Part shown: in pieces, positions 1 through 64,000 of the stretch | Numbering within the stretch: the stretch's first letter is position 1 | How the letters are laid out: each line of letters begins with the position of its first letter | Source of the DNA: Arcobacter sp. | GTDB lineage: Bacteria > Campylobacterota > Campylobacteria > Campylobacterales > Arcobacteraceae | NCBI GenBank assembly: GCA_003252105.1 | Contig: QKDL01000050.1 | Location: forward strand, 1-64,000 | Direction: 5' to 3' | Length of the DNA: 64,000 nt | Translations under genes and position numbers: made by a program | Notes under the pieces: model-generated | What the model was told of the DNA's origin: nothing | Seen by the model: only the letters and a program-made list of their open reading frames with translations | The model's database searches: none

Positions 1-240
1 CTGTGCATTTTTATTTGTTAATAAATATGTTGCAGCAGCTCCTATTAATGCTCCTTTTATAAAATCAGCATTATTAAAACCATTTTGTGTATTTTGTGCT
101 GGCTGTTGATTTACATTTAGTGGTTGATTTATATATGGGTTTTGTCCTACATTCATGTTTTGTGTAGCATTTAATCTAGTGCTTTCAATATTTGTATCAT
201 AAATTGGTGTTTGAGGAGTATTATTGTTTTGATTATTCAT
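1..240 (-). CDS. Asn/Gln-rich glycine-zipper membrane protein (partial)
   Basis: The ATG is at 240..238 and 80 codons are visible before the left edge, so the C-terminus is missing. The first ~55 residues are rich in Asn, Gln and Pro. A small-residue helix follows (FIKGALIGAAATYLLTNK). The start overlaps the stop of the gene at 233-613 by 8 bp, which implies translational coupling in one operon. Short Gly/Ala helices of this kind recur in the neighbouring proteins, including the ferritin-like one, suggesting that they share a membrane or compartment. No function can be assigned from sequence alone. A ferrosome-type role is an inference from context. Confidence 0.7.
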   Translation of the reverse strand, partial: MNNQNNNTPQTPIYDTNIESTRLNATQNMNVGQNPYINQPLNVNQQPAQNTQNGFNNADFIKGALIGAAATYLLTNKNAQ

Positions 241-613
241 CTACTTTCTCCTCAAAATTTTCTATTTTTTCTTTTTGACAACAACTTGATAAAGAATATT
301 TTTCTTCAAGTTTATCATCTAACATCTCAATAGCATAAATACCAGCCATACCAACAGATAATGTTGTCATTGCTTTTAAAAAGCCACCTTTTTGAGTTAG
401 ATAGTTTGCTGTTTGAACTGCTGCTGCTGTTGCAATAGCACCTTGTGAAGATCTTTTTACAGTCTCTTTAACTGCTTGTGTTGCTGTAATCTCTTTATTT
501 TTTACTTTTCTATAATTTACTGTACTTGCTGCAACTGCTGATGCTACAGCACCAGTTATCACACTTCTTAGGATAGGATTATCTGTATTTTTTGTAGCTA
601 TAGTATTTATCAT
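233..613 (-). CDS. Small Ala-rich membrane-associated protein
   Basis: This 126-residue protein has Ala/Gly-rich hydrophobic stretches at about residues 18-32, 57-72 and 78-95, and an acidic, Cys-containing tail (SSCCQ). I do not recognise the family. It overlaps the next gene upstream (610-858) by 4 bp (ATGA) and the gene downstream by 8 bp, so it is inside a tightly coupled operon. It lies with a ferritin-like protein, an HMA2-like protein and Fur, which points to iron or metal storage or a membrane-bound compartment. That role is inferred from context only. Confidence 0.65.
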   Translation of the reverse strand: MINTIATKNTDNPILRSVITGAVASAVAASTVNYRKVKNKEITATQAVKETVKRSSQGAIATAAAVQTANYLTQKGGFLKAMTTLSVGMAGIYAIEMLDDKLEEKYSLSSCCQKEKIENFEEKVDE

Positions 614-858
614 TTTTTCTCCTCAGTTTCCAATTTTGTTTGGGCTTCCTCTTTTTTCTTTTTTATACATTCTGCTGTTGCATTGATAGTATCTTTTACT
701 TCCTCAACTGTTTCTTTACCTTTTTCCAAAGATGTATTTGCTACCTCTTTAGATTTATTAAAAAGGGAATCAACTTTTTGTTTGATTTTGTCTGATTTGT
801 TATAAGCTAATACTGCACCAGCTCCTACTACTAATCCTGCTATAAATGGAAGTGCCAT
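610..858 (-). CDS. YtxH-like small membrane protein
   Basis: This 82-residue protein has one N-terminal glycine-rich transmembrane helix (about residues 4-19, PFIAGLVVGAGAVLAY) followed by a long charged, Lys/Glu-rich predicted coiled-coil tail. That layout is typical of YtxH-domain proteins. It starts 3 bp after the stop of the ferritin-like gene and overlaps the next gene by 4 bp. The tail could be a scaffold or surface-binding segment. The operon context suggests an iron-related role, but nothing in the sequence identifies a substrate or catalytic site. Confidence 0.7.
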   Translation of the reverse strand: MALPFIAGLVVGAGAVLAYNKSDKIKQKVDSLFNKSKEVANTSLEKGKETVEEVKDTINATAECIKKKKEEAQTKLETEEKK

Positions 859-861
859 AAT

Positions 862-1533
862 TTACTCCTCTTCTTTATTTGTATAATTATTTAAAAGTGC
901 AATTGCAGCAGCTCCAAGTGCTGCACCACCAAGCATAGATATATTAAGTTTAGAAAACATTTGAGTAAGTTTTCCTTGGTCCATATTTCCACTTAACATA
1001 TCATCTAATATCATTTGGTATTCACCAATTTTTTCCATTATTTGGTCTTGATTAAAACCTTGCATAGTATTTGCCACATTGTAGTGGTCAATCACGCAGT
1101 TTCTAAAGGCAGGTAAATGATTATTATATGAAGCAGCTTGAAGTCTATAAAAAACATCTTTTATATCTGGTTCTATCACATATGTTAAAAGATGGTCATA
1201 CATAGCTATATTTTTAATCTCACTAGCAACTCCTAATTCACAACACTCAATAAAAGTATCAGGAACTTGAAGGTTTACAGGCCAGCTGTTAAAAGGTATC
1301 TCAACCCCATATTTTTGAAAAAGTGGTACTAAAGCAGCATAATGTCTTGCTTCTGCTTCTTTTATATGAACAAAAGGTTGAACCATCCCAAACTTTTCAA
1401 TTATCTTTACATATGCCTCATATGCTTTCATCTCATCATACATTGCTATTCTTAGTAATTGAGATATTATTGGTTGAGGATCATTTTCATCTACTTTTTG
1501 TGAAACAAGTATAAGTTCATCGTTATTTATCAC
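862..1533 (-). CDS. Ferritin-like diiron protein with C-terminal membrane anchor
   Basis: This 223-residue helical protein has ferritin-like metal-ligand motifs: Glu in YDEMKAYEAY, an ExxH in EAEARH, Glu in ASEIKNIAMYD, and a final His in YNNHLPAF. A hydrophobic glycine-zipper segment near the C-terminus (LGGAALGAAAIALLNN) could anchor it in a membrane. The stop is directly next to the start of the YtxH-like gene, and the start abuts the stop of the HMA-like gene. A role in iron oxidation or storage at a membrane is likely from the fold. The anchor and the neighbours make a ferrosome-type function plausible but unproven. Confidence 0.75.
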   Translation of the reverse strand: MINNDELILVSQKVDENDPQPIISQLLRIAMYDEMKAYEAYVKIIEKFGMVQPFVHIKEAEARHYAALVPLFQKYGVEIPFNSWPVNLQVPDTFIECCELGVASEIKNIAMYDHLLTYVIEPDIKDVFYRLQAASYNNHLPAFRNCVIDHYNVANTMQGFNQDQIMEKIGEYQMILDDMLSGNMDQGKLTQMFSKLNISMLGGAALGAAAIALLNNYTNKEEE

Positions 1534-1848
1534 CTATATAACCTCCTTTGCCAAGTTGTTTATGAGTTTACTTATCTCATTTATATTTTCACCCTTGATT
1601 AAATCTTCCCACAAAGAGGGTGCAAAAACAGTCGGTTCATAAAGGATAGTTACAGAAGCAATTATTTTGTTGATTTTTATGTTTTTAATACCTGCAATTT
1701 TTGATGGAAGTGATTGAATATCATCAATTGATATATTGTCACTTTCATTTTGAATCTTTGGATTAACTCTTACTCTTATTCTTCCTGGGGCATGTGCAAT
1801 TATTGTAAAATAACTTGCAATCTTTATTATTTGTTCCTCTGTAATCAA
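1534..1848 (-). CDS. HMA2-like small metal-associated protein
   Basis: This 104-residue protein has a ferredoxin-like beta-alpha-beta pattern: HAPGRIRVRVNPKI, a helix around IDDIQSLPSKIAGI, and a strand KINKIIASVTILYEP. It resembles HMA2 domains that lack the CxxC metal site and are found beside P1B-type ATPases. It is the first gene of the leftward operon, separated from fur by 84 bp that contain a Fur-box-like sequence. I infer a scaffold or partner role for a metal ATPase that may lie outside the window. Confidence 0.65.
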   Translation of the reverse strand: MITEEQIIKIASYFTIIAHAPGRIRVRVNPKIQNESDNISIDDIQSLPSKIAGIKNIKINKIIASVTILYEPTVFAPSLWEDLIKGENINEISKLINNLAKEVI

Positions 1849-1903
1849 AAAAATCCTTTATTAATCAAATTGTTTCTTTATCTGACTTAACTCAAACTTA
1901 TTT

Positions 1904-1922
1904 TAAAATCGTTGTCATTATC
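1904..1922 (-). promoter_or_regulatory. Putative Fur box upstream of the iron operon
   Basis: The minus strand reads GATAATGACAACGATTTTA, which agrees with the classical 19-bp Fur consensus at 14 of 19 positions by eye. It lies 56 bp before the HMA2-like start, in the fur-to-operon gap. Binding is inferred. Confidence 0.45.
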
Positions 1923-1932
1923 AGTTTTATGG

Positions 1933-2388
1933 TTATTTATTTTGACAATCTTCACATAATCCATAAATTGACATAACATGATCTTTTAATATAAAGCCGT
2001 TTTTTTCTGCTATTTTTATCTGTTTTAATTCTATTAAATCATCAGAAAACTCGATAATTTTATGGCATGAGGTACAAATTAGATGGTCATGGTGATGTTC
2101 TAGATTTAATTCAAATCTTCTAGTACCATCTCCCACATCTAATGCTTCAACGATTTTCATCTCTTCAAAGAAATTTATACTTCTATATACTGTTGCTATT
2201 CCAATATCTAAGTTAAACTCTTTTTGAACTTCCAAAGCAATCTCTTCTGCACTTAAATGATCTTTGCTATAAAATAAGATTTTTAGAATATAATCTTTTT
2301 GAATAGAGTTTTTAAATCCTAGTTTAGAAATATGAGATTTAAAATTTTTAAGGAATAATTCAAATCTTTTTTCTTGATTCGTTGACAT
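1933..2388 (-). CDS. fur: Fur-family ferric uptake regulator
   Basis: This 151-residue protein has the Fur layout. A winged helix comes first, with the recognition segment near IGIATVYRSINFFEE. It is followed by the His-rich metal motif HHHDHLICTSC and a second CxxC (YGLCEDCQ). The length is normal for Fur. It overlaps the stop of a 46-codon gene (TAATG) and precedes the iron-related operon. Fur-box-like sites lie both upstream and downstream, which is consistent with autoregulation. PerR or Zur cannot be fully excluded from sequence, but the iron-operon context and the boxes favour Fur. Confidence 0.85.
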   Translation of the reverse strand: MSTNQEKRFELFLKNFKSHISKLGFKNSIQKDYILKILFYSKDHLSAEEIALEVQKEFNLDIGIATVYRSINFFEEMKIVEALDVGDGTRRFELNLEHHHDHLICTSCHKIIEFSDDLIELKQIKIAEKNGFILKDHVMSIYGLCEDCQNK

Positions 2389-2528
2389 TAATTACTCCCT
2401 ACATAAGCCACAATGATAGATATAACAAGTGTTATACCATATACTATTGGTAAACTTTTATTTATTTGCATATTTTTTTTGAAAAAAATTGATGAGTCAA
2501 AGTCTGTAGACTCTTTTTTCACTTTCAT
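2388..2528 (-). CDS. 46-residue single-pass membrane protein upstream of fur
   Basis: The ATG at 2528..2526 follows a good AAGGAA ribosome site by about 6 nt and gives 46 codons. The first ~25 residues are charged. A single transmembrane helix (LPIVYGITLVISIIVAYVG) ends the protein. Its TAA overlaps the fur ATG (TAATG), so the two are translationally coupled. It sits just downstream of a Fur-box-like site. The family is unknown. Placement suggests a small iron-regulated membrane protein. Confidence 0.6.
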   Translation of the reverse strand: MKVKKESTDFDSSIFFKKNMQINKSLPIVYGITLVISIIVAYVGSN

Positions 2529-2583
2529 TTTTATTCCTTAATATTAATTATCAGTATTATACATTTAGAAAACTTAACATATT

Positions 2584-2602
2584 TTTAATGATAATTATTA
2601 TT
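2584..2602. promoter_or_regulatory. Putative Fur box between divergent genes
   Basis: TTTAATGATAATTATTATT matches the 19-bp Fur consensus at 15 of 19 positions by eye. It sits between the fur-side gene (start 2528) and the rightward gene at 2640, so it could control both. Confidence 0.5.
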
Positions 2603-2639
2603 GATTTAATAATTAAATAAGTTTAAGTATATTATAGTT

Positions 2640-3059
2640 ATGATAATTGATATCAATAAAAGGATAGAAGATATGTTATTAGCTATTGGCGAAACTACTG
2701 GTAAAATTGTATTTAATACTTTATTAACTAAAGCAATACATAACTTTTTAGAATCAAAAAATAAAAAGAAAAAAGAAGAGAAAAACTATTTAATCAATTA
2801 CAAAGTAAAACTATTGATTAAACTATATGAAAAGATTATACTATTGGATAACTCAAATTTATATGAAACTAGCAATATAATAAAATCAATATCAAATAAA
2901 GTTATTGTGGTATCTGATGATAAAAAATTTAATCAAACATTAGAAAATTACAACTATTTATTAAATGAAATAGAAACAAACAATGATGAAATAAATTTAG
3001 CAGTTATAAATGATGAGATGAAGCAAGTTATAAAAGAGGCAATTAAAAGAGTTCAATAA
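2640..3059 (+). CDS. Hypothetical protein, possibly Fur-controlled
   Basis: This 139-residue (or 128-residue) protein is Lys/Glu/Asn-rich with predicted helices and no recognised domain. The ATG at 2640 has no good ribosome site. An in-frame ATG at 2673 is preceded by AAAGGA at about 9 nt and is the likelier start (MLLAIGETTG...). It lies directly right of a Fur-box-like sequence and ends in a hairpin shared with mntP. No function can be assigned. Confidence 0.55.
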   Translation: MIIDINKRIEDMLLAIGETTGKIVFNTLLTKAIHNFLESKNKKKKEEKNYLINYKVKLLIKLYEKIILLDNSNLYETSNIIKSISNKVIVVSDDKKFNQTLENYNYLLNEIETNNDEINLAVINDEMKQVIKEAIKRVQ

Positions 3060-3071
3060 AATTGAACTCTT
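3047..3071. terminator. Bidirectional terminator
   Basis: A perfect 11-bp inverted repeat, AAGAGTTCAAT / ATTGAACTCTT with an AAA loop, lies across the convergent ends of the 2640 gene and mntP. Confidence 0.7.
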
Positions 3072-3074
3072 AAA

Positions 3075-3641
3075 TTATAAAAGTGTATGTTCAATTAGTA
3101 TTTTAAGTCCAATACCTATTAAAACAACACCACCTATTTTTTCAGCTTTATCTTCTAAAAATGAACCACCTTTTGTACCTAAATATACTCCGATATAACT
3201 AAATATAAAAGTTATGATTCCTATTAATATCATAGATACAAATGGATTTAAATCCATTAAAGTAAGAGTAAATCCTGCAGCCATGGCATCAATACTTGTT
3301 GCTATTGCTAAAACTAAAAGTACTTTATTTGTAACTTGAGTAATCTCTTCTTCTGTATTTTCTTGAAAACTTTCATAAAGCATTTTTCCACCAATTAAAG
3401 CGAGTAGAAAAAATGCAACCCAATGGTCAATAGATTCTATTAAACCACCTATACCTACACTTGCAAAATAACCAAAAAGTGGCATAAGTGCTTGGAAGAA
3501 ACCAAAAAATAAAGCTACTTTAAAAGCTAAAAACTTATCAAAAGTTTTTGTTTTTACACCTATTCCTGTTGAAACAGCAAAGGCATCCATACTAAGTGCA
3601 AGTGCAAGAATAATCACTTCTATCAAATTAAACTCCTTCAA
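3075..3641 (-). CDS. mntP: Manganese efflux pump MntP
   Basis: This 188-residue protein has about six transmembrane helices and the two repeated Asp motifs of the MntP/YebN (DUF204) family: LALSMDAFAVSTGIG at residues ~14-28 and IATSIDAMAAGFTL in the second half. The length matches the family. It exports Mn(II) from the cytoplasm. It converges on the preceding gene and is divergent from the symporter at 3754. The nearby Fur gene hints at metal homeostasis, although no Fur box is seen directly upstream. Assignment is confident from motif and length. Confidence 0.9.
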   Translation of the reverse strand: MKEFNLIEVIILALALSMDAFAVSTGIGVKTKTFDKFLAFKVALFFGFFQALMPLFGYFASVGIGGLIESIDHWVAFFLLALIGGKMLYESFQENTEEEITQVTNKVLLVLAIATSIDAMAAGFTLTLMDLNPFVSMILIGIITFIFSYIGVYLGTKGGSFLEDKAEKIGGVVLIGIGLKILIEHTLL

Positions 3642-3694
3642 AAATGAAATAATATCATAGGATGTTTGGGAAAATAATTAATTTTAAAATTGCT

Positions 3695-3726
3695 GAGACG
3701 TTTATGAGACAATTTATAGATATAAT
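3695..3726 (+). promoter_or_regulatory. 11-bp direct-repeat promoter (GAGAC variant)
   Basis: GAGAC at 3695 and 3706 form an 11-bp direct repeat. A perfect TATAAT starts at 3721, exactly 15 bp after the second repeat begins. This is the same geometry as the GCGA promoters elsewhere in the window but with a different half-site (GAGA). It precedes the symporter at 3754. Confidence 0.6.
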
Positions 3727-3753
3727 ATTTCAATTTATTTATAAAGGTTTATT

Positions 3754-5127
3754 ATGCAAACAGCTGTCATTTCTGTTTATCTTCTTTTGGTTTTATTTGT
3801 TGGTTTAAAGGCTGGTCAAAATATAAAAGGGATGAAAGAGTATGCAGTAGCAGGTAAATCATTTGGAACTTTAGCCATTTTTGCTACTTTGTCAGCTTCA
3901 TTTATTGGTGGTGGTTTTTCCATGGGTAATGCTGAAAAAGTTTTTTTAGTGGGAGTTTCAAATATTGTTGCTTTGTGGGGTTTTAGTTTAAAAGAGATTT
4001 TAGTTGCAAAATTTATAGCGCCAAATATGAAACACTATCCCCATGCAATATCTGTTGGAGATATAATGGAACCAGCTTATGGAGTGGAAGCTAGAATCTT
4101 TAGTGGAATTTTTGGGTTTATATTGTGTGCAGGGATATTAGGTGCTCAGATTGGTGCTATAGGGTATATTTTTAATCTTTTTCTAGGTTTAGATAGAGTT
4201 TTTGGGATTTTAATTGGTATGGGAATTGTAATAGCATATGCTACTGTTGGTGGTATGAGAGCAGTTGTTTGGACTGATATTATGCAATTTGTTGTTTTGG
4301 TTATTGGAATCCCTTTGGTTTTATTTTTTGGATTACAACAACTTGGAGGTTGGAGTGTAGTTCAAAGTAGTGTTCCTGCAACTCATTTATCTTTGCCAAC
4401 TGATACAAAATCGATTATAGCTTTAATATCTTTGTTTCTAACATTTTTATTAGGGGAGACTTTAGTACCACCTTATTTACAAAGATTATTGATAGGCAAA
4501 GAGGTAAAATCTGTTTCAAAAGGTACACTTATAAGTGGATTATTTTCTATTCCATTTTTTGCAATGACTGGTTTGGTTGGATTAATTGCTTTAGCTATGA
4601 ATCCAACATTAGATGCAAATTTAGCGATGCCATATGTGATAAAAGAGTCTTTACCTCCATTTCTACAAGGTGTAGTAATTGCTGCAATTATCTCTATTAT
4701 TATGTCATCTGCTGATTCTTTTTTAAACTCTGCTGCTATAGCTTTTAGTAATGATGTATTAAAACCTTTGAAAAAAACAAATTATAAAATTGAGCATGAA
4801 CTAAAAACAGCGAGATATACAACACTACTTGTTGGTGTATTAGCAGTTGTTTTTGCTTTATCAATAGATAGTGTTCTTGATATTTTAATCTATTCTTATA
4901 ATTTTTGGGCTCCAACAGTATTAGTACCTCTTGCAGCTGCACTTTTAGGCTTGAAAGTTAGTAGAAAAAGATTTATTTTTGGTTCTACATCAGGTATTTT
5001 AGGTGTATTAATATGGAGTTTTATTTTAAATAATCCATTTCAAATAGATGGATTAGTAATAGGAACTTTATGCAATTTTATAGTTTTTTTTAGTATTGAT
5101 AAAACAGCACAAAAAAATCAAAGATAG
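3754..5127 (+). CDS. Sodium:solute symporter family transporter
   Basis: This 457-residue protein has about 12-13 transmembrane helices and reads as an SSS-family (solute:sodium symporter) protein. Features include LSASFIGGGFSMGNAEK near residue 50, a GGMRAVVWTDIMQF segment near 165 and SSADSFLNSAAIAFSNDVL near 320. The substrate is not evident; SSS proteins move organic acids, amino acids, sugars or vitamins with Na+. Its promoter shares the 11-bp repeat geometry of the aromatic regulon, so uptake of an aromatic or organic acid is a reasonable inference. A strong hairpin overlaps its stop codon. Confidence 0.85.
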   Translation: MQTAVISVYLLLVLFVGLKAGQNIKGMKEYAVAGKSFGTLAIFATLSASFIGGGFSMGNAEKVFLVGVSNIVALWGFSLKEILVAKFIAPNMKHYPHAISVGDIMEPAYGVEARIFSGIFGFILCAGILGAQIGAIGYIFNLFLGLDRVFGILIGMGIVIAYATVGGMRAVVWTDIMQFVVLVIGIPLVLFFGLQQLGGWSVVQSSVPATHLSLPTDTKSIIALISLFLTFLLGETLVPPYLQRLLIGKEVKSVSKGTLISGLFSIPFFAMTGLVGLIALAMNPTLDANLAMPYVIKESLPPFLQGVVIAAIISIIMSSADSFLNSAAIAFSNDVLKPLKKTNYKIEHELKTARYTTLLVGVLAVVFALSIDSVLDILIYSYNFWAPTVLVPLAAALLGLKVSRKRFIFGSTSGILGVLIWSFILNNPFQIDGLVIGTLCNFIVFFSIDKTAQKNQR

Positions 5128-5142
5128 ATTTTGTGCTGTTTT
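5101..5142. terminator. Bidirectional terminator
   Basis: A perfect 14-bp inverted repeat, AAAACAGCACAAAA / TTTTGTGCTGTTTT, spans the symporter stop and faces the convergent SDR gene. The A-rich and T-rich flanks allow termination in both directions. Confidence 0.75.
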
Positions 5143-5154
5143 GAGTACAAAATA

Positions 5155-5952
5155 TTAATTAAAAGCGGACATTACAATACCACCATCAACTCGTAGCATT
5201 GCTCCATTTGTTGTACTTGATAAACCACTTGCTGCATATACAATCATATTTGCAGTTTCTTCTGGTTGGGCAAATCTTTTTATAAGTGAAGTTGGTCTAT
5301 GAACTTCAAAAAACTCTTTTTCAATTGTTTCAAAACTTTTATTTTCTTTTTTTGCTAATTCATCAAAGAATTTTATAACTCCTTCTGTTTTTGATGGTCC
5401 TACTATTATTGAGTTTGATGTTACTTCAGTACCTTTAGTAAGTTCTGCAATACCACGTGCAACTGAAACTTGTGCAGTTTTTGTCATACCATAATGTATC
5501 ATCTCTTTTGGAATATTAAGAGCTGATTCACTTGAGATAAAAATAATTCTTCCCCAGTTTTGTTCTACCATTTTTGATAGATAATGTTGTGAAAGTCTTA
5601 CTCCACTCATAACATTTACATTAAACATATGTAACCATTCTTGTTCTGTGATATCTTCAAAGTTTTTTGGTTCAAAGATTCCTAGATTATTGATAAGGAT
5701 ATCTATTTTTGGAATTTGCGAAATTAAATAGTTACATCCATGGATATCTTTTAAATCTGCTACAATTCCACTTATTTTAGCTTCGGGCATCTCTTTTTTT
5801 ATACTTAGTATCGCTTTTTGTAATTTTTCCTCATTTCTTCCGTTTATAATTACAATAGCTTTTTCAGCACATAATTTTTTTGCTGTAGCTAATCCAATAC
5901 CTTGTGTTGCACCTGTTATTAAAGCAATTTTATTTTCTATTTTTAAATCCAT
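5155..5952 (-). CDS. SDR-family NAD(P)-dependent oxidoreductase
   Basis: This 265-residue short-chain dehydrogenase has the cofactor motif TGATQGIG near residue 14, NNLG near 88, the catalytic Ser in ISSES, and YGMTK with the catalytic Tyr and Lys. The C-terminal end (RVDGGIV) is typical. The substrate is not determined by sequence. Its promoter (5973-6004) carries the aromatic-regulon repeat and a perfect TATAAT, so oxidation or reduction of an aromatic or cyclic alcohol in this catabolic island is a reasonable inference. Confidence 0.85.
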   Translation of the reverse strand: MDLKIENKIALITGATQGIGLATAKKLCAEKAIVIINGRNEEKLQKAILSIKKEMPEAKISGIVADLKDIHGCNYLISQIPKIDILINNLGIFEPKNFEDITEQEWLHMFNVNVMSGVRLSQHYLSKMVEQNWGRIIFISSESALNIPKEMIHYGMTKTAQVSVARGIAELTKGTEVTSNSIIVGPSKTEGVIKFFDELAKKENKSFETIEKEFFEVHRPTSLIKRFAQPEETANMIVYAASGLSSTTNGAMLRVDGGIVMSAFN

Positions 5953-5972
5953 AGTTACTCCTTGAAAAAATA

Positions 5973-6004
5973 ATTATAATTTAAAAAAATCGTTAAATTA
6001 TCGC
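5973..6004 (-). promoter_or_regulatory. GCGA/ACGA 11-bp repeat promoter of the SDR gene
   Basis: On the minus strand GCGA begins at 6004 and ACGA at 5993 (11 bp apart). TATAAT runs 5978..5973, starting 15 bp after the second repeat begins. The predicted transcript would have a leader of only about 15 nt before the ATG at 5952. Confidence 0.65.
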
Positions 6005-6063
6005 AAATTAATAAAGGGAACGATTATTGAATCTATAGGAATATTAAAATAAAAAAAGAGATT

Positions 6064-7056
6064 ATGATGAAAAAAGATTTGATAATTATTGGTGCAGGAT
6101 TAAGTGGTCTTTATGCAGCATATTTATTACAAAACAAATTTAATATTACTATTTTAGAAGCTAGAGACAGAATAGGTGGAAGAGTTTTAACAATAAATGG
6201 AAATGATTTAGGACCATCTTGGGTTTGGGATGATCAAATAAATATAAACAAATTAATTGAAGAGTTTGGTTTAAAAAAATTTCCCCAATATACAAAAGGT
6301 GATGCAGTTTATGAAACAAAAGAGGGTATTCAAAAATTTGTTCCTGATGGTTTGATTGATTCTTATAGAATTGAAGGTGGAATAATTAGTTTGATAAAAA
6401 GTTTATCTTTAAGATTAAATGTAAATATAAAGTTACAAGAAGAGGTGAAAAAAGTAAGTTATCAAAATAATCATTTTAAAATAGAAACTTCTAATAATAT
6501 ATTTGAATCAGCATATGTTATCTCTACACTTCCTCCAAGATTGGTTACACAAAGCTTAGAGTTTAATCCACCATTAGATTCAAATATCAAAAAACAATTT
6601 GATTCAATACATACTTGGATGGCTCATAGTGCTAAATGTATTGTAGAGTTTGAACAAGCATTTTGGAAAGATAGAAATCTAAGTGGTTTTGTATTTTCAA
6701 ATTATGGTCCATTAGGTGAGATACAAGATGCCTCTACAAAAAATAGTTCAGCATTAGTTGGCTTCTTTCATGAAAAAGCTATTATTACAGAAGATGAGGT
6801 AAAAAAACAGCTAATAAAGATTTTTGGTGAAGTTGCAAAAAATGTTAAAAAGATATATATCTTAGATTGGAGAGAAGAAAGATATACCTCAACAAAAAAA
6901 GATAGAAAAATGGTGAATCATCCAGAGTATGGGATATGCGAAACATTATATGATGATAAGTTTTATTTTATAGGAACTGAAACATCTTTTATCGATGGTG
7001 GGTATTTAGAGGGAGCTGTCATGAGTGCTTTATATATAAAGACTCAATTAGCTTAA
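6064..7056 (+). CDS. FAD-dependent amine-oxidase-like protein
   Basis: This 330-residue flavoprotein starts with an FAD-binding dinucleotide motif (IIIGAGLSGLYAAYLL) and the following ARDRIGGRV motif. It ends with the second FAD-contact block (YFIGTETSFIDGGYLEGAV). These are hallmarks of the flavin amine oxidase/protoporphyrinogen oxidase superfamily. At 330 residues it is shorter than typical monoamine oxidases (~450), so the substrate-domain insertions are reduced. Two ATGs occur at the start (6064 and 6067). It is divergent from the SDR gene and converges on the response regulator with a 2-bp gap. The substrate is unknown. Confidence 0.75.
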   Translation: MMKKDLIIIGAGLSGLYAAYLLQNKFNITILEARDRIGGRVLTINGNDLGPSWVWDDQININKLIEEFGLKKFPQYTKGDAVYETKEGIQKFVPDGLIDSYRIEGGIISLIKSLSLRLNVNIKLQEEVKKVSYQNNHFKIETSNNIFESAYVISTLPPRLVTQSLEFNPPLDSNIKKQFDSIHTWMAHSAKCIVEFEQAFWKDRNLSGFVFSNYGPLGEIQDASTKNSSALVGFFHEKAIITEDEVKKQLIKIFGEVAKNVKKIYILDWREERYTSTKKDRKMVNHPEYGICETLYDDKFYFIGTETSFIDGGYLEGAVMSALYIKTQLA

Positions 7057-7058
7057 TT

Positions 7059-7817
7059 TTAAATAATCTCTATTTTATACCCAGTATTGTTTTGAGTTGT
7101 AATCAAGTCTTTATGAAGTTTATTTCTCAGCCTAAATAATACAGACCTAAAAGCAGCATATCCAGCTGGTTCATCTTGCCAGATTGCATATTCGATTTGC
7201 TCTTGAGATACATTGTATCCTGCACTATTGCAAAGTATTTTAATAATTTGGGTCTCTTTTTTTGTAAGTTTAACTGGTTCATCTCCGTAATATAAAACTT
7301 CTGTTTCTTTATCAAATAAATATCCATATTTTAGTTTCACTGTTCTTGATTTTTGTTCTCTTACAAGATCTAATTGATGACTTAGAGTTTTATTTATATT
7401 TTCTGCTGCATTTAGTTCATGATTTCGTTTATTATCATCTTTTGATTTTTCTAAAGCAACCTCAATAGCTGCATGAAGATGACTTTTTTTGTACGGTTTT
7501 AAAATATATCCATATGCTAAAGTTTCAGAAGCTTTTTTGATTGTAGATATTTCTGAATTTGCTGTTAAAAATACTACTGGTGTTTTGGGTAATATAGTTT
7601 TTAACTCTTTTGCAAGCTCTATCCCTGTAGTAGGACCTTTTAGGTAAATATCCATCAAAATTAAATCTGGCTTGATACCACTTTCAAGAAGTTTTAGAGT
7701 TCGACATTTATTTGGTGCTACACCACAAGGTTCATACCCTAACTCTATTAATGTTTCTTTTAAGTTCATTGCAATAATTGATTCATCTTCAACTATTAAA
7801 ATTTTTACTTTTTCCAT
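7059..7817 (-). CDS. OmpR-type response regulator 1
   Basis: This 252-residue regulator has an N-terminal receiver (acidic pair ED near residues 10-11, phospho-acceptor Asp56 in LILMDIYL, Thr in FLTANSE, Lys in LKPYKKS). A linker of about 40 residues and a C-terminal OmpR/PhoB-type winged helix follow (LTKKETQIIKILC; recognition region AAFRSVLFRLRNKLHKD). It overlaps the kinase start by 1 bp. It is a close paralogue of the regulator at 43289 with an almost identical recognition helix, so both probably bind the same DNA repeat. It is the best candidate activator of the GCGA promoters. Confidence 0.9.
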   Translation of the reverse strand: MEKVKILIVEDESIIAMNLKETLIELGYEPCGVAPNKCRTLKLLESGIKPDLILMDIYLKGPTTGIELAKELKTILPKTPVVFLTANSEISTIKKASETLAYGYILKPYKKSHLHAAIEVALEKSKDDNKRNHELNAAENINKTLSHQLDLVREQKSRTVKLKYGYLFDKETEVLYYGDEPVKLTKKETQIIKILCNSAGYNVSQEQIEYAIWQDEPAGYAAFRSVLFRLRNKLHKDLITTQNNTGYKIEII

Positions 7818-9118
7818 TAATCCTCCTTCAGTGGGAAAAAGATATTACACTCTAACCCTCTATTATTTCTAAACTCTATTGTTCCATCTAATTGATCTTC
7901 AACTATAGAATGTATAAGTTGCATACCTATAGAATCTGTTTTATATAAACAATCAATATTTTCTAATCCACTACCATTATCTCTGATTTTCAAATGGATA
8001 TTATCTTTTGATTTTTTTATATGGATACATAATAAATTATCTCTATTTTCTTTAAAGGCATATTTCAATGCATTTACACAAAGCTCATGCAATACCATAC
8101 CAACTTGAATACATCTATTTGTTGAAAAAATAAGTTCATCTATATTTAAATCAACATTTAGATGTGTGTTATTTGATATATAAAGTTCTTTTATATCTTC
8201 TACTAAACGTTTTATATAATCTTCTAAATTAATATAAGCTAAATTCTCACCAAGATATAAAAATTCATGAACTAAAGCCATTGTATTGATTCTACTTCGG
8301 CTTTGTTTTAATATATATTTAACCTCATCATCTTGTACTCTTCTATATTGCATAGTAAGTAAAGATGAGATGATTTCCATATTGTTTTTAACTCTATGAT
8401 GAATCTCTTTTAATAAAATCTCTTTTTCATCAACAGATTTTTGTAACTCTTGGTTCATATTTGTTATTTTATTTCTATATACAAGTTTTGGAGTGATATC
8501 TCTACCAAAAGCACAAATATAATCTTGACCTCCATATATAAATCCATGACCTGAAACCTCAATATTTATGATACTACCATCTTTTTTTCTTTGGGTTGTC
8601 TCAAGTGTCCAGTTTTTTGTATTTTTAATCTCTATCATACACTCTTGGGCACTGTTTCTATCAAAATTTGGATCCATCTCTTCTAAAAACATATCAAGCA
8701 TCTCATCTTTTGTATAACCTAGCATATTACAAGCTGCATTGTTGATATATACAATTCTAGCATCAAGTGTAAACCAATATATTGCATCAACAGAGTTATC
8801 AAGAGCAAACTCATATGGAGCTAATCTATCTTTATCTTTTCTTTTTAGTTCATTGTAAGCTCTATCTATGTTTTTTATAACCTTTTGCATATGGTTAATC
8901 ATAAGATATAAAATAATACCTGTAGATATTACAAATAGTATTGCAAAGGTTAGTGGACCTTGTTGAGAAATACTATTATGCTCAAAAAATATAGTTATTA
9001 GTTTATCAAAAAATACAGCTCCTAATACCCCAATAGCTATATATGTGATAGAAAATCTTTTTGCTAATTTATTTTTGTTTAGCAAGGTGTTTTTTAAATT
9101 GTTTATTGTCTTTATCAT
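7817..9118 (-). CDS. PAS sensor histidine kinase 1 (HisKA_2 type)
   Basis: This 433-residue kinase has two transmembrane helices (about 23-45 and 57-75) joined by only about 11 residues. A PAS domain (about 100-212, FALDNSVDAIYWF to AFGRDIT), the HisKA_2 phospho-acceptor motif EIHHRVKNN (His240/241) and a HATPase domain (HELCVNALKYAF; RDNGSG) follow. The tiny external loop means the signal is probably sensed by the cytoplasmic PAS domain or within the membrane. It is divergent from the phenol hydroxylase operon and co-transcribed with its regulator. Pairing a HisKA_2 kinase with an OmpR-type output is uncommon. Confidence 0.9.
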   Translation of the reverse strand: MIKTINNLKNTLLNKNKLAKRFSITYIAIGVLGAVFFDKLITIFFEHNSISQQGPLTFAILFVISTGIILYLMINHMQKVIKNIDRAYNELKRKDKDRLAPYEFALDNSVDAIYWFTLDARIVYINNAACNMLGYTKDEMLDMFLEEMDPNFDRNSAQECMIEIKNTKNWTLETTQRKKDGSIINIEVSGHGFIYGGQDYICAFGRDITPKLVYRNKITNMNQELQKSVDEKEILLKEIHHRVKNNMEIISSLLTMQYRRVQDDEVKYILKQSRSRINTMALVHEFLYLGENLAYINLEDYIKRLVEDIKELYISNNTHLNVDLNIDELIFSTNRCIQVGMVLHELCVNALKYAFKENRDNLLCIHIKKSKDNIHLKIRDNGSGLENIDCLYKTDSIGMQLIHSIVEDQLDGTIEFRNNRGLECNIFFPLKED

Positions 9119-9169
9119 CTCTTACCTTTTGAAAGATTATATCAAAAATTTTTAGTATAAAAAAAAAGT

Positions 9170-9201
9170 GCGATATTTTAGCGATATTATTTTTTTAAAG
9201 T
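9170..9201 (+). promoter_or_regulatory. GCGA 11-bp repeat promoter of the phenol hydroxylase operon
   Basis: GCGA is at 9170 and 9181. A -10-like TAAAGT is at 9196, 15 bp after the second repeat begins. A leader of about 58 nt precedes dmpK. The same geometry occurs at nine other promoters in the window. Confidence 0.7.
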
Positions 9202-9265
9202 GTCACTATTCAAAGATGAATTGCATTTTATGTGACTTATCTGAATATAAAAAAAAGGTTGTGTT

Positions 9266-9523
9266 ATGGGTGCATGTACTTTACAAACCAAACTGGATAA
9301 GTTTGTACATATAACAAATCAAACTACTAAAGGTTTAATTGAGTTTGATTTTTCAGTTGGTAATCCAACTTTATATGTAGAACTTGCATTGCCAGTTAAA
9401 CAGTTTGAGGAGTTTTGTAGAAAAAATCAAGTTAAGTTTTTGACAAAACAACAGTTAATAGATGTGGAAAACGATAAACACAAATGGAAATATGGTGTAG
9501 TTGGTACATCAGAAGAAAATTAA
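9266..9523 (+). CDS. dmpK: Phenol hydroxylase assembly subunit DmpK
   Basis: This 85-residue protein matches the small DmpK/PhK-type component by size, by the internal phrase FVHITNQTTKGLIEFDF, and by its position as first gene of a six-gene phenol hydroxylase operon. The family is not needed for catalysis in vitro and is thought to help iron assembly into the oxygenase (established for DmpK). It is followed by dmpL after 15 bp. A moderate ribosome site (AAGG) precedes the ATG. The promoter upstream carries the GCGA repeat. Confidence 0.88.
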   Translation: MGACTLQTKLDKFVHITNQTTKGLIEFDFSVGNPTLYVELALPVKQFEEFCRKNQVKFLTKQQLIDVENDKHKWKYGVVGTSEEN

Positions 9524-9538
9524 GCAAGGAGAAGAACA

Positions 9539-10534
9539 ATGACTTTAGATATAAAAAGTGTCGAGATAAAACCAATAAGACAAACGTATGGGCATGTTGC
9601 TAGAAGAATCGGAGAAGATAAAGCTGCAACAAGATATGAAGAGGCAACATACGATTTACAAGCTGTAACAAATTTTCATTATCTTCCAACATATAATTCA
9701 AAATATGAGCTATATGATGAAAGAAAAACAGCAATAAAAATGTCTGACTGGTATAAGTTTTTAGATCCAAGACAATATTACTATTCAAATTATGTTATGA
9801 CAAGAGCAAAACAACAAGAGGTTGCTGAACAAAATTTCAATTTCATTGAAAAAAGAGATTTATTGTTTACTATGCCTATTGAAATAAAAGAGCAAATTTT
9901 AAACTCTGTTTTACCTCTTAGACATTATGAATGGGGTGCAAATATGAACAATCTACAACTTGTTTCAGAAAGTTATGGTTCTGCGCTTGCTAATGCTGCA
10001 ACATTTCATGCAGAGGATAGATTAGGTAATGCACAATATATTACTAGAATAGGGTTATTACTAGGTGAAAATGAAGGTTCTGTTTTAGATGATGCAAAAG
10101 AGATTTGGCTAGAAGATAGCTCTTGGCAACCACTTAGAAAATTGGTTGAAGATTCATTTGTAGTAGAGGATTGGTTTGAACTATTTACTTTACAAAATCT
10201 TGTAATGGATGGATTCATTCACCCACTATTTTTTGACCTTTATGAGCAAGAGATTAGTACAAAAGGTGGAAATATTCAAAGTATGATGACTGAATTTATC
10301 TCTACATGGTTTGAAGAATCAAATAAATGGGTTGATAAAACAATAAGTGTTGCAGTTAGTGAATCAGAGGAAAATAAACAAATAATTACTGATTGGGTAA
10401 ATAAATATATCCCATTAGTAGAAGAAGCTACTTTAGCATTAGCAGGAAACTTAGTAAGCAACCCTTCTGAAACTGTATCAACAATCAAAGAAAACTTAAT
10501 AGCTCGTTTAAATAAAAACGGTTTAAATTTATAG
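9539..10534 (+). CDS. dmpL: Phenol hydroxylase beta subunit DmpL
   Basis: This 331-residue protein is the non-catalytic ferritin-like beta subunit of a multicomponent phenol hydroxylase. Its length is normal. Aromatic-rich helices (KFLDPRQYYYSNYVMTRAKQ and LPLRHYEWGANMNN) resemble DmpL/TouE-type proteins. It forms the hydroxylase with DmpN and DmpO. It is preceded by AAGGAGAAGA and lies 8 bp before dmpM. It lacks the full set of diiron ligands, as expected for this subunit. Confidence 0.92.
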   Translation: MTLDIKSVEIKPIRQTYGHVARRIGEDKAATRYEEATYDLQAVTNFHYLPTYNSKYELYDERKTAIKMSDWYKFLDPRQYYYSNYVMTRAKQQEVAEQNFNFIEKRDLLFTMPIEIKEQILNSVLPLRHYEWGANMNNLQLVSESYGSALANAATFHAEDRLGNAQYITRIGLLLGENEGSVLDDAKEIWLEDSSWQPLRKLVEDSFVVEDWFELFTLQNLVMDGFIHPLFFDLYEQEISTKGGNIQSMMTEFISTWFEESNKWVDKTISVAVSESEENKQIITDWVNKYIPLVEEATLALAGNLVSNPSETVSTIKENLIARLNKNGLNL

Positions 10535-10542
10535 GAGAAGTT

Positions 10543-10818
10543 ATGAACGGAAATAATGTACTTTTAGTTCTTCAAGCAGTTGAAGAAGCAAAACCAATGG
10601 TTGAAGCAATTAAAAAAGATAATCCAGGTGTGATTATACAAAATGAACCAGCAATGATAAAAATAACTTGTCCTAGTAAACTTACAGTTAAAGCTGAGAC
10701 TATGGAAGAGCTTATTGGTAGAGAGTGGGATCCTCAAGAGTTACAACTATGTTTAGTAACACTTGCAGGAAATGTTGATGAAGATTATGATCATTTTACA
10801 ATTTATTGGGATAACTAG
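10543..10818 (+). CDS. dmpM: Phenol hydroxylase effector protein DmpM
   Basis: This 91-residue protein has the size and pattern of MmoB/DmpM effector proteins (NVLLVLQAVEEAKPMVEAIK at the start, a central strand PAMIKITCPSKLTV). These cofactorless proteins bind the hydroxylase and tune substrate access and catalysis. It has an AGGAGAAG ribosome site and lies 9 bp before dmpN in the conserved K-L-M-N-O-P order. Confidence 0.92.
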   Translation: MNGNNVLLVLQAVEEAKPMVEAIKKDNPGVIIQNEPAMIKITCPSKLTVKAETMEELIGREWDPQELQLCLVTLAGNVDEDYDHFTIYWDN

Positions 10819-10827
10819 GAGCTTATT

Positions 10828-12348
10828 ATGACTATGAACACTAAGAACAGAAAAAAAAGACTAAGTATGAAGGACAAATACAAGTTTATGACTAGACTTG
10901 GATGGGAAACTACTTATCAAGATATGGACAAGGTTTTTCCATATGATAAATATGAGGGTATCAAAATTCATGATTGGGAAGCTTGGGAAGATCCATTTAG
11001 AATGACTATGGATGCATACTGGAAATATCAAGGTGAAAAAGATAAAAAGCTTTATGCAATCATTGATGCTTTTGCACAAAATCATGGACAAAAAAACATC
11101 AGTGATGCAAGATATGTTTCTGCATTAAAACTATTTTTACAAGGTGTAACACCACTTGAATATCAAGCAAATAGAGGTTTTGCTCATGTTGCTAGAAACT
11201 TTAGAGGTGATGGTCCAAGAATCGCTTGTCAGATGCAGTCAATTGATGAGTTAAGACATGCACAGACACAAATTCATACATTAAGCCATTATAATAAATA
11301 CTTCAATGGTTTTTCTGAGTTCTCACACTGGCACGATAGAGTTTGGTATCTATCTGTTCCTAAGTCATTTTTTGATGATGCAAGAACTGCAGGACCTTTT
11401 GAGTTTATGATTGCTATTGGTTTTTCATTTGAGTATGTATTAACAAATCTTTTATTTGTACCATTTATGAGTGGTGCAGCTTATAATGGAGATATGGCAA
11501 CAGTTACATTTGGTTTTTCTGCTCAAAGTGATGAAGCTAGACATATGACACTTGGTCTTCAAGCTATTAAATTTATGTTAGAACAAGACCCTGATAATGT
11601 TCCTATTGTTCAAAAGTGGATTGATAAATGGACTTGGAGAGGATATAGAGTTTTAGCATTAGTTGCAGCAATGATGGATTATATGTTACCTGAATCTCCA
11701 CAATCTTGGAAAGAAGCATGGGAGTTATATTTTGAAGAAAATACAGTTGCTTTATTTAAAGATTTAGAAAGATATGGGATTACTATTCCAAAATGTGCTG
11801 GAACTGTTGCTGCTGAAAAAGAACACTTATCTCATCAAGTATGGTTAACACTATATACTCATGCTGCACCAGCTGCTATGCATACTTGGATTCCAGATGA
11901 AGATAAGATGAATTGGTTAAGTCAAAAATATCCAAATACTTTTGACAAATATTATAGACCAATATATGAGCACTGGAAAAAAAGAGAAGAGGAGGGTAAT
12001 AGATATTATTCTGAGATGTTACCTCAACTTTGTCAAGTTTGTCAGATTCCTATGTTGTTTACAGAGGTTGAAAAAGATGACCCAATGCAATATGTACATA
12101 AACAAGGTATCTACAAAGGTGAAAGATTCCATTTCTGTTCTGATCATTGTAAAGAGATATTTGAAAATGAACCTGAAAAATATGTATATTCTTGGTTACC
12201 TGTTCATCAAATTTTCCAAGGAAACTGTGGAGGTCCAACACTTCCAGATGTATTAGATTGGTATAAAATCAAATTTGGTCAAGATAACTGTGATTTTATT
12301 GGTTCACAAGATGAAGCATCGTTTAAATCATGGCATAATCAAGCATAA
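10828..12348 (+). CDS. dmpN: Phenol hydroxylase catalytic alpha subunit DmpN
   Basis: This 506-residue diiron oxygenase hydroxylates phenol to catechol. The carboxylate-bridged diiron ligands can be read as Glu111 (LEYQANRG), Glu141 and His144 (DELRH), Glu202 (FEYVLTN), and Glu236 and His239 (DEARH). This gives two ExxH motifs with the spacing of toluene/phenol monooxygenases. A C-terminal YHS/TRASH-like zinc segment follows (CQVC near 395, then CSDHC near 431), as is normal for DmpN. The full operon around it makes the assignment firm. Substituted phenols may also be used, which the sequence does not settle. Confidence 0.95.
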   Translation: MTMNTKNRKKRLSMKDKYKFMTRLGWETTYQDMDKVFPYDKYEGIKIHDWEAWEDPFRMTMDAYWKYQGEKDKKLYAIIDAFAQNHGQKNISDARYVSALKLFLQGVTPLEYQANRGFAHVARNFRGDGPRIACQMQSIDELRHAQTQIHTLSHYNKYFNGFSEFSHWHDRVWYLSVPKSFFDDARTAGPFEFMIAIGFSFEYVLTNLLFVPFMSGAAYNGDMATVTFGFSAQSDEARHMTLGLQAIKFMLEQDPDNVPIVQKWIDKWTWRGYRVLALVAAMMDYMLPESPQSWKEAWELYFEENTVALFKDLERYGITIPKCAGTVAAEKEHLSHQVWLTLYTHAAPAAMHTWIPDEDKMNWLSQKYPNTFDKYYRPIYEHWKKREEEGNRYYSEMLPQLCQVCQIPMLFTEVEKDDPMQYVHKQGIYKGERFHFCSDHCKEIFENEPEKYVYSWLPVHQIFQGNCGGPTLPDVLDWYKIKFGQDNCDFIGSQDEASFKSWHNQA

Positions 12349-12360
12349 GAAGGAGAAAAA

Positions 12361-12726
12361 ATGGCAACAAAATTTATTGGAAAATATGAACCAGAATCAA
12401 AAGATAGAATTGAAAATTTTCATGGAAATATAGTGGTATATGTTGGATGGGATAGACATAGAATGATTAATTCAGCTATGGCATTTCCACTTCCTCCTGC
12501 TATGCCTTTTGGTGCATTGTTGAATGATGTTTTACCATCTTGTTATAAAGATCATCCAGATTTTGAAAAACTTGATTGGAATGAAACTGAGATTAATTGG
12601 CAGTTAAATGGGAAACCATTTACTCCAAATATAGAAAAATCCTTAGAAGAGAATGGTATTGACCATAAATCTTTAATTCAATTTGAAACACCAACTCTTA
12701 GAGGATTAAACGGTTTAGGAATGTAA
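12361..12726 (+). CDS. dmpO: Phenol hydroxylase gamma subunit DmpO
   Basis: This 121-residue protein is the small third subunit of the hydroxylase. It has the expected length, the ferredoxin-like phrase FHGNIVVYVGWDRHRM near the N-terminus and AMPFGALLNDVLPSCY in the middle, as in DmpO. It has an AAGGAGA ribosome site and is separated from dmpP by 1 bp. It stabilises the (DmpL-N-O)2 hydroxylase. Confidence 0.92.
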   Translation: MATKFIGKYEPESKDRIENFHGNIVVYVGWDRHRMINSAMAFPLPPAMPFGALLNDVLPSCYKDHPDFEKLDWNETEINWQLNGKPFTPNIEKSLEENGIDHKSLIQFETPTLRGLNGLGM

Positions 12727-12727
12727 G

Positions 12728-13786
12728 ATGAGTTATACAGTTGAAATAGAACCAACAGGTGATGTTATTGAGGTACAAGAGGATCAAACAATCCTTGATG
12801 CAGCATTAAGACAAGGGGTATATTTACCCCATGCCTGCAATCATGGATTATGTGGTACTTGTAAAGTTGAACTTCTAGAAGGAGAGGTTGATCATGGAGA
12901 TGCTTCTCCATTTGCTTTGATGGATATGGAAAGAGATGAAGGTAAATGTTTAGCTTGTACAGCAAAACCTAAAAGTGATTGTGCAATCGAAGCAGATATT
13001 GATGAGGATGAAGATGCTAGAACTATTCCTGTAAAAGATTTCGAAGCAACTGTTATTGAAGTAAAAGATTTAACCCCTAGAATAAAAGGGATAGTTTTAG
13101 AACTAAATGAGCCTATGGATTTTCAAGCTGGACAATATGTGCAATACCATGTACCAGGATTTAAAGAAGCCAGAGCTTTTTCAATTGCAAGTTCACCCAT
13201 CAATGGTAAAATTATAGAGTTAAATATCTCTTTAGTTCCTGATGGAAAAGCTACTCCTTGGATACATGAAAATACAAAAGTTGGAGATAAAACTATAATC
13301 TCTGGTCCTTTTGGAAGATTTTTTGTAAAAGAATCAGCAAAAAAACCTATGTTGTTTTTTGCAGGAGGTTCAGGATTGTCAAGTCCAAAATCTATGATTG
13401 AAGATCTGCTTGAAAGAGGTTGTGAAGAATCAATCACACTTTTTCATGGAGCAAGAAACCAAGAAGAACTTTATTATGCAAATAAGTTTATGGAGTATGA
13501 AAAAGAGTATAAAAACTTTAGATATGTTCCTGTTTTATCTGATAAAGAGGCAACAAATTGGGATGGAGAGATTGGATATCTAAATGATATAGCAATAAAA
13601 ACATACGATAATAACTTCACTGGACATAAAGCATATCTATGTGGACCGCCTGCGATGCTTGATGTGTGTATAACTGCACTTATGAGAGGAAGATTATATG
13701 AAAGAGATATTCATATAGAAAAATTCTTTTCAAAAGCAGATTTAGATGCACAAAATCAAAAAAGCCCACTTTTTAAATCTTTATAA
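12728..13786 (+). CDS. dmpP: Phenol hydroxylase reductase DmpP
   Basis: This 352-residue reductase carries NADH electrons to the DmpN diiron site. The N-terminal plant-type 2Fe-2S ferredoxin has Cys37, Cys42, Cys45 and Cys77 (CNHGLCGTC and CLAC). An FAD domain follows (RAFSIASSP), then an NAD domain (FAGGSGLSSP; CGPPAMLDV). Its length is typical. A strong terminator follows directly, which ends the operon. Confidence 0.95.
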   Translation: MSYTVEIEPTGDVIEVQEDQTILDAALRQGVYLPHACNHGLCGTCKVELLEGEVDHGDASPFALMDMERDEGKCLACTAKPKSDCAIEADIDEDEDARTIPVKDFEATVIEVKDLTPRIKGIVLELNEPMDFQAGQYVQYHVPGFKEARAFSIASSPINGKIIELNISLVPDGKATPWIHENTKVGDKTIISGPFGRFFVKESAKKPMLFFAGGSGLSSPKSMIEDLLERGCEESITLFHGARNQEELYYANKFMEYEKEYKNFRYVPVLSDKEATNWDGEIGYLNDIAIKTYDNNFTGHKAYLCGPPAMLDVCITALMRGRLYERDIHIEKFFSKADLDAQNQKSPLFKSL

Positions 13787-13789
13787 ATA

Positions 13790-13819
13790 AAAAGATACAG
13801 TATAAATATTGTATCTTTT
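13790..13819 (+). terminator. Rho-independent terminator of the phenol hydroxylase operon
   Basis: A perfect 10-bp stem, AAAAGATACA / TGTATCTTTT, begins 3 bp after the dmpP stop and is followed by further T residues. The remaining 13820-13967 holds no gene that I can support. Confidence 0.85.
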
Positions 13820-13967
13820 TTATATCTATTACTTTCTTCAAAAAATAACTACACAATAAATCATTAAAGATTGAGTTTTAAATTGTCATTTAAAAAGAGA
13901 TTCTAGAAAGAGTTCCTAATTTTAGATTTCAATTGTAGAAACTCATGACTAAGTAATATTAGATTTT

Positions 13968-14756
13968 CTAATCTAAGGTATAGTTTGTTAAAAAGTTTAT
14001 TATGTATTCAGTATTATCTATAGGATAAGCTTTTAAAATTGCTAAAGATTTGTTAATATGGTCTGATAAAGTTAATGAATCTATAGTTTCAATAAGCATT
14101 ATATTTTCAATAGATTCAATTTCAAAAGAGCATTTATCAAATGTTAAGACTATTGTAGTATCTCGAAATTCAATATAATCAAATTTTACATTAGTAGCTG
14201 TAAATTCATTGATACTTGATTTTATTTTTATTTTAATTTTTGATTTTAGTGCAAGTAATTGAATAATTGTTAAAAGTGAATAATGAGCTTCTGATTCTAT
14301 CTTTAATGAAATTAAAATTTTTGATAATGTAGTTTGGATCTCTTCTTTATCTGGTGTTGAAAAAAAGTTTGAATTAAGAATATTAATACACTCAATTATA
14401 TCAGCATAGTCATCTTTTACCTCATAGGTATCATTTATCATCTCTTTACCCTCATGCATAAGGATAATTTTTTTAGATAAATCTTTAAATACACTAGTGT
14501 AATTATCTGTATTTATTTTTATAGTATTAGGAAGTTTATATTTTTCATAATGGGTCAAATTTTCATTTTGTAATTGTAAAAGACCTCTTTTTAATAGATA
14601 TTCAAATCCTTCAGCTATTTTTGCATTTATATCATAATTTGCAAATTCTTTTGTATATACAACATTTTTAAAATCTTTTTGTGAAAATGCATTTTCTTTA
14701 TTTTTTATGGCGTAGGTTAATATATTTATAATCAATTCAAAAGTACAACTTTTCAT
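13968..14756 (-). CDS. Hypothetical protein, possible winged-helix regulator
   Basis: This 262-residue protein has no family I recognise. The N-terminal ~90 residues are helical and contain a segment (AKIAEGFEYLLKRGLLQLQNENLTHYEKYKL) that could be a wing of a winged helix. The rest alternates helices and strands and ends with a leucine-rich helix. It has a good CTCCT (GGAGG) ribosome site and its own promoter region. It stands between the phenol hydroxylase operon and an NDH-2-like gene, opposite in direction, and is conserved in neither known dmp nor paa operons as far as I know. Confidence 0.6.
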   Translation of the reverse strand: MKSCTFELIINILTYAIKNKENAFSQKDFKNVVYTKEFANYDINAKIAEGFEYLLKRGLLQLQNENLTHYEKYKLPNTIKINTDNYTSVFKDLSKKIILMHEGKEMINDTYEVKDDYADIIECINILNSNFFSTPDKEEIQTTLSKILISLKIESEAHYSLLTIIQLLALKSKIKIKIKSSINEFTATNVKFDYIEFRDTTIVLTFDKCSFEIESIENIMLIETIDSLTLSDHINKSLAILKAYPIDNTEYIINFLTNYTLD

Positions 14757-14956
14757 TTTTCCTCCTTATATAAAGTAAGAATATTTTATATGAAAAGTGC
14801 TTAAATGGTTGTTACATTATCCATAATCACACTAGGAAAATTAATCAACTTAATACAAATATGTCTATTTAAGAATATAATACACTTTTAAAGATAAAAT
14901 TTATATTTATGTAGTATAATCTGAAAAATAACATTTAAGAAAAGTAAGGAAATTTT

Positions 14957-16096
14957 ATGGAAATAGTCAAAAAAAGAGTTATTATTATTGGTGGGGGATA
15001 TGCTGGAATATCACTTATTCACAAATTAAAAAATTATAATAATTTAGAAATACTATTAATAGACAAATCTCAACAACACCTATTACAAACCCATATACAT
15101 AAGTATTTATCAGGTCATTATAGTGAAAGTGATATCACATTTAATCATGAAAAATATTGTACGCAAAATGGCGTGAAGTTTATTTGTGGAGAGGTTGTAA
15201 GTATCAACTATGATAACAACTATTTAATTACAAGAAATGGCCAATTACACAATTATGATTATGTAATTGTAGCAACAGGCTCAATATCTATTTTCCCTAA
15301 GCAAATAGAAAATATTGTTGAATATACAAAAGATATTAAAGATATCAATAACCTTAATTACTATAGAAATAAATTTTTAAAAATACTAGAATCAGAACCT
15401 TTAAATAAATCACTTGTAGTTGTTGGTGGAGGGGTTTCAGGACTTCAAATAGCTTGTGAATATGCTTATACTGTGCAGAAAAGGGGCTTTTGTAAAGATA
15501 ATATTCAAATTACAATTATTGAGGGAATGGATACATTACTTCCAGGAATGGATGAGTTTTTGATAAATAAAGCACATGAAAGATGTAAAGAATTAGATAT
15601 AAATGTAATTACAAAACTTTTTGCTTCAAAAATATTAGAGGATAAAATTTTATTATCTAATGGTGATGAGGTTAGATATGATATGCTCATATTTGTGATT
15701 GGAGCTATGGGAAACTCTATTCTTAATGTAGATAAGAAAGTACAACAAAATCAAAGAAATCAAATCATTGTAGATGAATATTATAGAATAAGTCCTTATA
15801 AAAATGCCTTTGCTATAGGTGATATAGTTCAAGCAAATGATGTAAAATCTAAGTTGCATCAAGCTCCTACTGCACAAGGGGCAAGAATGCAAGCTGAGTT
15901 TATAGCTGACAATATAATCAATGAGATAAAACATAAGCCATTGGCTAAAAATAATATATCAAATAAGGGTATTCTTATTGATTTAGGTGGTCCAAATTGT
16001 GCTGTGGGGAGATTATTTAATTTTAATATCTCTGGAAAACTTGCACTTTGGTTTAAAAAATTAATATACTCATTACATTCAAAAAAATTCAATTAA
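14957..16096 (+). CDS. NDH-2-like NAD(P)/FAD oxidoreductase
   Basis: This 379-residue flavoprotein has an N-terminal FAD motif (IIIGGGYAGISLIHKL), a second nucleotide motif near residue 155 (LVVVGGGVSGLQIA) and the FAD contact FAIGDIVQA near 290. This order is typical of type II NADH dehydrogenases and sulfide:quinone reductases. No obvious catalytic Cys pair for sulfide oxidation is visible, so an NADH:quinone role is favoured. It is transcribed alone from a TATAAT-type promoter and ends in a strong terminator. Confidence 0.8.
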   Translation: MEIVKKRVIIIGGGYAGISLIHKLKNYNNLEILLIDKSQQHLLQTHIHKYLSGHYSESDITFNHEKYCTQNGVKFICGEVVSINYDNNYLITRNGQLHNYDYVIVATGSISIFPKQIENIVEYTKDIKDINNLNYYRNKFLKILESEPLNKSLVVVGGGVSGLQIACEYAYTVQKRGFCKDNIQITIIEGMDTLLPGMDEFLINKAHERCKELDINVITKLFASKILEDKILLSNGDEVRYDMLIFVIGAMGNSILNVDKKVQQNQRNQIIVDEYYRISPYKNAFAIGDIVQANDVKSKLHQAPTAQGARMQAEFIADNIINEIKHKPLAKNNISNKGILIDLGGPNCAVGRLFNFNISGKLALWFKKLIYSLHSKKFN

Positions 16097-16110
16097 ATTA
16101 CAATATAAAT

Positions 16111-16144
16111 AATAGCATAGAAACCCCTTAAATTCTATGCTATT
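16111..16144 (+). terminator. Terminator after the NDH-2-like gene
   Basis: A perfect 12-bp stem, AATAGCATAGAA / TTCTATGCTATT, lies 15 bp past the stop. Its right arm overlaps the first TGCTAT of the direct repeat described next. Confidence 0.75.
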
Positions 16145-16154
16145 TTAATGCTAT
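16138..16154 (+). promoter_or_regulatory. TGCTAT 11-bp direct repeat upstream of the first ABC importer
   Basis: TGCTAT is at 16138 and 16149, 11 bp apart. The same repeat occurs at 32682 and, inverted, at 35636. Further down, ACTACATAAAA (16178-16188) and its complement TTTTATGTAGT (16246-16256) form a distant inverted repeat. The region 16155-16336 otherwise holds only promoter-like A/T sequence. Confidence 0.5.
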
Positions 16155-16336
16155 TTTACTAAAAATCATAATATATACTACATAAAACTATTTTTTTACT
16201 ATTTTTCTGTCATATTTATCGTTTTTTGTTTATTATGTATTACTTTTTTATGTAGTTTTTAAGTTTTAGTGTAATAGAATTTTTCATTACGGGATGAAAT
16301 TTATTTGATCCTAAATAAAACAAAAGGGGTAAGATT

Positions 16337-17485
16337 ATGAGAAGAGTTTTAAAATTGGCAACAGGTTTAATAGGTTTATTTTTAATTTGTTCTACGGCAA
16401 ATGCAAAAGATACTATTAAGATTGGTGCATTGGTTGCTGCAACTGGTCCAGCATCATTTTTAGGTGATCCTGAATTAAAAACACTTGAGTTGTATGTTGA
16501 TAAAATAAATAAGGCTGGTGGAGTTTTAGGTAAAGAACTAAAGCTTATCTCTTACGATACTGGTGCTAATCCTAAAAATGCAACAACTTTTATCAAAAGA
16601 CTTATAAAACAAGATGAAGTAGTTGCTGTTATAGGAGGATCAGCATCAGGAGAAACAATGGCTATTATTCCATTTATTGAAAAAGCAAGAATTCCTTTAG
16701 TTTCTATGGCTGGTTCAATTGAGATTGTACAACCAACAAAAAAATATGTATTTAAAACTCCAGCTACTGATAGAATGGCATGTCAAAAAATCTTTAAGTA
16801 TTTAAAATCAAAAGCAAAAACAAATGTTGCTTTGATTTCTGGAAATGGTGGATTTGGTAAATCAATGAGAACGCAATGTAAAGAAGTAGCGAGTGACTAT
16901 GGAATTAATATTGTTGCAGATGAAACATATGGACCAAAAGATACAGATATGACAGCTCAATTAACAAAGATAAAATCTTTAGATAATGTACAAGCTGTTG
17001 TTAATCCAGGTTTTGGGCAAGGACCGGGTATTGTTACTAAAAACTTCAAACAATTAGGTATGACTCAAACATTAGTACAATCACATGGTGTTGCTTCTAA
17101 AAAATTTATTGAGTTGACAGGAGATTCTAGTGAGGGTGTTATTGTAGCTTCTCCACCAGTTGTTGTTGCTTCTTTATTGGAGGATGCAAATCCTATTAAA
17201 AAAATTGCACTAGATTATATCAAAGAGTATGAAGGTAAATACAATACTTCTGTTTCTACATTTGGTGGATATGCTTATGATGCACTAAATTTAATAATTG
17301 ATGCAATAAAAAAATCAAATTCTGATAAACCAAAAGATATTAGAGATGCAATTGAGCAAACTACAGGTTACCCAGGTTTAAATGGTATATTTAACATTAA
17401 TAAAAATGATCACTTAGGATTAGATATTGATTCAAGTATTAAAATGTTAGTTATAAAAAATGGTGATTGGGCATTAGCAGAGTAA
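16337..17485 (+). CDS. Periplasmic substrate-binding protein, Liv-type ABC importer 1
   Basis: This 382-residue type I periplasmic binding protein has an N-terminal signal peptide (ends near STANA-KD, residue ~24) followed by the LivJ-like start IKIGALVAATGPASFLGDPE. It begins a five-gene HAAT/Liv-type transporter operon and a downstream crotonase. Such systems import branched-chain amino acids but also aromatic acids. The phenylacetate genes downstream and the TGCTAT repeat upstream suggest phenylacetate or a related aromatic acid as substrate. That substrate is inferred. Confidence 0.88.
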   Translation: MRRVLKLATGLIGLFLICSTANAKDTIKIGALVAATGPASFLGDPELKTLELYVDKINKAGGVLGKELKLISYDTGANPKNATTFIKRLIKQDEVVAVIGGSASGETMAIIPFIEKARIPLVSMAGSIEIVQPTKKYVFKTPATDRMACQKIFKYLKSKAKTNVALISGNGGFGKSMRTQCKEVASDYGINIVADETYGPKDTDMTAQLTKIKSLDNVQAVVNPGFGQGPGIVTKNFKQLGMTQTLVQSHGVASKKFIELTGDSSEGVIVASPPVVVASLLEDANPIKKIALDYIKEYEGKYNTSVSTFGGYAYDALNLIIDAIKKSNSDKPKDIRDAIEQTTGYPGLNGIFNINKNDHLGLDIDSSIKMLVIKNGDWALAE

Positions 17486-17489
17486 GAAA

Positions 17490-18359
17490 ATGGTTGAATT
17501 ATTACAATACTCATTTGGAGGTTTAACAGTTGGATTTATTTATGCCTTAGTTGGTTTGGGATTCACTGTTATATATAACTCTAGTAAAATTATAAACTTC
17601 TCGCAAGGGGAGTTTGTAATGGTAGGGGGAATGTCAGCAGTATTTTTATCATACGCTAAATTCCCATTTGTTTTAGCATTTCCTTTTGCAATTATTATAT
17701 CTGCACTTATAGGGTATATGCTTTTTAAATTGATATCTATGTCTAGTAACTCTTCAGTTACATCGTTAATTATTTTAACACTAGGTTATTCTATTTTTGT
17801 AAGAGGGGCTTCTCAGGTAGTATTTGATAAACAAATGCATACTTTACCATCATTTATAAGTGATACACCAATTTCTATATTTGGTGCAACTATAACTCCT
17901 CAAGCAATTCTAGTAATTGTTGTTTCACTTTGTATTGTTGTTGGATTATATTATTTATTTAACAAGACAAAAATAGGGAAAGCAATGTTGGCAACTGCTG
18001 ATAATAAAGATGCAGCAAAATTTGTTGGTATCTCTGTTAAGAAAATATTGATTATAAATTTTATGATTAGTGCATCAATTGCAGCAATAGGTGGAATAGT
18101 GCTAACACCAATTACATCAACAAATTATGAAATTGGAGTTATGTTAGGTCTTAAGGGATTTTGTGCAGCTATTATTGGTGGTATAGGTAATCCTTTTGGT
18201 GCAGTATTTGGAGGAGTTCTACTTGGAATTTTAGAATCTTTCGTTGCTGGTTATTTAAGTAGTGAATATAAAGATGCAGTAGCATTTATAGTATTACTTT
18301 TAATTTTATTCTTTTTCCCAGGTGGTATTTTTGGGGCTAAGAAATCAACAAGAGTGTAG
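17490..18359 (+). CDS. LivH-type ABC permease (importer 1)
   Basis: This 289-residue protein has about eight transmembrane helices and LivH-like blocks: GFIYALVGLGFTVIYN at the start and GGIGNPFGAVFGGVLLGILE near the C-terminus. It lies 4 bp after the binding protein. It forms the membrane channel with the LivM-type partner that follows. The ribosome site is weak (AGTAAGAA), so coupling with the gene before it is likely. Confidence 0.9.
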   Translation: MVELLQYSFGGLTVGFIYALVGLGFTVIYNSSKIINFSQGEFVMVGGMSAVFLSYAKFPFVLAFPFAIIISALIGYMLFKLISMSSNSSVTSLIILTLGYSIFVRGASQVVFDKQMHTLPSFISDTPISIFGATITPQAILVIVVSLCIVVGLYYLFNKTKIGKAMLATADNKDAAKFVGISVKKILIINFMISASIAAIGGIVLTPITSTNYEIGVMLGLKGFCAAIIGGIGNPFGAVFGGVLLGILESFVAGYLSSEYKDAVAFIVLLLILFFFPGGIFGAKKSTRV

Positions 18360-18367
18360 GTATTATC

Positions 18368-19333
18368 ATGGGAAATAAAGGTGTATTTTTAGATCGAGGG
18401 ATAGTTACCACTATAATAATTTTGTGTGTAATACCTTTTTTATTACAAAACTCATTTCATTATGAGATAGCAATTATGTGTATGTTAAATGCAGTTATAT
18501 GTATTGGACTAAATATGTTAGTTGGTTATACTGGTCAAATCTCTTTAGGTCATGGGGCATTTGCTGGACTTGGAGCTTATGTGGCAGTAATATTATCGAC
18601 TACATTTGAATTTGATCCAGTTTTAAGCATCATAATTTCAGTTGTTGTTTTAGCTGTATTAGCATTTTTAATATCAAAACCTGTATTAAAGTTAGAAGGT
18701 CATTATCTTGCTATGGCAACACTAGCTGTGGGTATTATTATCTCACTTGTATTAAGAAATGAAGATCAATTAACTGGTGGACCAGATGGTATGAGTGTTA
18801 GTCAATTTCATATTTTAGGTTATGTATTTGAAAATGATATGCAATGGTATGTGTTATCAGCAATATTTTTAGTATTTTCTATTTGGGCATTACAAAATGT
18901 GGTGAATTCACCTTTTGGAAGAATCTTAAGATGTATTAGAGATTCTGAAACTGCTGCTAAAGCTATTGGTGCAGATGTACCATATTATAAAACTTATGTT
19001 TTTGTGATATCTGTTGTAATTGCAACCATTGCTGGTTCTTTATACTCATACTATACAGGATTTATATCTCCAGAAGAATCAGGATTTATGAGATCTATTC
19101 AGCTTGTAGTTATGATTGTATTTGGTGGACTTGGAAGAATTTATGGGGCTGTATTTGGTGCAATTATTATCACAGCACTTCCTCAGTTCTTGACATTTTT
19201 ACACGATTATGAACAAATGGTTTTTGGTGCAATTATTATTTTTGTAATGATTTTTATGCCAAAAGGGATAGTTTCAATCTTTGATACTTTAAAAGTGGAT
19301 AAAACTGAATTGAAAAAAAAGGATAATGCATGA
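18368..19333 (+). CDS. LivM-type ABC permease (importer 1)
   Basis: This 321-residue permease has about nine transmembrane helices with typical LivM motifs: NMLVGYTGQISLGHGAFAGLGAY near residue 50 and IVFGGLGRIYGAVFGAI near 255. It overlaps the ATPase gene that follows by 4 bp (ATGA). Together with the LivH-type protein it makes the translocation path. Confidence 0.9.
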   Translation: MGNKGVFLDRGIVTTIIILCVIPFLLQNSFHYEIAIMCMLNAVICIGLNMLVGYTGQISLGHGAFAGLGAYVAVILSTTFEFDPVLSIIISVVVLAVLAFLISKPVLKLEGHYLAMATLAVGIIISLVLRNEDQLTGGPDGMSVSQFHILGYVFENDMQWYVLSAIFLVFSIWALQNVVNSPFGRILRCIRDSETAAKAIGADVPYYKTYVFVISVVIATIAGSLYSYYTGFISPEESGFMRSIQLVVMIVFGGLGRIYGAVFGAIIITALPQFLTFLHDYEQMVFGAIIIFVMIFMPKGIVSIFDTLKVDKTELKKKDNA

Positions 19334-20100
19334 GTTTATTAAAAATTAATGGAATATCTAAAAGTTTTGGTGGATTAAAAGCAGTTGATGATATCTCTTT
19401 TGAAGTTCAAGAAGGGACAATTCATGCTTTGATTGGTCCCAATGGAGCGGGGAAAACAACTTTGGTAAATATGATATCTGGAATCTATACAGTTGATAGT
19501 GGAGATATATATTTCAATGATGAAAATATTACAAATGTTCCTACATATAAACTTGTAAATAAACATATTATGAGAACATTTCAAAATCTTGAGATTTGTG
19601 AAAATATGACTGTTATGGAAAATGTTCTTTTAGGTTTCAATATTAATATGAATAAAAGTCTTTTAAAGTGTTCTTTTCAGTTTGAATCAATTATTGATGA
19701 TGAAGATAAGTTTACACATATTGCCTTATCTCACCTAAAAAGAGTTGGTTTAGAAAATGTAGCTTATAAAATGTGTAGTGATTTATCTTATGGTGTTTTG
19801 AAAAAAGTTGAAATTGTAAGAGCTTTAGCTATTAATCCAAAACTTTTACTTTTAGATGAACCTGTTGCAGGTTTAAATGGTACAGAAACAGCAGAGATTT
19901 CAAAGATTATAAAAGAGATTGCAAAAGAGGGTGTAACAGTTCTTTTAATTGAGCATGATATGAAAATGATAATGGGTATCTCAGATAAAATCACTGTTGT
20001 TAATTTTGGAGTAAAACTTGCAGAGGGTACTCCTGCTGAAATCTCATCTAATCCAGATGTAATTAAAGCATATTTAGGTGAAGGATCATTGCATGAATAA
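19330..20100 (+). CDS. LivG-type ABC ATPase (importer 1)
   Basis: This 256-residue ATPase has Walker A (GPNGAGKTT), a modified signature (LSYGVLKKVEIVRAL) and Walker B (LLLLDEPVAGL), plus the switch His (LIEHDMKMI). The extended loop after Walker A and the size place it with LivG/BraF. It overlaps the permease by 4 bp. It works as a heterodimer with the LivF-type protein. Confidence 0.92.
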   Translation: MSLLKINGISKSFGGLKAVDDISFEVQEGTIHALIGPNGAGKTTLVNMISGIYTVDSGDIYFNDENITNVPTYKLVNKHIMRTFQNLEICENMTVMENVLLGFNINMNKSLLKCSFQFESIIDDEDKFTHIALSHLKRVGLENVAYKMCSDLSYGVLKKVEIVRALAINPKLLLLDEPVAGLNGTETAEISKIIKEIAKEGVTVLLIEHDMKMIMGISDKITVVNFGVKLAEGTPAEISSNPDVIKAYLGEGSLHE

Positions 20101-20818
20101 AGAGGGTTTAGTTTTAAATATAGAAAAATTAGATTGTCATTATGGACATATCCATGTTCTTCAAGATATCAATCTAAAAGTACATAGGGGTGAAATAGTT
20201 GCTTTAATTGGTGCAAATGGAGCAGGTAAAACAACTCTTATGAGAACTATTTCAGGATTGAAAGAACAAAATAAAGGTGAAATTATATTTAAAGAAAATA
20301 TTGATATCACAGATACATCTCCTGAAAAAAGAGTAAAACTTGGAATTGCACAAGTACCAGAGGGAAGAGAACTATTTAAATCATTAACTGTAGAAGATAA
20401 TTTAATGCTTGGGGCATTTACTAGAAATAATAAAGATGAAATAAAAAAAGATTTAGATTTTGTATATGAAAAGTTTCCTATATTATATGAAAAAAGAGGT
20501 TTGATATCAGGAAATCTATCTGGTGGTCAACAACAAATGCTTGCAATTGGAAGAGCTTTGATGAGTAAACCAGATTTATTATTGATGGATGAACCATCAA
20601 TGGGTTTAGCTCCTGTAATAGTAGAAGAGATTTTTGCATTTATTGAAGAGCTTAAAAAACTTCATATGACAGTATTTTTAGTTGAACAAAATTCATATTT
20701 TGCTTTAACAATCTCTAATAGAGCATATGTTTTAGAAAATGGTGAAATTGTTTTAAGTGGTAATTCTGAAGATTTATTAAAAGATCCAAGAGTTAAAGAA
20801 GCATATTTAGGAATGTAA
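20093..20818 (+). CDS. LivF-type ABC ATPase (importer 1)
   Basis: This 241-residue ATPase has Walker A (GANGAGKTT), the signature LSGGQQQM and Walker B (LLLMDEPSMGLAP), as in LivF/BraG. I chose the ATG at 20093 because GAAGGA lies about 7 nt upstream. A GTG at 20078 is in frame but has no ribosome site. The start overlaps the stop of the LivG-type gene by 8 bp. The crotonase gene begins on the base after its stop. Confidence 0.92.
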   Translation: MNKEGLVLNIEKLDCHYGHIHVLQDINLKVHRGEIVALIGANGAGKTTLMRTISGLKEQNKGEIIFKENIDITDTSPEKRVKLGIAQVPEGRELFKSLTVEDNLMLGAFTRNNKDEIKKDLDFVYEKFPILYEKRGLISGNLSGGQQQMLAIGRALMSKPDLLLMDEPSMGLAPVIVEEIFAFIEELKKLHMTVFLVEQNSYFALTISNRAYVLENGEIVLSGNSEDLLKDPRVKEAYLGM

Positions 20819-21598
20819 ATGAACAATAAATATATATTAGTAGAAAAACTAGAAAATGGTGTAGGTGTGATTACCCTAAATAGACCAGAAGTTTATAATG
20901 CATTATGTACCCAATTATTAAATGAAGTATCAGCAGCAATAAAAGATTTTGACAATGATACAAATATTGGTGCTATTGTATTAACAGGTGGAAATAAAGT
21001 CTTTGCAGCAGGTGCAGATATAAAAGAGATGGCTAATCTTGATTTTGCAAGTGCATATAATAATGAGTTTGTAAAAAAAGAGTGGCAAACTCTCGAAAAA
21101 CATACAAAACCTATAGTTGCAGCTGTAGCAGGATTTGCACTAGGTGGTGGTTGTGAAATGTCAATGCTATGTGATATTGTTGTTTGTGATACAACTGCAA
21201 AATTTGGTCAACCAGAAGTCAAAATAGGAACAATGCCTGGAGCTGGTGGTACACAAAGACTAACTAAAGCAGTTGGAAAAGCAAAAGCAATGTATATGTG
21301 TTTAACTGGTGATATGATTGATTCCAAAGAGGCAAAAGATTATGGATTGGTTGCATCTGTCTTTGAAGAAGGTACAGTAGTTGAAGAGGCAATCAAAATT
21401 GCATCTAAGATTGCATCAATGAGTCAACCTGTTGTAAGACTAATAAAAGAATCAATAAATAACTCTTATGAATCATCTTTACAAGCTGGACTTGAAGCTG
21501 AACGAAAATCTTTTTATACAACATTAGCATTAGATGATAGAACAGAAGGAATGAATGCTTTTGTAGAAAAAAGAAAAGCAAAATTCTCAAATAAATAA
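20819..21598 (+). CDS. Enoyl-CoA hydratase (crotonase family)
   Basis: This 259-residue crotonase has the oxyanion-hole segment AGADIKEM and both hydratase glutamates (FALGGGCEMSM and GQPEVKIGTMPGAGGTQR), so it should be an active hydratase. It starts on the base after the ABC ATPase stop, so it is part of the uptake operon. A second, similar crotonase (PaaF) is encoded at 31828. Having an extra one here fits a need for an additional CoA-thioester hydration, for example ring opening or the later beta-oxidation step. The exact substrate is unknown. A strong hairpin follows. Confidence 0.85.
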   Translation: MNNKYILVEKLENGVGVITLNRPEVYNALCTQLLNEVSAAIKDFDNDTNIGAIVLTGGNKVFAAGADIKEMANLDFASAYNNEFVKKEWQTLEKHTKPIVAAVAGFALGGGCEMSMLCDIVVCDTTAKFGQPEVKIGTMPGAGGTQRLTKAVGKAKAMYMCLTGDMIDSKEAKDYGLVASVFEEGTVVEEAIKIASKIASMSQPVVRLIKESINNSYESSLQAGLEAERKSFYTTLALDDRTEGMNAFVEKRKAKFSNK

Positions 21599-21623
21599 AA
21601 TATCTGTAATATACTACAAAAAT

Positions 21624-21654
21624 ATAAGTTATACACAAAAAGTGTATAACTTAT
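21624..21654 (+). terminator. Hairpin terminator after the importer/crotonase operon
   Basis: A perfect 13-bp stem, ATAAGTTATACAC / GTGTATAACTTAT with an AAAAA loop, lies 26 bp past the crotonase stop. It separates this operon from the diiron oxygenase, implying a separate promoter in 21655-21895. That stretch has a TATGATACAA promoter-like block (21814-21823), shared exactly with 35660-35669, and no gene. Confidence 0.65.
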
Positions 21655-21895
21655 TCTCAATATAATACTTATAATAAACTCTAAATCCCTATTTATTACC
21701 TATAGTATAAGAATTTATGGGCTTTTTATTAATAATTAATATATTACAAAAAAATAAATATATTCAAAAAAAATGAATCATATAATTAAAATTTAAGGAA
21801 GCATTAATAATTATATGATACAATTATTTTAGATATAGTTCAAAAAGTGAAGTATATTAAAAAACTAAAAATTTAGAAATTTAAAAGGAGTTGAG

Positions 21896-22924
21896 ATGGC
21901 AGGTTCAAAAGAAAAGCTAGCTGGAACTATGGAGTTCCCACCAGCAACACCACAGCCAAATGTTTATCCATTAAGTTGGGAAAATGTAACTACAAAATTA
22001 CAAGAAGTTTGGGAATCATCACAAAAAGAGTATTGGGATCCTGAAAAACTACCTTGGGATACATTTGATGTTACAAAATACACATGGGAGCAAAGAGAGT
22101 CTATAGCATATTGGTGGACTATTCTTTCAGTATTTGATGCATCTGCACCACCCGTATTTGCTTCTGCATTTATTAAAACATATGAATTACATGAGGAAGA
22201 TGTTGTTAGAAGATGTTTCTTTTCTGTTACAAGAGATGAGCAAAACCATGAACAAATGTGTGGTTTAGTTATAACTAAAATGTTAGAACATCCAGATCCT
22301 TTAACTTATGAGCCTAAAACTGATATTGGTAGAAGATTACAAAAAAATGCTAAATGGTTATATTACAATGGTGGAAGATATTGGGATGGATTTAAAAATG
22401 CAGTTCCTAAATATTCTTTAGCTGTATTATTCTCTTCTTTCCTAATGGGTGAAATTGCAGCAGCAACAATTTTTCATCAAATGGCAGCAGGATGTACTGA
22501 ATTAGTATTTAAAGAAGGGTTCTCAAAAATTGGTAAAGATGAAGGTAGACATATGGCTATCGTTTTAACATTGATGGAAAGAGATTATCCTAAATTAGCT
22601 CAAGAAGATAAAGAGATTATTACTAAACAAATTAGAGCAGGGTATCTATTCTTATCTGCTGTATTATTTGAGCCACCAACAGAGTTCTGGGATATTCCTG
22701 AAGATTTTATTGAGAATCAAAGAGAAGGTGAAAGATTAGCTAGAGAAGCTGGTTTCTTTATTCCAGATTATGAAACAAAAAAAGAGAACTGGAGAAAAGC
22801 TATGCTTAACTTAAAAGGTGTATTAGATAAATATGATACAGAATTCCCAGCAATTCCTGAAGTTGGAATTACAGGAAGAGAAATAAGTGATATTGATATG
22901 GAAGATATTATACCAGTATTCTAA
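21896..22924 (+). CDS. Stand-alone R2-like diiron oxygenase, candidate PaaABC replacement
   Basis: This 342-residue helical protein has two ExxH motifs with ferritin/R2-like spacing: Glu115/His118 (RDEQNHE) and Glu216/His219 (KDEGRHM). Glu186 lies 30 residues before the second pair (MGEIAAATIF). Asp81, 34 before the first, is a possible sixth ligand. It does not look like PaaA, PaaC, BoxB or DmpN. It is followed after 38 bp by its own 2Fe-2S/FAD reductase, and the pair lies between an aromatic uptake operon and paaX-paaKJIHGF, which here lack paaABCDE. I infer an aromatic or aryl-CoA oxygenase; phenylacetyl-CoA is the leading candidate. AurF-like oxygenases or a fatty-acyl desaturase are alternatives. 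Confidence 0.7.
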   Translation: MAGSKEKLAGTMEFPPATPQPNVYPLSWENVTTKLQEVWESSQKEYWDPEKLPWDTFDVTKYTWEQRESIAYWWTILSVFDASAPPVFASAFIKTYELHEEDVVRRCFFSVTRDEQNHEQMCGLVITKMLEHPDPLTYEPKTDIGRRLQKNAKWLYYNGGRYWDGFKNAVPKYSLAVLFSSFLMGEIAAATIFHQMAAGCTELVFKEGFSKIGKDEGRHMAIVLTLMERDYPKLAQEDKEIITKQIRAGYLFLSAVLFEPPTEFWDIPEDFIENQREGERLAREAGFFIPDYETKKENWRKAMLNLKGVLDKYDTEFPAIPEVGITGREISDIDMEDIIPVF

Positions 22925-22962
22925 TATCACCAAGTAAAAAATTATAACCAGGAATTTAAGAT

Positions 22963-23979
22963 ATGAAAAAGATTATTATACAACCATCAGGAAAAGAGAT
23001 AGCATGCCCTTCGGGGGAAACAGTATTATCTGTTCTTGAAAAACAAGGTTATGCCTTACCAAATAACTGTAGAGCTGGAGCCTGTGGTGAATGTAAAATA
23101 AAAGTTTTAAGTGGAGAATTTGACCAAGGTTTTATTATGGATATGGCTTTATCTCAAGAAGACAGAGATTTGGGATATGGCTTGATGTGTATGGCTAAAC
23201 CTATTTCAGATGTATTGGAAATAGAGTTTGGTACAGCAGATGCGCAACCTAAACTGTTCCCACCTATTGAGAATTCTTGGCATATTGTAACTGATAAGAT
23301 TCAAAGAACGCCTAATTTGATTGAACTTAAATTATCTCCATTGGGACAAAGTATTAAATATTGGCCTGGACAATATGCAATGATAGGGGATGAGGCATCT
23401 GGACATCCTCTTAGACCTTATTCTATTGCAAATCCTCCTCGTTCTGATGGAGAGTTGTCTTTTATTATAACAAAAGAACCAAATGGTAAAACCAGCCCTT
23501 GGATACATGATGAGGTAAATATTGGTGATAATATCAAGATTAATGGTCCTTATGGTACATTTTTAGGTGATCCATCTGTTGATACACCAATTTTATGTTT
23601 AGCTTCTGGATCTGGCTTAGCTCCAATCTTGTCATTGTTGAATGCTTATTTAAGTAGAGGAAATAAAAACCCTGTAACTTTACTTTTTTCAGCTAAAACA
23701 AAAGCTGATTTATTACATCATGGTAAATTAAAATATTTAGAATCTAGATATGTAAACTTTAAATATAAATACACTTTAACCCAAGAGAGTAACAAAGATG
23801 GTGGTTTAGAGGGTAGAATCGATAAAGTATTACCTTTATTAATACCTGAATTGTCTAATTACTCAGTTTATATAGCTGGTGGTGTATCATTTGTAGGTTC
23901 GTGTAAAAATATTGTTAGAGAACTTGGTGCAAAAGATGAATTAGTCCATATGGAAGAATACTTTGCACAACAAGTATAA
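22963..23979 (+). CDS. 2Fe-2S/FAD/NAD oxygenase reductase
   Basis: This 338-residue electron-transfer protein has an N-terminal plant-type ferredoxin (Cys36, Cys41, Cys44, Cys76; CRAGACGEC and LMCMAKP), then an FAD domain (HPLRPYSIANPP), then an NAD domain (CLASGSGLAPILSLL). This ferredoxin-first order is that of DmpP, MmoC and BenC. PaaE has the opposite order, so this is not PaaE. It surely serves the adjacent diiron protein. It ends just before a convergent hairpin shared with paaX. Confidence 0.9.
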   Translation: MKKIIIQPSGKEIACPSGETVLSVLEKQGYALPNNCRAGACGECKIKVLSGEFDQGFIMDMALSQEDRDLGYGLMCMAKPISDVLEIEFGTADAQPKLFPPIENSWHIVTDKIQRTPNLIELKLSPLGQSIKYWPGQYAMIGDEASGHPLRPYSIANPPRSDGELSFIITKEPNGKTSPWIHDEVNIGDNIKINGPYGTFLGDPSVDTPILCLASGSGLAPILSLLNAYLSRGNKNPVTLLFSAKTKADLLHHGKLKYLESRYVNFKYKYTLTQESNKDGGLEGRIDKVLPLLIPELSNYSVYIAGGVSFVGSCKNIVRELGAKDELVHMEEYFAQQV

Positions 23980-23985
23980 ATTTAA

Positions 23986-24029
23986 AATATAAGATAGTTA
24001 TGTACTCCCTTGAAAAACCATCTTATATT
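23986..24029. terminator. Convergent hairpin between reductase and paaX
   Basis: A perfect 10-bp inverted repeat, AATATAAGAT / ATCTTATATT with a 24-nt loop, lies between the two convergent genes. Confidence 0.5.
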
Positions 24030-24066
24030 GATATTTAATTTTGAAGAATAAAATAAAACTTTCCCT

Positions 24067-25005
24067 TTATTTTAATCCTCCAAATCTATTATAATAAAAC
24101 TTATCTAACTTAGGAGTATTACCTCCTACAGTTAGTAAATTCTCTTGTACATAAGCTTTTCCTTGATTATGAATTGCTACATAAAGAGATTCAACAAGTG
24201 AAGCAGCTGATTTACCTAACCAATCACTAGAGATAAATTGATTTCCAAGTTTTGGATCATATAAAACAGCTCTTCTATATTCATGAATCAATAGAATACT
24301 AATTATAAAACATTGTCTAGGTGTAAACTCTTCAATTGGAGTTTTAAGAGAATATATTCTTCTAAATATAGTAATAAAATCTCTATATCTATTTTCAACA
24401 TCTTTTAAATCCCAAAATTTATTTACCATCTCTTTTGTGATCTCTTTATTCATTGGCATATGAAGAGGACCTTTTATAAGAATCACTTTATTTTGAAGCT
24501 CATTTTTGATTAAAATATCTTGTATATATTCCATTTTGTAGTGTGGGTGCATATATGTATATTTTGATGGGTTAGCAAATCCCTCTTTTTTTAGAGTTTT
24601 ACTAAGTTCAAACTCTTCATCTTGTTCAAGGCTTGAAGTAAATAAAACAATCCAGTCGTTATCATTTTCTTGTTCATCATAAGCATATACACGATAATGA
24701 GCTTTAATAAACTTATCTACAGCCATATCACTTATAGTATAATAACTTTCACGACCAAATTTTTGAGAAGTTAGCCATCCCTCTTTTGTAAGTCTGAAAA
24801 TTGAAGTTCTTGTAAGTTTTTCACTTACTTCAAACTCTTCCATAAACTTAACAAGAGAACCTAACCAAATTGTTCCACCAAAAGGAAAAACTGTATCACC
24901 AAAAAAAGTTATGATTAAAGATTTTGCTTTTGGAGAGGTTTCTTCTAATAATGATTTTATATAAATATCTACTTCGTTTTCATTTACATCGTTATTCAAG
25001 AACAT
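24067..25005 (-). CDS. paaX: PaaX-family transcriptional repressor
   Basis: This protein of about 310 residues has the PaaX N-terminal winged helix (SLIITFFGDTVFPFGGTIWL; LTRTSIFRLTKEGWL; GRESYYTIS) and the family's central and C-terminal domains. PaaX proteins repress phenylacetate genes and release DNA on binding phenylacetyl-CoA (established for the family). The ATG at 25005 is only 1 nt from AAGGA; the in-frame TTG at 24999, 6 nt away, may be the true start. It is the last gene on the strand that carries paaK to paaF but is separated from them by unknown genes. It supports phenylacetate as the pathway substrate. Confidence 0.9.
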   Translation of the reverse strand: MFLNNDVNENEVDIYIKSLLEETSPKAKSLIITFFGDTVFPFGGTIWLGSLVKFMEEFEVSEKLTRTSIFRLTKEGWLTSQKFGRESYYTISDMAVDKFIKAHYRVYAYDEQENDNDWIVLFTSSLEQDEEFELSKTLKKEGFANPSKYTYMHPHYKMEYIQDILIKNELQNKVILIKGPLHMPMNKEITKEMVNKFWDLKDVENRYRDFITIFRRIYSLKTPIEEFTPRQCFIISILLIHEYRRAVLYDPKLGNQFISSDWLGKSAASLVESLYVAIHNQGKAYVQENLLTVGGNTPKLDKFYYNRFGGLK

Positions 25006-25096
25006 TCCTTTTAGTTTTTTTTATTATAACAAATTTTATATAAAGCTTGATATATAGGTAGTAAAGTTGGTATAATAATAAAAAAAAAGGCAAATT

Positions 25097-25405
25097 ATGA
25101 AAAGCCATTTAATAGAAGATTTATCCAATTTATTAGATAAAAATCTGATTCCTTATATGGAGATATCAGAAACAAAATTTTTAAAAAATGATGCTACAAT
25201 AAAAGTATATTTTCCTAAAATTATGTTAAATATTTGTAAACTTTTTGATAGAAAATATGTTTTAAAAGATAAAAAAAATATTTTTATATCAAAAGATAAA
25301 GATGGTTATAGTTTTGTAGATTTACTACTTTTAATAGATGAAAAAGTAGTAAAAATAAGAATATGTGCTATTTTAAAAAATACTTGGGGAATTGCAGAAT
25401 TTTAG
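25097..25405 (+). CDS. Hypothetical protein
   Basis: This 102-residue Lys/Ile-rich protein has no recognised domain. It starts 91 bp from the paaX start on the opposite strand after an AAAAGGCAAA ribosome region. Its stop lies in the left arm of a hairpin shared with the convergent gene. It may share a divergent promoter with paaX, but nothing in the sequence gives a function. Confidence 0.45.
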   Translation: MKSHLIEDLSNLLDKNLIPYMEISETKFLKNDATIKVYFPKIMLNICKLFDRKYVLKDKKNIFISKDKDGYSFVDLLLLIDEKVVKIRICAILKNTWGIAEF

Positions 25406-25444
25406 TAAAATTATTTTATTAATAATTTATAGTTTTACTAAAAT
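25399..25444. terminator. Bidirectional terminator
   Basis: A perfect 12-bp inverted repeat, ATTTTAGTAAAA / TTTTACTAAAAT, overlaps the stop codons of the two convergent hypothetical genes. Confidence 0.6.
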
Positions 25445-26006
25445 GGATATATTCATTAATATTTCCCACTAGAGTTTTAAGAGTCTTTACCCCTTCTTTT
25501 TTATCCCAAACACAGTTTTGTGTGATAAATTCTAGTTCAGGTTCTTCATATCTTTTTGTATAGTTTGATAAATTTAGTAGTATCTCATTTACACTAGTTG
25601 ATTTTGTAAGAACATTTACCTCTCCTAGTCTAAAGATATTATGGTACTTCAAACAATATTCAAAGGTATCAATATTTTCATAAATTAATGCAGTATCCCA
25701 AAAATACAATTCATCTTCATATATTTTTAACACAATATATCCATGGGTCAAAATATGGTTATCAAGTTTGTCTATTTTAAAAGCCAAATCTTTTAATTCT
25801 TCAAAAGAGAAATTTTTTATAAAACCATAACCATCTGTTGATTTGTTATAAGTAAATCCTAAATCCAGTAATTTTTTATGTTCAAAGTTCTTGGGATATT
25901 TTTGTGTCCCAAGACTTTGTTGAGAACTAATTACATTAGAAATAAAATCATTTGTATTAAGTTCATCTTTTATTTGTGTTTCATATTTTACTTCTAAATA
26001 GTTCAT
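25419..26006 (-). CDS. Hypothetical protein at the end of the paa operon
   Basis: This 195-residue protein contains alternating strands and helices and one notable phrase, YIVLKIYEDELYFWDTALIYENI. It lies 8 bp after the quinone reductase stop and so is probably co-transcribed with paaK and the other paa genes. I recognise no family and no catalytic motif. A role in phenylacetate metabolism is possible only by location. Confidence 0.5.
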   Translation of the reverse strand: MNYLEVKYETQIKDELNTNDFISNVISSQQSLGTQKYPKNFEHKKLLDLGFTYNKSTDGYGFIKNFSFEELKDLAFKIDKLDNHILTHGYIVLKIYEDELYFWDTALIYENIDTFEYCLKYHNIFRLGEVNVLTKSTSVNEILLNLSNYTKRYEEPELEFITQNCVWDKKEGVKTLKTLVGNINEYIHFSKTINY

Positions 26007-26014
26007 TTAATCTC

Positions 26015-26548
26015 CTAACTTAAAATTGCTTTTTTAAATTTTGATGCTAACTCTTCAAGTTTTTCATCACTTAAATTTTGCATAGCTCTATATGTATAAA
26101 AAGGTTCAAGAACTTTCATTCCACAAAATTTTGATGTATAAATATAAGGAGTTAAACACTCATCAACACTTTTAAAATCTCCAGAATAAGCATCTTCATG
26201 ACCACCCATAGATACAGCAAGCATAAACTCTTTTTTATTTAATTCTTTTCTTTCATATCCATCTTTTGAAATATCAAAAGCAAATCCAAGTGTATAAACC
26301 TTATCCATCCATTCTTTTAATATTGATGGGGCATTAAACCAAAACATTGGGAATTGGAATACAATTTTGTCTGCTTTTTTTATAGCTTCTTGCTCAGCTT
26401 GTATATCAATTTTATAATCAGGATATAAAGCTTTTATATCTCTTATTTCAACATTATCAAGAGTTTCAATCTCTTTTGAAAATCTTTTATTTACTCTTGA
26501 TTTTTTCATATCGTCATGGGCTTGAATTACCAATATATTTTTAGACAT
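26015..26548 (-). CDS. NAD(P)H:quinone reductase-like flavodoxin-fold protein
   Basis: This 177-residue protein has the flavodoxin-like fold of NQO1/KefF/MdaB proteins. It has an N-terminal strand ILVIQAHDD, the FMN/FAD loop FQFPMFWFNAPSILKEWMDKV near residue 70, and AVSMGGHEDAYSG near 110. Such enzymes reduce quinones by two electrons, which could detoxify quinones formed from catechols or hydroxylated aromatics. It follows paaK by 8 bp in the same operon. Confidence 0.8.
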   Translation of the reverse strand: MSKNILVIQAHDDMKKSRVNKRFSKEIETLDNVEIRDIKALYPDYKIDIQAEQEAIKKADKIVFQFPMFWFNAPSILKEWMDKVYTLGFAFDISKDGYERKELNKKEFMLAVSMGGHEDAYSGDFKSVDECLTPYIYTSKFCGMKVLEPFYTYRAMQNLSDEKLEELASKFKKAILS

Positions 26549-26556
26549 TTTTTATC

Positions 26557-27858
26557 CTAGTTTTTTCTTTTATCAACTACTCTTTGAGCTTTTCCTTGGC
26601 TTCTTGGAACTTCACCATGTTTTTTAACATTTACTTTTACAGATACTCCAATACCTGATTTTATTTTATGAACTAGAGTTTTTATAGCTTCACCTATTTC
26701 TCTTTCACTTGCAGTTAGTTCTGGTTCTATATCTATAGCTAAATCGTCCATATTACCAGTTCTTGAAATTACAATTTGATAATAAGGAGAGAACGCTTCA
26801 ATTTTCATCAATATCTCTTCAATTTGTGATGGGAATACATTTACCCCTCTAATAATCATCATATCATCTGTTCTAGCGTGAATTCTTTTCATTTTACGCA
26901 TATTTAAAAGATCACCTTTATATAGTGTAGATAAATCTTTTGTTCTATATCTAATGATTGGTAAAGCTTCTTTTGTCAAAGTTGTTAAAACTAATTCGCC
27001 TTCTTGCTCATCAGGGATAGGATTAAAGGTATCTCTATCAACAATTTCAGGATAAAAGTGATCTTCCCAAACATATAAATCTCCTCTATCTTCTAACACT
27101 TCACAAGCAACACCTGGACCCATCATTTCAGATAAACCATAAATATCAAGTGCATCAATTCCAACTTTCTCTTCAATAGTTCTTTTCATCTCCATAGACC
27201 AAGGTTCAGCTCCAAAAATACCAACTTTAAGTGCAGTTTCTTTTGGATCTATTCCTCTGTTTTCCATCTCTTCAATGATATTTAACATATATGATGGTGT
27301 AACCATTATTACAGTTGCTTTGAAGTCATTTATTAAAGTAACTTGTTTATCTGTAAAACCACCAGAAGCAGGAACTACTGTACATCCAAGTTTTTCTGCA
27401 CCATAATGAGCACCTAATCCACCTGTAAATAAACCATATCCATAAGAGACATGAACTATATCCCCTTTTCCTCCACCTGCAAGTCTTAGTGATCTTGCAA
27501 CTAAATCAGACCAAGTATCAACATCTTGTCTTGTATATCCTACAACTGTTGGTTTACCAGTTGTTCCACTTGATGCATGAAGTCTTACAATATCACTCAT
27601 TGGATTTGCAAACATCCCAAATGGATAGTTTAATCTTAAATCCTCTTTTGTAGTAAAAGGGAACTTATTGATATCTTCTAAAAAAGTAAAATCATCAGGA
27701 TGAACACCATGTTCATCCCACTTCTTTTTATAATAGGGAACAAATGAATAAGCTCTTAACAATGTGTGTTTCATTCTTCTTGTTTGTAAAGCAATAAGTT
27801 CATCTTTGGATATAAGAACTTTTGGATAATAACTTACAGTTTTTCTTTTGTTTTCCAT
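26557..27858 (-). CDS. paaK: Phenylacetate-CoA ligase PaaK
   Basis: This 433-residue adenylate-forming ligase activates phenylacetate to phenylacetyl-CoA with ATP. It has the phosphate loop SSGTTGKPTVVGYT near residue 94, YGLSEMMGPG near 240, and the C-terminal conserved Lys region VPRSQGKAQRV. Length and motifs match PaaK rather than benzoate-CoA ligase (~520 residues). It lies 9 bp after paaJ in the order F-G-H-I-J-K. Other arylacetates could be substrates. Confidence 0.93.
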   Translation of the reverse strand: MENKRKTVSYYPKVLISKDELIALQTRRMKHTLLRAYSFVPYYKKKWDEHGVHPDDFTFLEDINKFPFTTKEDLRLNYPFGMFANPMSDIVRLHASSGTTGKPTVVGYTRQDVDTWSDLVARSLRLAGGGKGDIVHVSYGYGLFTGGLGAHYGAEKLGCTVVPASGGFTDKQVTLINDFKATVIMVTPSYMLNIIEEMENRGIDPKETALKVGIFGAEPWSMEMKRTIEEKVGIDALDIYGLSEMMGPGVACEVLEDRGDLYVWEDHFYPEIVDRDTFNPIPDEQEGELVLTTLTKEALPIIRYRTKDLSTLYKGDLLNMRKMKRIHARTDDMMIIRGVNVFPSQIEEILMKIEAFSPYYQIVISRTGNMDDLAIDIEPELTASEREIGEAIKTLVHKIKSGIGVSVKVNVKKHGEVPRSQGKAQRVVDKRKN

Positions 27859-27867
27859 TTTATCTCC

Positions 27868-29085
27868 CTAGTCTCTATTTAAATTTTCTATTATCATAGA
27901 TATACCTTGTCCTACACCAATACACATAGTACAAAGTCCATATCTTCCTTTTGTTTGTTCTAAATGGTTCAGTGCTGTCATAACAAGTCTAGTTCCACTC
28001 ATCCCTAATGGATGACCTAAAGAGATAGCCCCACCATTTGGGTTAACTTTTGGATCATCATCTTTTAATCCTAAACCTCTAATTGTTGCTAAACCTTGTG
28101 AAGCAAAAGCTTCATTTAGTTCAATTACATCCATATCATCTATACTCATACCCGTTTTTTCTAAAATCTTTTTAGATGAGTAAAGTGGTCCTATTCCCAT
28201 GATTTTTGGAGGAACACCAGCTACAGCCATCATTACAATTTTTGCTTTTGGTTTTAGATTATATTTCTCAACAGCATTTTTTGAGGCAATTATCATTGCT
28301 CCTGCACCATCATTAACCCCTGAGGCATTACCAGCTGTTACTGTTCCTCCCTCTTTTTTAAAAGGGGTATTTAGTGTTGAAAGTTTTTCTAATGTTGTAT
28401 TTGGTTTAGGGTATTCATCTTTATCCACTATTAAATCATCTTGTTTTCTTCTTTTTACAACAACAGGTGTTATCTCTTTTTTGAAAAAACCTTTTTCCAT
28501 AGCTACTTTGCATTTTTGTTGTGAATTAAATGCAAACTTATCCTGATCTTCTCTTGTAACTTTGAATTCTTCAGCTACATTTTCTCCAGTTTCAGGCATC
28601 GAGTCTGTTCCAAACATCTCCTTCATTTTAGGATTTACAAATCTCCAACCAATAGTTGTATCAAATACACTATTTGCTCTTGTAAATGCAGTATCAGCTT
28701 TAGGCATTACAAAAGGTGCTCTAGACATTGATTCAACACCACCTGCAATAATTAAATCACATTCACCAGCTTTTATTGCTCGTGCTGCTATACCAATTGC
28801 ATCCATTCCTGACCCACAAAGTCTATTGATTGTAGTACCACCACTTTGATAAGGAAGACCAGCTAATAGTGCAGACATTTTTGCAACATTTCTATTATCT
28901 TCACCAGCTTGATTTGCACATCCAAAAATTACATCATCAAGCTCTTCCCAGTTTATAGAAGGATTATTTTTCATTAAATAGTTAAGTGGAATAGCACCCA
29001 TATCATCAGGTCTAATAGAAGATAATGAACCTCCATAAGAACCAATAGGTGTTCTAATATAATCTATAATATATGCTTCATTCAT
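27868..29085 (-). CDS. paaJ: Beta-ketoadipyl-CoA thiolase PaaJ
   Basis: This 405-residue thiolase has the nucleophile Cys in NRLCGSGMDAIG (near residue 90), the His in GGAISLGHPLGMSG, and the second Cys in CTMCIGVGQG. In this context it cleaves 3-oxoadipyl-CoA to succinyl-CoA and acetyl-CoA and also acts on the dehydro-suberyl intermediate. It overlaps the paaI stop by 4 bp. The sequence is full length. Confidence 0.92.
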   Translation of the reverse strand: MNEAYIIDYIRTPIGSYGGSLSSIRPDDMGAIPLNYLMKNNPSINWEELDDVIFGCANQAGEDNRNVAKMSALLAGLPYQSGGTTINRLCGSGMDAIGIAARAIKAGECDLIIAGGVESMSRAPFVMPKADTAFTRANSVFDTTIGWRFVNPKMKEMFGTDSMPETGENVAEEFKVTREDQDKFAFNSQQKCKVAMEKGFFKKEITPVVVKRRKQDDLIVDKDEYPKPNTTLEKLSTLNTPFKKEGGTVTAGNASGVNDGAGAMIIASKNAVEKYNLKPKAKIVMMAVAGVPPKIMGIGPLYSSKKILEKTGMSIDDMDVIELNEAFASQGLATIRGLGLKDDDPKVNPNGGAISLGHPLGMSGTRLVMTALNHLEQTKGRYGLCTMCIGVGQGISMIIENLNRD

Positions 29086-29519
29086 TGTACTTCCTTTTCT
29101 TCTAATATAGTGCCTTTTACAGCTTTTGATTTACCAGTGAAAAATGCGACTGATTCAAATTTTTGATTTACAACTAAGATGTCGTATATTCCATTTCTAC
29201 CTTTTAAATATTTTTCTGTAGCAGTTGCATATAGTGTGTCTCCTAATAGAGCAGGTTTTACAAAACTTATATCACAAGCAGCAGCTACTGTTGCAATATT
29301 TCTTGAGTTACAAGCAATAGCAAAAGCTGCGTCAGCAAAAGAAAAAATTGCACCACCTTGACAAGTTCCATGACCATTTAGCATCTTTTGGGTAACTTCC
29401 ATCTCCATTTTTGAATAGCCTTCTTCAACTTCTAACAATTTCATACCTAGGGTATGTTCAAATTTTGTATCAGCCATCATTTTTTCTGCAACTTTATAAC
29501 AAAGTTTTGTCTCATTCAT
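29082..29519 (-). CDS. paaI: Phenylacetyl-CoA pathway thioesterase PaaI
   Basis: This 145-residue hotdog thioesterase has the PaaI motif GHGTCQGGAIFSFADAAFA, with the catalytic Asp and Gly-rich turn. It releases CoA from dead-end ring-hydroxylated thioesters. I prefer the ATG at 29519 to the GTG at 29531, because AGGTGGGA lies 8 nt before that ATG. The start overlaps the paaH stop by 8 bp. Confidence 0.88.
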   Translation of the reverse strand: MNETKLCYKVAEKMMADTKFEHTLGMKLLEVEEGYSKMEMEVTQKMLNGHGTCQGGAIFSFADAAFAIACNSRNIATVAAACDISFVKPALLGDTLYATATEKYLKGRNGIYDILVVNQKFESVAFFTGKSKAVKGTILEEKEVQ

Positions 29520-31032
29520 AATATTTCCCACCTATTATTGATTTTTCGATAATACCTCTATCTGCTCTGTATCTAGTATCTTTGTAAAATGATTCTAAAT
29601 TGTTTAATGTTTCTAATACGAAATCAATACCTAATTTATCTGCCCATTTAAATGGACCTATAGGATAATTTACACCATTTTCCATAGCAATATCAACACT
29701 AAATTCATCACAAACACCATTTGTCACTGTTGAACTTGCTTCATTTACTAACATACAGACAGTTCTTGACATAACCATTGCTGGTGAATCTTTTATTATT
29801 AGAGTTTTTTTACCAATTTGTGCAAAAAGTGCTGCAATATTTTTTTCAACATGTTTTTGTGCAATCAGTGAAGTTGCGATAGTTATAGAGTCAGTTAGAG
29901 CATAATCTATACTGATATCAAATTGGGCTATATTTTTTTCATTTAATTCTTTTGAAATTTGGCTAGCCATTTTACCTTTTGTTAAAAATAATTTTATGTC
30001 ATTAAACTCAATATATCCATCACCTTCAACTTCGATTACATTAATCTCAGCTTTTTTAAATAAAGGTATTAGTTCATTTGCTACTCCTAAAGAACCATAT
30101 ACAGTAATAGTTGATATTTTATTGTTTGAGGGAACTACTTGCGTATATTCATCTCTACTTAATTGTTTTCCCTCTTCATATTTATAAAAACCAATACCTG
30201 ATTTTCTTCCAAGTAATCCTGCTTGAGCAAACTCTTGTTGCGTCAATGATGGATTAAATCTTGAATCTTGATAGTATGAGTTAAAAGTTGATTCAGTAAC
30301 TGAATAGTTTGTATCGTTTCCAATTAAATCCATTAGTTCAAATGGACCCATTCTGAATCTACCTGATGATCTTACTATTTCATCAATTGTTGCAAAAGTT
30401 GAAACTCCCTCTTCATATAATCTTAGTGCTTCAGCATAAAACGGTCTAGCAATTCTATTTACTATAAAACCTGGACTAGATTTTACAAAAACTGCTTTTT
30501 TACCCCATGAGTTAGCTAGATTATAAACATCTTCTACAAGTTGTTTGTCACTTTGTAATCCAGAGATTACTTCAACTAATTTCATAATAGGTGCTGGATT
30601 AAAAAAATGCATACCTACCATTCTATCAGGTCTTTTAAGACCATTTGCCAAAGCAGAAATAGAAATAGATGAAGTATTTGATGCAATACAAACATCACCA
30701 CAAATATCTTCAAGTTGTTTAAATATCTCTTGTTTTATCTCTTTGTTTTCAATGATAGCTTCAATTATCAAATCACAAGGAGCTAAATCTTCTATTTTCA
30801 TAGTAGGATTCAATAAAGATATAGTTTTATCTTTTAGCTCTTGAGTCATTTTCCCTTTTTCAACAAGTTTCGATAACTCTTTTTCATTGATAGTCATTGC
30901 ATTGTCAACTGCACCATCCCAATTATCATATAGTATTACTTTATGACCTGCTTTTGCTGCAACTTGAGCAATACCTCTACCCATAATACCTGCACCAACT
31001 ATTCCTATAATTGAATTTGAATCTATTCTCAT
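29512..31032 (-). CDS. paaH: 3-hydroxyadipyl-CoA dehydrogenase PaaH
   Basis: This 506-residue NAD-dependent dehydrogenase has the Rossmann motif GIVGAGIMGRGIAQ at residue 10, ASNTSSIS and MHFFNPAPIMKLVEV typical of the HAD family, and a second C-terminal dimerisation domain. Length and layout match PaaH. It oxidises 3-hydroxyadipyl-CoA to 3-oxoadipyl-CoA. It is 1 bp from paaG. Confidence 0.92.
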   Translation of the reverse strand: MRIDSNSIIGIVGAGIMGRGIAQVAAKAGHKVILYDNWDGAVDNAMTINEKELSKLVEKGKMTQELKDKTISLLNPTMKIEDLAPCDLIIEAIIENKEIKQEIFKQLEDICGDVCIASNTSSISISALANGLKRPDRMVGMHFFNPAPIMKLVEVISGLQSDKQLVEDVYNLANSWGKKAVFVKSSPGFIVNRIARPFYAEALRLYEEGVSTFATIDEIVRSSGRFRMGPFELMDLIGNDTNYSVTESTFNSYYQDSRFNPSLTQQEFAQAGLLGRKSGIGFYKYEEGKQLSRDEYTQVVPSNNKISTITVYGSLGVANELIPLFKKAEINVIEVEGDGYIEFNDIKLFLTKGKMASQISKELNEKNIAQFDISIDYALTDSITIATSLIAQKHVEKNIAALFAQIGKKTLIIKDSPAMVMSRTVCMLVNEASSTVTNGVCDEFSVDIAMENGVNYPIGPFKWADKLGIDFVLETLNNLESFYKDTRYRADRGIIEKSIIGGKYYE

Positions 31033-31033
31033 A

Positions 31034-31825
31034 TTAGTTTCCTTTAAAATTAGGAGTTCTTTTTTCTAAAAATGCTGAAACTCCTTCTTTATAATCATTT
31101 GAGTGACCAGCTGCTCTTTGTAGATTTTTTTCTAATTCTAATTGTTCATCTAATGAGTTTTCAACAGATTGATTTAATGCTTTTTTTATTAAAGACAATC
31201 CATATGTTGGTGCAGTAGAAAAATGAATAGCTAGTTTTTGAACCTCTTCATCAATAGTTTCTATTGGATATACCCTAGAAATTAGTCCATATTCTAATGC
31301 AGTTTGTGCAGAAAGTTTATCACCTAACATACATAACTCTTTTGCTCTTGCCATTCCTACAAGTTGTGGTAAGAAGAAAGAGTTTCCACTATCAGGCACT
31401 AATCCAATTTTACAAAAGGCTTGTATAAATGAGACTTTTTCATTTGCAATTACAAAGTCACAAGCTAATGCAATCCCAACTCCAGCACCTGCTGCTACAC
31501 CATTTACTTTACAAATAACTGGTATCTCTAAGTTATATATTGTTTTAATTAGTGGATTATATTTTCTTTCAATTGATTCACCTAAATCAAGTTTTTCATC
31601 ACTATTATTAACTGATCTATCGTTTAAATCTTGTCCAGCACAAAAAGCTTTTCCTTCTCCTGTGATGATTAATACTCTAATAGTGCTATCTTTTTTTATA
31701 TTGTTAAAAGCATTCTTTAATTCAGCATGCATTTGTTCATTTAATGAATTAAATACTTCTGGTCTATTTAATGTTAAAGTTGCTATACCGTTATTGTTTT
31801 CATATTTTATTGTTTCATATAACAT
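31034..31825 (-). CDS. paaG: Oxepin-CoA-forming isomerase PaaG
   Basis: This 263-residue crotonase superfamily protein has AGQDLNDRSV near the oxyanion hole and AAGAGVGIALACDFV followed by CKIGLVPDSGNSFFLPQLVG, the PaaG signature. The position equivalent to the first hydratase Glu is not Glu, consistent with an isomerase. It converts the ring epoxide-CoA to oxepin-CoA and also shifts double bonds later. It overlaps no neighbour but is 2 bp from paaF. Its presence implies that an epoxide-CoA is formed, so an epoxidase must exist somewhere. Confidence 0.9.
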   Translation of the reverse strand: MLYETIKYENNNGIATLTLNRPEVFNSLNEQMHAELKNAFNNIKKDSTIRVLIITGEGKAFCAGQDLNDRSVNNSDEKLDLGESIERKYNPLIKTIYNLEIPVICKVNGVAAGAGVGIALACDFVIANEKVSFIQAFCKIGLVPDSGNSFFLPQLVGMARAKELCMLGDKLSAQTALEYGLISRVYPIETIDEEVQKLAIHFSTAPTYGLSLIKKALNQSVENSLDEQLELEKNLQRAAGHSNDYKEGVSAFLEKRTPNFKGN

Positions 31826-31827
31826 TA

Positions 31828-32598
31828 TTATTGTCCTTTAAAATTTGGTTTTCTTTTTTCTTTGAAGGCACTAATTCCCTCTTTTTTATCACTACTAGAT
31901 AATATTCCAGAAAAAATTGTCTTTTCATATTTAAGTGATGCACTTAAGCCTGTTTCATAAGAAGCAAGAACAGAACTTTTTATTGCATTTACTGCCAAAG
32001 GAGATTTTTTGGCAATTTTGTTAGCTATTTCAATTGATCTTATGATTGTAGTTTGAACAGGTACAACCTCTGATACTAAATTCATTTTTTTTGCAGTTTT
32101 TGCATCAATAAAATCTCCAGTTAAAAGCATCAGCATTGCATTTGATTTTCCCATAGCTTTTACTGTTCTTTGTGTGCCTCCAGCTCCTGGCATTATTCCT
32201 AAATTGATTTCAGGTTGCCCAAACTGTGCATTGTCACCAGCGATAATAATGTCACAATGCATTGCAAGTTCACAACCTCCACCTAAACAAAACCCATTTA
32301 CACTTGCAATGATAGGTTTTTTAAAATCTTTAATTGTTTCCCAGTAAGATGTTCTTACATCATTTATTGATTCAAATGTATTTTTTATTTCAAGTTCATT
32401 TATATCTGCACCAGCTGCAAACACTTTTTCTCCCCCTGTTAAGATTACACATCTTATCTCATCAGAAGAAGATGATAAAACCTCTGCAATCTCTTTTAAA
32501 GTATTTGTTCTTAATGCATTAAAAACCGATTCTCTATTAATTGTAATTATTAATATATGTTGGTTTTCAGTCTCAACTTTAATATCTTTAAAGCTCAT
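31828..32598 (-). CDS. paaF: 2,3-dehydroadipyl-CoA hydratase PaaF
   Basis: This 256-residue crotonase has AGADINELE, the hydratase glutamates (FCLGGGCELAM and GQPEINLGIMPGAGGTQR), and the full family length. It hydrates 2,3-dehydroadipyl-CoA. It is the first gene of the leftward paaFGHIJK operon and faces paaN across a 205-bp divergent intergenic region with the TGCTAT repeat. It is similar to the crotonase at 20819. Confidence 0.9.
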   Translation of the reverse strand: MSFKDIKVETENQHILIITINRESVFNALRTNTLKEIAEVLSSSSDEIRCVILTGGEKVFAAGADINELEIKNTFESINDVRTSYWETIKDFKKPIIASVNGFCLGGGCELAMHCDIIIAGDNAQFGQPEINLGIMPGAGGTQRTVKAMGKSNAMLMLLTGDFIDAKTAKKMNLVSEVVPVQTTIIRSIEIANKIAKKSPLAVNAIKSSVLASYETGLSASLKYEKTIFSGILSSSDKKEGISAFKEKRKPNFKGQ

Positions 32599-32681
32599 TT
32601 TATTACTCCAATATTTTATCTATTTCAAAAAAACTGAAAAAATTCTAACAAATGTAATATTTATTAGAGCTTAAAAAATAA

Positions 32682-32698
32682 TGCTATTTTATTGCTAT
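32682..32698 (+). promoter_or_regulatory. TGCTAT 11-bp direct repeat in the paaF/paaN divergent region
   Basis: TGCTAT is at 32682 and 32693. A TACTAT hexamer at 32712-32717 could be the -10 for paaN. The repeat could control both directions. No further feature is seen in 32599-32803. Confidence 0.5.
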
Positions 32699-32803
32699 TT
32701 ATTTTTAAAAGTACTATTTTATGGGATTAAGTTTTTTTATTTAATATTCATTTAATTTAAATTATATTAATATTTTTCAAATTATATTACATAAAGGATA
32801 GAT

Positions 32804-34462
32804 ATGGAACTTTTTGAGAAGCATAAAAAAATATTAGATAGAGCATTAGAAGAAATTAATAATAGAGGATTTTGGTCTCCTTATTTTGAAATACCAAGTT
32901 CAAAAGTTTATGGGGAGGGTAAAAAAGAAGAATCTATAAAATCTTTTAAAGCACAACTTAATAATAGATATGAAATCAAAGGTTTTGATACAGATAAATA
33001 TTTAGGTGAAGAGATATCTCCTTATGGGTTCAATTTAGGTATAACATATCCTTCAATAGACTCCGAAAAACTTGTATCAGATTCAAAAACTGCTATGAAA
33101 CAATGGAAAAATTGTGACTTAGATTTTAGAGCAGGAATCTGTTTAGAGATTCTTGATAGAATTAATAAAAGATCTTTTGAAATGGCAAATGCTGTTATGC
33201 ATACAACAGGTCAACCATATATGATGGCATTTCAAGCAGGTGGTCCCCATGCACAAGATAGAGGCTTAGAAGCTTTGGCTTATGCATATAAACAATTATC
33301 AGTTATACCTAGTGAATCAGTATTTGAAAAACCTACTGGAAAAGATAATCCTCCAATAGTTGTAAATAAAAAGTTTAAACTTGCACCAAGAGGGATATCA
33401 TTAATTATAACTTGTTCAACTTTCCCTACATGGAACTCATATTCTGCACTTTTTGCATCTTTAGTTACTGGAAATTCAGTTATTTATAAACCACATAGAA
33501 ATGGTATCTTACCAATTGCCTTAACAGTTGATATTGTAAGAGAAGTATTAGAAGAAAATGGTATTAATCCTGATTTAGTATCTATGATTATAAGTGATGA
33601 TAGAACACAAACTCAAAACCTTGTTAAAAATAAAAATGTAAAAATTATTGATTTTACAGGTAGCACTTCATTTGGTGATTGGTTAGAAAATAATGCTCCT
33701 CAAGCAAATGTCTATACTGAAAAAGCAGGTGTGAATTGTTTAATCATAGATAACTTTGATAACTTAAAAGGTATGGCAAGAAATCTATCTATGGCATTAT
33801 CTTTATATTCATCACAAATGTGTACAGCTCCTCAAAATATATTTATTCCAAAAGATGGAATCGTATCAAATGGAGAAAAAGTTAGTTTTGATGAAGTTGC
33901 ATCAATGATAGCTAGTAGTGTAGAAAAACTTCTTTCTGTTGATGAAAGAGCCGTAGAGATTTTAGGGGCAATTCAAAATAGTGATATTTGTAACAGAGTT
34001 GAAAATGCAAAAGATATTGGTGAAATAGTTTTAGCATCAAAAGATATAAAGCATCCTATGTTTGAAAATGCTACAATTAAAACACCTGTAATTGTTAAAA
34101 TATCTGCAAAAGATAAAGAAAAATTTCATAATGAACACTTTGGACCTATTATTTTACTTATAGAGACTGAATCTAGAGAAGATAGTTTAAAAGTGTGGCA
34201 AGAAACTATCGAGTTACATGGTGCAATCACAGCTGGTGTATATAGTTCTGATGAGAAATATTTAGAACAAGTAGAAGAGATAGCTATTGATGAAAAAGTT
34301 AATTTATCTGTAAATTTAACTGGACATGTGTTGATGAATCATTCAGCTGCATTTACTGATTTTCATGCAACAGGAGATAATAAAGCTGCAAATTGTGCTT
34401 TATCAAATGATAATTTTATTTCAGGAAGATACTCTATTGTTACAATAAAAAAGGATGCTTAA
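32804..34462 (+). CDS. paaN: PaaN-type aldehyde dehydrogenase of phenylacetate degradation
   Basis: This 552-residue aldehyde dehydrogenase-like protein begins with the PaaN-specific N-terminal region (FEKHKKILDRALEEINNRGFW). It has an NAD region (APRGISLIITCSTFPTWNSY), DFTGSTSFGDW, and a Cys in SSQMCTAPQNIFIP. Unlike E. coli PaaZ (~680 residues) it has no MaoC hydratase domain, so the ring-opening hydrolase must be another protein. It likely oxidises the semialdehyde after oxepin-CoA ring opening. It overlaps paaY by 1 bp. Confidence 0.85.
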   Translation: MELFEKHKKILDRALEEINNRGFWSPYFEIPSSKVYGEGKKEESIKSFKAQLNNRYEIKGFDTDKYLGEEISPYGFNLGITYPSIDSEKLVSDSKTAMKQWKNCDLDFRAGICLEILDRINKRSFEMANAVMHTTGQPYMMAFQAGGPHAQDRGLEALAYAYKQLSVIPSESVFEKPTGKDNPPIVVNKKFKLAPRGISLIITCSTFPTWNSYSALFASLVTGNSVIYKPHRNGILPIALTVDIVREVLEENGINPDLVSMIISDDRTQTQNLVKNKNVKIIDFTGSTSFGDWLENNAPQANVYTEKAGVNCLIIDNFDNLKGMARNLSMALSLYSSQMCTAPQNIFIPKDGIVSNGEKVSFDEVASMIASSVEKLLSVDERAVEILGAIQNSDICNRVENAKDIGEIVLASKDIKHPMFENATIKTPVIVKISAKDKEKFHNEHFGPIILLIETESREDSLKVWQETIELHGAITAGVYSSDEKYLEQVEEIAIDEKVNLSVNLTGHVLMNHSAAFTDFHATGDNKAANCALSNDNFISGRYSIVTIKKDA

Positions 34463-35055
34463 TGCAAATATATGAGTTAGATGGATTGATACCTGTTATT
34501 AGTCCACAAGCGTTTGTCCATGAAACAGCTGTCATTATAGGAGATGTTTTTATAGATGAGGGTGCTTACATAGGACCAAATTCTTGCCTTAGAGGAGATT
34601 TTGGTCGAATAATTATAAAAAAAGATGCAAATATACAAGATTGTTGTGTTTGTCACTCTTTTCCAAATATAGATGTTATTGTTGAAGAGAAAGGACATAT
34701 TGGACATAGTGCAATTTTACATGGTTGTCATATAAAATATAATGCTATGGTTGGTATGGGATCAGTTATTATGGATGAGGCAGTTATTGGAGAAAATTCA
34801 ATAATAGGTGCTTCCTCTTTAGTACCAGCAAAAACAGTTATTCCAGATAATCATTTAGCTTTTGGAAATCCAGTAAAAGTAAAAAGAGAATTAAAAGATG
34901 AAGAGATATCTTGGAAGAAAAAAGGGAGTGAAGAGTATACAAATCTTGCATACAATTGCTTAAAAAATCTAAAAAAATGTACTCCCCTAAAAGAATCAAA
35001 TAAACAAAGAGATGCACTTAGAACAAAGATGCAATACACTCAAAAAAACTCTTAA
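34462..35055 (+). CDS. paaY: PaaY hexapeptide-repeat thioesterase/gamma-carbonic-anhydrase-like protein
   Basis: This 197-residue left-handed beta-helix protein has hexapeptide repeats (AVIIGDVFIDEGAYIGPNSCL) and the zinc His set in CVCHSFPNID and GHIGHSAILHGCHI. PaaY hydrolyses stalled CoA thioesters such as ring-hydroxylated phenylacetyl-CoA products. Length and location next to paaN agree. Confidence 0.9.
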   Translation: MQIYELDGLIPVISPQAFVHETAVIIGDVFIDEGAYIGPNSCLRGDFGRIIIKKDANIQDCCVCHSFPNIDVIVEEKGHIGHSAILHGCHIKYNAMVGMGSVIMDEAVIGENSIIGASSLVPAKTVIPDNHLAFGNPVKVKRELKDEEISWKKKGSEEYTNLAYNCLKNLKKCTPLKESNKQRDALRTKMQYTQKNS

Positions 35056-35058
35056 GAT

Positions 35059-35077
35059 ATAAGGAATTTTTCCTTAT
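35059..35077 (+). terminator. Hairpin between paaY and thioesterase gene
   Basis: ATAAGGAA / TTCCTTAT is an 8-bp perfect stem with a TTT loop, just after the paaY stop. It contains an AAGGAA block, and a second AAGGA follows before the next ATG. It could be a partial terminator or a translation control hairpin. Confidence 0.4.
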
Positions 35078-35095
35078 TCTTAAAAAAGGAATGTT

Positions 35096-35482
35096 ATGTT
35101 TAAAGAAACTATAAGACCTAGGTTTAATGAAACGGATGGTTTAGGACATATAAATAACAATGTATATACTATCTGGTTTGATTTATGTAGATTACCTGCA
35201 TTAAAACTTTTTGAAGAAAGACTTGAACCAAAAAATATGCCATTTGTTTTAGCTCATACAAGTACAGATTTTTTGAAAGAAGTTTTTTATAGTGATGAGG
35301 TGATAGTTCATACAAGATTAAAAAAAATTGGAAATTCATCAATGCACTTTGTTCATAATTTATATCAAAATGGTAAGTTATGTACAATAGGAAAAGCAGT
35401 TATGATTCATTTTAATCATAAAACAAAAGAATCAATGCCAATACCTTCAAATATTAGAATTGAATTAGAAAAACATATTTAA
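35096..35482 (+). CDS. Hotdog acyl-CoA thioesterase (YbgC/4HBT-like)
   Basis: This 128-residue single-hotdog protein starts with the 4HBT-type motif RPRFNETDGLGHINNNVYTIWF, which includes the catalytic Asp and the GHxNN. It probably hydrolyses acyl- or aryl-CoA thioesters. It is the last gene of the paaN operon and the third CoA-hydrolysing gene here (with PaaI and PaaY), which suggests CoA release from stalled intermediates is important. Confidence 0.85.
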   Translation: MFKETIRPRFNETDGLGHINNNVYTIWFDLCRLPALKLFEERLEPKNMPFVLAHTSTDFLKEVFYSDEVIVHTRLKKIGNSSMHFVHNLYQNGKLCTIGKAVMIHFNHKTKESMPIPSNIRIELEKHI

Positions 35483-35826
35483 TTTCTTATATAAATCAAT
35501 TGAACCAATAATTCCAGAATATATTACAAAAAAAATACTCATTACTATATAGTAGTTATATTAATTAATCCTTAATATACTTATTATCAATAATATTATC
35601 AATATAACACTAAAATGAGTATTTTTGAAACAAACATAGCATTAAAATAGCATTCTTAATATGATACAAATTAGTTGTATAAATTATAAACTTTGTAATA
35701 TTTTATATAAATTTTAAGATTAAATTAAAAAACTATAATGTAAACTAATTTGGTAGTGTTATAGATACTTTATAAATTGCGCGACAATCTATTTTCACTA
35801 TTAATTTCGGAATTTTAGGAGAATGT
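35483..35826. other. Intergenic region upstream of a porin
   Basis: This 344-bp stretch has no gene. It is A+T-rich and holds the inverted copy of the TGCTAT repeat with a TATGAT -10 candidate (35636-35665), a TTGCGC...TATTAA possible promoter (about 35778-35805) and the ribosome site AGGAGA before the porin. Confidence 0.6.
35636..35652 (+). promoter_or_regulatory. ATAGCA 11-bp repeat (inverse of TGCTAT) with TATGAT
   Basis: ATAGCA at 35636 and 35647 is the reverse complement of the TGCTAT repeat seen at 16138 and 32682. TATGAT follows at 35660-35665. The block TATGATACAA is identical to 21814-21823 upstream of the diiron oxygenase. Confidence 0.5.
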
Positions 35827-37032
35827 ATGAAAAATATTTTGAAGATCTCTTTAGTTACTGCTTGTGCAGTTGCTACAGTTCAAACAAGTTCATTTGCAAG
35901 TGATAGCCTAGCTGATGCCTTTGCAAATGGTAAAATAAAAGGGCAACTTAAATCTTATTATTTTGCAAAAGATTATAATAATAATGCAGCAAAAGATGCA
36001 AGTATTTGGGTAAATGGATTAGTTTTAGGGTATAAAACTGGTAATTTTAATGGCTTCTCTTTAGGAACAACTGCTCAATTCTCTTCTGTTACATCAGTAG
36101 ATGATGATAGTAATAAATATGTAGCAACAATGAATGCTTCAGGTGCAGTTATGTCTGAAATGTATTTACAATATGATATTGATAAAACATCAATGAAAGC
36201 TGGTAGACAATTTTTCTGGACTCCTGTTGTTGGTGGATCAGGTTCTAGATTTATTAGACAATCATATGAAGGTTATACTGTAACAAATACAAATATCCCT
36301 AATACTAAAATAATTGCTGCTTATCTTACAAAATTTGCAGATAGAACTGATAGAACTTCTACAGCTACAAGTAAGGGTGAGCCTGGTGAATTTGGTAGAG
36401 GAGTAGTTGGACAAGATGGGGCATGGACTATTTATGTTAAAAACAATTCAGTTGATAACTTAACACTTCAAGCTCAATATGCTTCAGCATCTGAATCTAC
36501 AAATGGTGCTGATAATGGGCATGATATTTTATATTTTGATGGTACATATAACTTTCCTGGAGATATGAAGCCATATATTGCTGCGCAATATTTAAATACA
36601 TCTTATGACGCAAGTGGTGTTAAAGATGGAAATGCATATGGTGCTAAAATTGGTGCTACATTAGCTGGTGTTTCATTGTATGCTGCTTATACATCAGTAG
36701 GTGATAGTAGTGTAAAACAAGGTATTGGTTCAGGTGCAATTCCATTATATACAAATGGTCCACAAGTTGATGCATGGTCAGCAACTTTTTCTGATACAGA
36801 TGCCATAAGAGTTGGTGCAGCTTATACAATTGGTAAAGTATCTTTAGCTACAGATCATTCAAGATTTAGTAGAACTGGTAAACCTAAAGTTACTGAAACA
36901 AACTTTACAATTACATATAAAATGACAAAAAATCTTATGGCTCAAATTCAATATTCTATGTTAGATAACGAATATGCTGCAGAAGCAAATATAGATACGG
37001 ATTTAAGAACAAGGTTAATTTACTCATTCTAA
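35827..37032 (+). CDS. OprD-like outer-membrane porin 1
   Basis: This 401-residue protein has a signal peptide (cleaved near SSFAS-DS) and the epsilonproteobacterial OprD-family start SLADAFANGKIKGQLKSYYF. Alternating beta strands follow, and it ends in a terminal Phe, typical of barrels. It should let small anionic or aromatic molecules cross the outer membrane. Its upstream region carries the paa-type TGCTAT repeat, so it may be the phenylacetate-linked porin. It resembles the second porin at 59727. Confidence 0.85.
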   Translation: MKNILKISLVTACAVATVQTSSFASDSLADAFANGKIKGQLKSYYFAKDYNNNAAKDASIWVNGLVLGYKTGNFNGFSLGTTAQFSSVTSVDDDSNKYVATMNASGAVMSEMYLQYDIDKTSMKAGRQFFWTPVVGGSGSRFIRQSYEGYTVTNTNIPNTKIIAAYLTKFADRTDRTSTATSKGEPGEFGRGVVGQDGAWTIYVKNNSVDNLTLQAQYASASESTNGADNGHDILYFDGTYNFPGDMKPYIAAQYLNTSYDASGVKDGNAYGAKIGATLAGVSLYAAYTSVGDSSVKQGIGSGAIPLYTNGPQVDAWSATFSDTDAIRVGAAYTIGKVSLATDHSRFSRTGKPKVTETNFTITYKMTKNLMAQIQYSMLDNEYAAEANIDTDLRTRLIYSF

Positions 37033-37178
37033 ACCTAACATTGCGAAATTTGTTCTAAACACAGTGAAAATTTACTGTACCTATTTTCGATGTATTTTGC
37101 TAGTTTGATGACTTTTGCGGAGGAATCAAGCTAGCAACATATCTAATTTATATTCAGAATAATTCTATTGGAGAAAAA

Positions 37179-37622
37179 ATGAAAATCACCTTAAAAATAA
37201 TCATATCTTTGCTAATAACAGTATCATTTATGTTTGCTGATGCAAAAACAGATGTTAAACAACTAGTTGAAGATGGTGTTCAACTTTGCAAAACAAAAGG
37301 GATAGAGGTGTGTTTAAAAACATTTAATGACACAAATGGTGCTTTTGTAAAAGGGTCATTATATGTTTTTGCTATAGATTATAATGGTTTAACTCTTGCC
37401 CATGGTGGAAATAACAAGATTGTTGGTAAAAATCTTTATAAAATTAAAGACCCAAATGGAACAATGTTATTTCAAGAATTTATTAAAATTGCAAAAACTA
37501 AAGGTGAAGGTTGGTTAGATTATAAATGGTCACATCCTTCAACAAAACTACCAACTGCAAAAAGCTCTTTTATAAAAGCTGTTGATGATAATATCCTTAT
37601 TGGTTCAGGATATTATAAATAA
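37179..37622 (+). CDS. Periplasmic single Cache domain protein
   Basis: This 147-residue protein has a signal peptide (to about residue 20, SFMFADA) and a complete small Cache-like domain with FVKGSLYVFAIDYNGLTLAHG and GEGWLDYKWSHP. No membrane tail or signalling domain is attached, so it is a free periplasmic ligand binder. It might present an organic acid to a receptor or transporter. It ends in a strong terminator. Confidence 0.75.
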   Translation: MKITLKIIISLLITVSFMFADAKTDVKQLVEDGVQLCKTKGIEVCLKTFNDTNGAFVKGSLYVFAIDYNGLTLAHGGNNKIVGKNLYKIKDPNGTMLFQEFIKIAKTKGEGWLDYKWSHPSTKLPTAKSSFIKAVDDNILIGSGYYK

Positions 37623-37625
37623 AAA

Positions 37626-37656
37626 TTAAACTAGGTAGATTTTTTACCTAGTTTAA
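37626..37656. terminator. Bidirectional terminator
   Basis: A perfect 12-bp stem, TTAAACTAGGTA / TACCTAGTTTAA with a T-rich loop, lies between the Cache gene and the convergent ABC permease. Confidence 0.8.
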
Positions 37657-37663
37657 AATCAAG

Positions 37664-38695
37664 TCAATTTACAGACTTTTCTACAACAATATCTTTTTTC
37701 TTTACATGCCTTTTTGTAGCAAAAAGATGGAAGTTATTAAAGCGGGTTTTAATAAGTCCCCAAATACCTTGTGGTGCTTTTATCATAATAACTATTGTAA
37801 ATAATCCAAGTATAATCAAATACCAAGTACCAAAGTCATTTAGTGTTTCTCTCATGGTTATATAGATTAAAGTTCCAATAATAGGTCCTTCAATTGTACC
37901 AATTCCACCAATAACAACTATAAAAAACATAATTGCTGTCCAGTCTATAGAAAAGGCTGCTTCTGGAGATACTCTAAGTTTTGTTATAAAAATTAAAGCT
38001 CCAGCCATACCACAACCAAAAGCTGAGATTAGATATACCATCAGTTTTACTTTTTTTACTTTTATCCCTAAACTTTCACTTGCTACTTCACTATCTCTTA
38101 CAGCTGTAAGAGAGATTCCATATTTTGACCTTAATAGATAACTTACAAGTAAAACAGAACCAATGCCTAAAAATATTGCAAACCAAAGGGTTAAAGACTC
38201 TCTCCACCAAGTAGGAATTCCTCTCATTGTACTTGTTATTGATAATCCTGAACCACCACCAAGCCAAGATACATTTGAAAAAAGTAATCTAAAAGTTTCT
38301 GCTAATACCCAAGTTCCTACTGCAAAATAGGCCCCTTTTAATCTAAAGGCTACTTTTGAAACCATTAGAGCAACTAATACAGAAACTAAACCAGCAAGTG
38401 GGATTACCATAAATGGATCCATACCTAATTTATAAGCAAAGATTACTAAACAATAAGCTCCAATTCCAATGAAAAGTTGTTGACCAACTGATAATAAACC
38501 ACCATATCCAGCAAGTAAATTCCACATTTGTGCTAAAGATAAGATATATAAAAACTCGGTAATTTTTCTAATATCAGCACGACCTAACCACCAAGGAGTA
38601 GATATTAAAAATATTATAAAAAATATTGTAAAGATTCCAAAACCTTTGGTAACTTTATTACCTCGTGTAATCTCATATTTATCTGAAGTATTCAT
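37664..38695 (-). CDS. LivM-type ABC permease (importer 2)
   Basis: This 343-residue permease has about nine transmembrane helices and the LivM motifs LLAGYGGLLSVGQQLFIGIGAY and VVIGGIGTIEGPIIGTLIY. It overlaps the LivH-type gene by 1 bp and is the last gene of a five-gene operon whose first gene has a GCGA promoter. The substrate is probably an aromatic compound linked to the phenol regulon; this is inferred. Confidence 0.9.
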   Translation of the reverse strand: MNTSDKYEITRGNKVTKGFGIFTIFFIIFLISTPWWLGRADIRKITEFLYILSLAQMWNLLAGYGGLLSVGQQLFIGIGAYCLVIFAYKLGMDPFMVIPLAGLVSVLVALMVSKVAFRLKGAYFAVGTWVLAETFRLLFSNVSWLGGGSGLSITSTMRGIPTWWRESLTLWFAIFLGIGSVLLVSYLLRSKYGISLTAVRDSEVASESLGIKVKKVKLMVYLISAFGCGMAGALIFITKLRVSPEAAFSIDWTAIMFFIVVIGGIGTIEGPIIGTLIYITMRETLNDFGTWYLIILGLFTIVIMIKAPQGIWGLIKTRFNNFHLFATKRHVKKKDIVVEKSVN

Positions 38696-39567
38696 TATCT
38701 CTCCCTTGTTTTTGGAAATAATCCATTTGGCTTAACCATTAAAATAATGATAAAAACAATATGACCAGCTAAGATTCCCCAACCTGGATCTAAATTTGAG
38801 CCAATAGTTTGAGCAATACCTAAAATAATTCCACCAACTAAAGTACCCCAAAATGAACCTAATCCACCAATAATTACAACTTCAAAAGCGTATAAAAGTT
38901 GAAGAGGCCCAGCTGCTGGGTCAAAATTTGTTCTAATAGCTAGTAATACTCCAGCAATAGCAGTAACACCTAAAGCTAAGCCCATAGCCATACCATAAAT
39001 ATGTTTTGTTTTTATACCCATAAGTTGTGCAATTTCATGGTCATCAGAGGTTGCTCTAAAACATCTTCCAAGATTTGTTTTGTAAAAGATATATTGTAAA
39101 GTTACAATTACTGCAATAGCTATAATAATAGTTATCAAAGGAAAAACTCCAATGGCAATATTGTTTCCTAAACCTATACTTGCAACTTCAACTTCACCTG
39201 CATTTAATCCTCTAAAATCAGCAGAGAAAATCTCTAAAAGTAAATTTTGGATGATAATAGACATACCAAAAGTTACAAGTAAAGCAGGCATGATATCAGT
39301 ACCCAAAGTTTTGTTTAAAACCAATCTTTGTAGGGCATACCCTAAAACAGCCATAAGAGGTACAACTAATAATATGGTATAAAATGGGTTGATTTGTAAA
39401 GGTTGAACAATAGCAAAAGCTAAATATGCTCCAACAATTATAAAATCTCCATGAGCCATATTGATTATTCTCATAACACCAAAAGATAATGAAAGCCCAG
39501 TTGCAAAAAGTGCATAAAGCCCACCAAGTAGTATACCTTGAATAATTACATTAATCCACTCTATCAT
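38695..39567 (-). CDS. LivH-type ABC permease (importer 2)
   Basis: This 290-residue permease has about eight transmembrane helices and LivH motifs GGLYALFATGLSLSFGVMRIIN at the start and GGLGSFWGTLVGGIILG near the end. It lies 2 bp after the LivF-type ATPase and overlaps the LivM-type gene by 1 bp. Confidence 0.9.
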   Translation of the reverse strand: MIEWINVIIQGILLGGLYALFATGLSLSFGVMRIINMAHGDFIIVGAYLAFAIVQPLQINPFYTILLVVPLMAVLGYALQRLVLNKTLGTDIMPALLVTFGMSIIIQNLLLEIFSADFRGLNAGEVEVASIGLGNNIAIGVFPLITIIIAIAVIVTLQYIFYKTNLGRCFRATSDDHEIAQLMGIKTKHIYGMAMGLALGVTAIAGVLLAIRTNFDPAAGPLQLLYAFEVVIIGGLGSFWGTLVGGIILGIAQTIGSNLDPGWGILAGHIVFIIILMVKPNGLFPKTRER

Positions 39568-39569
39568 AA

Positions 39570-40268
39570 CTATACTCCAAAATAGGCTTTTGAAATTTCA
39601 TCATGGGTAAGTTCATTTGGTTTTCCTTGTAGTGATACACGTCCCTCTTGAAAACAATAAACTCTATTAGAAACTTTCATCGCTTGATTTATATCTTGTT
39701 CAACAATAACAATCGAAATACCCTGTTTTTTTATTTGTGGAAAGATTGCATAAATATCTTTTACAATAACAGGTGCAAGCCCTAAAGATATCTCATCACA
39801 AAGTAAAACTTTTGGATTTGACATCAAAGCACGACCAATTGCCACCATTTGTTGTTGACCTCCTGATAATGCTGTACCTGGAGATAAACGTCGCTCTTTT
39901 AAAATAGGAAATATCTCGTAAACTTTTTCTAAATTCCATTCCCCATCTCTTTTTGATTCTTTTCCAATCAAAAGATTCTCTTCAACACTTAAACTAGGAA
40001 ATAATCTTCTTCCCTCTGGAACCATAGCAATACCTAGTTTTGCTATATCATCAGCACTAAAACCACCAATATTTTTATCATTTAGTGAAATTGAATCATT
40101 TTCTACACTAACAAGTCCTGTAAGTGACTTTAGAAATGTTGATTTACCTGCTCCATTTGAGCCTATAATACAAACAGTTTCACCCTCATCTAAATAAAAA
40201 TCGATTCCATATAGTGCTTGAAAATCCCCATATCTTGCTATTAAATTTTTACACTCTAAAATACTCAT
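39570..40268 (-). CDS. LivF-type ABC ATPase (importer 2)
   Basis: This 232-residue ATPase has Walker A (GSNGAGKST), signature LSGGQQQM and Walker B (VLLCDEISLGLAP). It overlaps the LivG-type gene by 4 bp. It energises the second Liv-type importer. Confidence 0.92.
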   Translation of the reverse strand: MSILECKNLIARYGDFQALYGIDFYLDEGETVCIIGSNGAGKSTFLKSLTGLVSVENDSISLNDKNIGGFSADDIAKLGIAMVPEGRRLFPSLSVEENLLIGKESKRDGEWNLEKVYEIFPILKERRLSPGTALSGGQQQMVAIGRALMSNPKVLLCDEISLGLAPVIVKDIYAIFPQIKKQGISIVIVEQDINQAMKVSNRVYCFQEGRVSLQGKPNELTHDEISKAYFGV

Positions 40269-40987
40269 TCTATTTCAATCCCCATATAAACCTCTTTTAC
40301 TTCAGGACTATTCATAACAGCTTGTGGTTCACCTTGAACTAGCATTTGTCCGAAATTTATTGCAATGATTCTATCTACAACTGATAATAAAGCATGAACA
40401 ATATGTTCAATCCAAATAATAGAGACTCCCTCTTTTCTTATATCTTGAATTAGTTCTATTAACTCATGTACTTCATGTTCAGTTAAACCACCTGCAATCT
40501 CATCAAGAAGTAAAATTTTTGGTTGTGTAGATAAAGCTTTTGCTAATTCAAGTCTTTTTCTTTCAAGTAAAGATAAAGAACCAGCTAGTTTTTCAGCTTT
40601 GTCTATTAGTCCTGTTTGTTCTAACACAAAAAGAGCCAACTCTTGTGCCTCTTTTTCTGAATAGTTATTTCCATAAACTGCCCCAACTAAAACATTTTCA
40701 AATACACTCATCCCTACAAATGGATGTGGTATTTGATATGTTCTTCCAAACCCCTCTAAACATCTATCCGATGGGCTTAAAGATAAAATACTTTTATCAT
40801 TAAATAAAATATCTCCACTATCAGGTTTTAAATCTCCAGAGATGAGGTTAAAAAGTGTTGTTTTACCTGCACCATTGGGTCCTAAAACACCTAAAGCTTC
40901 CCCTTTTTTCAATTCAAAAGATATATCATCTGTAACTTTTAATGAACCAAAATTTTTGGAAACATTTTCTACTTTTAATAAACTCAA
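40265..40987 (-). CDS. LivG-type ABC ATPase (importer 2)
   Basis: This 240-residue ATPase has Walker A (GPNGAGKTT), a LivG-type signature region (LSLLERKRLELAKAL) and Walker B (ILLLDEIAGGL). I chose the TTG at 40987 because AGGAG lies 5 nt upstream and the protein then begins MSLLKVENVSKNFG, like the LivG of importer 1. An upstream ATG at 41017 would add ten residues with no family match. Confidence 0.88.
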   Translation of the reverse strand: MSLLKVENVSKNFGSLKVTDDISFELKKGEALGVLGPNGAGKTTLFNLISGDLKPDSGDILFNDKSILSLSPSDRCLEGFGRTYQIPHPFVGMSVFENVLVGAVYGNNYSEKEAQELALFVLEQTGLIDKAEKLAGSLSLLERKRLELAKALSTQPKILLLDEIAGGLTEHEVHELIELIQDIRKEGVSIIWIEHIVHALLSVVDRIIAINFGQMLVQGEPQAVMNSPEVKEVYMGIEIE

Positions 40988-41054
40988 ATAAACTCCTATT
41001 AATAATTTGAAGTCCACAATATATATTTATATTATGGACAATTTGTTTTGTTTT

Positions 41055-42344
41055 TTAATTAATAGGTTCTAATTTACCTTGAACTTTTATAGCTTGTGCT
41101 TGAGAGTTTTCAACAATAACTAAATCTAAACCTTTATCACTTTTTCTCCATTGACCAGATACAAGTGGTGTTTTACTTATATTTGGAACAGGTCCAGTTT
41201 TAAAGTTAACAGGTCCAACAATTGAAGCATAATCAGTATTTGCAATTGCATCTTTGATTGCATCTGGATTACCAGGACCTTTTGATCTTTTTAATACATC
41301 TATGGCTACTTCAAATAGTGCATGTTTAAATCCTAAAGGCATAGTCCATTGTTTGTTTGTAGCTTTTGAATAAGCAGTTGCAAGTTGTTCTGATGTTTGT
41401 CCAGTAAGTCCAGAAGTGTATGGATGCGTTGGAGACCACCATACTTCAACACTTAAGTTATTTGCTCTTTTACCAAATGGTTCAATAGCAATAGGGAACT
41501 CACTAGCTTTTGCAACTGTTACGATTTTTGGATTAAAACCTTGTTGACCAGCTTGATTCCAAAAGTTAGCAAAATCTGGTGGTGGAATTACACCTGCAAC
41601 TATCTCTACACCTTGTTTTTTAAACTCATAAATATATGAAGAGAAGTCACTTGATGGAGATTGGTATCTTCCTAAATCAACAATTTTATAACCTTTTTGT
41701 TTTAATACAGGTGGGAAACCTAACTTATCATCTCCCCAAGCATTTCCATCTGAGTCATTAGGGAAAAGAACACCAATAACTTTATTTGTTGGGATTTGTT
41801 CCCAAAGGTTTGTATATGAACCAATAACATCCTCTAATCCCCAGAAAAAGTGGTATGTCCACTCAAAGCCCTCTTTAGGGTTTCCACCACGTCCAAAAAA
41901 GTGTGGTTGCCAAGGTGTATCAGTTGTAATACAAGGTACGCCATTTAGTTCACATTGGTCAGCAACAGGATTAGTAGTAGCAGGAGTACTAGCAGCTATT
42001 ACTAAATCAACTTCATCATTTAATATAAGTTGTGAAGCTACCTCAGAAGCTCTGTTTGAGTTTGATTGACTATCTTTATAGATTATCTCAACTGGGTGTG
42101 TTGTTCCATCTATTGTGATACCATCTTTTACAGCTTCTTTTACTTGTGCCAATGTAAAAGCATCTGGTTCTGCAAAAATTGCCAGTGGTCCAGTTTGAGG
42201 ACTTACATAACCAATTTTAAAAGCTTTACCTTTTTTAGTTGATGCGGCAAATGCAGTTGTACTATTTAATATAGTCATACCTCCAACAGCAGCAGTTCCT
42301 AAACGTTTTAATGCTTCACGACGAGTTAAAGTATTGTTATTCAT
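41055..42344 (-). CDS. Tat-exported substrate-binding protein (importer 2)
   Basis: This 429-residue type I periplasmic binding protein has a twin-arginine signal (LTRREALKRLGTAAVGG) cut near AFAAS. The mature start FKIGYVSPQTGPLAIFAEPD is LivJ-like. Length and features resemble binding proteins for aromatic or amide substrates rather than amino acids, but the ligand is unknown. It begins the importer operon behind a GCGA promoter (42384-42415), which places the importer in the phenol regulon. Confidence 0.88.
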   Translation of the reverse strand: MNNNTLTRREALKRLGTAAVGGMTILNSTTAFAASTKKGKAFKIGYVSPQTGPLAIFAEPDAFTLAQVKEAVKDGITIDGTTHPVEIIYKDSQSNSNRASEVASQLILNDEVDLVIAASTPATTNPVADQCELNGVPCITTDTPWQPHFFGRGGNPKEGFEWTYHFFWGLEDVIGSYTNLWEQIPTNKVIGVLFPNDSDGNAWGDDKLGFPPVLKQKGYKIVDLGRYQSPSSDFSSYIYEFKKQGVEIVAGVIPPPDFANFWNQAGQQGFNPKIVTVAKASEFPIAIEPFGKRANNLSVEVWWSPTHPYTSGLTGQTSEQLATAYSKATNKQWTMPLGFKHALFEVAIDVLKRSKGPGNPDAIKDAIANTDYASIVGPVNFKTGPVPNISKTPLVSGQWRKSDKGLDLVIVENSQAQAIKVQGKLEPIN

Positions 42345-42383
42345 CTTTTTCCCTTTAAAATAGTTTTGTCGTCCTTCAAGGCA

Positions 42384-42415
42384 ATTATTACTTAAAGAAA
42401 TCGCTTCTTAATCGC
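42384..42415 (-). promoter_or_regulatory. GCGA 11-bp repeat promoter of importer 2
   Basis: On the minus strand GCGA begins at 42415 and 42404. AATAAT runs 42389..42384, starting 15 bp after the second repeat begins. It drives the binding-protein gene. Confidence 0.68.
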
Positions 42416-42471
42416 GAATTAATAAAAAAATTAATTTATTAAACTATATAAAATTTAAAATATTGTGTTTA

Positions 42472-42503
42472 GCGATAATTTCGCGAAAGGTTTTGGTAAT
42501 AAT
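42472..42503 (+). promoter_or_regulatory. GCGA 11-bp repeat promoter of the SBP_bac_3-like gene
   Basis: GCGA is at 42472 and 42483. AATAAT is at 42498, 15 bp after the second repeat begins. It is divergent from the importer 2 promoter 60 bp away. Confidence 0.68.
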
Positions 42504-42555
42504 TTTGGATACAAAATTTTATATTTTGTTCTATTTCAAAACAAAAGGAGAAGAG

Positions 42556-43272
42556 ATGTTTAGAAAAATTGTTTTCTTTACTGTGTTTTTAATCTTGTTG
42601 CCATTTATGGCTTTTGCAGATGAGTATAAGGTATCTTTGGCTCAATTACCAGTTTATGCAGAGAGTTCTGACAAAGGTGTTTTAGTTGATTTGGTAAAAG
42701 CTATAGAAAAAGAGAGTGGAAATAAAATCTCATTAAAGGTGATGCCTTTTGCAAGTTCTGTTTATATGGCTCAAAAGGGTAAAACAGATTTTCATATGCC
42801 TTTAATAAAAAACGATATTTTAGATGAAGAAAAATTGCCATTTTCTTATTCAAATGAAACAATATTTCATGTAAATTTTGTTTTATACACAAAAAAAGGA
42901 AGTGATGTAACTTTGGATAATTTGGCATCTAAAACTATAGAAACAGATAGAGCTCATGTGAACTATTTCCCTTTTGATATTAAACCTACAAACTCAATTG
43001 CTAAAAGTTTAGAAAAATTACACAATGGGCAAATTGATGGATTTATTTTTGCTGATTTTGCAACTGATCCTTTTTTGAAAGAAGCAGGATATAAAGATAT
43101 TCAAAGAGGTTTATATAAAGTGTTTGAATCTAAAATGGTATTACCTAAAAATGAAAGAGGAAAACAAGTTGATACGATGTTAACAGCTTCTATTAAAAAT
43201 CTAAGAGCAAATGGTCAGTTAGAAAAAATTATGCACCAAATAGATTTGCCTTATAGTGATTGGCAACCATAA
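42556..43272 (+). CDS. SBP_bac_3-like periplasmic binding protein
   Basis: This 238-residue protein has a signal peptide (MFRKIVFFTVFLILLPFMAFA) and a type II binding-protein fold (YKVSLAQLPVYAESSDKGVLVDLVKAIEKE). The start is set by AAGGAG at 42545-42550; the upstream frame from 42463 lacks a ribosome site and contains the promoter. No transporter subunits accompany it. It is in the GCGA regulon and converges on the second regulator/kinase pair. It may bind an aromatic or amino-acid-like ligand. Confidence 0.75.
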   Translation: MFRKIVFFTVFLILLPFMAFADEYKVSLAQLPVYAESSDKGVLVDLVKAIEKESGNKISLKVMPFASSVYMAQKGKTDFHMPLIKNDILDEEKLPFSYSNETIFHVNFVLYTKKGSDVTLDNLASKTIETDRAHVNYFPFDIKPTNSIAKSLEKLHNGQIDGFIFADFATDPFLKEAGYKDIQRGLYKVFESKMVLPKNERGKQVDTMLTASIKNLRANGQLEKIMHQIDLPYSDWQP

Positions 43273-43277
43273 AAAAG

Positions 43278-43308
43278 ATAAAATAGAGTTATAACAACTC
43301 TATTTTAT
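43278..43308. terminator. Bidirectional terminator
   Basis: A 13-bp perfect stem, ATAAAATAGAGTT / AACTCTATTTTAT, separates the SBP gene from the convergent regulator and overlaps its stop region. Confidence 0.75.
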
Positions 43309-44050
43309 ACCCTGTATTATTTTGATTTATTATCAAATCTTTATGAATTTTATTTCTAAGTCTAAATAAAAGTGACCTAAAAGCAGCGTAACCTGCTGGT
43401 TCATCTTGCCATATTGCATATTCAAGTTGCTCTTGTGATACATTTTGCCCAGGAGTTTGACATAAAACTTTTATGATTTTAATCTCTTTTGAAGTAAGCT
43501 TTACAGGCTCATCACCAAAATACAAAATCTCTTTTTCTTTGTCATATAAATATCCATATTTTAGTTTTATTGTTCTTGACTTTCTTTCCACATCCAAAGA
43601 GAGTTTATGTTCTAATGTTTTATTTATATTTTTAACAGCAGTTAAATCAAGTTTGTTTTTATTGTCCTCTTTTGCTTTTTCAAGTGCAACTTCAATAGCA
43701 GCTTGAAGATGACTTTTTTTATATGGCTTTATTAAGTATCCATAAGCCATAGTTTCAGAAGCCTCTTTTATAGTTGCAAGTTCAGAGTTTGCAGTTAAAA
43801 ATATCACTGGAACATTTGGCAAAATATCTTTTAACTCTTTTGCTAAAACAATTCCTGTAGTAGGCCCTTGTAAATAGATATCCATAAGGATTAAATCAGG
43901 TTTAATTTGCTCATCATTTAAAAGTCTCATAGTATTACAACGATTATTTGAAATTCCACAAGGCTCATATCCAAGCCCAGCTAATACCTGTTTTAGATTT
44001 AAGGCAATTATTGGTTCATCTTCAACAATCAAGATTTTTGTTTTATTCAT
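43289..44050 (-). CDS. OmpR-type response regulator 2
   Basis: This 253-residue regulator has a receiver domain (phospho-acceptor Asp57 in LILMDIYL; LIKPYKKS Lys) and an OmpR-type winged helix (LTSKEIKIIKVLC; recognition region AAFRSLLFRLRNKIHKD). The protein is a close paralogue of the regulator at 7059, with an almost identical recognition helix. It overlaps the kinase start by 4 bp. Being encoded between two GCGA promoter clusters, it is a second candidate activator of the same regulon. Confidence 0.9.
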   Translation of the reverse strand: MNKTKILIVEDEPIIALNLKQVLAGLGYEPCGISNNRCNTMRLLNDEQIKPDLILMDIYLQGPTTGIVLAKELKDILPNVPVIFLTANSELATIKEASETMAYGYLIKPYKKSHLQAAIEVALEKAKEDNKNKLDLTAVKNINKTLEHKLSLDVERKSRTIKLKYGYLYDKEKEILYFGDEPVKLTSKEIKIIKVLCQTPGQNVSQEQLEYAIWQDEPAGYAAFRSLLFRLRNKIHKDLIINQNNTGYKIELL

Positions 44051-45339
44051 TTAATCTCCTTTTTTGGAAATACAATATTGCATTCAAGTCCATTATTATT
44101 TTTAAATTCTATTGTTCCATGTAGTTGGAAATCAACTATAGAATGGATAAGTTGCATACCAATAGAATCAGATTTTTCCAAATCATCTAAGTTTTTTAAT
44201 CCTTCACCATTGTCTCTTATTTTTACTCTGATATTTTTACCTTCAAGATTCATATGGATACAAAGTAGATTTTTTCTATCATCTTTAAATGCATATTTAA
44301 AAGCATTTACACAAAGTTCATGTAAAAGCATTCCAACTTGAATACATCTATTTATTGAAAACTCCATTTTGTCTATATTTAAATCAACTTCAATATGTGT
44401 ATTATTTGAGATATATAACTCTTTTATATCCTCAACTAATTTTTCAATATATTCATTTACATTTATATATGCTAAATTTTCACCTAAATATAAAAACTCA
44501 TGAACTAAAGCCATAGCATGAATCTTACTTCGACTCTCTTTCATTTGCTCTTTAAACTTTTCATCTTCTGATTTATATGCTTGCATATTTAATAAAGAGG
44601 AGATGATTTCCATATTGTTTTTTACTCTATGATGTATCTCTTTTAATAAAATCTCTTTCTCTTTTACAGATTTCTGTAACTCTTCATTCATAGTAGTGAT
44701 TTTATTTCTATTTGCAATTCTTTGGGTCATATCTCTAGCAAAAGCACAAATATACTCTCTGCCATTGTATATAAAAGAGTGCCCTGAAACCTCTACTGGA
44801 TAAATTGTTCCATCTTTTCTTCTATGAGTTGATTCTAATCTCCAATTTGGAGTATCTTTAATCTCTTTCATACAAAATGGAGAGGTTTGTCTTGTAAAAT
44901 TTGGGTCTATATCTTCAAGGTACATATTTTCAAATTCCTCTTTTGTATAACCATCCATTTTGCAAGTAGCATTATTAACATATATAAATTTCCCATCAAG
45001 TGTAAACCAGTGTATAGCATCTACAGAGTGATCAAGTGCGAACTCATATGGAGCTAATCTATCTTTCTCTTTTTGTTTTAAATCATTGTATGCTTTTTCA
45101 ATATTTTTTATAACTTTTTGCATGTGAGATATCATCAAATATAAAATTATCCCCGTTGAGATTATAAATAAAATACCAAAGGTTAAAGGACCTTGTTTTG
45201 TAATATCATTATGCTCAAAAAATACTGTAATTAGTTTATCTAGTGATATTAATCCTAATATTCCAACTAAGATATATACAATAGAAAACCGTTTTGCCAT
45301 TTTGTTTGTATTTAAAAAAGTTTTACTTACATTTATCAT
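44047..45339 (-). CDS. PAS sensor histidine kinase 2 (HisKA_2 type)
   Basis: This 430-residue paralogue of kinase 1 has two transmembrane helices with a very short loop, a PAS domain (FALDHSVDAIHWF to AFARDMT), the phospho-acceptor motif EIHHRVKNN and an ATPase domain (HELCVNAFKYAF; RDNGEGL). The PAS domain differs from that of kinase 1, while the catalytic part is nearly the same, suggesting a duplicate that senses a different or related effector. Confidence 0.9.
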   Translation of the reverse strand: MINVSKTFLNTNKMAKRFSIVYILVGILGLISLDKLITVFFEHNDITKQGPLTFGILFIISTGIILYLMISHMQKVIKNIEKAYNDLKQKEKDRLAPYEFALDHSVDAIHWFTLDGKFIYVNNATCKMDGYTKEEFENMYLEDIDPNFTRQTSPFCMKEIKDTPNWRLESTHRRKDGTIYPVEVSGHSFIYNGREYICAFARDMTQRIANRNKITTMNEELQKSVKEKEILLKEIHHRVKNNMEIISSLLNMQAYKSEDEKFKEQMKESRSKIHAMALVHEFLYLGENLAYINVNEYIEKLVEDIKELYISNNTHIEVDLNIDKMEFSINRCIQVGMLLHELCVNAFKYAFKDDRKNLLCIHMNLEGKNIRVKIRDNGEGLKNLDDLEKSDSIGMQLIHSIVDFQLHGTIEFKNNNGLECNIVFPKKEIK

Positions 45340-45392
45340 TTTTTTTCACCTTGGCAAAATTATATCATATAAATTATTTTTAGTTAAACAGC

Positions 45393-45424
45393 GCGATTCT
45401 TTTGCGAATAATTTTTTATATACT
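45393..45424 (+). promoter_or_regulatory. GCGA 11-bp repeat promoter of the malate dehydrogenase gene
   Basis: GCGA is at 45393 and 45404. TATACT is at 45419, 15 bp after the second repeat begins. The start codon of the gene (TTG 45453) follows a GAAGG ribosome site. Confidence 0.7.
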
Positions 45425-45452
45425 AAAGTAATTAGTTAATGAAGGCGTTATA

Positions 45453-46388
45453 TTGAAGGACAAAAAAGTAGGAATAATAGGTGTTGGGAATGTAGGCTCA
45501 ACAATAGCATATTCTCTAGCAACAAAAGGAATTTGTGATTATATTTTACTAAAAGATATAAGAGAGAATTTTACAAAAGCGATTGCTTTGGATATTTCAC
45601 AAGCCGCAAGTTTGGTAAGTTCTAATACAACAGTTAAAGCTGTTGAAAAAGATAGTGAGTTTAAAAACTGTGATATAGTAGTAATCACTGCAGGGGTGGC
45701 AAGAAAACCTGGTATGAGTAGGGATGATTTACTTTATACAAATGCAAAAATTATGAAATCAATTATAGAAAATGTTATTGAATACAATAAAAATTCTATA
45801 ATAATAATTGTTTCAAATCCATTAGATGCGATGGTATATACTGCACTTAAAATATCAAATTGGGCTAGAAATAAAATAATTGGTATGGCGGGAGTTTTAG
45901 ATAGCTCTAGAATGACCCACTTTATTAAAGAAAAACTTGGGCCTAGAAAAATTGAAGCAGCAGTTATGGGTGGACATGGAGATGATATGGTTCCACTAAT
46001 TGAATCTTCAAAAGTTGATGGTAAGTTTTTATCATCACTTTTGAGTAAAGATGAGATTGATGATATTATCAAAAAAACAAAAAATGGTGGATTACAAATA
46101 GTTAAGTTATTGGAAACTGGTTCAGCATATTATGCTCCCGCATTTTCAACAATACTTATGATTGAAGCTATTTTAGAAGATAAAAAAGATGTTTTCCCTT
46201 GTGCTGTAAGACTTGATGGAGAGTATGGCTTTTCAAATGTAGTTACGGGTGTTCCAATTGTATTAGGCAAAAATGGAATGGAAAAAATCATTGAACATAA
46301 ATTGAGTGATAATGAAAAAAATCAGTTTTCAAAATCAGTTAATTCAGTTATGAGTTTGATTGATAAACTTGATGAAAATACAAAATAA
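45453..46388 (+). CDS. NAD-dependent malate dehydrogenase
   Basis: This 311-residue protein starts at TTG (GAAGG ribosome site 45441-45445). It has the NAD motif GVGNVGSTIA, the malate-type Arg loop RKPGMSRDDLL rather than the lactate-type Gln, and the catalytic His in MGGHGDDMVP. It oxidises malate to oxaloacetate. Its GCGA promoter places it in the catabolic regulon, so it may be an extra copy that helps feed acetyl-CoA and pyruvate into central metabolism. Lactate activity is less likely but not excluded. Confidence 0.85.
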   Translation: MKDKKVGIIGVGNVGSTIAYSLATKGICDYILLKDIRENFTKAIALDISQAASLVSSNTTVKAVEKDSEFKNCDIVVITAGVARKPGMSRDDLLYTNAKIMKSIIENVIEYNKNSIIIIVSNPLDAMVYTALKISNWARNKIIGMAGVLDSSRMTHFIKEKLGPRKIEAAVMGGHGDDMVPLIESSKVDGKFLSSLLSKDEIDDIIKKTKNGGLQIVKLLETGSAYYAPAFSTILMIEAILEDKKDVFPCAVRLDGEYGFSNVVTGVPIVLGKNGMEKIIEHKLSDNEKNQFSKSVNSVMSLIDKLDENTK

Positions 46389-46404
46389 TTTTTTTATTTT
46401 CATC
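46371..46404 (+). terminator. Terminator after malate dehydrogenase
   Basis: A perfect 10-bp inverted repeat, GATGAAAATA / TATTTTCATC, spans the stop. It should separate this gene from the meta operon, which has its own GCGA promoter. Confidence 0.5.
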
Positions 46405-46513
46405 ATAAACCTTTTATAAATTACTTTAAATTCCCTTTTTTTATAAAGCATAAAATTATCTAATTAAAATTTGCAAAATAAAAGTTTTATTTTTTTTAAA
46501 ATTTGGTTATTTT

Positions 46514-46545
46514 GCGATTATTCTGCGAATTTTTTAAAGTAAAGT
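46514..46545 (+). promoter_or_regulatory. GCGA 11-bp repeat promoter of the meta-cleavage operon
   Basis: GCGA is at 46514 and 46525. TAAAGT is at 46540, 15 bp after the second repeat begins, giving a leader of about 48 nt before dmpQ. The phenol hydroxylase promoter has the same -10 hexamer. Confidence 0.7.
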
Positions 46546-46599
46546 TTCCATAGTTAAAAAGTCATCCGGCTTTTTAAATGTGTAGAAAAAGGATAAAAC

Positions 46600-46923
46600 T
46601 TGAAACATAACATCTTAGTTAAAAACAAAGAAACTTTAAAAAGTTGTTTAGATACTAAGCACTTGATGGATAGTCTAGGAACATATACAGACTTGGTTCC
46701 AAAGGCTTGTCATAATGGTGCATGTGGATTATGTAAAATCAAAATACACAAAGGTGAATTCAGAATAAACAAGATGAATAGAAAACATATTTCACTTAAA
46801 GATGAGTGGGATTATATTTTTTTAGCTTGTCGTGTTTTTCCACTAAGTGACATGGAGATAGAGTTTTTACCAAAAGTTATTAAAAAAGATAATAACAAAG
46901 AAATATATATTCTAGGAAAATAA
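46600..46923 (+). CDS. dmpQ: DmpQ-like 2Fe-2S ferredoxin
   Basis: This 107-residue plant-type ferredoxin starts at TTG (AAAGGA ribosome site). Its 2Fe-2S Cys pattern is CHNGACGLC followed by a later Cys in LACRVF. In meta-cleavage operons, DmpQ/XylT-type ferredoxins reduce the active-site iron of catechol 2,3-dioxygenase and so restore enzyme inactivated by substituted catechols (established). It is the first gene of the operon and lies 10 bp before the dioxygenase. Confidence 0.85.
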   Translation: MKHNILVKNKETLKSCLDTKHLMDSLGTYTDLVPKACHNGACGLCKIKIHKGEFRINKMNRKHISLKDEWDYIFLACRVFPLSDMEIEFLPKVIKKDNNKEIYILGK

Positions 46924-46933
46924 AGGAGAAAAA

Positions 46934-47881
46934 ATGAGTGGAATTATGAGAATAGGTCACGTTGACTTAAATGTTTTAGATATTAATGAGTCTAGAGACT
47001 ATTATGTAAAAATAATGGGTATGGATGTAACTAGAGAAGATGCAGATGGTACTTTATATTTAAAATGTTGGGATGAATGGGATAAGTATAGTTTAGTTCT
47101 TAGACCAAGTGATGAAGCAACATTTAACAAAGTTGGTTACAAAGTAGAAAAAGATTCTGATATTGATGACCTTCAAAAAAAGATAGAAGCTTATGGGATT
47201 TCAACTGAGATTTTACCAGAAGGAAGTGTTGCAGAGTGTGGAAGAGTTCTTAAATTTAACGTTCCAAGTGGACATGAATTTAATCTTTATGCTCAAAAAA
47301 CATTTTTAGGAAAAGAGGTTGGAGATACAAACCCAAGACCTTGGCCTTTTGAAGGTAGAGGTATAAAAGCTCACTGGATTGATCATATTTTATTAATGTG
47401 TGAAGGGCCAGAAAATGTTATGGCTTCTACAAAATTTTGTCAAGAAGTTTTAGAGTTTAATCTTGCAGAACAAGTATGTGTAGGACCTGAAGGTTCATTA
47501 CAAGCTGCAACTTGGCTTGCTAGAACTTCTACTCCTCATGATTTAGCATTTGTTGCAGGACCAGAAACTGGTATGCATCACTTTGCTTTCTTCCTAGATG
47601 GATGGAACGATATTTTAAGAGCAGCAGATGTTATGGCTATGCATAATGTAAAAATCGATGTAACTCCACAAAGACACGGTATTACAAGAGGTGAAACAAT
47701 TTATTTCTTTGACCCGTCTGGACATAGATTAGAAACATTTGCAGGACTTGGTTACTTAATGCAACCAGATATGCCAACAGTTACATGGACTGAAGATGAG
47801 TTATGGAGAGGAATTTTCTACCATACTGGTGCAGAAAATGGTGCGTTTACTACAGCATATACTCTTTCAGCATATAAATAA
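46934..47881 (+). CDS. dmpB: Catechol 2,3-dioxygenase
   Basis: This 315-residue extradiol dioxygenase has two vicinal-oxygen-chelate domains. Fe(II) ligands are read as His151 (WIDHILL), His215/216 (GMHHFAFF) and Glu267 (HRLETFAG), with the catalytic His near 248 (PQRHGITRGETIYFFDPSG). It opens catechol to 2-hydroxymuconic semialdehyde. It has a strong AAAGGAG ribosome site. Its family is that of XylE/DmpB. Confidence 0.95.
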   Translation: MSGIMRIGHVDLNVLDINESRDYYVKIMGMDVTREDADGTLYLKCWDEWDKYSLVLRPSDEATFNKVGYKVEKDSDIDDLQKKIEAYGISTEILPEGSVAECGRVLKFNVPSGHEFNLYAQKTFLGKEVGDTNPRPWPFEGRGIKAHWIDHILLMCEGPENVMASTKFCQEVLEFNLAEQVCVGPEGSLQAATWLARTSTPHDLAFVAGPETGMHHFAFFLDGWNDILRAADVMAMHNVKIDVTPQRHGITRGETIYFFDPSGHRLETFAGLGYLMQPDMPTVTWTEDELWRGIFYHTGAENGAFTTAYTLSAYK

Positions 47882-47890
47882 GGATTTTTT

Positions 47891-48322
47891 ATGACTACAA
47901 CAGTTACAGAAAAATCTATCTCTAGACAAGCTTCAATGCAAGCTTGTCTGTATGCTATTGAAAAGGCTGAAGAGTTGAATATAAATATTAATGTTTCAGT
48001 TGTAGATAACAAAGGATTAGAAATGGCTTTTTTAAGAATGGAGAATTCATTTATTCATTCAATTGAAATAGCAAAATCCAAAGCTTACACTAGTGCAAGC
48101 TTTGGATTCACAACTGATACATGGACTACAATTTTCAAAAGTATGCCTCATTTGGAACATGGGTTTTCAAATAGGGAACGATTAATTCCTTTTGGAGGAG
48201 GGATGCCGATTTTTGAAAATGGTATTAAAATAGGTGCGATTGGTGTTTCTGGAGGGACGGAAGAAGAAGATATTATTTGTGCAAAATATGCACTTGAAAG
48301 GGTAGGATTTAAATATGAATAA
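47891..48322 (+). CDS. GlcG/HbpS-family heme-binding-like protein
   Basis: This 143-residue DUF336-type protein has the family pattern: KAYTSASFGFTTD near residue 58, IPFGGGMPIF near 97, and GAIGVSGGTEEEDIICAKYAL at the end. It overlaps dmpC by 8 bp, so is co-translated. Members bind heme or corrinoids or support oxygenase function, and such genes recur in catechol operons. Its exact role here is unknown; protection or maintenance of the iron dioxygenase is a hypothesis. Confidence 0.75.
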   Translation: MTTTVTEKSISRQASMQACLYAIEKAEELNININVSVVDNKGLEMAFLRMENSFIHSIEIAKSKAYTSASFGFTTDTWTTIFKSMPHLEHGFSNRERLIPFGGGMPIFENGIKIGAIGVSGGTEEEDIICAKYALERVGFKYE

Positions 48323-49772
48323 AGTACAACATTATATTAACGGACAATTTTTAGACTCAAAATGTGGAGAGTTTTTTGACAATATTAACCCAATGAATGC
48401 AGAGATTTTATCAAAAGTTGCATTAGGTAGAGAAGAAGAGGTTAATGCAGCAGTAGCAGCTGCAAAAGCTGCACTTACTGGTGAATGGGGTCAAATGAAA
48501 CTAAATGATAGAATTGCAATGATGTATGAAATTGCAAATGAAATTGATAGAAGATTTGATGATTTTTTAGAAGCAGAGTGTTTAGATACTGGTAAACCAT
48601 ACAATATTGCTAGACATATTGATATTCCAAGAGGAGCTGCAAACTTCAAAGTATTTGCTGATACTATGAAAGCTGTTGCAGATGAAGCTTATCAAGCTGA
48701 TACTCCAGATGGTAAAAAGATGTTTAATTATAGTGTAAGAAAACCAAAAGGGGTAATCGCTGTAATTTCACCTTGGAATTTACCACTATTACTTATGACT
48801 TGGAAAGTGGGTCCTGCTATGGCTTGTGGAAACTCAGTTGTAGTAAAACCTTCACAAGTAACTCCAACAACAACTTCTCTTTTAGGTGAAGTTATGACTA
48901 AAGTTGGTGTTCCAGCAGGAGCTTATAACGTTGTTCAAGGTAAAGGTTCAATTACTGGAAACTTACTAACAGCTCATAAAGATGTAGATGCTATCACATT
49001 TACTGGGGAAACAACAACTGGTGAGATGATTATGAATGCTTGTTCTAAAGGTGTTAGAGATGTATCTTTAGAGCTTGGTGGTAAAAATCCTGCAATTATT
49101 TTTGCAGATTGTGATATGGAAAAAGCAGTTGCAGAAACAACTAGATCTTGTTTTGCAAACTCTGGACAAGTTTGTTTAGGAACTGAAAGAGTTTATGTAC
49201 AAAGAGAGATTTTTGATGAGTTTGTAGCAAAACTAAAAGAGTCTGCACTTAAATTAAAACTTGGTATTTACAATGATGAAACTGTACATATGGGACCTGT
49301 TGTAAGTGCTGCTCATAGAGATAAAGTATTAGAGTTTTATGATATTGCTAAAAAAGAGGGAGCTAATGTAATTCTTGGTGGTGGTGCACCAAAAATGGAA
49401 GGTGAACTAGCAAAAGGATTCTTTGTTGAGCCTACTATTTGGACTGGTCTTCCAGAAGATGCAACTGTAGTAAAACAAGAGGTGTTTGGACCTTGTTGTC
49501 ACGTAGCACCATTTGATACAGAAGAAGATGTTATTAAAATGGCAAATGATACAGACTATGGATTAGCTTCTACAATTTTTACACAAGATTTAGATAAAGC
49601 ACATAGAGTTGCAGGTCAAATTGATTCTGGAATTGTATGGATTAACTCTTGGTTCTTAAGAGATTTAAGAACACCATTTGGTGGAATGAAAGGTTCAGGA
49701 ATAGGAAGAGAGGGTGGACATCACTCACTAGAATTCTATACAGAACTTAAAAATGTATGTATAAAAATGTAA
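48315..49772 (+). CDS. dmpC: 2-hydroxymuconic semialdehyde dehydrogenase
   Basis: This 485-residue aldehyde dehydrogenase has the NAD region ISPWNLPLLLMTWKVGPA, the catalytic Glu in LELGGKNPAI and the nucleophile Cys in SGQVCLGTERVYV. It oxidises hydroxymuconic semialdehyde to 4-oxalocrotonate. Both the dehydrogenase branch (C, I, H) and the hydrolase branch (D) are present in this operon, so catechol and methylcatechols can both be used. Confidence 0.93.
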   Translation: MNKVQHYINGQFLDSKCGEFFDNINPMNAEILSKVALGREEEVNAAVAAAKAALTGEWGQMKLNDRIAMMYEIANEIDRRFDDFLEAECLDTGKPYNIARHIDIPRGAANFKVFADTMKAVADEAYQADTPDGKKMFNYSVRKPKGVIAVISPWNLPLLLMTWKVGPAMACGNSVVVKPSQVTPTTTSLLGEVMTKVGVPAGAYNVVQGKGSITGNLLTAHKDVDAITFTGETTTGEMIMNACSKGVRDVSLELGGKNPAIIFADCDMEKAVAETTRSCFANSGQVCLGTERVYVQREIFDEFVAKLKESALKLKLGIYNDETVHMGPVVSAAHRDKVLEFYDIAKKEGANVILGGGAPKMEGELAKGFFVEPTIWTGLPEDATVVKQEVFGPCCHVAPFDTEEDVIKMANDTDYGLASTIFTQDLDKAHRVAGQIDSGIVWINSWFLRDLRTPFGGMKGSGIGREGGHHSLEFYTELKNVCIKM

Positions 49773-49782
49773 GGTTTATTTT

Positions 49783-50571
49783 ATGGAACAATCAAAAATT
49801 GAAAAATATGGAAATGAGTTATACGATTCTTTAAAAGCATGCAAAGTGATTGAGCCTCTTACCTCAAGAGAAGCTGATATTACAATTGAAGATGCATATG
49901 CAATTCAAGATGTATTGATTAAAAAAAGAATGAATGATGATGGTTCAAAAATTATAGGTAAAAAAATAGGTGTTACATCTCAAGTTGTAATGGATATGTT
50001 AGGTGTTGACCAACCAGATTTTGGATATCTATTATCAGATATGATTTATAGTGATGGTGATGAGATTGATGTATCAAACACTATGATTCAGCCAAAAGCT
50101 GAAGGTGAAATTGCTTTTGTATTAAAAGAAGATTTAATGGGACCAGGGGTTACAACTGCTGATGTTTTAAGAGCAACAAAATTTGTAATGCCTTGTTTTG
50201 AAATTGTTGATTCAAGAATCAAAGATTGGAAAATCAAAATCCAAGATACAGTTGCAGACAATGCTTCATGTGGATATATGGTATTTGGTGGACAGTATGT
50301 AGACCCAAGAGATGTGGATTTAACAACTTGTGGAATCACATTGGAAAGAAATGGGGAACTTCTTCATACAGGAGCAGGTGCAGCAGCACTTGGAAGTCCA
50401 GTAAATGCAGTTGCTTGGCTTGCAAACAAATTAGGTGAATTTGGTGTTGGTTTAAAAGCGGGAGAGGTTATCCTTTCAGGTGCATTATGTGCCATGGTTA
50501 CGATTGAACCAGGGGATAATATGACAATAAATATTGGTGGAATTGGTTCTGCCTCATGTAGATTTGTATAA
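49783..50571 (+). CDS. dmpE: 2-oxopent-4-enoate hydratase
   Basis: This 262-residue member of the hydratase/decarboxylase family has KKIGVTSQVVMDMLGVDQPDFGYL, a pattern closer to DmpE hydratases than to DmpH, plus the metal-ligand segment AEGEIAFVLKEDL. It hydrates 2-hydroxypenta-2,4-dienoate to 4-hydroxy-2-oxovalerate. It is a paralogue of the gene at 52615. The gap to dmpF holds three small hairpins. Confidence 0.9.
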   Translation: MEQSKIEKYGNELYDSLKACKVIEPLTSREADITIEDAYAIQDVLIKKRMNDDGSKIIGKKIGVTSQVVMDMLGVDQPDFGYLLSDMIYSDGDEIDVSNTMIQPKAEGEIAFVLKEDLMGPGVTTADVLRATKFVMPCFEIVDSRIKDWKIKIQDTVADNASCGYMVFGGQYVDPRDVDLTTCGITLERNGELLHTGAGAAALGSPVNAVAWLANKLGEFGVGLKAGEVILSGALCAMVTIEPGDNMTINIGGIGSASCRFV

Positions 50572-50660
50572 AAAGAACAACTCGTTGTTCTCTTTAGGAT
50601 TTGTTTCTTTAAGTGGAATTTATTTCCACTGTTAAAAGAAGTTATTTAAATAAAAAAGTC

Positions 50661-50687
50661 CCTTCAAAGTTGGGACAATTTTTAAGG
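50661..50687 (+). promoter_or_regulatory. GGA-loop hairpin covering the dmpF ribosome site
   Basis: CCTTCAAAGTTG / CAATTTTTAAGG pair with one mismatch and one G-U, leaving a GGA loop. The right arm includes the dmpF Shine-Dalgarno AAGGA. An alternative stem, GTCCC (50658) with GGGAC (50672), would free it. Two more small hairpins precede it in 50575-50637. Confidence 0.5.
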
Positions 50688-50696
50688 AATTATGTT

Positions 50697-51584
50697 ATGA
50701 GTAAAATTAATTGCGCAATTATAGGTCCAGGAAATATCGGTTTGGACTTAATGTATAAAATGCAAAGAAGCGAAACCCTAAATCCTTTATGGATGGTTGG
50801 AATCAATGAAGGTTCAAAGGGTTTACAAAAAGCAAAAGATAATGGATTAAAAACAACACATGATGGTGTTGATGGATTGTTAGAGCATATTGAAAAAGAT
50901 CAAATAAAAATTGCTTTTGATGCAACATCAGCATATGTACATGGGGAAAATAATAGAAAACTGGCTGAAAAAGGTGTTATGGTAATTGACTTAACTCCAG
51001 CAGCAATTGGACCATTTTGTGTGCCTTCAGTAAATTTACAAGAGTTATTATCTCAAAATACACAAAATGTAAATATGGTAACTTGTGGTGGACAAGCAAC
51101 TATTCCTATGGTTGCGGCTGTTTCACAAGTTCAAGCAGTGGAATATGGTGAGATTGTTGCAACAATTGCTTCAAAATCAGCAGGACCTGGAACTAGAGCA
51201 AATATTGATGAGTTTACAGAAACTACAGCTTTAGGGATTGAAAAAGTTGGTGGTGCAAAAAAAGGTAAAGCGATTATTATTCTAAATCCAGCAGAACCAC
51301 CACTTATGATGAGAGATACTGTTCATTGTTTAACAGTTGGGGAACCAGATCAAGAAGCTATTACAAAATCAGTTCATGAGATGATTGCAAAAGTTCAAAG
51401 GTTTGTACCTGGATACAAACTAAAAAATGGACCTGTATTTGATGGAAATAGAGTTTCAATCTTTTTAGAGGTTGAAGGTTTAGGTGATTACTTACCAAAA
51501 TATGCAGGAAATCTAGACATCATTACAGCAGCTGCAACAGATGTGGCAGAGCAAATGGCAGAAAAAATTAAAGCAGGGGTATAA
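50697..51584 (+). CDS. dmpF: Acetaldehyde dehydrogenase (acylating)
   Basis: This 295-residue protein starts at ATG 50697, fixed by AAGGA 8 nt upstream; an in-frame upstream start at 50613 would add unrelated residues. It has a Rossmann motif ([13 protein letters not shown]) and the catalytic Cys in [11 protein letters not shown]. With DmpG it forms a channelling complex that converts acetaldehyde to acetyl-CoA. It is 2 bp before dmpG. Confidence 0.93.
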
Positions 51585-51586
51585 AA

Positions 51587-52615
51587 ATGGATTTAAATGG
51601 TAAAAAAATAAAAATACATGATATGTCTTTAAGAGATGGAATGCACTCTATTAGACATCAGTTTACTCTTGATCAAATGCAAAATATGGCAACAGCTATG
51701 GATGATGCAGGAGTTCCTTATATTGAAGTAACACATGGGGATGGACTTGGTGGTACATCTGTTAACTATGGTTTTGGATTACATAGTGATGAAGAGTGGT
51801 TAGATGCAGTTGTTCCTAACTTAAAAAATTCAAAAGTCTCAGTTCTACTTTTACCAGGGATTGGAACAGTAAATAATCTTAAAAGTGCTGTAAAACATGG
51901 TGCTTCAATGGTTAGAGTTGCAACACATTGTACAGAAGCTGATGTATCAGCTCAACATATAAAAGCAGCAAGAGATATGGGACTTGATACAGTTGGATTT
52001 TTGATGATGTCTCATATGATTGATGAAAAAGCTTTATTAGAACAAGCAAAACTTATGGTTTCTTATGGAGCTACAACTGTATATGCAACAGATTCAGCTG
52101 GATACTTACTTCCTGATGGAGTTTATAAAAGAATAGATGCAATTAGACAACATTTTGGTGATGATATTGAAGTTGGATTCCATGGTCATAACAATATGTC
52201 AATGGGAGTTGCAAACTCTCTTGCTGCTATTGATGCAGGGGCAAATAGAATAGATGCTTCATTGGCTGGTTTTGGAGCTGGTTCTGGAAACACTGCAACT
52301 GAAGTTTTAGTAGCAGTATTAAATAGAATGGGTGTAGAAACTGGAATTGATTTAAATAAAATTGAAGATGCAGCAGAAGATATTGCACTTCCTATTATGG
52401 GAAAACCTACAAGAATCTCAAGAGATTCTTTGACACTTGGTTATGCAGGTGTTTATTCATCTTTTCTTTTATTTGCTAGACGTGCACAAGAAAAATATGG
52501 TGTTGATGCAAGGTCTATTTTAGAAGAGTTAGGAAGAAGAGGAACTGTTGGTGGTCAAGAGGATATGATTGAAGACTTGGCATTGGATATGGCAAAAGCA
52601 CAAGGATTAAGATAA
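51587..52615 (+). CDS. dmpG: 4-hydroxy-2-oxovalerate aldolase
   Basis: This 342-residue TIM-barrel aldolase starts with [17 protein letters not shown], has the metal site [12 protein letters not shown], and the C-terminal interface for DmpF. It cleaves 4-hydroxy-2-oxovalerate to pyruvate and acetaldehyde. It overlaps dmpH by 1 bp. Confidence 0.95.
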
Positions 52616-53403
52616 TGGCATTAGATAAAGCAACAATAGAAAAACTTGCACGTCATTGTGAAGATGCAGAAGTAAATGCATATGAAATCACTAAAATCAC
52701 AGATGATTATCCTGAAATGACATATGAAGATGCGTATGATATTCAATGGACTGCAAGGGCTAATAAAGAGGCTAAAGGGCATAAAATAGTTGGTATGAAG
52801 ATGGGACTTACATCACAAGCAAAGATGAAGCAAATGGGTGTTCCAAATCCATGTTATGGATATCTTGCTGATTATTTTTCATATGGAGATGGAGCTCAAA
52901 TTGAGCATGATAAATTGATTCATCCAAAAGTAGAGGCAGAGATTGCTTTTGTTTTAAAAGATGATTTAGTTGGACCTGGATGTCATATAGGTGATGTTTT
53001 AGCTGCTACAGATTTTGTAATGCCGGCAGTTGAGGTTATTGATTCAAGATATAAAGATTTTAAATTTGATTTAAAATCAGTAATTGCTGATAACTCATCA
53101 TCTTCAAGATATGTAACTGGTGGACAAGCAAGAAGTGTAGATGGACTTGATTTAAAAACTCTTGGTGTAGTTATGGAGATAAATGGTGAGATTGTACAGC
53201 TTGGAGCTGGAGCTGCTGTTTTAGGACATCCTGCAACATCAATTGCAATGCTTGCAAATATGATGGGTGAAAGAGGAGAAGTTTTAAAAGCTGGTACTTA
53301 TATCCTTTCAGGTGCAATCACAGCAGCAGTAAGTGTAAACAAAGGTGATAATGTAACAGTAAAATTCCAACATTTAGGAACTGTTTCTTTTAAATTTGTT
53401 TAA
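52615..53403 (+). CDS. dmpH: 4-oxalocrotonate decarboxylase
   Basis: This 262-residue paralogue of DmpE has KMGLTSQAKMKQMGVPNPCYGYL, the DmpH pattern, and PKVEAEIAFVLKDDL for metal binding. It decarboxylates 4-oxalocrotonate to 2-hydroxypenta-2,4-dienoate and forms a complex with DmpE in related organisms. A structured 180-bp gap separates it from dmpI. Confidence 0.9.
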   Translation: MALDKATIEKLARHCEDAEVNAYEITKITDDYPEMTYEDAYDIQWTARANKEAKGHKIVGMKMGLTSQAKMKQMGVPNPCYGYLADYFSYGDGAQIEHDKLIHPKVEAEIAFVLKDDLVGPGCHIGDVLAATDFVMPAVEVIDSRYKDFKFDLKSVIADNSSSSRYVTGGQARSVDGLDLKTLGVVMEINGEIVQLGAGAAVLGHPATSIAMLANMMGERGEVLKAGTYILSGAITAAVSVNKGDNVTVKFQHLGTVSFKFV

Positions 53404-53414
53404 TGAAAATAGAT

Positions 53415-53437
53415 ATAGTCCCTTAAAAGGGGACTAT
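53415..53437 (+). terminator. Terminator-like hairpin after dmpH
   Basis: ATAGTCCC / GGGACTAT is an 8-bp stem followed by TTTT. It resembles a partial terminator, so expression of dmpI and later genes may be lower or internally controlled. A near copy lies at 53541-53578. Confidence 0.5.
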
Positions 53438-53444
53438 TTTTCAA

Positions 53445-53460
53445 GAGTAACTAGTTACTC
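53445..53460. promoter_or_regulatory. 16-bp perfect palindrome in the dmpH-dmpI gap
   Basis: GAGTAACTAGTTACTC is a perfect palindrome just after the terminator-like hairpin. It could be a dimer-binding operator or a cruciform, but nothing else in the window repeats it. The following 53461-53540 also folds into smaller hairpins (TGGCTTTGCCA near 53509). Confidence 0.4.
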
Positions 53461-53549
53461 ACTTTAGAGTTTCTCAAAGAGAGTGCAAGCACAAGGCTTC
53501 TTTAAAGGTGGCTTTGCCAACTTGTTAAAAGAAGTAAAAAGATATGGTC

Positions 53550-53576
53550 CCTTAAAAATAGGGACTATTTTTAAGG
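53550..53576 (+). promoter_or_regulatory. GGA-loop hairpin covering the dmpI ribosome site
   Basis: CCTTAAAAATAG / CTATTTTTAAGG is a perfect 12-bp stem with a GGA loop. Its right arm contains most of the dmpI Shine-Dalgarno AAGGAG (53573-53578). An alternative GTCCC/GGGAC stem (53547-53565) would expose it. Confidence 0.55.
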
Positions 53577-53583
53577 AGATTTT

Positions 53584-53775
53584 ATGCCAATTGCTACAAT
53601 AAACATAATAGAGGGTAGAGATGATGAAAAAAAAGAGAAACTTATCGAAAAAGTAACTCTTGCTATTGCAGAATCTTTAGATGCACCAATCGAAAGTGTT
53701 AGGGTTATTATCAATGAGATGCCAAAACAACATTTTGGTATTGGTGGAAAAAGTGTAAAAAAATTAGGTCGATAG
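53584..53775 (+). CDS. dmpI: 4-oxalocrotonate tautomerase
   Basis: This 63-residue protein has the catalytic N-terminal Pro after Met, with Arg near residues 11 and 40, matching DmpI/XylH. It isomerises 2-hydroxymuconate to 4-oxalocrotonate. The next gene starts on the base after its stop. Its ribosome site is folded in a hairpin. Confidence 0.93.
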   Translation: MPIATINIIEGRDDEKKEKLIEKVTLAIAESLDAPIESVRVIINEMPKQHFGIGGKSVKKLGR

Positions 53776-54792
53776 ATGTCTTTAAAATTAAGTGTATTAG
53801 ACCAGTCTCCTATACATGATGGGAAAGAACCTAAAACAGGACTTTTTAATACATTAGAATTGGCAAAGTTATGTGAAGATTTAGGTTACTATAGATATTG
53901 GTGTGCCGAACACCATGATACTCCTGGATATGCTAGTGCTTGTCCTGAGATTATGGTAGGAGCTGTTGCAGCTAATACTTCTAAAATAAGAGTTGGAAGT
54001 GGTGGAGTTATGCTTAATCATTATAGTGCTTATAAAGTAGCTGAGACTTTTAATACCTTAAATGCACTTTATAAAAATAGAATTGATGTGGGAATTGGAA
54101 GGGCAAATGGAGCAAATTTTTTAAGTGCTAGGGCACTACATGATAAAAATGGTGATTCATATGCTCAAAAGGCAACGGATTTAATAAACTATTTAAATGA
54201 CACAGTTCCTAGTGATGATTATTTTTATGGGGTTGGAATATCTCCAAAAATGGATGATTCACCACCTGTTTATCTACTTGGTTCTAGTGATGGGAGTTCC
54301 TCTTTAGCTGCACATTTAGGAGCAGGATTTTGTTTGGCATTATTTATTGGAACACACGATAGACCAAAGTATATAATTGATAGTTATAAAAAACAGTTTA
54401 AAGCTTCAAAAAGTTTTGATAAACCAAAAGCGATGATTGCAGTTGCTTGTATCTGTGCTCCTACAAAAGATGAGGCTATAGAGATTGCAATGAGCCATAC
54501 ATATTGGAAGGTTCAAGCTTTTAGACATGTAAAAAGGGATGGTCTATATAGCTCTAAAGAGGTAGAAAAACTATATGAAGAGTTAAGTTATGATGATAAA
54601 ACTTATTATCATCAAACTATGGAAACTATGATTTTAGGTACACCAAAAGAGTGTAAAGAAGAGATTGAAAAATTAGCTAAAGAGTATGGTGTAGATGAGG
54701 TTATGGTTGTAAATGTTACATACTCTTTTGAACAAAGAAAACGCTCATATGAGCTTTTGGCTAAAGAGTTTAATTTAAATAAAGGAGAATAG
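53776..54792 (+). CDS. LLM-class (luciferase-like) flavin oxidoreductase
   Basis: This 338-residue TIM-barrel flavoprotein has the LLM start LSVLDQSPI, the segment YRYWCAEHHDTPGYASACPE with the active-site His pair, and VGIGRANG. It abuts dmpI and dmpD, so it is in the meta operon. Such genes are not part of standard phenol pathways. Its job could be flavin-dependent oxidation of a pathway intermediate or detoxification of an aldehyde. The substrate is unknown. Confidence 0.85.
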   Translation: MSLKLSVLDQSPIHDGKEPKTGLFNTLELAKLCEDLGYYRYWCAEHHDTPGYASACPEIMVGAVAANTSKIRVGSGGVMLNHYSAYKVAETFNTLNALYKNRIDVGIGRANGANFLSARALHDKNGDSYAQKATDLINYLNDTVPSDDYFYGVGISPKMDDSPPVYLLGSSDGSSSLAAHLGAGFCLALFIGTHDRPKYIIDSYKKQFKASKSFDKPKAMIAVACICAPTKDEAIEIAMSHTYWKVQAFRHVKRDGLYSSKEVEKLYEELSYDDKTYYHQTMETMILGTPKECKEEIEKLAKEYGVDEVMVVNVTYSFEQRKRSYELLAKEFNLNKGE

Positions 54793-55617
54793 ATGTCAGA
54801 AAATTTAGAAATTGCAAATAGTATTAAAACTGGTGAGTTTAATACAAATTATCATGATGTAGGTACTGGAGAACCAGTAATTTTTATCCATGGTTCAGGG
54901 CCAGGAGTTTCAGCATTTGCAAACTGGAGAGGTTCTATGCCTGTTCTTGCTGAAAAATTTAGAGTAATTGCACCAGATATGGTTGGTTTTGGTTATTCAG
55001 ATAGACCAGATGGAATTACTTATGGTATGGATGTATGGGTTCAACAAATTATTGATTTGATGGATGCTTTAGAATTAAAAAAAGTACATCTTGTTGGAAA
55101 TTCATTTGGTGGAGGTTTAGCTTTAGCACTTATAATAAAATATCCAGAAAAATTTGATAGAGTTGTATTAATGGGTGCAGTTGGTGTGCATTTTGATTTA
55201 ACTTATGGATTAGATAAAGCATGGGGATATACACCAAGTTTTGAAAATATGAAAGAACTTCTTGATATTTTTGCATACAGTAGAGAACTTGTAACAGATG
55301 ATTTAGCAAGAATGAGATATGAAGCAAGTATCAGACCAGGTTTTCAAGAATCGTTTGGTTCAATGTTTCCATCTCCTAGACAAAATGGTATTGATTTGAT
55401 GGAAAGTGATGAAAATGATATTAAAAAAATAGATAAAAATGTATTGATTATCCACGGTAGAGAGGATAAGGTTATACCTTTACAAAACTCTATTAGATTA
55501 AATCAATTGATTTTAAAATCACAACTTCATGTATTTGGACAGTGTGGTCACTGGACACAAATTGAACATAAAGATAGATTTAATAAACTTTTAGTAGATT
55601 TTTTTAGTGAAGATTAA
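54793..55617 (+). CDS. dmpD: 2-hydroxymuconic semialdehyde hydrolase
   Basis: This 274-residue alpha/beta hydrolase has the nucleophile Ser in GNSFGGG, the acid Asp in GREDKV, and His in CGHWTQIEH, with an HGSGPGVSAFANW oxyanion motif. It cleaves the ring-fission product of catechol or methylcatechols to 2-hydroxypentadienoate and formate or acetate. It follows the LLM gene immediately. Confidence 0.92.
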   Translation: MSENLEIANSIKTGEFNTNYHDVGTGEPVIFIHGSGPGVSAFANWRGSMPVLAEKFRVIAPDMVGFGYSDRPDGITYGMDVWVQQIIDLMDALELKKVHLVGNSFGGGLALALIIKYPEKFDRVVLMGAVGVHFDLTYGLDKAWGYTPSFENMKELLDIFAYSRELVTDDLARMRYEASIRPGFQESFGSMFPSPRQNGIDLMESDENDIKKIDKNVLIIHGREDKVIPLQNSIRLNQLILKSQLHVFGQCGHWTQIEHKDRFNKLLVDFFSED

Positions 55618-55662
55618 TATTGTATAGTTTATTCTTTTCTAAAAATTAAAAAAAGAAAGGTG

Positions 55663-55687
55663 CCTTAAAAAAGGGACTTTTTTAAGG
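55663..55687 (+). promoter_or_regulatory. GGA-loop hairpin covering the next ribosome site
   Basis: CCTTAAAAAAG / CTTTTTTAAGG is a perfect 11-bp stem with a GGA loop. It contains most of the ribosome site AAGGAG (55684-55689) of the gene at 55695. It is the third such element in this operon. Confidence 0.55.
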
Positions 55688-55694
55688 AGTGAAA

Positions 55695-56639
55695 ATGAAC
55701 TTTATAATTTTGGGTGCTGGTGGTATAGGCTCTTTTTATGGCGCAAAACTAATTGAATCCGATCATCATGTCTTATTTGTAGCAAGAGGAAAACATTTAG
55801 AGGCTTTACAGCAAAATGGTTTGAAGTTGCAGCACCCAAAATTTAAGTTTGAAGGACAAGTAAATGTCTCCAACTTGTCCGATTTAAACTCCCTTGAGCT
55901 TCTTAAAGTTGATGCTGTAATAATTACCACTAAATCAACTTCAACCGAACAAATTGCAAAGGAGTTATCTAAAAAGTTGACTTCTGTAAGAAAGAGTTTC
56001 CCTTTCATCATCTCTTTACAAAATGGAGTTGAAAATGAAGATATCCTTTGCAATTACTTTCCTAAAGAGAAAGTTATAGGTGGTTTATGTAGAAAAATAG
56101 GAGCTCATATCATAAAACCAGGGCTAATAGAAGCAACTGGTAATATTGAGACAATTATTGGAGCTATGAAACCAACAAATAAATCAAAAGCATTTTTACT
56201 GGATTTTAAAAATATTCTAACAAATGTAGATACTTTTTGTGGAATCACAGATGATATAAAATTTGAGTTATGGAAAAAATTGATTATTAACAATGGAGTA
56301 AATGCAATTTGTGCATTGTTAAGAATCAAAACGGGCGAGTTGATGAGCCATGATAAACTATCAAAAATAGTATTAGGCTTGATGAGAGAGACTGCAACAG
56401 CTGCAAGAGTTCAAAATGTAAATTTTTCCCAAGAAGATGTAGATGAGATGTATGAACTTATAAAAAAGTTTGATTCTATAAAACCATCTATGTTAGTAGA
56501 TGTGGAAAACAATAGACCAATAGAGTTAGATGAGATTTGTACAATTGTAGTTAGAAATTGTGAAAAGTTAGGTATGGATGCTCCTTATACAAGAACTATC
56601 TCTACACTATTAGATTTTACATATAATCAAAAAGATTGA
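55695..56639 (+). CDS. Ketopantoate-reductase-like protein
   Basis: This 314-residue protein has the PanE/ApbA start IILGAGGIGSFYGAKL and later the family segment KLIINNGVNAICALL. The ATG at 55695 is 5 nt after AAGGAG; a GTG at 55689 overlaps the ribosome site and is rejected. It reduces a 2-oxo acid with NADPH. As it lies in the catechol operon, it may act on a 2-oxo intermediate from ring fission rather than on ketopantoate. That function is inferred. Confidence 0.8.
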   Translation: MNFIILGAGGIGSFYGAKLIESDHHVLFVARGKHLEALQQNGLKLQHPKFKFEGQVNVSNLSDLNSLELLKVDAVIITTKSTSTEQIAKELSKKLTSVRKSFPFIISLQNGVENEDILCNYFPKEKVIGGLCRKIGAHIIKPGLIEATGNIETIIGAMKPTNKSKAFLLDFKNILTNVDTFCGITDDIKFELWKKLIINNGVNAICALLRIKTGELMSHDKLSKIVLGLMRETATAARVQNVNFSQEDVDEMYELIKKFDSIKPSMLVDVENNRPIELDEICTIVVRNCEKLGMDAPYTRTISTLLDFTYNQKD

Positions 56640-56645
56640 TAATAA

Positions 56646-57524
56646 ATGTTATATCAAATTATATATATTTTATTTCCTGTTTTATTGAGTAGTTCTATAG
56701 GATTTTTTTATGCAAGATTTCAAAAAATTAGTATGGAGATACCAAATAAAATAAATCTTGATATTTTTATTCCTATACTGATTTTTTATGCTATTAGTGA
56801 AAAATTACCATCTATAACAACACTTGGATATTTCTCTTTAGGAGCAGTTTTAGTAGTATTTGGATCAGGAATTATTTTATACCCTTTTATAAAGTTTTTA
56901 AAAATAGATATAAATAGTTTTTTACCCTCAATGATGTTTAATAACTCAATAAATCTAGGTTTACCATTGGCTTTATTTGCTTTTGGAGATGAAGCTATGG
57001 CTATGTTTATAGCTTTATCTTTAGTGCAAGTAATAGGGCAGTTTACAGTTGCTGTTGTTATGTATGGTGGAAGTATAAAGTTTATTGATTTGTTAAAAAA
57101 TCCAGTTATAATTGCAACTATTTTAGCGCTATTCTTTAACTATTTTAATCTGCATCTACCTGAACTTTTTCTTCCAAGTGTAGAGATACTTTCAAAAGTA
57201 GCAATCCCTTTGATATTGTTTTCACTTGGGGTAAGACTTGCAGATGTTGAACTTAAACATTGGAAAATGGGTTTATTAGGTGCTATACTATGTCCTCTTT
57301 CGGGGATTGTTATGGCTGTAGTTGCTATTTGGATATTTGATTATACACAACTTCAAAAAGATTTACTAATTTTATTTGCTGTGTTACCACCTGCTGTTTT
57401 AAATGCAATTTTAGCTGAAAAATACAATAAAGATTCACAAATGGTAGCTTCCATTGTAGCAGTTGGTACTATTTTTAGTATTGTATATATCCCAATAGTT
57501 TTATATTTTTTATTACAAAGTTAG
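56646..57524 (+). CDS. AEC-family transporter
   Basis: This 292-residue protein has about ten transmembrane helices in the auxin-efflux-carrier pattern: FNNSINLGLPLALFAFG near residue 100 and LFSLGVRLADVEL near 197. AEC members export or move dicarboxylates and auxins. It follows the PanE-like gene by 6 bp and may move an acid intermediate. Substrate unknown. Confidence 0.82.
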   Translation: MLYQIIYILFPVLLSSSIGFFYARFQKISMEIPNKINLDIFIPILIFYAISEKLPSITTLGYFSLGAVLVVFGSGIILYPFIKFLKIDINSFLPSMMFNNSINLGLPLALFAFGDEAMAMFIALSLVQVIGQFTVAVVMYGGSIKFIDLLKNPVIIATILALFFNYFNLHLPELFLPSVEILSKVAIPLILFSLGVRLADVELKHWKMGLLGAILCPLSGIVMAVVAIWIFDYTQLQKDLLILFAVLPPAVLNAILAEKYNKDSQMVASIVAVGTIFSIVYIPIVLYFLLQS

Positions 57525-57532
57525 GTTTTTTT

Positions 57533-58417
57533 ATGAGATATTATATATTAGTTATTTTAGCTGTATTATTTTGGTCTGGAAATTTCATTTTTGGAAGATA
57601 TATATCTTCTGATATTCACCCTTTGCAGTTAGCATTTTACAGATGGTTTTTTGTTTTACTTTTACTTATGCCATATATTTTATTAAGATATAAAAATTTA
57701 TGGCTTCAGTTTAAAAACAATTATTTACTTTTGATTATCCAATCTGCTCTTGGAATATCTGGATTTAACACATTTTTATACTATGGTTTACAAACCACAA
57801 CAGCTACAAATGCCTTGTTGATTAACTCAAGTATACCCATAATAATAATTGTACTATCTGCATTGATATTAAAAAAACATGTAACAAAGGTGCAGTTATC
57901 AGGGATAATCCTATCTACTTTAGGAGTTATCTATCTTGTACTAAAAGGTAATATTGACAATATTATAGCATTTGAGTTTACGAAAGGTGATTTTTGGATT
58001 ATAGCTGCTTGTTTTGATTGGGCTTTATACTCTGTACTTTTAAAATATAAACCAAAAGATTTAAATGCTTTTGAATTTTTTGGATTAACTACTTTAATAG
58101 GAACTATTATATTGTTTTTTGTATTTTTATTCTCAGAACAACAATTTAGTCTAGAGTTTATAAGTAAAGGTGAGGTTTTTATGGCATTGTCATATATCAT
58201 AATTTTTCCATCTATTTTATCTTTTTATTTTTGGAATATCTCAACGGCAAAACTTAGTGCAAATGTAACAGGGCAATTTGCACATCTTATGCCTATATTT
58301 GGTGCTGTTATGGCTTACTATGTATTAGGGGAGGTATTACATCCTTATCATTTTGTTGGGATTTTATTGATTGGTGTAGGGATATACTTATCTACTTTTT
58401 TGAAAGGGAAGGGGTGA
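57533..58417 (+). CDS. EamA/DMT-family permease
   Basis: This 294-residue protein has ten predicted transmembrane helices in two EamA repeats (FWSGNFIFGRYIS in the first, DWALYSVLLKYKP in the second). These transporters export small metabolites. It is the last gene in the series begun by dmpQ, 8 bp after the AEC gene. Its substrate is unknown, but an aromatic or organic acid would fit the context. Confidence 0.82.
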   Translation: MRYYILVILAVLFWSGNFIFGRYISSDIHPLQLAFYRWFFVLLLLMPYILLRYKNLWLQFKNNYLLLIIQSALGISGFNTFLYYGLQTTTATNALLINSSIPIIIIVLSALILKKHVTKVQLSGIILSTLGVIYLVLKGNIDNIIAFEFTKGDFWIIAACFDWALYSVLLKYKPKDLNAFEFFGLTTLIGTIILFFVFLFSEQQFSLEFISKGEVFMALSYIIIFPSILSFYFWNISTAKLSANVTGQFAHLMPIFGAVMAYYVLGEVLHPYHFVGILLIGVGIYLSTFLKGKG

Positions 58418-59164
58418 GGTTTTAAAATTGTTTTTAAGTTGATTTTTTATAAATTGATTAATCTCAAATATTTTAGATTGTATGCAGTTGTCTTGTAGAG
58501 CAAAGCTCTCCGCTTTCTCACTTTTTAATTGTAAAAAGTAAGACAAAAAGCAACCAGACGAGTTGTTGAAGCTAAAGTTCCCTACAGTTCTTAAATAAGT
58601 TTTGCCTGCAAGCAGGATTACATCTGACCTGCGGGACTCCTTCCTAAACGTGACATTTAGTCACCTTTATCCAGTCAAACATCTCCTCGGTCTTTTCCGA
58701 AAATTATTTAAAAACTTCCGGCTTCAACAAAGTCTGGACAATACTCTAGCCATAAATTTTCCGATGTAAATTGAGTATCACACAAACTAAAATAAAATGG
58801 TACAAAAAAATGCAAAGGTCAATATCCCATTTTCCCGCATTTGAGAAGCCGAGTGTTTATTTATTGTTTCGGAAAAGTTTTGTAACTGTTTGAACAGAAC
58901 AAATATGCTGGGAGCATATTTTTATGTGAGTTTTACAAAACAGAAACAATAAATAATAAGCGAGGGAACCTTCGGCTTCGAAACCCGCGGGATAATTTCT
59001 TTGCTACTTTCTTTTTTACAAAAGAAAGTCGGAATAAGTTTAGACCTACAGTAAAAGTTTATTTAAAACCAAGTGTATAATAAATATCAAATCCAACCCA
59101 TCACACAAACCTTGATATATGGTACACTTCTTGTATATCAAAAAAATAAACAAAAAGGACTCTT
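58418..59164. repeat. 750-bp structured non-coding element with nested inverted repeats
   Basis: No convincing gene is present, and base composition is less A+T-rich than nearby. Inverted repeats include CCAGAC...TTGTTGAAGC (58554-58572) with GCTTCAACAA.GTCTGG (58721-58737); a long imperfect pair of about 55 to 65 nt (58831-58886 with 58930-58993), including TTATTTATTGTTTC; a perfect 9-bp hairpin AAATATGCT / AGCATATTT with a GGG loop (58901-58921); and perfect hairpins at 58520-58539 and 59006-59029. It may be a dispersed structured repeat or a non-coding RNA. Confidence 0.6.
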
Positions 59165-59494
59165 ATGGTTTGTAAACTAGATGAAATAAAAGATTTTTTT
59201 AGTAAGTACCCACAACTTATAGACAAAATGGAAGAGGAAGATTTTAAAGAATTATTTGAAACATTTCCACATGCATGTAAATTTGTAAAATTACTTGATG
59301 AAGATATAGTTAATTGTGAGGATTTAGATACAGTAGCTGAGAAAACTTTAGAGCTACTTGATAATGCATACGACCATGAATATACAAAAGAAGCAATTTT
59401 AGATTTTGCTGCTGCTATATGTAAAGTATTTGATATTGTTGGTGCTCCAAAACATCATGTTCCATTTATATTGGTTATGTTATCAAAACTTTAA
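59165..59494 (+). CDS. Hypothetical small acidic protein
   Basis: This 109-residue helical, acidic protein has no known family. Notable are a Cys near residue 3 and repeats of DLD/ELLD. It has a ribosome site AAAAAGGAC and a plausible promoter (TTGATA ... TATATC). It lies beside a GCGA-promoter gene but is not preceded by that motif. Function unknown. Confidence 0.6.
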   Translation: MVCKLDEIKDFFSKYPQLIDKMEEEDFKELFETFPHACKFVKLLDEDIVNCEDLDTVAEKTLELLDNAYDHEYTKEAILDFAAAICKVFDIVGAPKHHVPFILVMLSKL

Positions 59495-59519
59495 TAGTTA
59501 TCCATAAATAGCCTAATTT

Positions 59520-59551
59520 GCGATAAATATACGACTTAATTTTAATATTAT
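59520..59551 (+). promoter_or_regulatory. GCGA/ACGA 11-bp repeat promoter of a small ORF
   Basis: GCGA is at 59520 and ACGA at 59531. TATTAT is at 59546, 15 bp after the second repeat begins. It would produce a transcript starting near 59558 and reading through the small ORF at 59583. Confidence 0.6.
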
Positions 59552-59582
59552 ATTTCTATCAAAATAGTATTAGGGTGTAGTT

Positions 59583-59669
59583 ATGAAAGATTATTTAGGC
59601 TTACACTTTTTGTTGTTAAATATTAGTTTATTTTTATTAGTATTTTATCATTTTATTTTAAAAGGATGA
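59583..59669 (+). CDS. 28-residue hydrophobic small protein in the regulon
   Basis: ATG at 59583 opens 28 codons that encode a single hydrophobic helix (LHFLLLNISLFLLVFYHF) with Lys at both ends, ending in TGA. AGGG lies about 9 nt upstream. The regulon-type promoter directly upstream, with exact spacing, is the main reason to believe it. It could be a small membrane protein that aids a transporter or porin. A regulatory RNA from the same promoter is an alternative. Confidence 0.45.
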   Translation: MKDYLGLHFLLLNISLFLLVFYHFILKG

Positions 59670-59686
59670 AAAAAAGTATTTAGTAA

Positions 59687-59718
59687 GTGCCCTTTTATGG
59701 AGGAGTATAAAAGAGCAC
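59687..59718. terminator. Hairpin between small ORF and porin 2
   Basis: GTGCCCTTTTAT / ATAAAAGAGCAC form 11 of 12 pairs around an 8-nt loop. It lies between the convergent small ORF and porin 2 and may terminate both. Confidence 0.5.
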
Positions 59719-59726
59719 GGTTTAAA

Positions 59727-60926
59727 TTAGAATTTATAAGATAAATAGATTCTTGCAGTATCTGTATCTTCTGTAATTATGTTTTCAACTTCAACGTGTT
59801 CAAAACTAGCTTTAAGCATTAAATTTTTTGCAACAGGGTATATAGCCATTGCACCCATTGCACTTACATCTCCAAGAGGATGAGAGCTAGACATTGATTT
59901 TCCACCATATGGAATAAATGTAAAGCTTGAAAATGGTATTACAATCGCACCAACTATTGTATTTGTATCAGGTCTTGAAGGTACTCCACCACCATGAACT
60001 GGCATTGCAGTAAATGGAGTATCAGTTGTCCCAGAACCAGCTCCTACAAATGCATCTCCATCATCATCAGTTGAAGCATTAAATGCTACTAAATATCCAA
60101 GGTTTCCCAATCCTAAAGGACCAGTTGCTTTAAGTCCAAAAAGTTCTCCATCTTGTGCATTTGAAGCTTGAGATTTATCTGTAGAGTTTAAATATTGAGC
60201 TGATAGAGTATGATGCCCTAATTTATAATCAGCTTGTAAATAAAATACATCTTTATCATCTGAACTTGTTACGCCACTTATATTTAAGTATTGAGCTTGA
60301 AGTGTTAAGTTTTCAATAGAATCATTTTTTGCATAAATAGTGTAAGCACCATCTAGAAAATTTTCAAAATCACCAATATCATCAGTTGTAGAAGAAGATT
60401 TTGCTTGATATTTATTTACATAACCAGCAACTAAAGTTGTGTTTGGTAAATCTGTATTTGTTAAAATATAAGCATTAAATGAATCTTTAATTATAGATTC
60501 AGAAGATTTTCCATCAAGAGCTGTACTTACAAGTGGAGTGTAGATATATTGTCTTCCTGCTTTAAAACTTGTGTTAGAAAATTTATATTGTAAATAAGCT
60601 TCTGATAATCTTGCACCTGATGCATCAAGATGATCAATTTGAGGTCCCGCTGTTACAGCATTAAAATCATCTGTTAATACAGTTGATGCTTGAAAAGTTA
60701 CACCTGCTGACAATCCATAAAAATCTCCTGTTACAATACCAAGGCTACCCCCTAAAGCAGTAATATCTTCCGATTCAGAAGCACCTAAGAAATTTGAGTC
60801 TGAATATGCTGCTTTAATTTCACCTTTAACTTCAAGTTTTTCAAAAGCTTCTGAAAGACTATTTGCTAGTAGTGGTGTAGCAATTGCCATTGAAGCAATT
60901 AAACTTAAACATGAAAACTTTTTCAT
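59727..60926 (-). CDS. OprD-like outer-membrane porin 2
   Basis: This 399-residue protein has a signal peptide (cut near LLANS) and the same family start as porin 1 (SLSEAFEKLEVKGEIKAAY). It ends in a terminal Phe, as outer-membrane barrels do. Its promoter has a GCGA repeat, so it likely admits phenol-linked or aromatic solutes. It is probably a paralogue of the porin at 35827. Confidence 0.85.
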   Translation of the reverse strand: MKKFSCLSLIASMAIATPLLANSLSEAFEKLEVKGEIKAAYSDSNFLGASESEDITALGGSLGIVTGDFYGLSAGVTFQASTVLTDDFNAVTAGPQIDHLDASGARLSEAYLQYKFSNTSFKAGRQYIYTPLVSTALDGKSSESIIKDSFNAYILTNTDLPNTTLVAGYVNKYQAKSSSTTDDIGDFENFLDGAYTIYAKNDSIENLTLQAQYLNISGVTSSDDKDVFYLQADYKLGHHTLSAQYLNSTDKSQASNAQDGELFGLKATGPLGLGNLGYLVAFNASTDDDGDAFVGAGSGTTDTPFTAMPVHGGGVPSRPDTNTIVGAIVIPFSSFTFIPYGGKSMSSSHPLGDVSAMGAMAIYPVAKNLMLKASFEHVEVENIITEDTDTARIYLSYKF

Positions 60927-61032
60927 TTTATTCCCTTATGTTAGATTGGATTTTCAAAACTAAGATATCTTCTTTAATACAAAATTCGCCAAAAAATATT
61001 AAAGAAGATTCTTAGAATGAATTTCACCACTA

Positions 61033-61064
61033 AATATAGTTAAATGAAATCGCACTTTAATCGC
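61033..61064 (-). promoter_or_regulatory. GCGA 11-bp repeat promoter of porin 2
   Basis: On the minus strand GCGA begins at 61064 and 61053. TATATT runs 61038..61033, starting 15 bp after the second repeat begins. Confidence 0.7.
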
Positions 61065-61102
61065 TTTTTATGTTTTTGATTAAAAAACAATCTAAAAAAT
61101 AA

Positions 61103-61909
61103 TTAATTTATAAAAGTAAACAATAGTTTTATACTTAAAGCTAATGGCAATAAAGAGAATAGTTTTTTAAGTATATCTAGTGGTAATTTATGAGCTAGAT
61201 TAACACCAATAGGAGCTGTTAGATAACTAAATGTTGCTATAAATAAAAGTGAAGGAAGGTTTACAAAACCAATCATCAAATTATCATATGAAGTATATTC
61301 CCAACCATTTATTATATAACCTATTGTTCCAGCTATTGCAATTGGAAAACCAACAGCAGAAGATGTACCAATCGCTTTTTTTATATCTATACTTTGCCAA
61401 ACAAGATAAGGTACTGTTAATATACCTCCTCCAATTGATACAAGAGAAGATAAAGAACCAATTATAGAACCTGCTAAAATTTGTTTAGGTGCTGAAAAAA
61501 CTTTTTTTTCTGATTTTGGTTTTTTATTAAAAAACATAACTAAAGCACTATAAGCCATAAAAATAGAAAAACAAATTGAAAGAACAAATGAGTTTAGATT
61601 TGAAGCTATAAATGTAGCTAAAAAAGTCCCTAAAATAATCCCTGGAACCATTAATTTAACTATATCCCATCTTACAGCACCTTTTTTATGGTGACCTCTA
61701 AAACTTGAAAATGAAGTTACAATAATAGTAGCCATACTAGTTCCCAATGCAATATGCACAACATTATCAATGGGAAAATTATTCATAAGTAAAATAGAAC
61801 TTAATATAGGTACAATAATTCCACCACCACCTATACCAAATAATCCAGATACAATACCAACAAAACTTCCCAACATAATAAGATAAAATATAGTAGTTAA
61901 ATCAAACAT
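61103..61909 (-). CDS. TauE/SafE-family sulfite/organic-anion permease
   Basis: This 268-residue protein has about eight transmembrane helices in two TauE/SafE repeats: GIVSGLFGIGGGGIIVPIL near residue 18 and SLVSIGGGILTVPYLVW near 155. These proteins export or import sulfite, sulfonates or organic anions. Its GCGA promoter puts it in the aromatic regulon, so it may export a pathway acid. Substrate unknown. Confidence 0.85.
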   Translation of the reverse strand: MFDLTTIFYLIMLGSFVGIVSGLFGIGGGGIIVPILSSILLMNNFPIDNVVHIALGTSMATIIVTSFSSFRGHHKKGAVRWDIVKLMVPGIILGTFLATFIASNLNSFVLSICFSIFMAYSALVMFFNKKPKSEKKVFSAPKQILAGSIIGSLSSLVSIGGGILTVPYLVWQSIDIKKAIGTSSAVGFPIAIAGTIGYIINGWEYTSYDNLMIGFVNLPSLLFIATFSYLTAPIGVNLAHKLPLDILKKLFSLLPLALSIKLLFTFIN

Positions 61910-61925
61910 AATAATCCTTTTTCAT

Positions 61926-61957
61926 AGTATATAAAGATTATCTCGCAGATTATTCGC
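61926..61957 (-). promoter_or_regulatory. GCGA 11-bp repeat promoter of the TauE/SafE permease
   Basis: On the minus strand GCGA begins at 61957 and 61946. TATACT runs 61931..61926, starting 15 bp after the second repeat begins and about 17 bp before the ATG. Confidence 0.7.
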
Positions 61958-61975
61958 AAAGAGTTAAAATATTGA

Positions 61976-63409
61976 TTATTCAAATGAAAATGATTTGATT
62001 GCCATTGATAGTTTTCTACTATCTATATCATTTGGAGCATGAGCATTTGGAAATTCAAAACTAATAGTATTTAGATTATTTGTATATAAAAACTTTGGAT
62101 TGAATTTTATTTTTAAATTTGCATCTTTTGAATCGAGCATTTTGTCATATATAAGATTATCATTTATTCTTATTTTTATATTTTGTTTATCTAGTGTAAA
62201 TATACGCAGATTCAATATTCCATTTATATTGTTTGAAGAGATATTAAAATCAATACTTGAATCATAATCTAAAGACCATCTAAAACCTTTTTCAATTATA
62301 GACCAACCTTTGTATAATACTTTTTTTGAATCGTATTTTATAAGTTCTTTAGGATAAATATTTTGTAATAAATCAAATATCTTATTTTCGAATATTGAGA
62401 TTGTTTTTTCATAATTTTCTTTTGTTTTAGTAGAAAGATATTTATTGATTTCTTTATTCTCTTCAAGGGTTTTGATAAAATTTTCTGTTCTTCTTTCCAT
62501 AGCATTTGGATTTATATGATAATAAGTATTTGCTAAATCTTTAGTCAAATATCTATTTTCAAAAGGATTTCCTAATATCTCTATGCCATTAGCTTTTAAA
62601 TAATCTTTTATCTCTTTAATAAAAATATTAAGTTTATTTAAATATTCATCTGAATAACAAGCATCTCCTGCAACAGTTGGCCATACAAGATAAATATATT
62701 TATTTCTCTTTTTTATTTTTTTTAGTAATTGCATATTTTGTTTAAATTGTTCAGAGAGTTTAAATCCATTTTTAATTTGTTCATAAAATAGATATTGATT
62801 ACAAGTTGCTTTAATATTTGGATCAAAAGGTTTATCTGTTTTTAAACTACCTCTTTCATGATTCTGAAATTGAGATATATGATTTATAAAATAATCATTT
62901 TGATTGTTTATATGAGTTATTTTTCGTTTTATATTTTTTAGGGTATGGATAAATGGTATATTTGATATTAATTTTATTTCATCAAAAATTGAATTGAAAC
63001 TATAATAATAAGATAAATCACCTAATATATTTTCTCCTAGTATTTGATTCACATCATTTCTACTATAATATTGCCACTCTAAAGGTAAGAATAGGATATC
63101 ATCTTTATGAATATTTTTTTCTATTCTTAATAATTTTTGTTCTAATGGATATCCCGCATTATCTGCTAAATTTATAACTTGAAGATTTAATTCTTTTTCT
63201 AATTTGTAGCTGTCAAAGGCAAAACCAGAGCTTGACCCACTTTCTATAATCAAACGTGGACCAATTGTATTTTCTAATAAGAATTGCTTATATGAGTGAC
63301 TAATATTAATCTCAAGTCTTCCAAAAATAAGATATACACAAATATATATAATAGGAAATAAAACTGTTAAAATAAATGATATAGCTACAAAGTTTTTAGA
63401 TTTCTTCAT
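61976..63409 (-). CDS. SGNH/DltD-like membrane-anchored protein
   Basis: This 477-residue protein has one N-terminal transmembrane helix (FVAISFILTVLFPIIYICVY) and a periplasmic domain with SGNH-like blocks: ESGSSSG near residue 57, LADNAGYP near 80, and YYHINPNAM near 303 for the C-terminal Asn/His part. It lies 21 bp after an MBOAT gene and so is probably its partner in O-acylation of a surface glycan, as for AlgJ/X or DltD. The catalytic assignment is tentative. Confidence 0.55.
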   Translation of the reverse strand: MKKSKNFVAISFILTVLFPIIYICVYLIFGRLEINISHSYKQFLLENTIGPRLIIESGSSSGFAFDSYKLEKELNLQVINLADNAGYPLEQKLLRIEKNIHKDDILFLPLEWQYYSRNDVNQILGENILGDLSYYYSFNSIFDEIKLISNIPFIHTLKNIKRKITHINNQNDYFINHISQFQNHERGSLKTDKPFDPNIKATCNQYLFYEQIKNGFKLSEQFKQNMQLLKKIKKRNKYIYLVWPTVAGDACYSDEYLNKLNIFIKEIKDYLKANGIEILGNPFENRYLTKDLANTYYHINPNAMERRTENFIKTLEENKEINKYLSTKTKENYEKTISIFENKIFDLLQNIYPKELIKYDSKKVLYKGWSIIEKGFRWSLDYDSSIDFNISSNNINGILNLRIFTLDKQNIKIRINDNLIYDKMLDSKDANLKIKFNPKFLYTNNLNTISFEFPNAHAPNDIDSRKLSMAIKSFSFE

Positions 63410-63430
63410 TTAAATATTCCTATTGATACT

Positions 63431-64000
63431 CTAAAAATTAAAATATAAAAATTGTGATTCTATTCCAGATATTGATTTGAAATAAAATACCCAGATTGAA
63501 ATAGCAATAAAAATAGTTTGGTATAAACTATATTTAAACTTATCTTTTACTTGCATAGAATTTTTAAACATTAGAACTACTATAAAACTAACAATAATCC
63601 AGCCAATAGGTTCTGAGCCAAAATTTGTATTTTGGGTAACCTGTCCAAATGTAGCTCCAATACTTTTGAATGAACTTAAATATTTTTCAAATTTTTCAGC
63701 TATTACAAATCCATTTAGTCCAATCATACCTTTTATTACTTTGATTGCATCTTCCCACTCTTTTGCTCTAAAAAAAACCCAAGCAACATTTACAAAATTA
63801 AAAGTTATAAACCATGCTAAAAATAGATTTAATTTAAAACCAAGTTGGCTCCAAATTCTATGAATTATTAAAGCTGCACCATGTAAAAATCCCCAAAAAA
63901 TAAATGTCCATCCAGCACCATGCCAAATACCACCTAATATAAATGTTGCCATAAGGTTTTTTGTTGTTGTAAAATTCCCTTTTCTATTCCCACCTAATGG
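63431..64000 (-). CDS. MBOAT-family O-acyltransferase (partial, N-terminus missing)
   Basis: The reading frame continues past the right edge; 189 residues are seen. The visible part has the MBOAT core PLGGNRKG and the catalytic His block LGGIWHGAGWTFIFWG, followed by transmembrane helices. It belongs to the AlgI/DltB-like group that moves acyl groups across the membrane to a surface polymer. With the next gene it forms an acylation pair. The N-terminal part is outside the window. Confidence 0.85.
   Translation of the reverse strand, partial: PLGGNRKGNFTTTKNLMATFILGGIWHGAGWTFIFWGFLHGAALIIHRIWSQLGFKLNLFLAWFITFNFVNVAWVFFRAKEWEDAIKVIKGMIGLNGFVIAEKFEKYLSSFKSIGATFGQVTQNTNFGSEPIGWIIVSFIVVLMFKNSMQVKDKFKYSLYQTIFIAISIWVFYFKSISGIESQFLYFNF

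Follow-up and report, generated by a model that had tools for sequence, protein, structure and literature searches.

Which enzyme forms the epoxide in a phenylacetate (paa) gene cluster that encodes PaaG and none of the subunits of PaaABCDE? The question is raised by a 64,000-nucleotide stretch of an Arcobacter sp. contig (GenBank QKDL01000050.1, positions 1 to 64,000; hereafter, the window), for which an earlier note, made from the sequence alone, had listed PaaK, PaaF, PaaG, PaaH, PaaI, PaaJ, PaaN, PaaY and PaaX, and no PaaA, B, C, D or E. This inventory held. The presence of PaaG implies an epoxide-CoA substrate, and the note had proposed that a one-component diiron epoxidase (DIIRON) with its own reductase (RED) stands in place of PaaABCDE.

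The paa cluster and the DIIRON–RED pair

The features of the window relevant to this proposal are the following:

16337–20818, plus strand: branched-chain-type ABC transporter (LivKHMGF-like, recognized from ORFs and translations), also conserved next to the pair in loci of Campylobacterota, Magnetospirillum and Sedimenticola; it likely serves aromatic acid uptake
20819–21598, plus strand: crotonase-type enoyl-CoA hydratase (PF00378, E-value 5e-81), directly upstream of DIIRON, an adjacency kept in Campylobacterota loci
21896–22924, plus strand: DIIRON, R2-like diiron protein of 342 aa, proposed phenylacetyl-CoA epoxidase
22963–23979, plus strand: RED, Fer2-FAD-NAD reductase of 338 aa, proposed electron donor to DIIRON
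24067–25005, minus strand: PaaX-type repressor (TIGR02277, 236.6 bits vs. a cut-off of 264.6; PF07848 and PF08223 over cut-off)
26557–27858, minus strand: PaaK phenylacetate-CoA ligase (TIGR02155, 620 bits vs. 646)
27868–29085, minus strand: PaaJ-type thiolase (homolog of E. coli PaaJ, found in paa clusters across loci)
29082–29531, minus strand: PaaI-type thioesterase (homology and cluster position)
29512–31032, minus strand: PaaH 3-hydroxyacyl-CoA dehydrogenase (TIGR02279, 563 bits vs. 669; PRK08268 over cut-off)
31034–31825, minus strand: PaaG epoxide isomerase (TIGR02280, 354.7 bits, over the cut-off of 345.2)
31828–32598, minus strand: PaaF-type hydratase (PRK09674 PaaF, 315.7 bits vs. 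371)
32804–34462, plus strand: PaaN aldehyde dehydrogenase for the ring-opened semialdehyde (TIGR02288, 729.8 bits, over the cut-off of 578.8)
34462–35055, plus strand: PaaY (TIGR02287, 261.8 bits vs. 319.6)

Seven proteins were scored against NCBIfam paa models, PaaK, F, G, H, N, X and Y. The curated cut-off is exceeded by PaaG and PaaN; for the other five, the corresponding model is the best or near-best match but its score stays below cut-off. No PaaZ-type oxepin-CoA hydrolase domain was detected in the window between 20819 and 35055; PaaN lacks the PaaZ hydratase domain, and the crotonase-type proteins near the pair score as ordinary hydratases, none of them being identified as an oxepin-CoA hydrolase. 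The same gap has been described in other bacteria by Price et al. (PMC9007349), who proposed a crotonase-type candidate. A 195-aa protein encoded on the minus strand at 25419–26006 has no Pfam match over cut-off; in several paa clusters of Campylobacterota (L009, L010, L011, L108, L132 and L133), it is kept with PaaX on one side and either a Flavodoxin_2 or a PaaK gene on the other. In addition, a phenol-hydroxylase-type multicomponent monooxygenase (DmpL, N, O and P-like) is encoded at 9539–13786, 8 kb upstream of the pair.

DIIRON and RED are encoded on the same strand, 38 bases apart. None of the Pfam, NCBIfam and PHROGs models matched DIIRON above cut-off, the nearest being AurF (PF11583; 16.4 bits vs. 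a cut-off of 29.6) and encapsulated ferritin (17.2 vs. 125), with R2-type models at 16 bits or less (NCBIfam R2 cut-off, 486). Ribonuc_red_sm (PF00268) gave no match in the Pfam search, the PaaA_PaaC profiles (PF05138 and TIGR02156) likewise did not match, the BoxB model TIGR03225 was absent among the NCBIfam matches, and a search of the PDB by sequence returned nothing significant. No significant relation to E. coli PaaA (probability, 0.6%) or to R2 was found by hhalign with a shallow alignment (Neff 1.5). In RED, the Fer2 (residues 5–80), FAD (115–200) and NAD (213–313) domains (PF00111, PF00970 and PF00175, respectively) are arranged in an order opposite to that of PaaE, in which the FAD/NAD domains come first and Fer2 is C-terminal; the earlier description of a ferredoxin-first reductase that is not PaaE-like thus held. 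The nearest NCBIfam models of RED are BenC/MmoC, below cut-off; BoxA is matched only weakly (28 bits).

The ligand set of DIIRON comprises Asp81, Glu115xxHis118, Glu186 and Glu216xxHis219, with all six residues invariant in 33 homologs and kept in Variovorax and Nonomuraea relatives of 46–48% identity; its spacing and pattern are those of an R2-type dimetal carboxylate protein. The 342-residue R2-like diiron protein of the earlier note is thereby confirmed; the five ligands it gave are correct, and its list was short by Asp81. In the AlphaFold2 model (mean pLDDT, 83.6; pTM, 0.84), core helices are predicted at residues 64–98, 102–130, 175–199 and 203–233, and the model meets the fold-level criteria for R2-like proteins, i.e., a four-helix core with D/E, ExxH, E and ExxH ligands. 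Structure comparison, which the note had asked for, yielded fold matches of the model to R2lox (VIA; Z 18.7 over 262 residues, 3.4 Å), R2 (VIA, Z about 18; Foldseek likewise) and the azoxy synthase VlmB (VIA, Z 17.2), with the AurF profile remaining below cut-off. At the position of the R2 radical tyrosine, four residues past His118, DIIRON homologs have an invariant cysteine (C122), the two positions being equated via motif spacing without structural superposition. The Arcobacter genome also encodes its own NrdB, beside an NrdA-like ORF. Because the radical tyrosine is missing and a separate NrdB is present, DIIRON is not regarded as a ribonucleotide reductase subunit; by its predicted anatomy, it is a candidate R2-fold oxygenase, the activity itself being inferred.

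Distribution of the pair and of PaaA

A complete paaABCDE elsewhere in the genome had been set beforehand as a finding that would refute the proposal. No match to PF05138 (PaaA/PaaC) was found anywhere in the 3.02-Mb Arcobacter assembly (92% complete), and the same assembly gave no BoxB-family match.

A scan with one genome per species confirmed 149 relatives of DIIRON, the best 80 of which were kept and are 75–97% identical over nearly the whole length. The hosts belong to Campylobacterota, Alpha-, Beta- and Gammaproteobacteria, Bdellovibrionota and other groups. RED follows downstream, on the strand of DIIRON, in 89 of 90 loci (median gap, 96 bases), and the pair, conserved in at least 80 loci, is more than a chance association. 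Some of the unexpected hosts are metagenome bins that may be mis-binned. One copy binned as Stygiobacter (Ignavibacteriota; L025:4115–5140) nests among Magnetospirillum copies with the same upstream neighbors, and this contig is likely mis-binned. The DIIRON homolog of an annotated Vitreoscilla plasmid is named "hypothetical protein" and is found just past paaZ in a cluster that also holds paaABCDE. A distant branch is formed by Variovorax copies (48–49% identity) accompanied by RED-like reductases. Their clusters encode a MaoC protein, an enoyl-CoA hydratase, a thiolase, a CoA ligase or CoA-activating enzymes and indolepyruvate ferredoxin oxidoreductase, as well as PaaN in one strain; this content suggests a wider family oxidizing arylacetyl-CoA esters. 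A relative from Nonomuraea gerenzanensis (46–48%; L091:11959–12981) has no adjacent RED homolog.

The pair is linked to phenylacetate genes. In 100 genomes of the order of Arcobacter, DIIRON was found in eight and PaaG in exactly the same eight; these do not represent eight independent events, because one cluster was passed on within Campylobacterota, by common descent or by transfer. Across all groups, PaaG was present in 51 of the 54 carrier genomes. In Marinospirillum, Nitrincola and Comamonas, the pair is located between paaK and paaABCDE in one gene run; in Sedimenticola, Telmatospirillum, Rhodospirillum, further MAGs and Campylobacterota, it lies within the paa cluster with no PaaABC nearby; in Magnetospirillum, it is about 90 kb away from the paa cluster.

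A genome-wide search of the 54 carriers revealed PaaA over cut-off in 29, no PaaA in 22, and partial or distant matches only in three. The 22 include all nine Campylobacterota carriers; six of the eight besides the Arcobacter genome are 96–100% complete, and one of the nine is a single contig with 100% completeness. On the DIIRON tree, the presence and absence of PaaA require six changes, at least three of which are forced by well-supported branches, so PaaA-less carriers arose more than once. The claim that the pair occurs "in place of" PaaABCDE is thus supported, and holds for 22 of the 54 carriers; it needs widening, as 29 have both systems, often in one gene run.

For a sample not chosen by DIIRON, 150 genomes were drawn evenly from the order of Magnetospirillum, and DIIRON was found in four of them, strict PaaA in three and PaaG in 33. 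The neighborhoods of all 33 PaaG genes were read. PaaG was rejected as a stand-alone pathway marker: in 19 of the 33 genomes, clusters are incomplete and both DIIRON and a PaaA-family protein are missing in the stretch read. Since PaaG alone is not diagnostic, complete clusters, defined by K, G, J and N (N/Z), were used instead. Such clusters were present in 12 of the 150 genomes: four of these genomes have DIIRON and no PaaA-family protein at an E-value of 1e-20 or better anywhere, and the other eight have a PaaA-family protein within the cluster and no DIIRON. With full independence of the genomes, which does not quite apply, disjoint sets at these margins would have a chance of 1 in 495. 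The clusters of the remaining 21 PaaG genomes are incomplete in the stretch read, two of them with a PaaA-family protein.

Proposed function and rival explanations

Taken together, it is likely that DIIRON and RED constitute a two-protein phenylacetyl-CoA 1,2-epoxidase that replaces PaaABCDE in some lineages and duplicates it in others. The ligand set, the predicted fold, the pairing with RED, the paa linkage and the absence of PaaA in 22 carriers are directly supported; the substrate, product, electron path and physiological role are inferred, and no biochemical data are available. The phenylacetyl-CoA substrate and 1,2-epoxide product named in the earlier note therefore still rest on gene context. 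In the proposed scheme, phenylacetyl-CoA made by PaaK would be attacked by DIIRON, whose diiron center, reduced by electrons passing from NAD(P)H through the FAD and 2Fe-2S cluster of RED, would activate O2 and add one oxygen atom to the ring. PaaG would then convert the epoxide to the oxepin, which the remaining Paa enzymes would open and degrade. The pair would act in PaaABCDE's stead in Campylobacterota and several other lineages, and as a second system alongside it elsewhere. Several points weigh against the epoxidase reading: an R2 fold does not reveal the substrate, no sequence relation between DIIRON and PaaA is detectable, and the Magnetospirillum pair lies far from the paa cluster. 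The main doubt comes from the 29 of 54 carriers in which PaaA occurs as well; the pair may have a task that PaaABCDE does not fulfil, and a different step is not excluded. It could serve as a reserve system with different oxygen requirements, or use a sister substrate.

A related substrate is the rival closest to this reading. The pair could act on another aryl-CoA or aryl compound (hydroxy- or methyl-phenylacetyl-CoA, or a phenylacetate precursor) and so widen the intake of the paa pathway, as the co-occurrence with PaaA, often in one gene run, and the distant branch in a CoA-ester cluster with other genes would allow. This is considered unlikely, as it would leave the complete paa clusters of the 22 PaaA-less carriers without an oxygenase, whereas the pair is the only recognizable oxygenase that these lineages retain in the cluster; the mutual exclusion of DIIRON and PaaA-family proteins in the 150-genome sample also speaks against it. 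There is even less support for a side or protective reaction, such as hydroxylation of phenylacetyl-CoA (e.g., ortho) or deoxygenation of surplus epoxide. It is favored by the position of the pair beside paaABCDE in many loci and by the report that PaaABCE both forms and removes the epoxide (Teufel et al. 2012, cited in PMC9765128), but it would be of little use without epoxide formation, and 22 genomes have the pair without PaaA.

It is similarly improbable that an unseen oxygenase performs the epoxidation, either the phenol-hydroxylase-type enzyme at 9539–13786 or an unrecognized one elsewhere, with DIIRON–RED as a passenger. The proximity of the DmpLNOP-like genes and the incompleteness of the Arcobacter assembly leave room for this, but loci L009–L013 of Campylobacterota have no DmpLNOP homologs in the roughly 10 kb around the pair, and conservation of gene neighbors across phyla is not expected of a passenger. 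Finally, the top fold matches (R2lox and R2) would point to a ligand-binding oxidase of the R2lox type or to the small subunit of ribonucleotide reductase; both can practically be ruled out in view of the invariant cysteine at the radical-tyrosine position, the genome's own NrdB, the lack of a significant sequence relation to R2 and the fixed pairing with a Fer2 reductase.

A bolder form of the epoxidase reading is favored here by a narrow margin: DIIRON proteins would form a widespread, undescribed family of arylacetyl-CoA epoxidases, each a single polypeptide of R2 fold served by its own ferredoxin-first reductase. This family would have taken the place of PaaABCDE on several independent occasions and would elsewhere provide a second system, possibly one for low oxygen. 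Low-oxygen operation in mostly microaerobic hosts is no more than a possibility, an impression drawn from organism names only. As for the claim that the pair is undescribed, no description was found in the open-licence literature searched, and publication elsewhere remains possible.

Known oxygenases and other cluster arrangements

PaaABC(D)E and DIIRON–RED are alike in the proposed reaction, in their position in the paa operon and in combining a diiron oxygenase with a 2Fe-2S flavin reductase. They differ in that PaaABC(D)E has a PaaA–PaaC core with PaaB, whereas DIIRON is one catalytic polypeptide with no sequence relation to PaaA. The BoxAB benzoyl-CoA 2,3-epoxidase consists of one catalytic diiron polypeptide and a separate reductase acting on an aryl-CoA substrate, a design shared with DIIRON–RED. 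BoxB is the subject of PMC5489048. The two systems are nevertheless distinguished by the lack of a TIGR03225 match in DIIRON, the weakness of the RED–BoxA match and the absence of a BoxB-family match in the genome. The ferritin-like dimetal oxygenases R2, R2lox, AurF and VlmB have the fold and ligand pattern in common with DIIRON, which shares about 12% identity with this group and differs in lacking the radical tyrosine, in its dedicated reductase gene and in its aryl-CoA gene context.

The aerobic breakdown of phenylacetate is a hub in the use of aromatic compounds. For the first oxygen attack, many bacteria, the Arcobacter-like one studied here among them, seem to rely on a two-protein iron enzyme, so far undescribed, that either substitutes for PaaABCDE or accompanies it. 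In a 2026 survey (PMC13186573), PaaA and PaaC were proposed as the genomic markers of the pathway, and clusters without them were assigned to "other configurations". If the epoxidase reading is true, PaaA-based genome surveys miss whole lineages, including Campylobacterota and Magnetospirillum, and a simpler two-protein system of CoA-bound ring epoxidation becomes available for comparison with PaaABCE and BoxAB.

A further arrangement was observed in complete paa clusters of Rhodospirillales-type genomes (L102, L106, L111, L113, L114, L117, L120, L121, L124 and L128), which encode a lone PF05138 protein of 255 aa (73 bits; 21–24% identical to E. coli PaaA). In L102, its gene (7517–8284) is accompanied by a flavodoxin gene (6834–7283), with no PaaB, C or E seen. 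It is possible that the lone PF05138 arrangement represents yet another form of the epoxidase.
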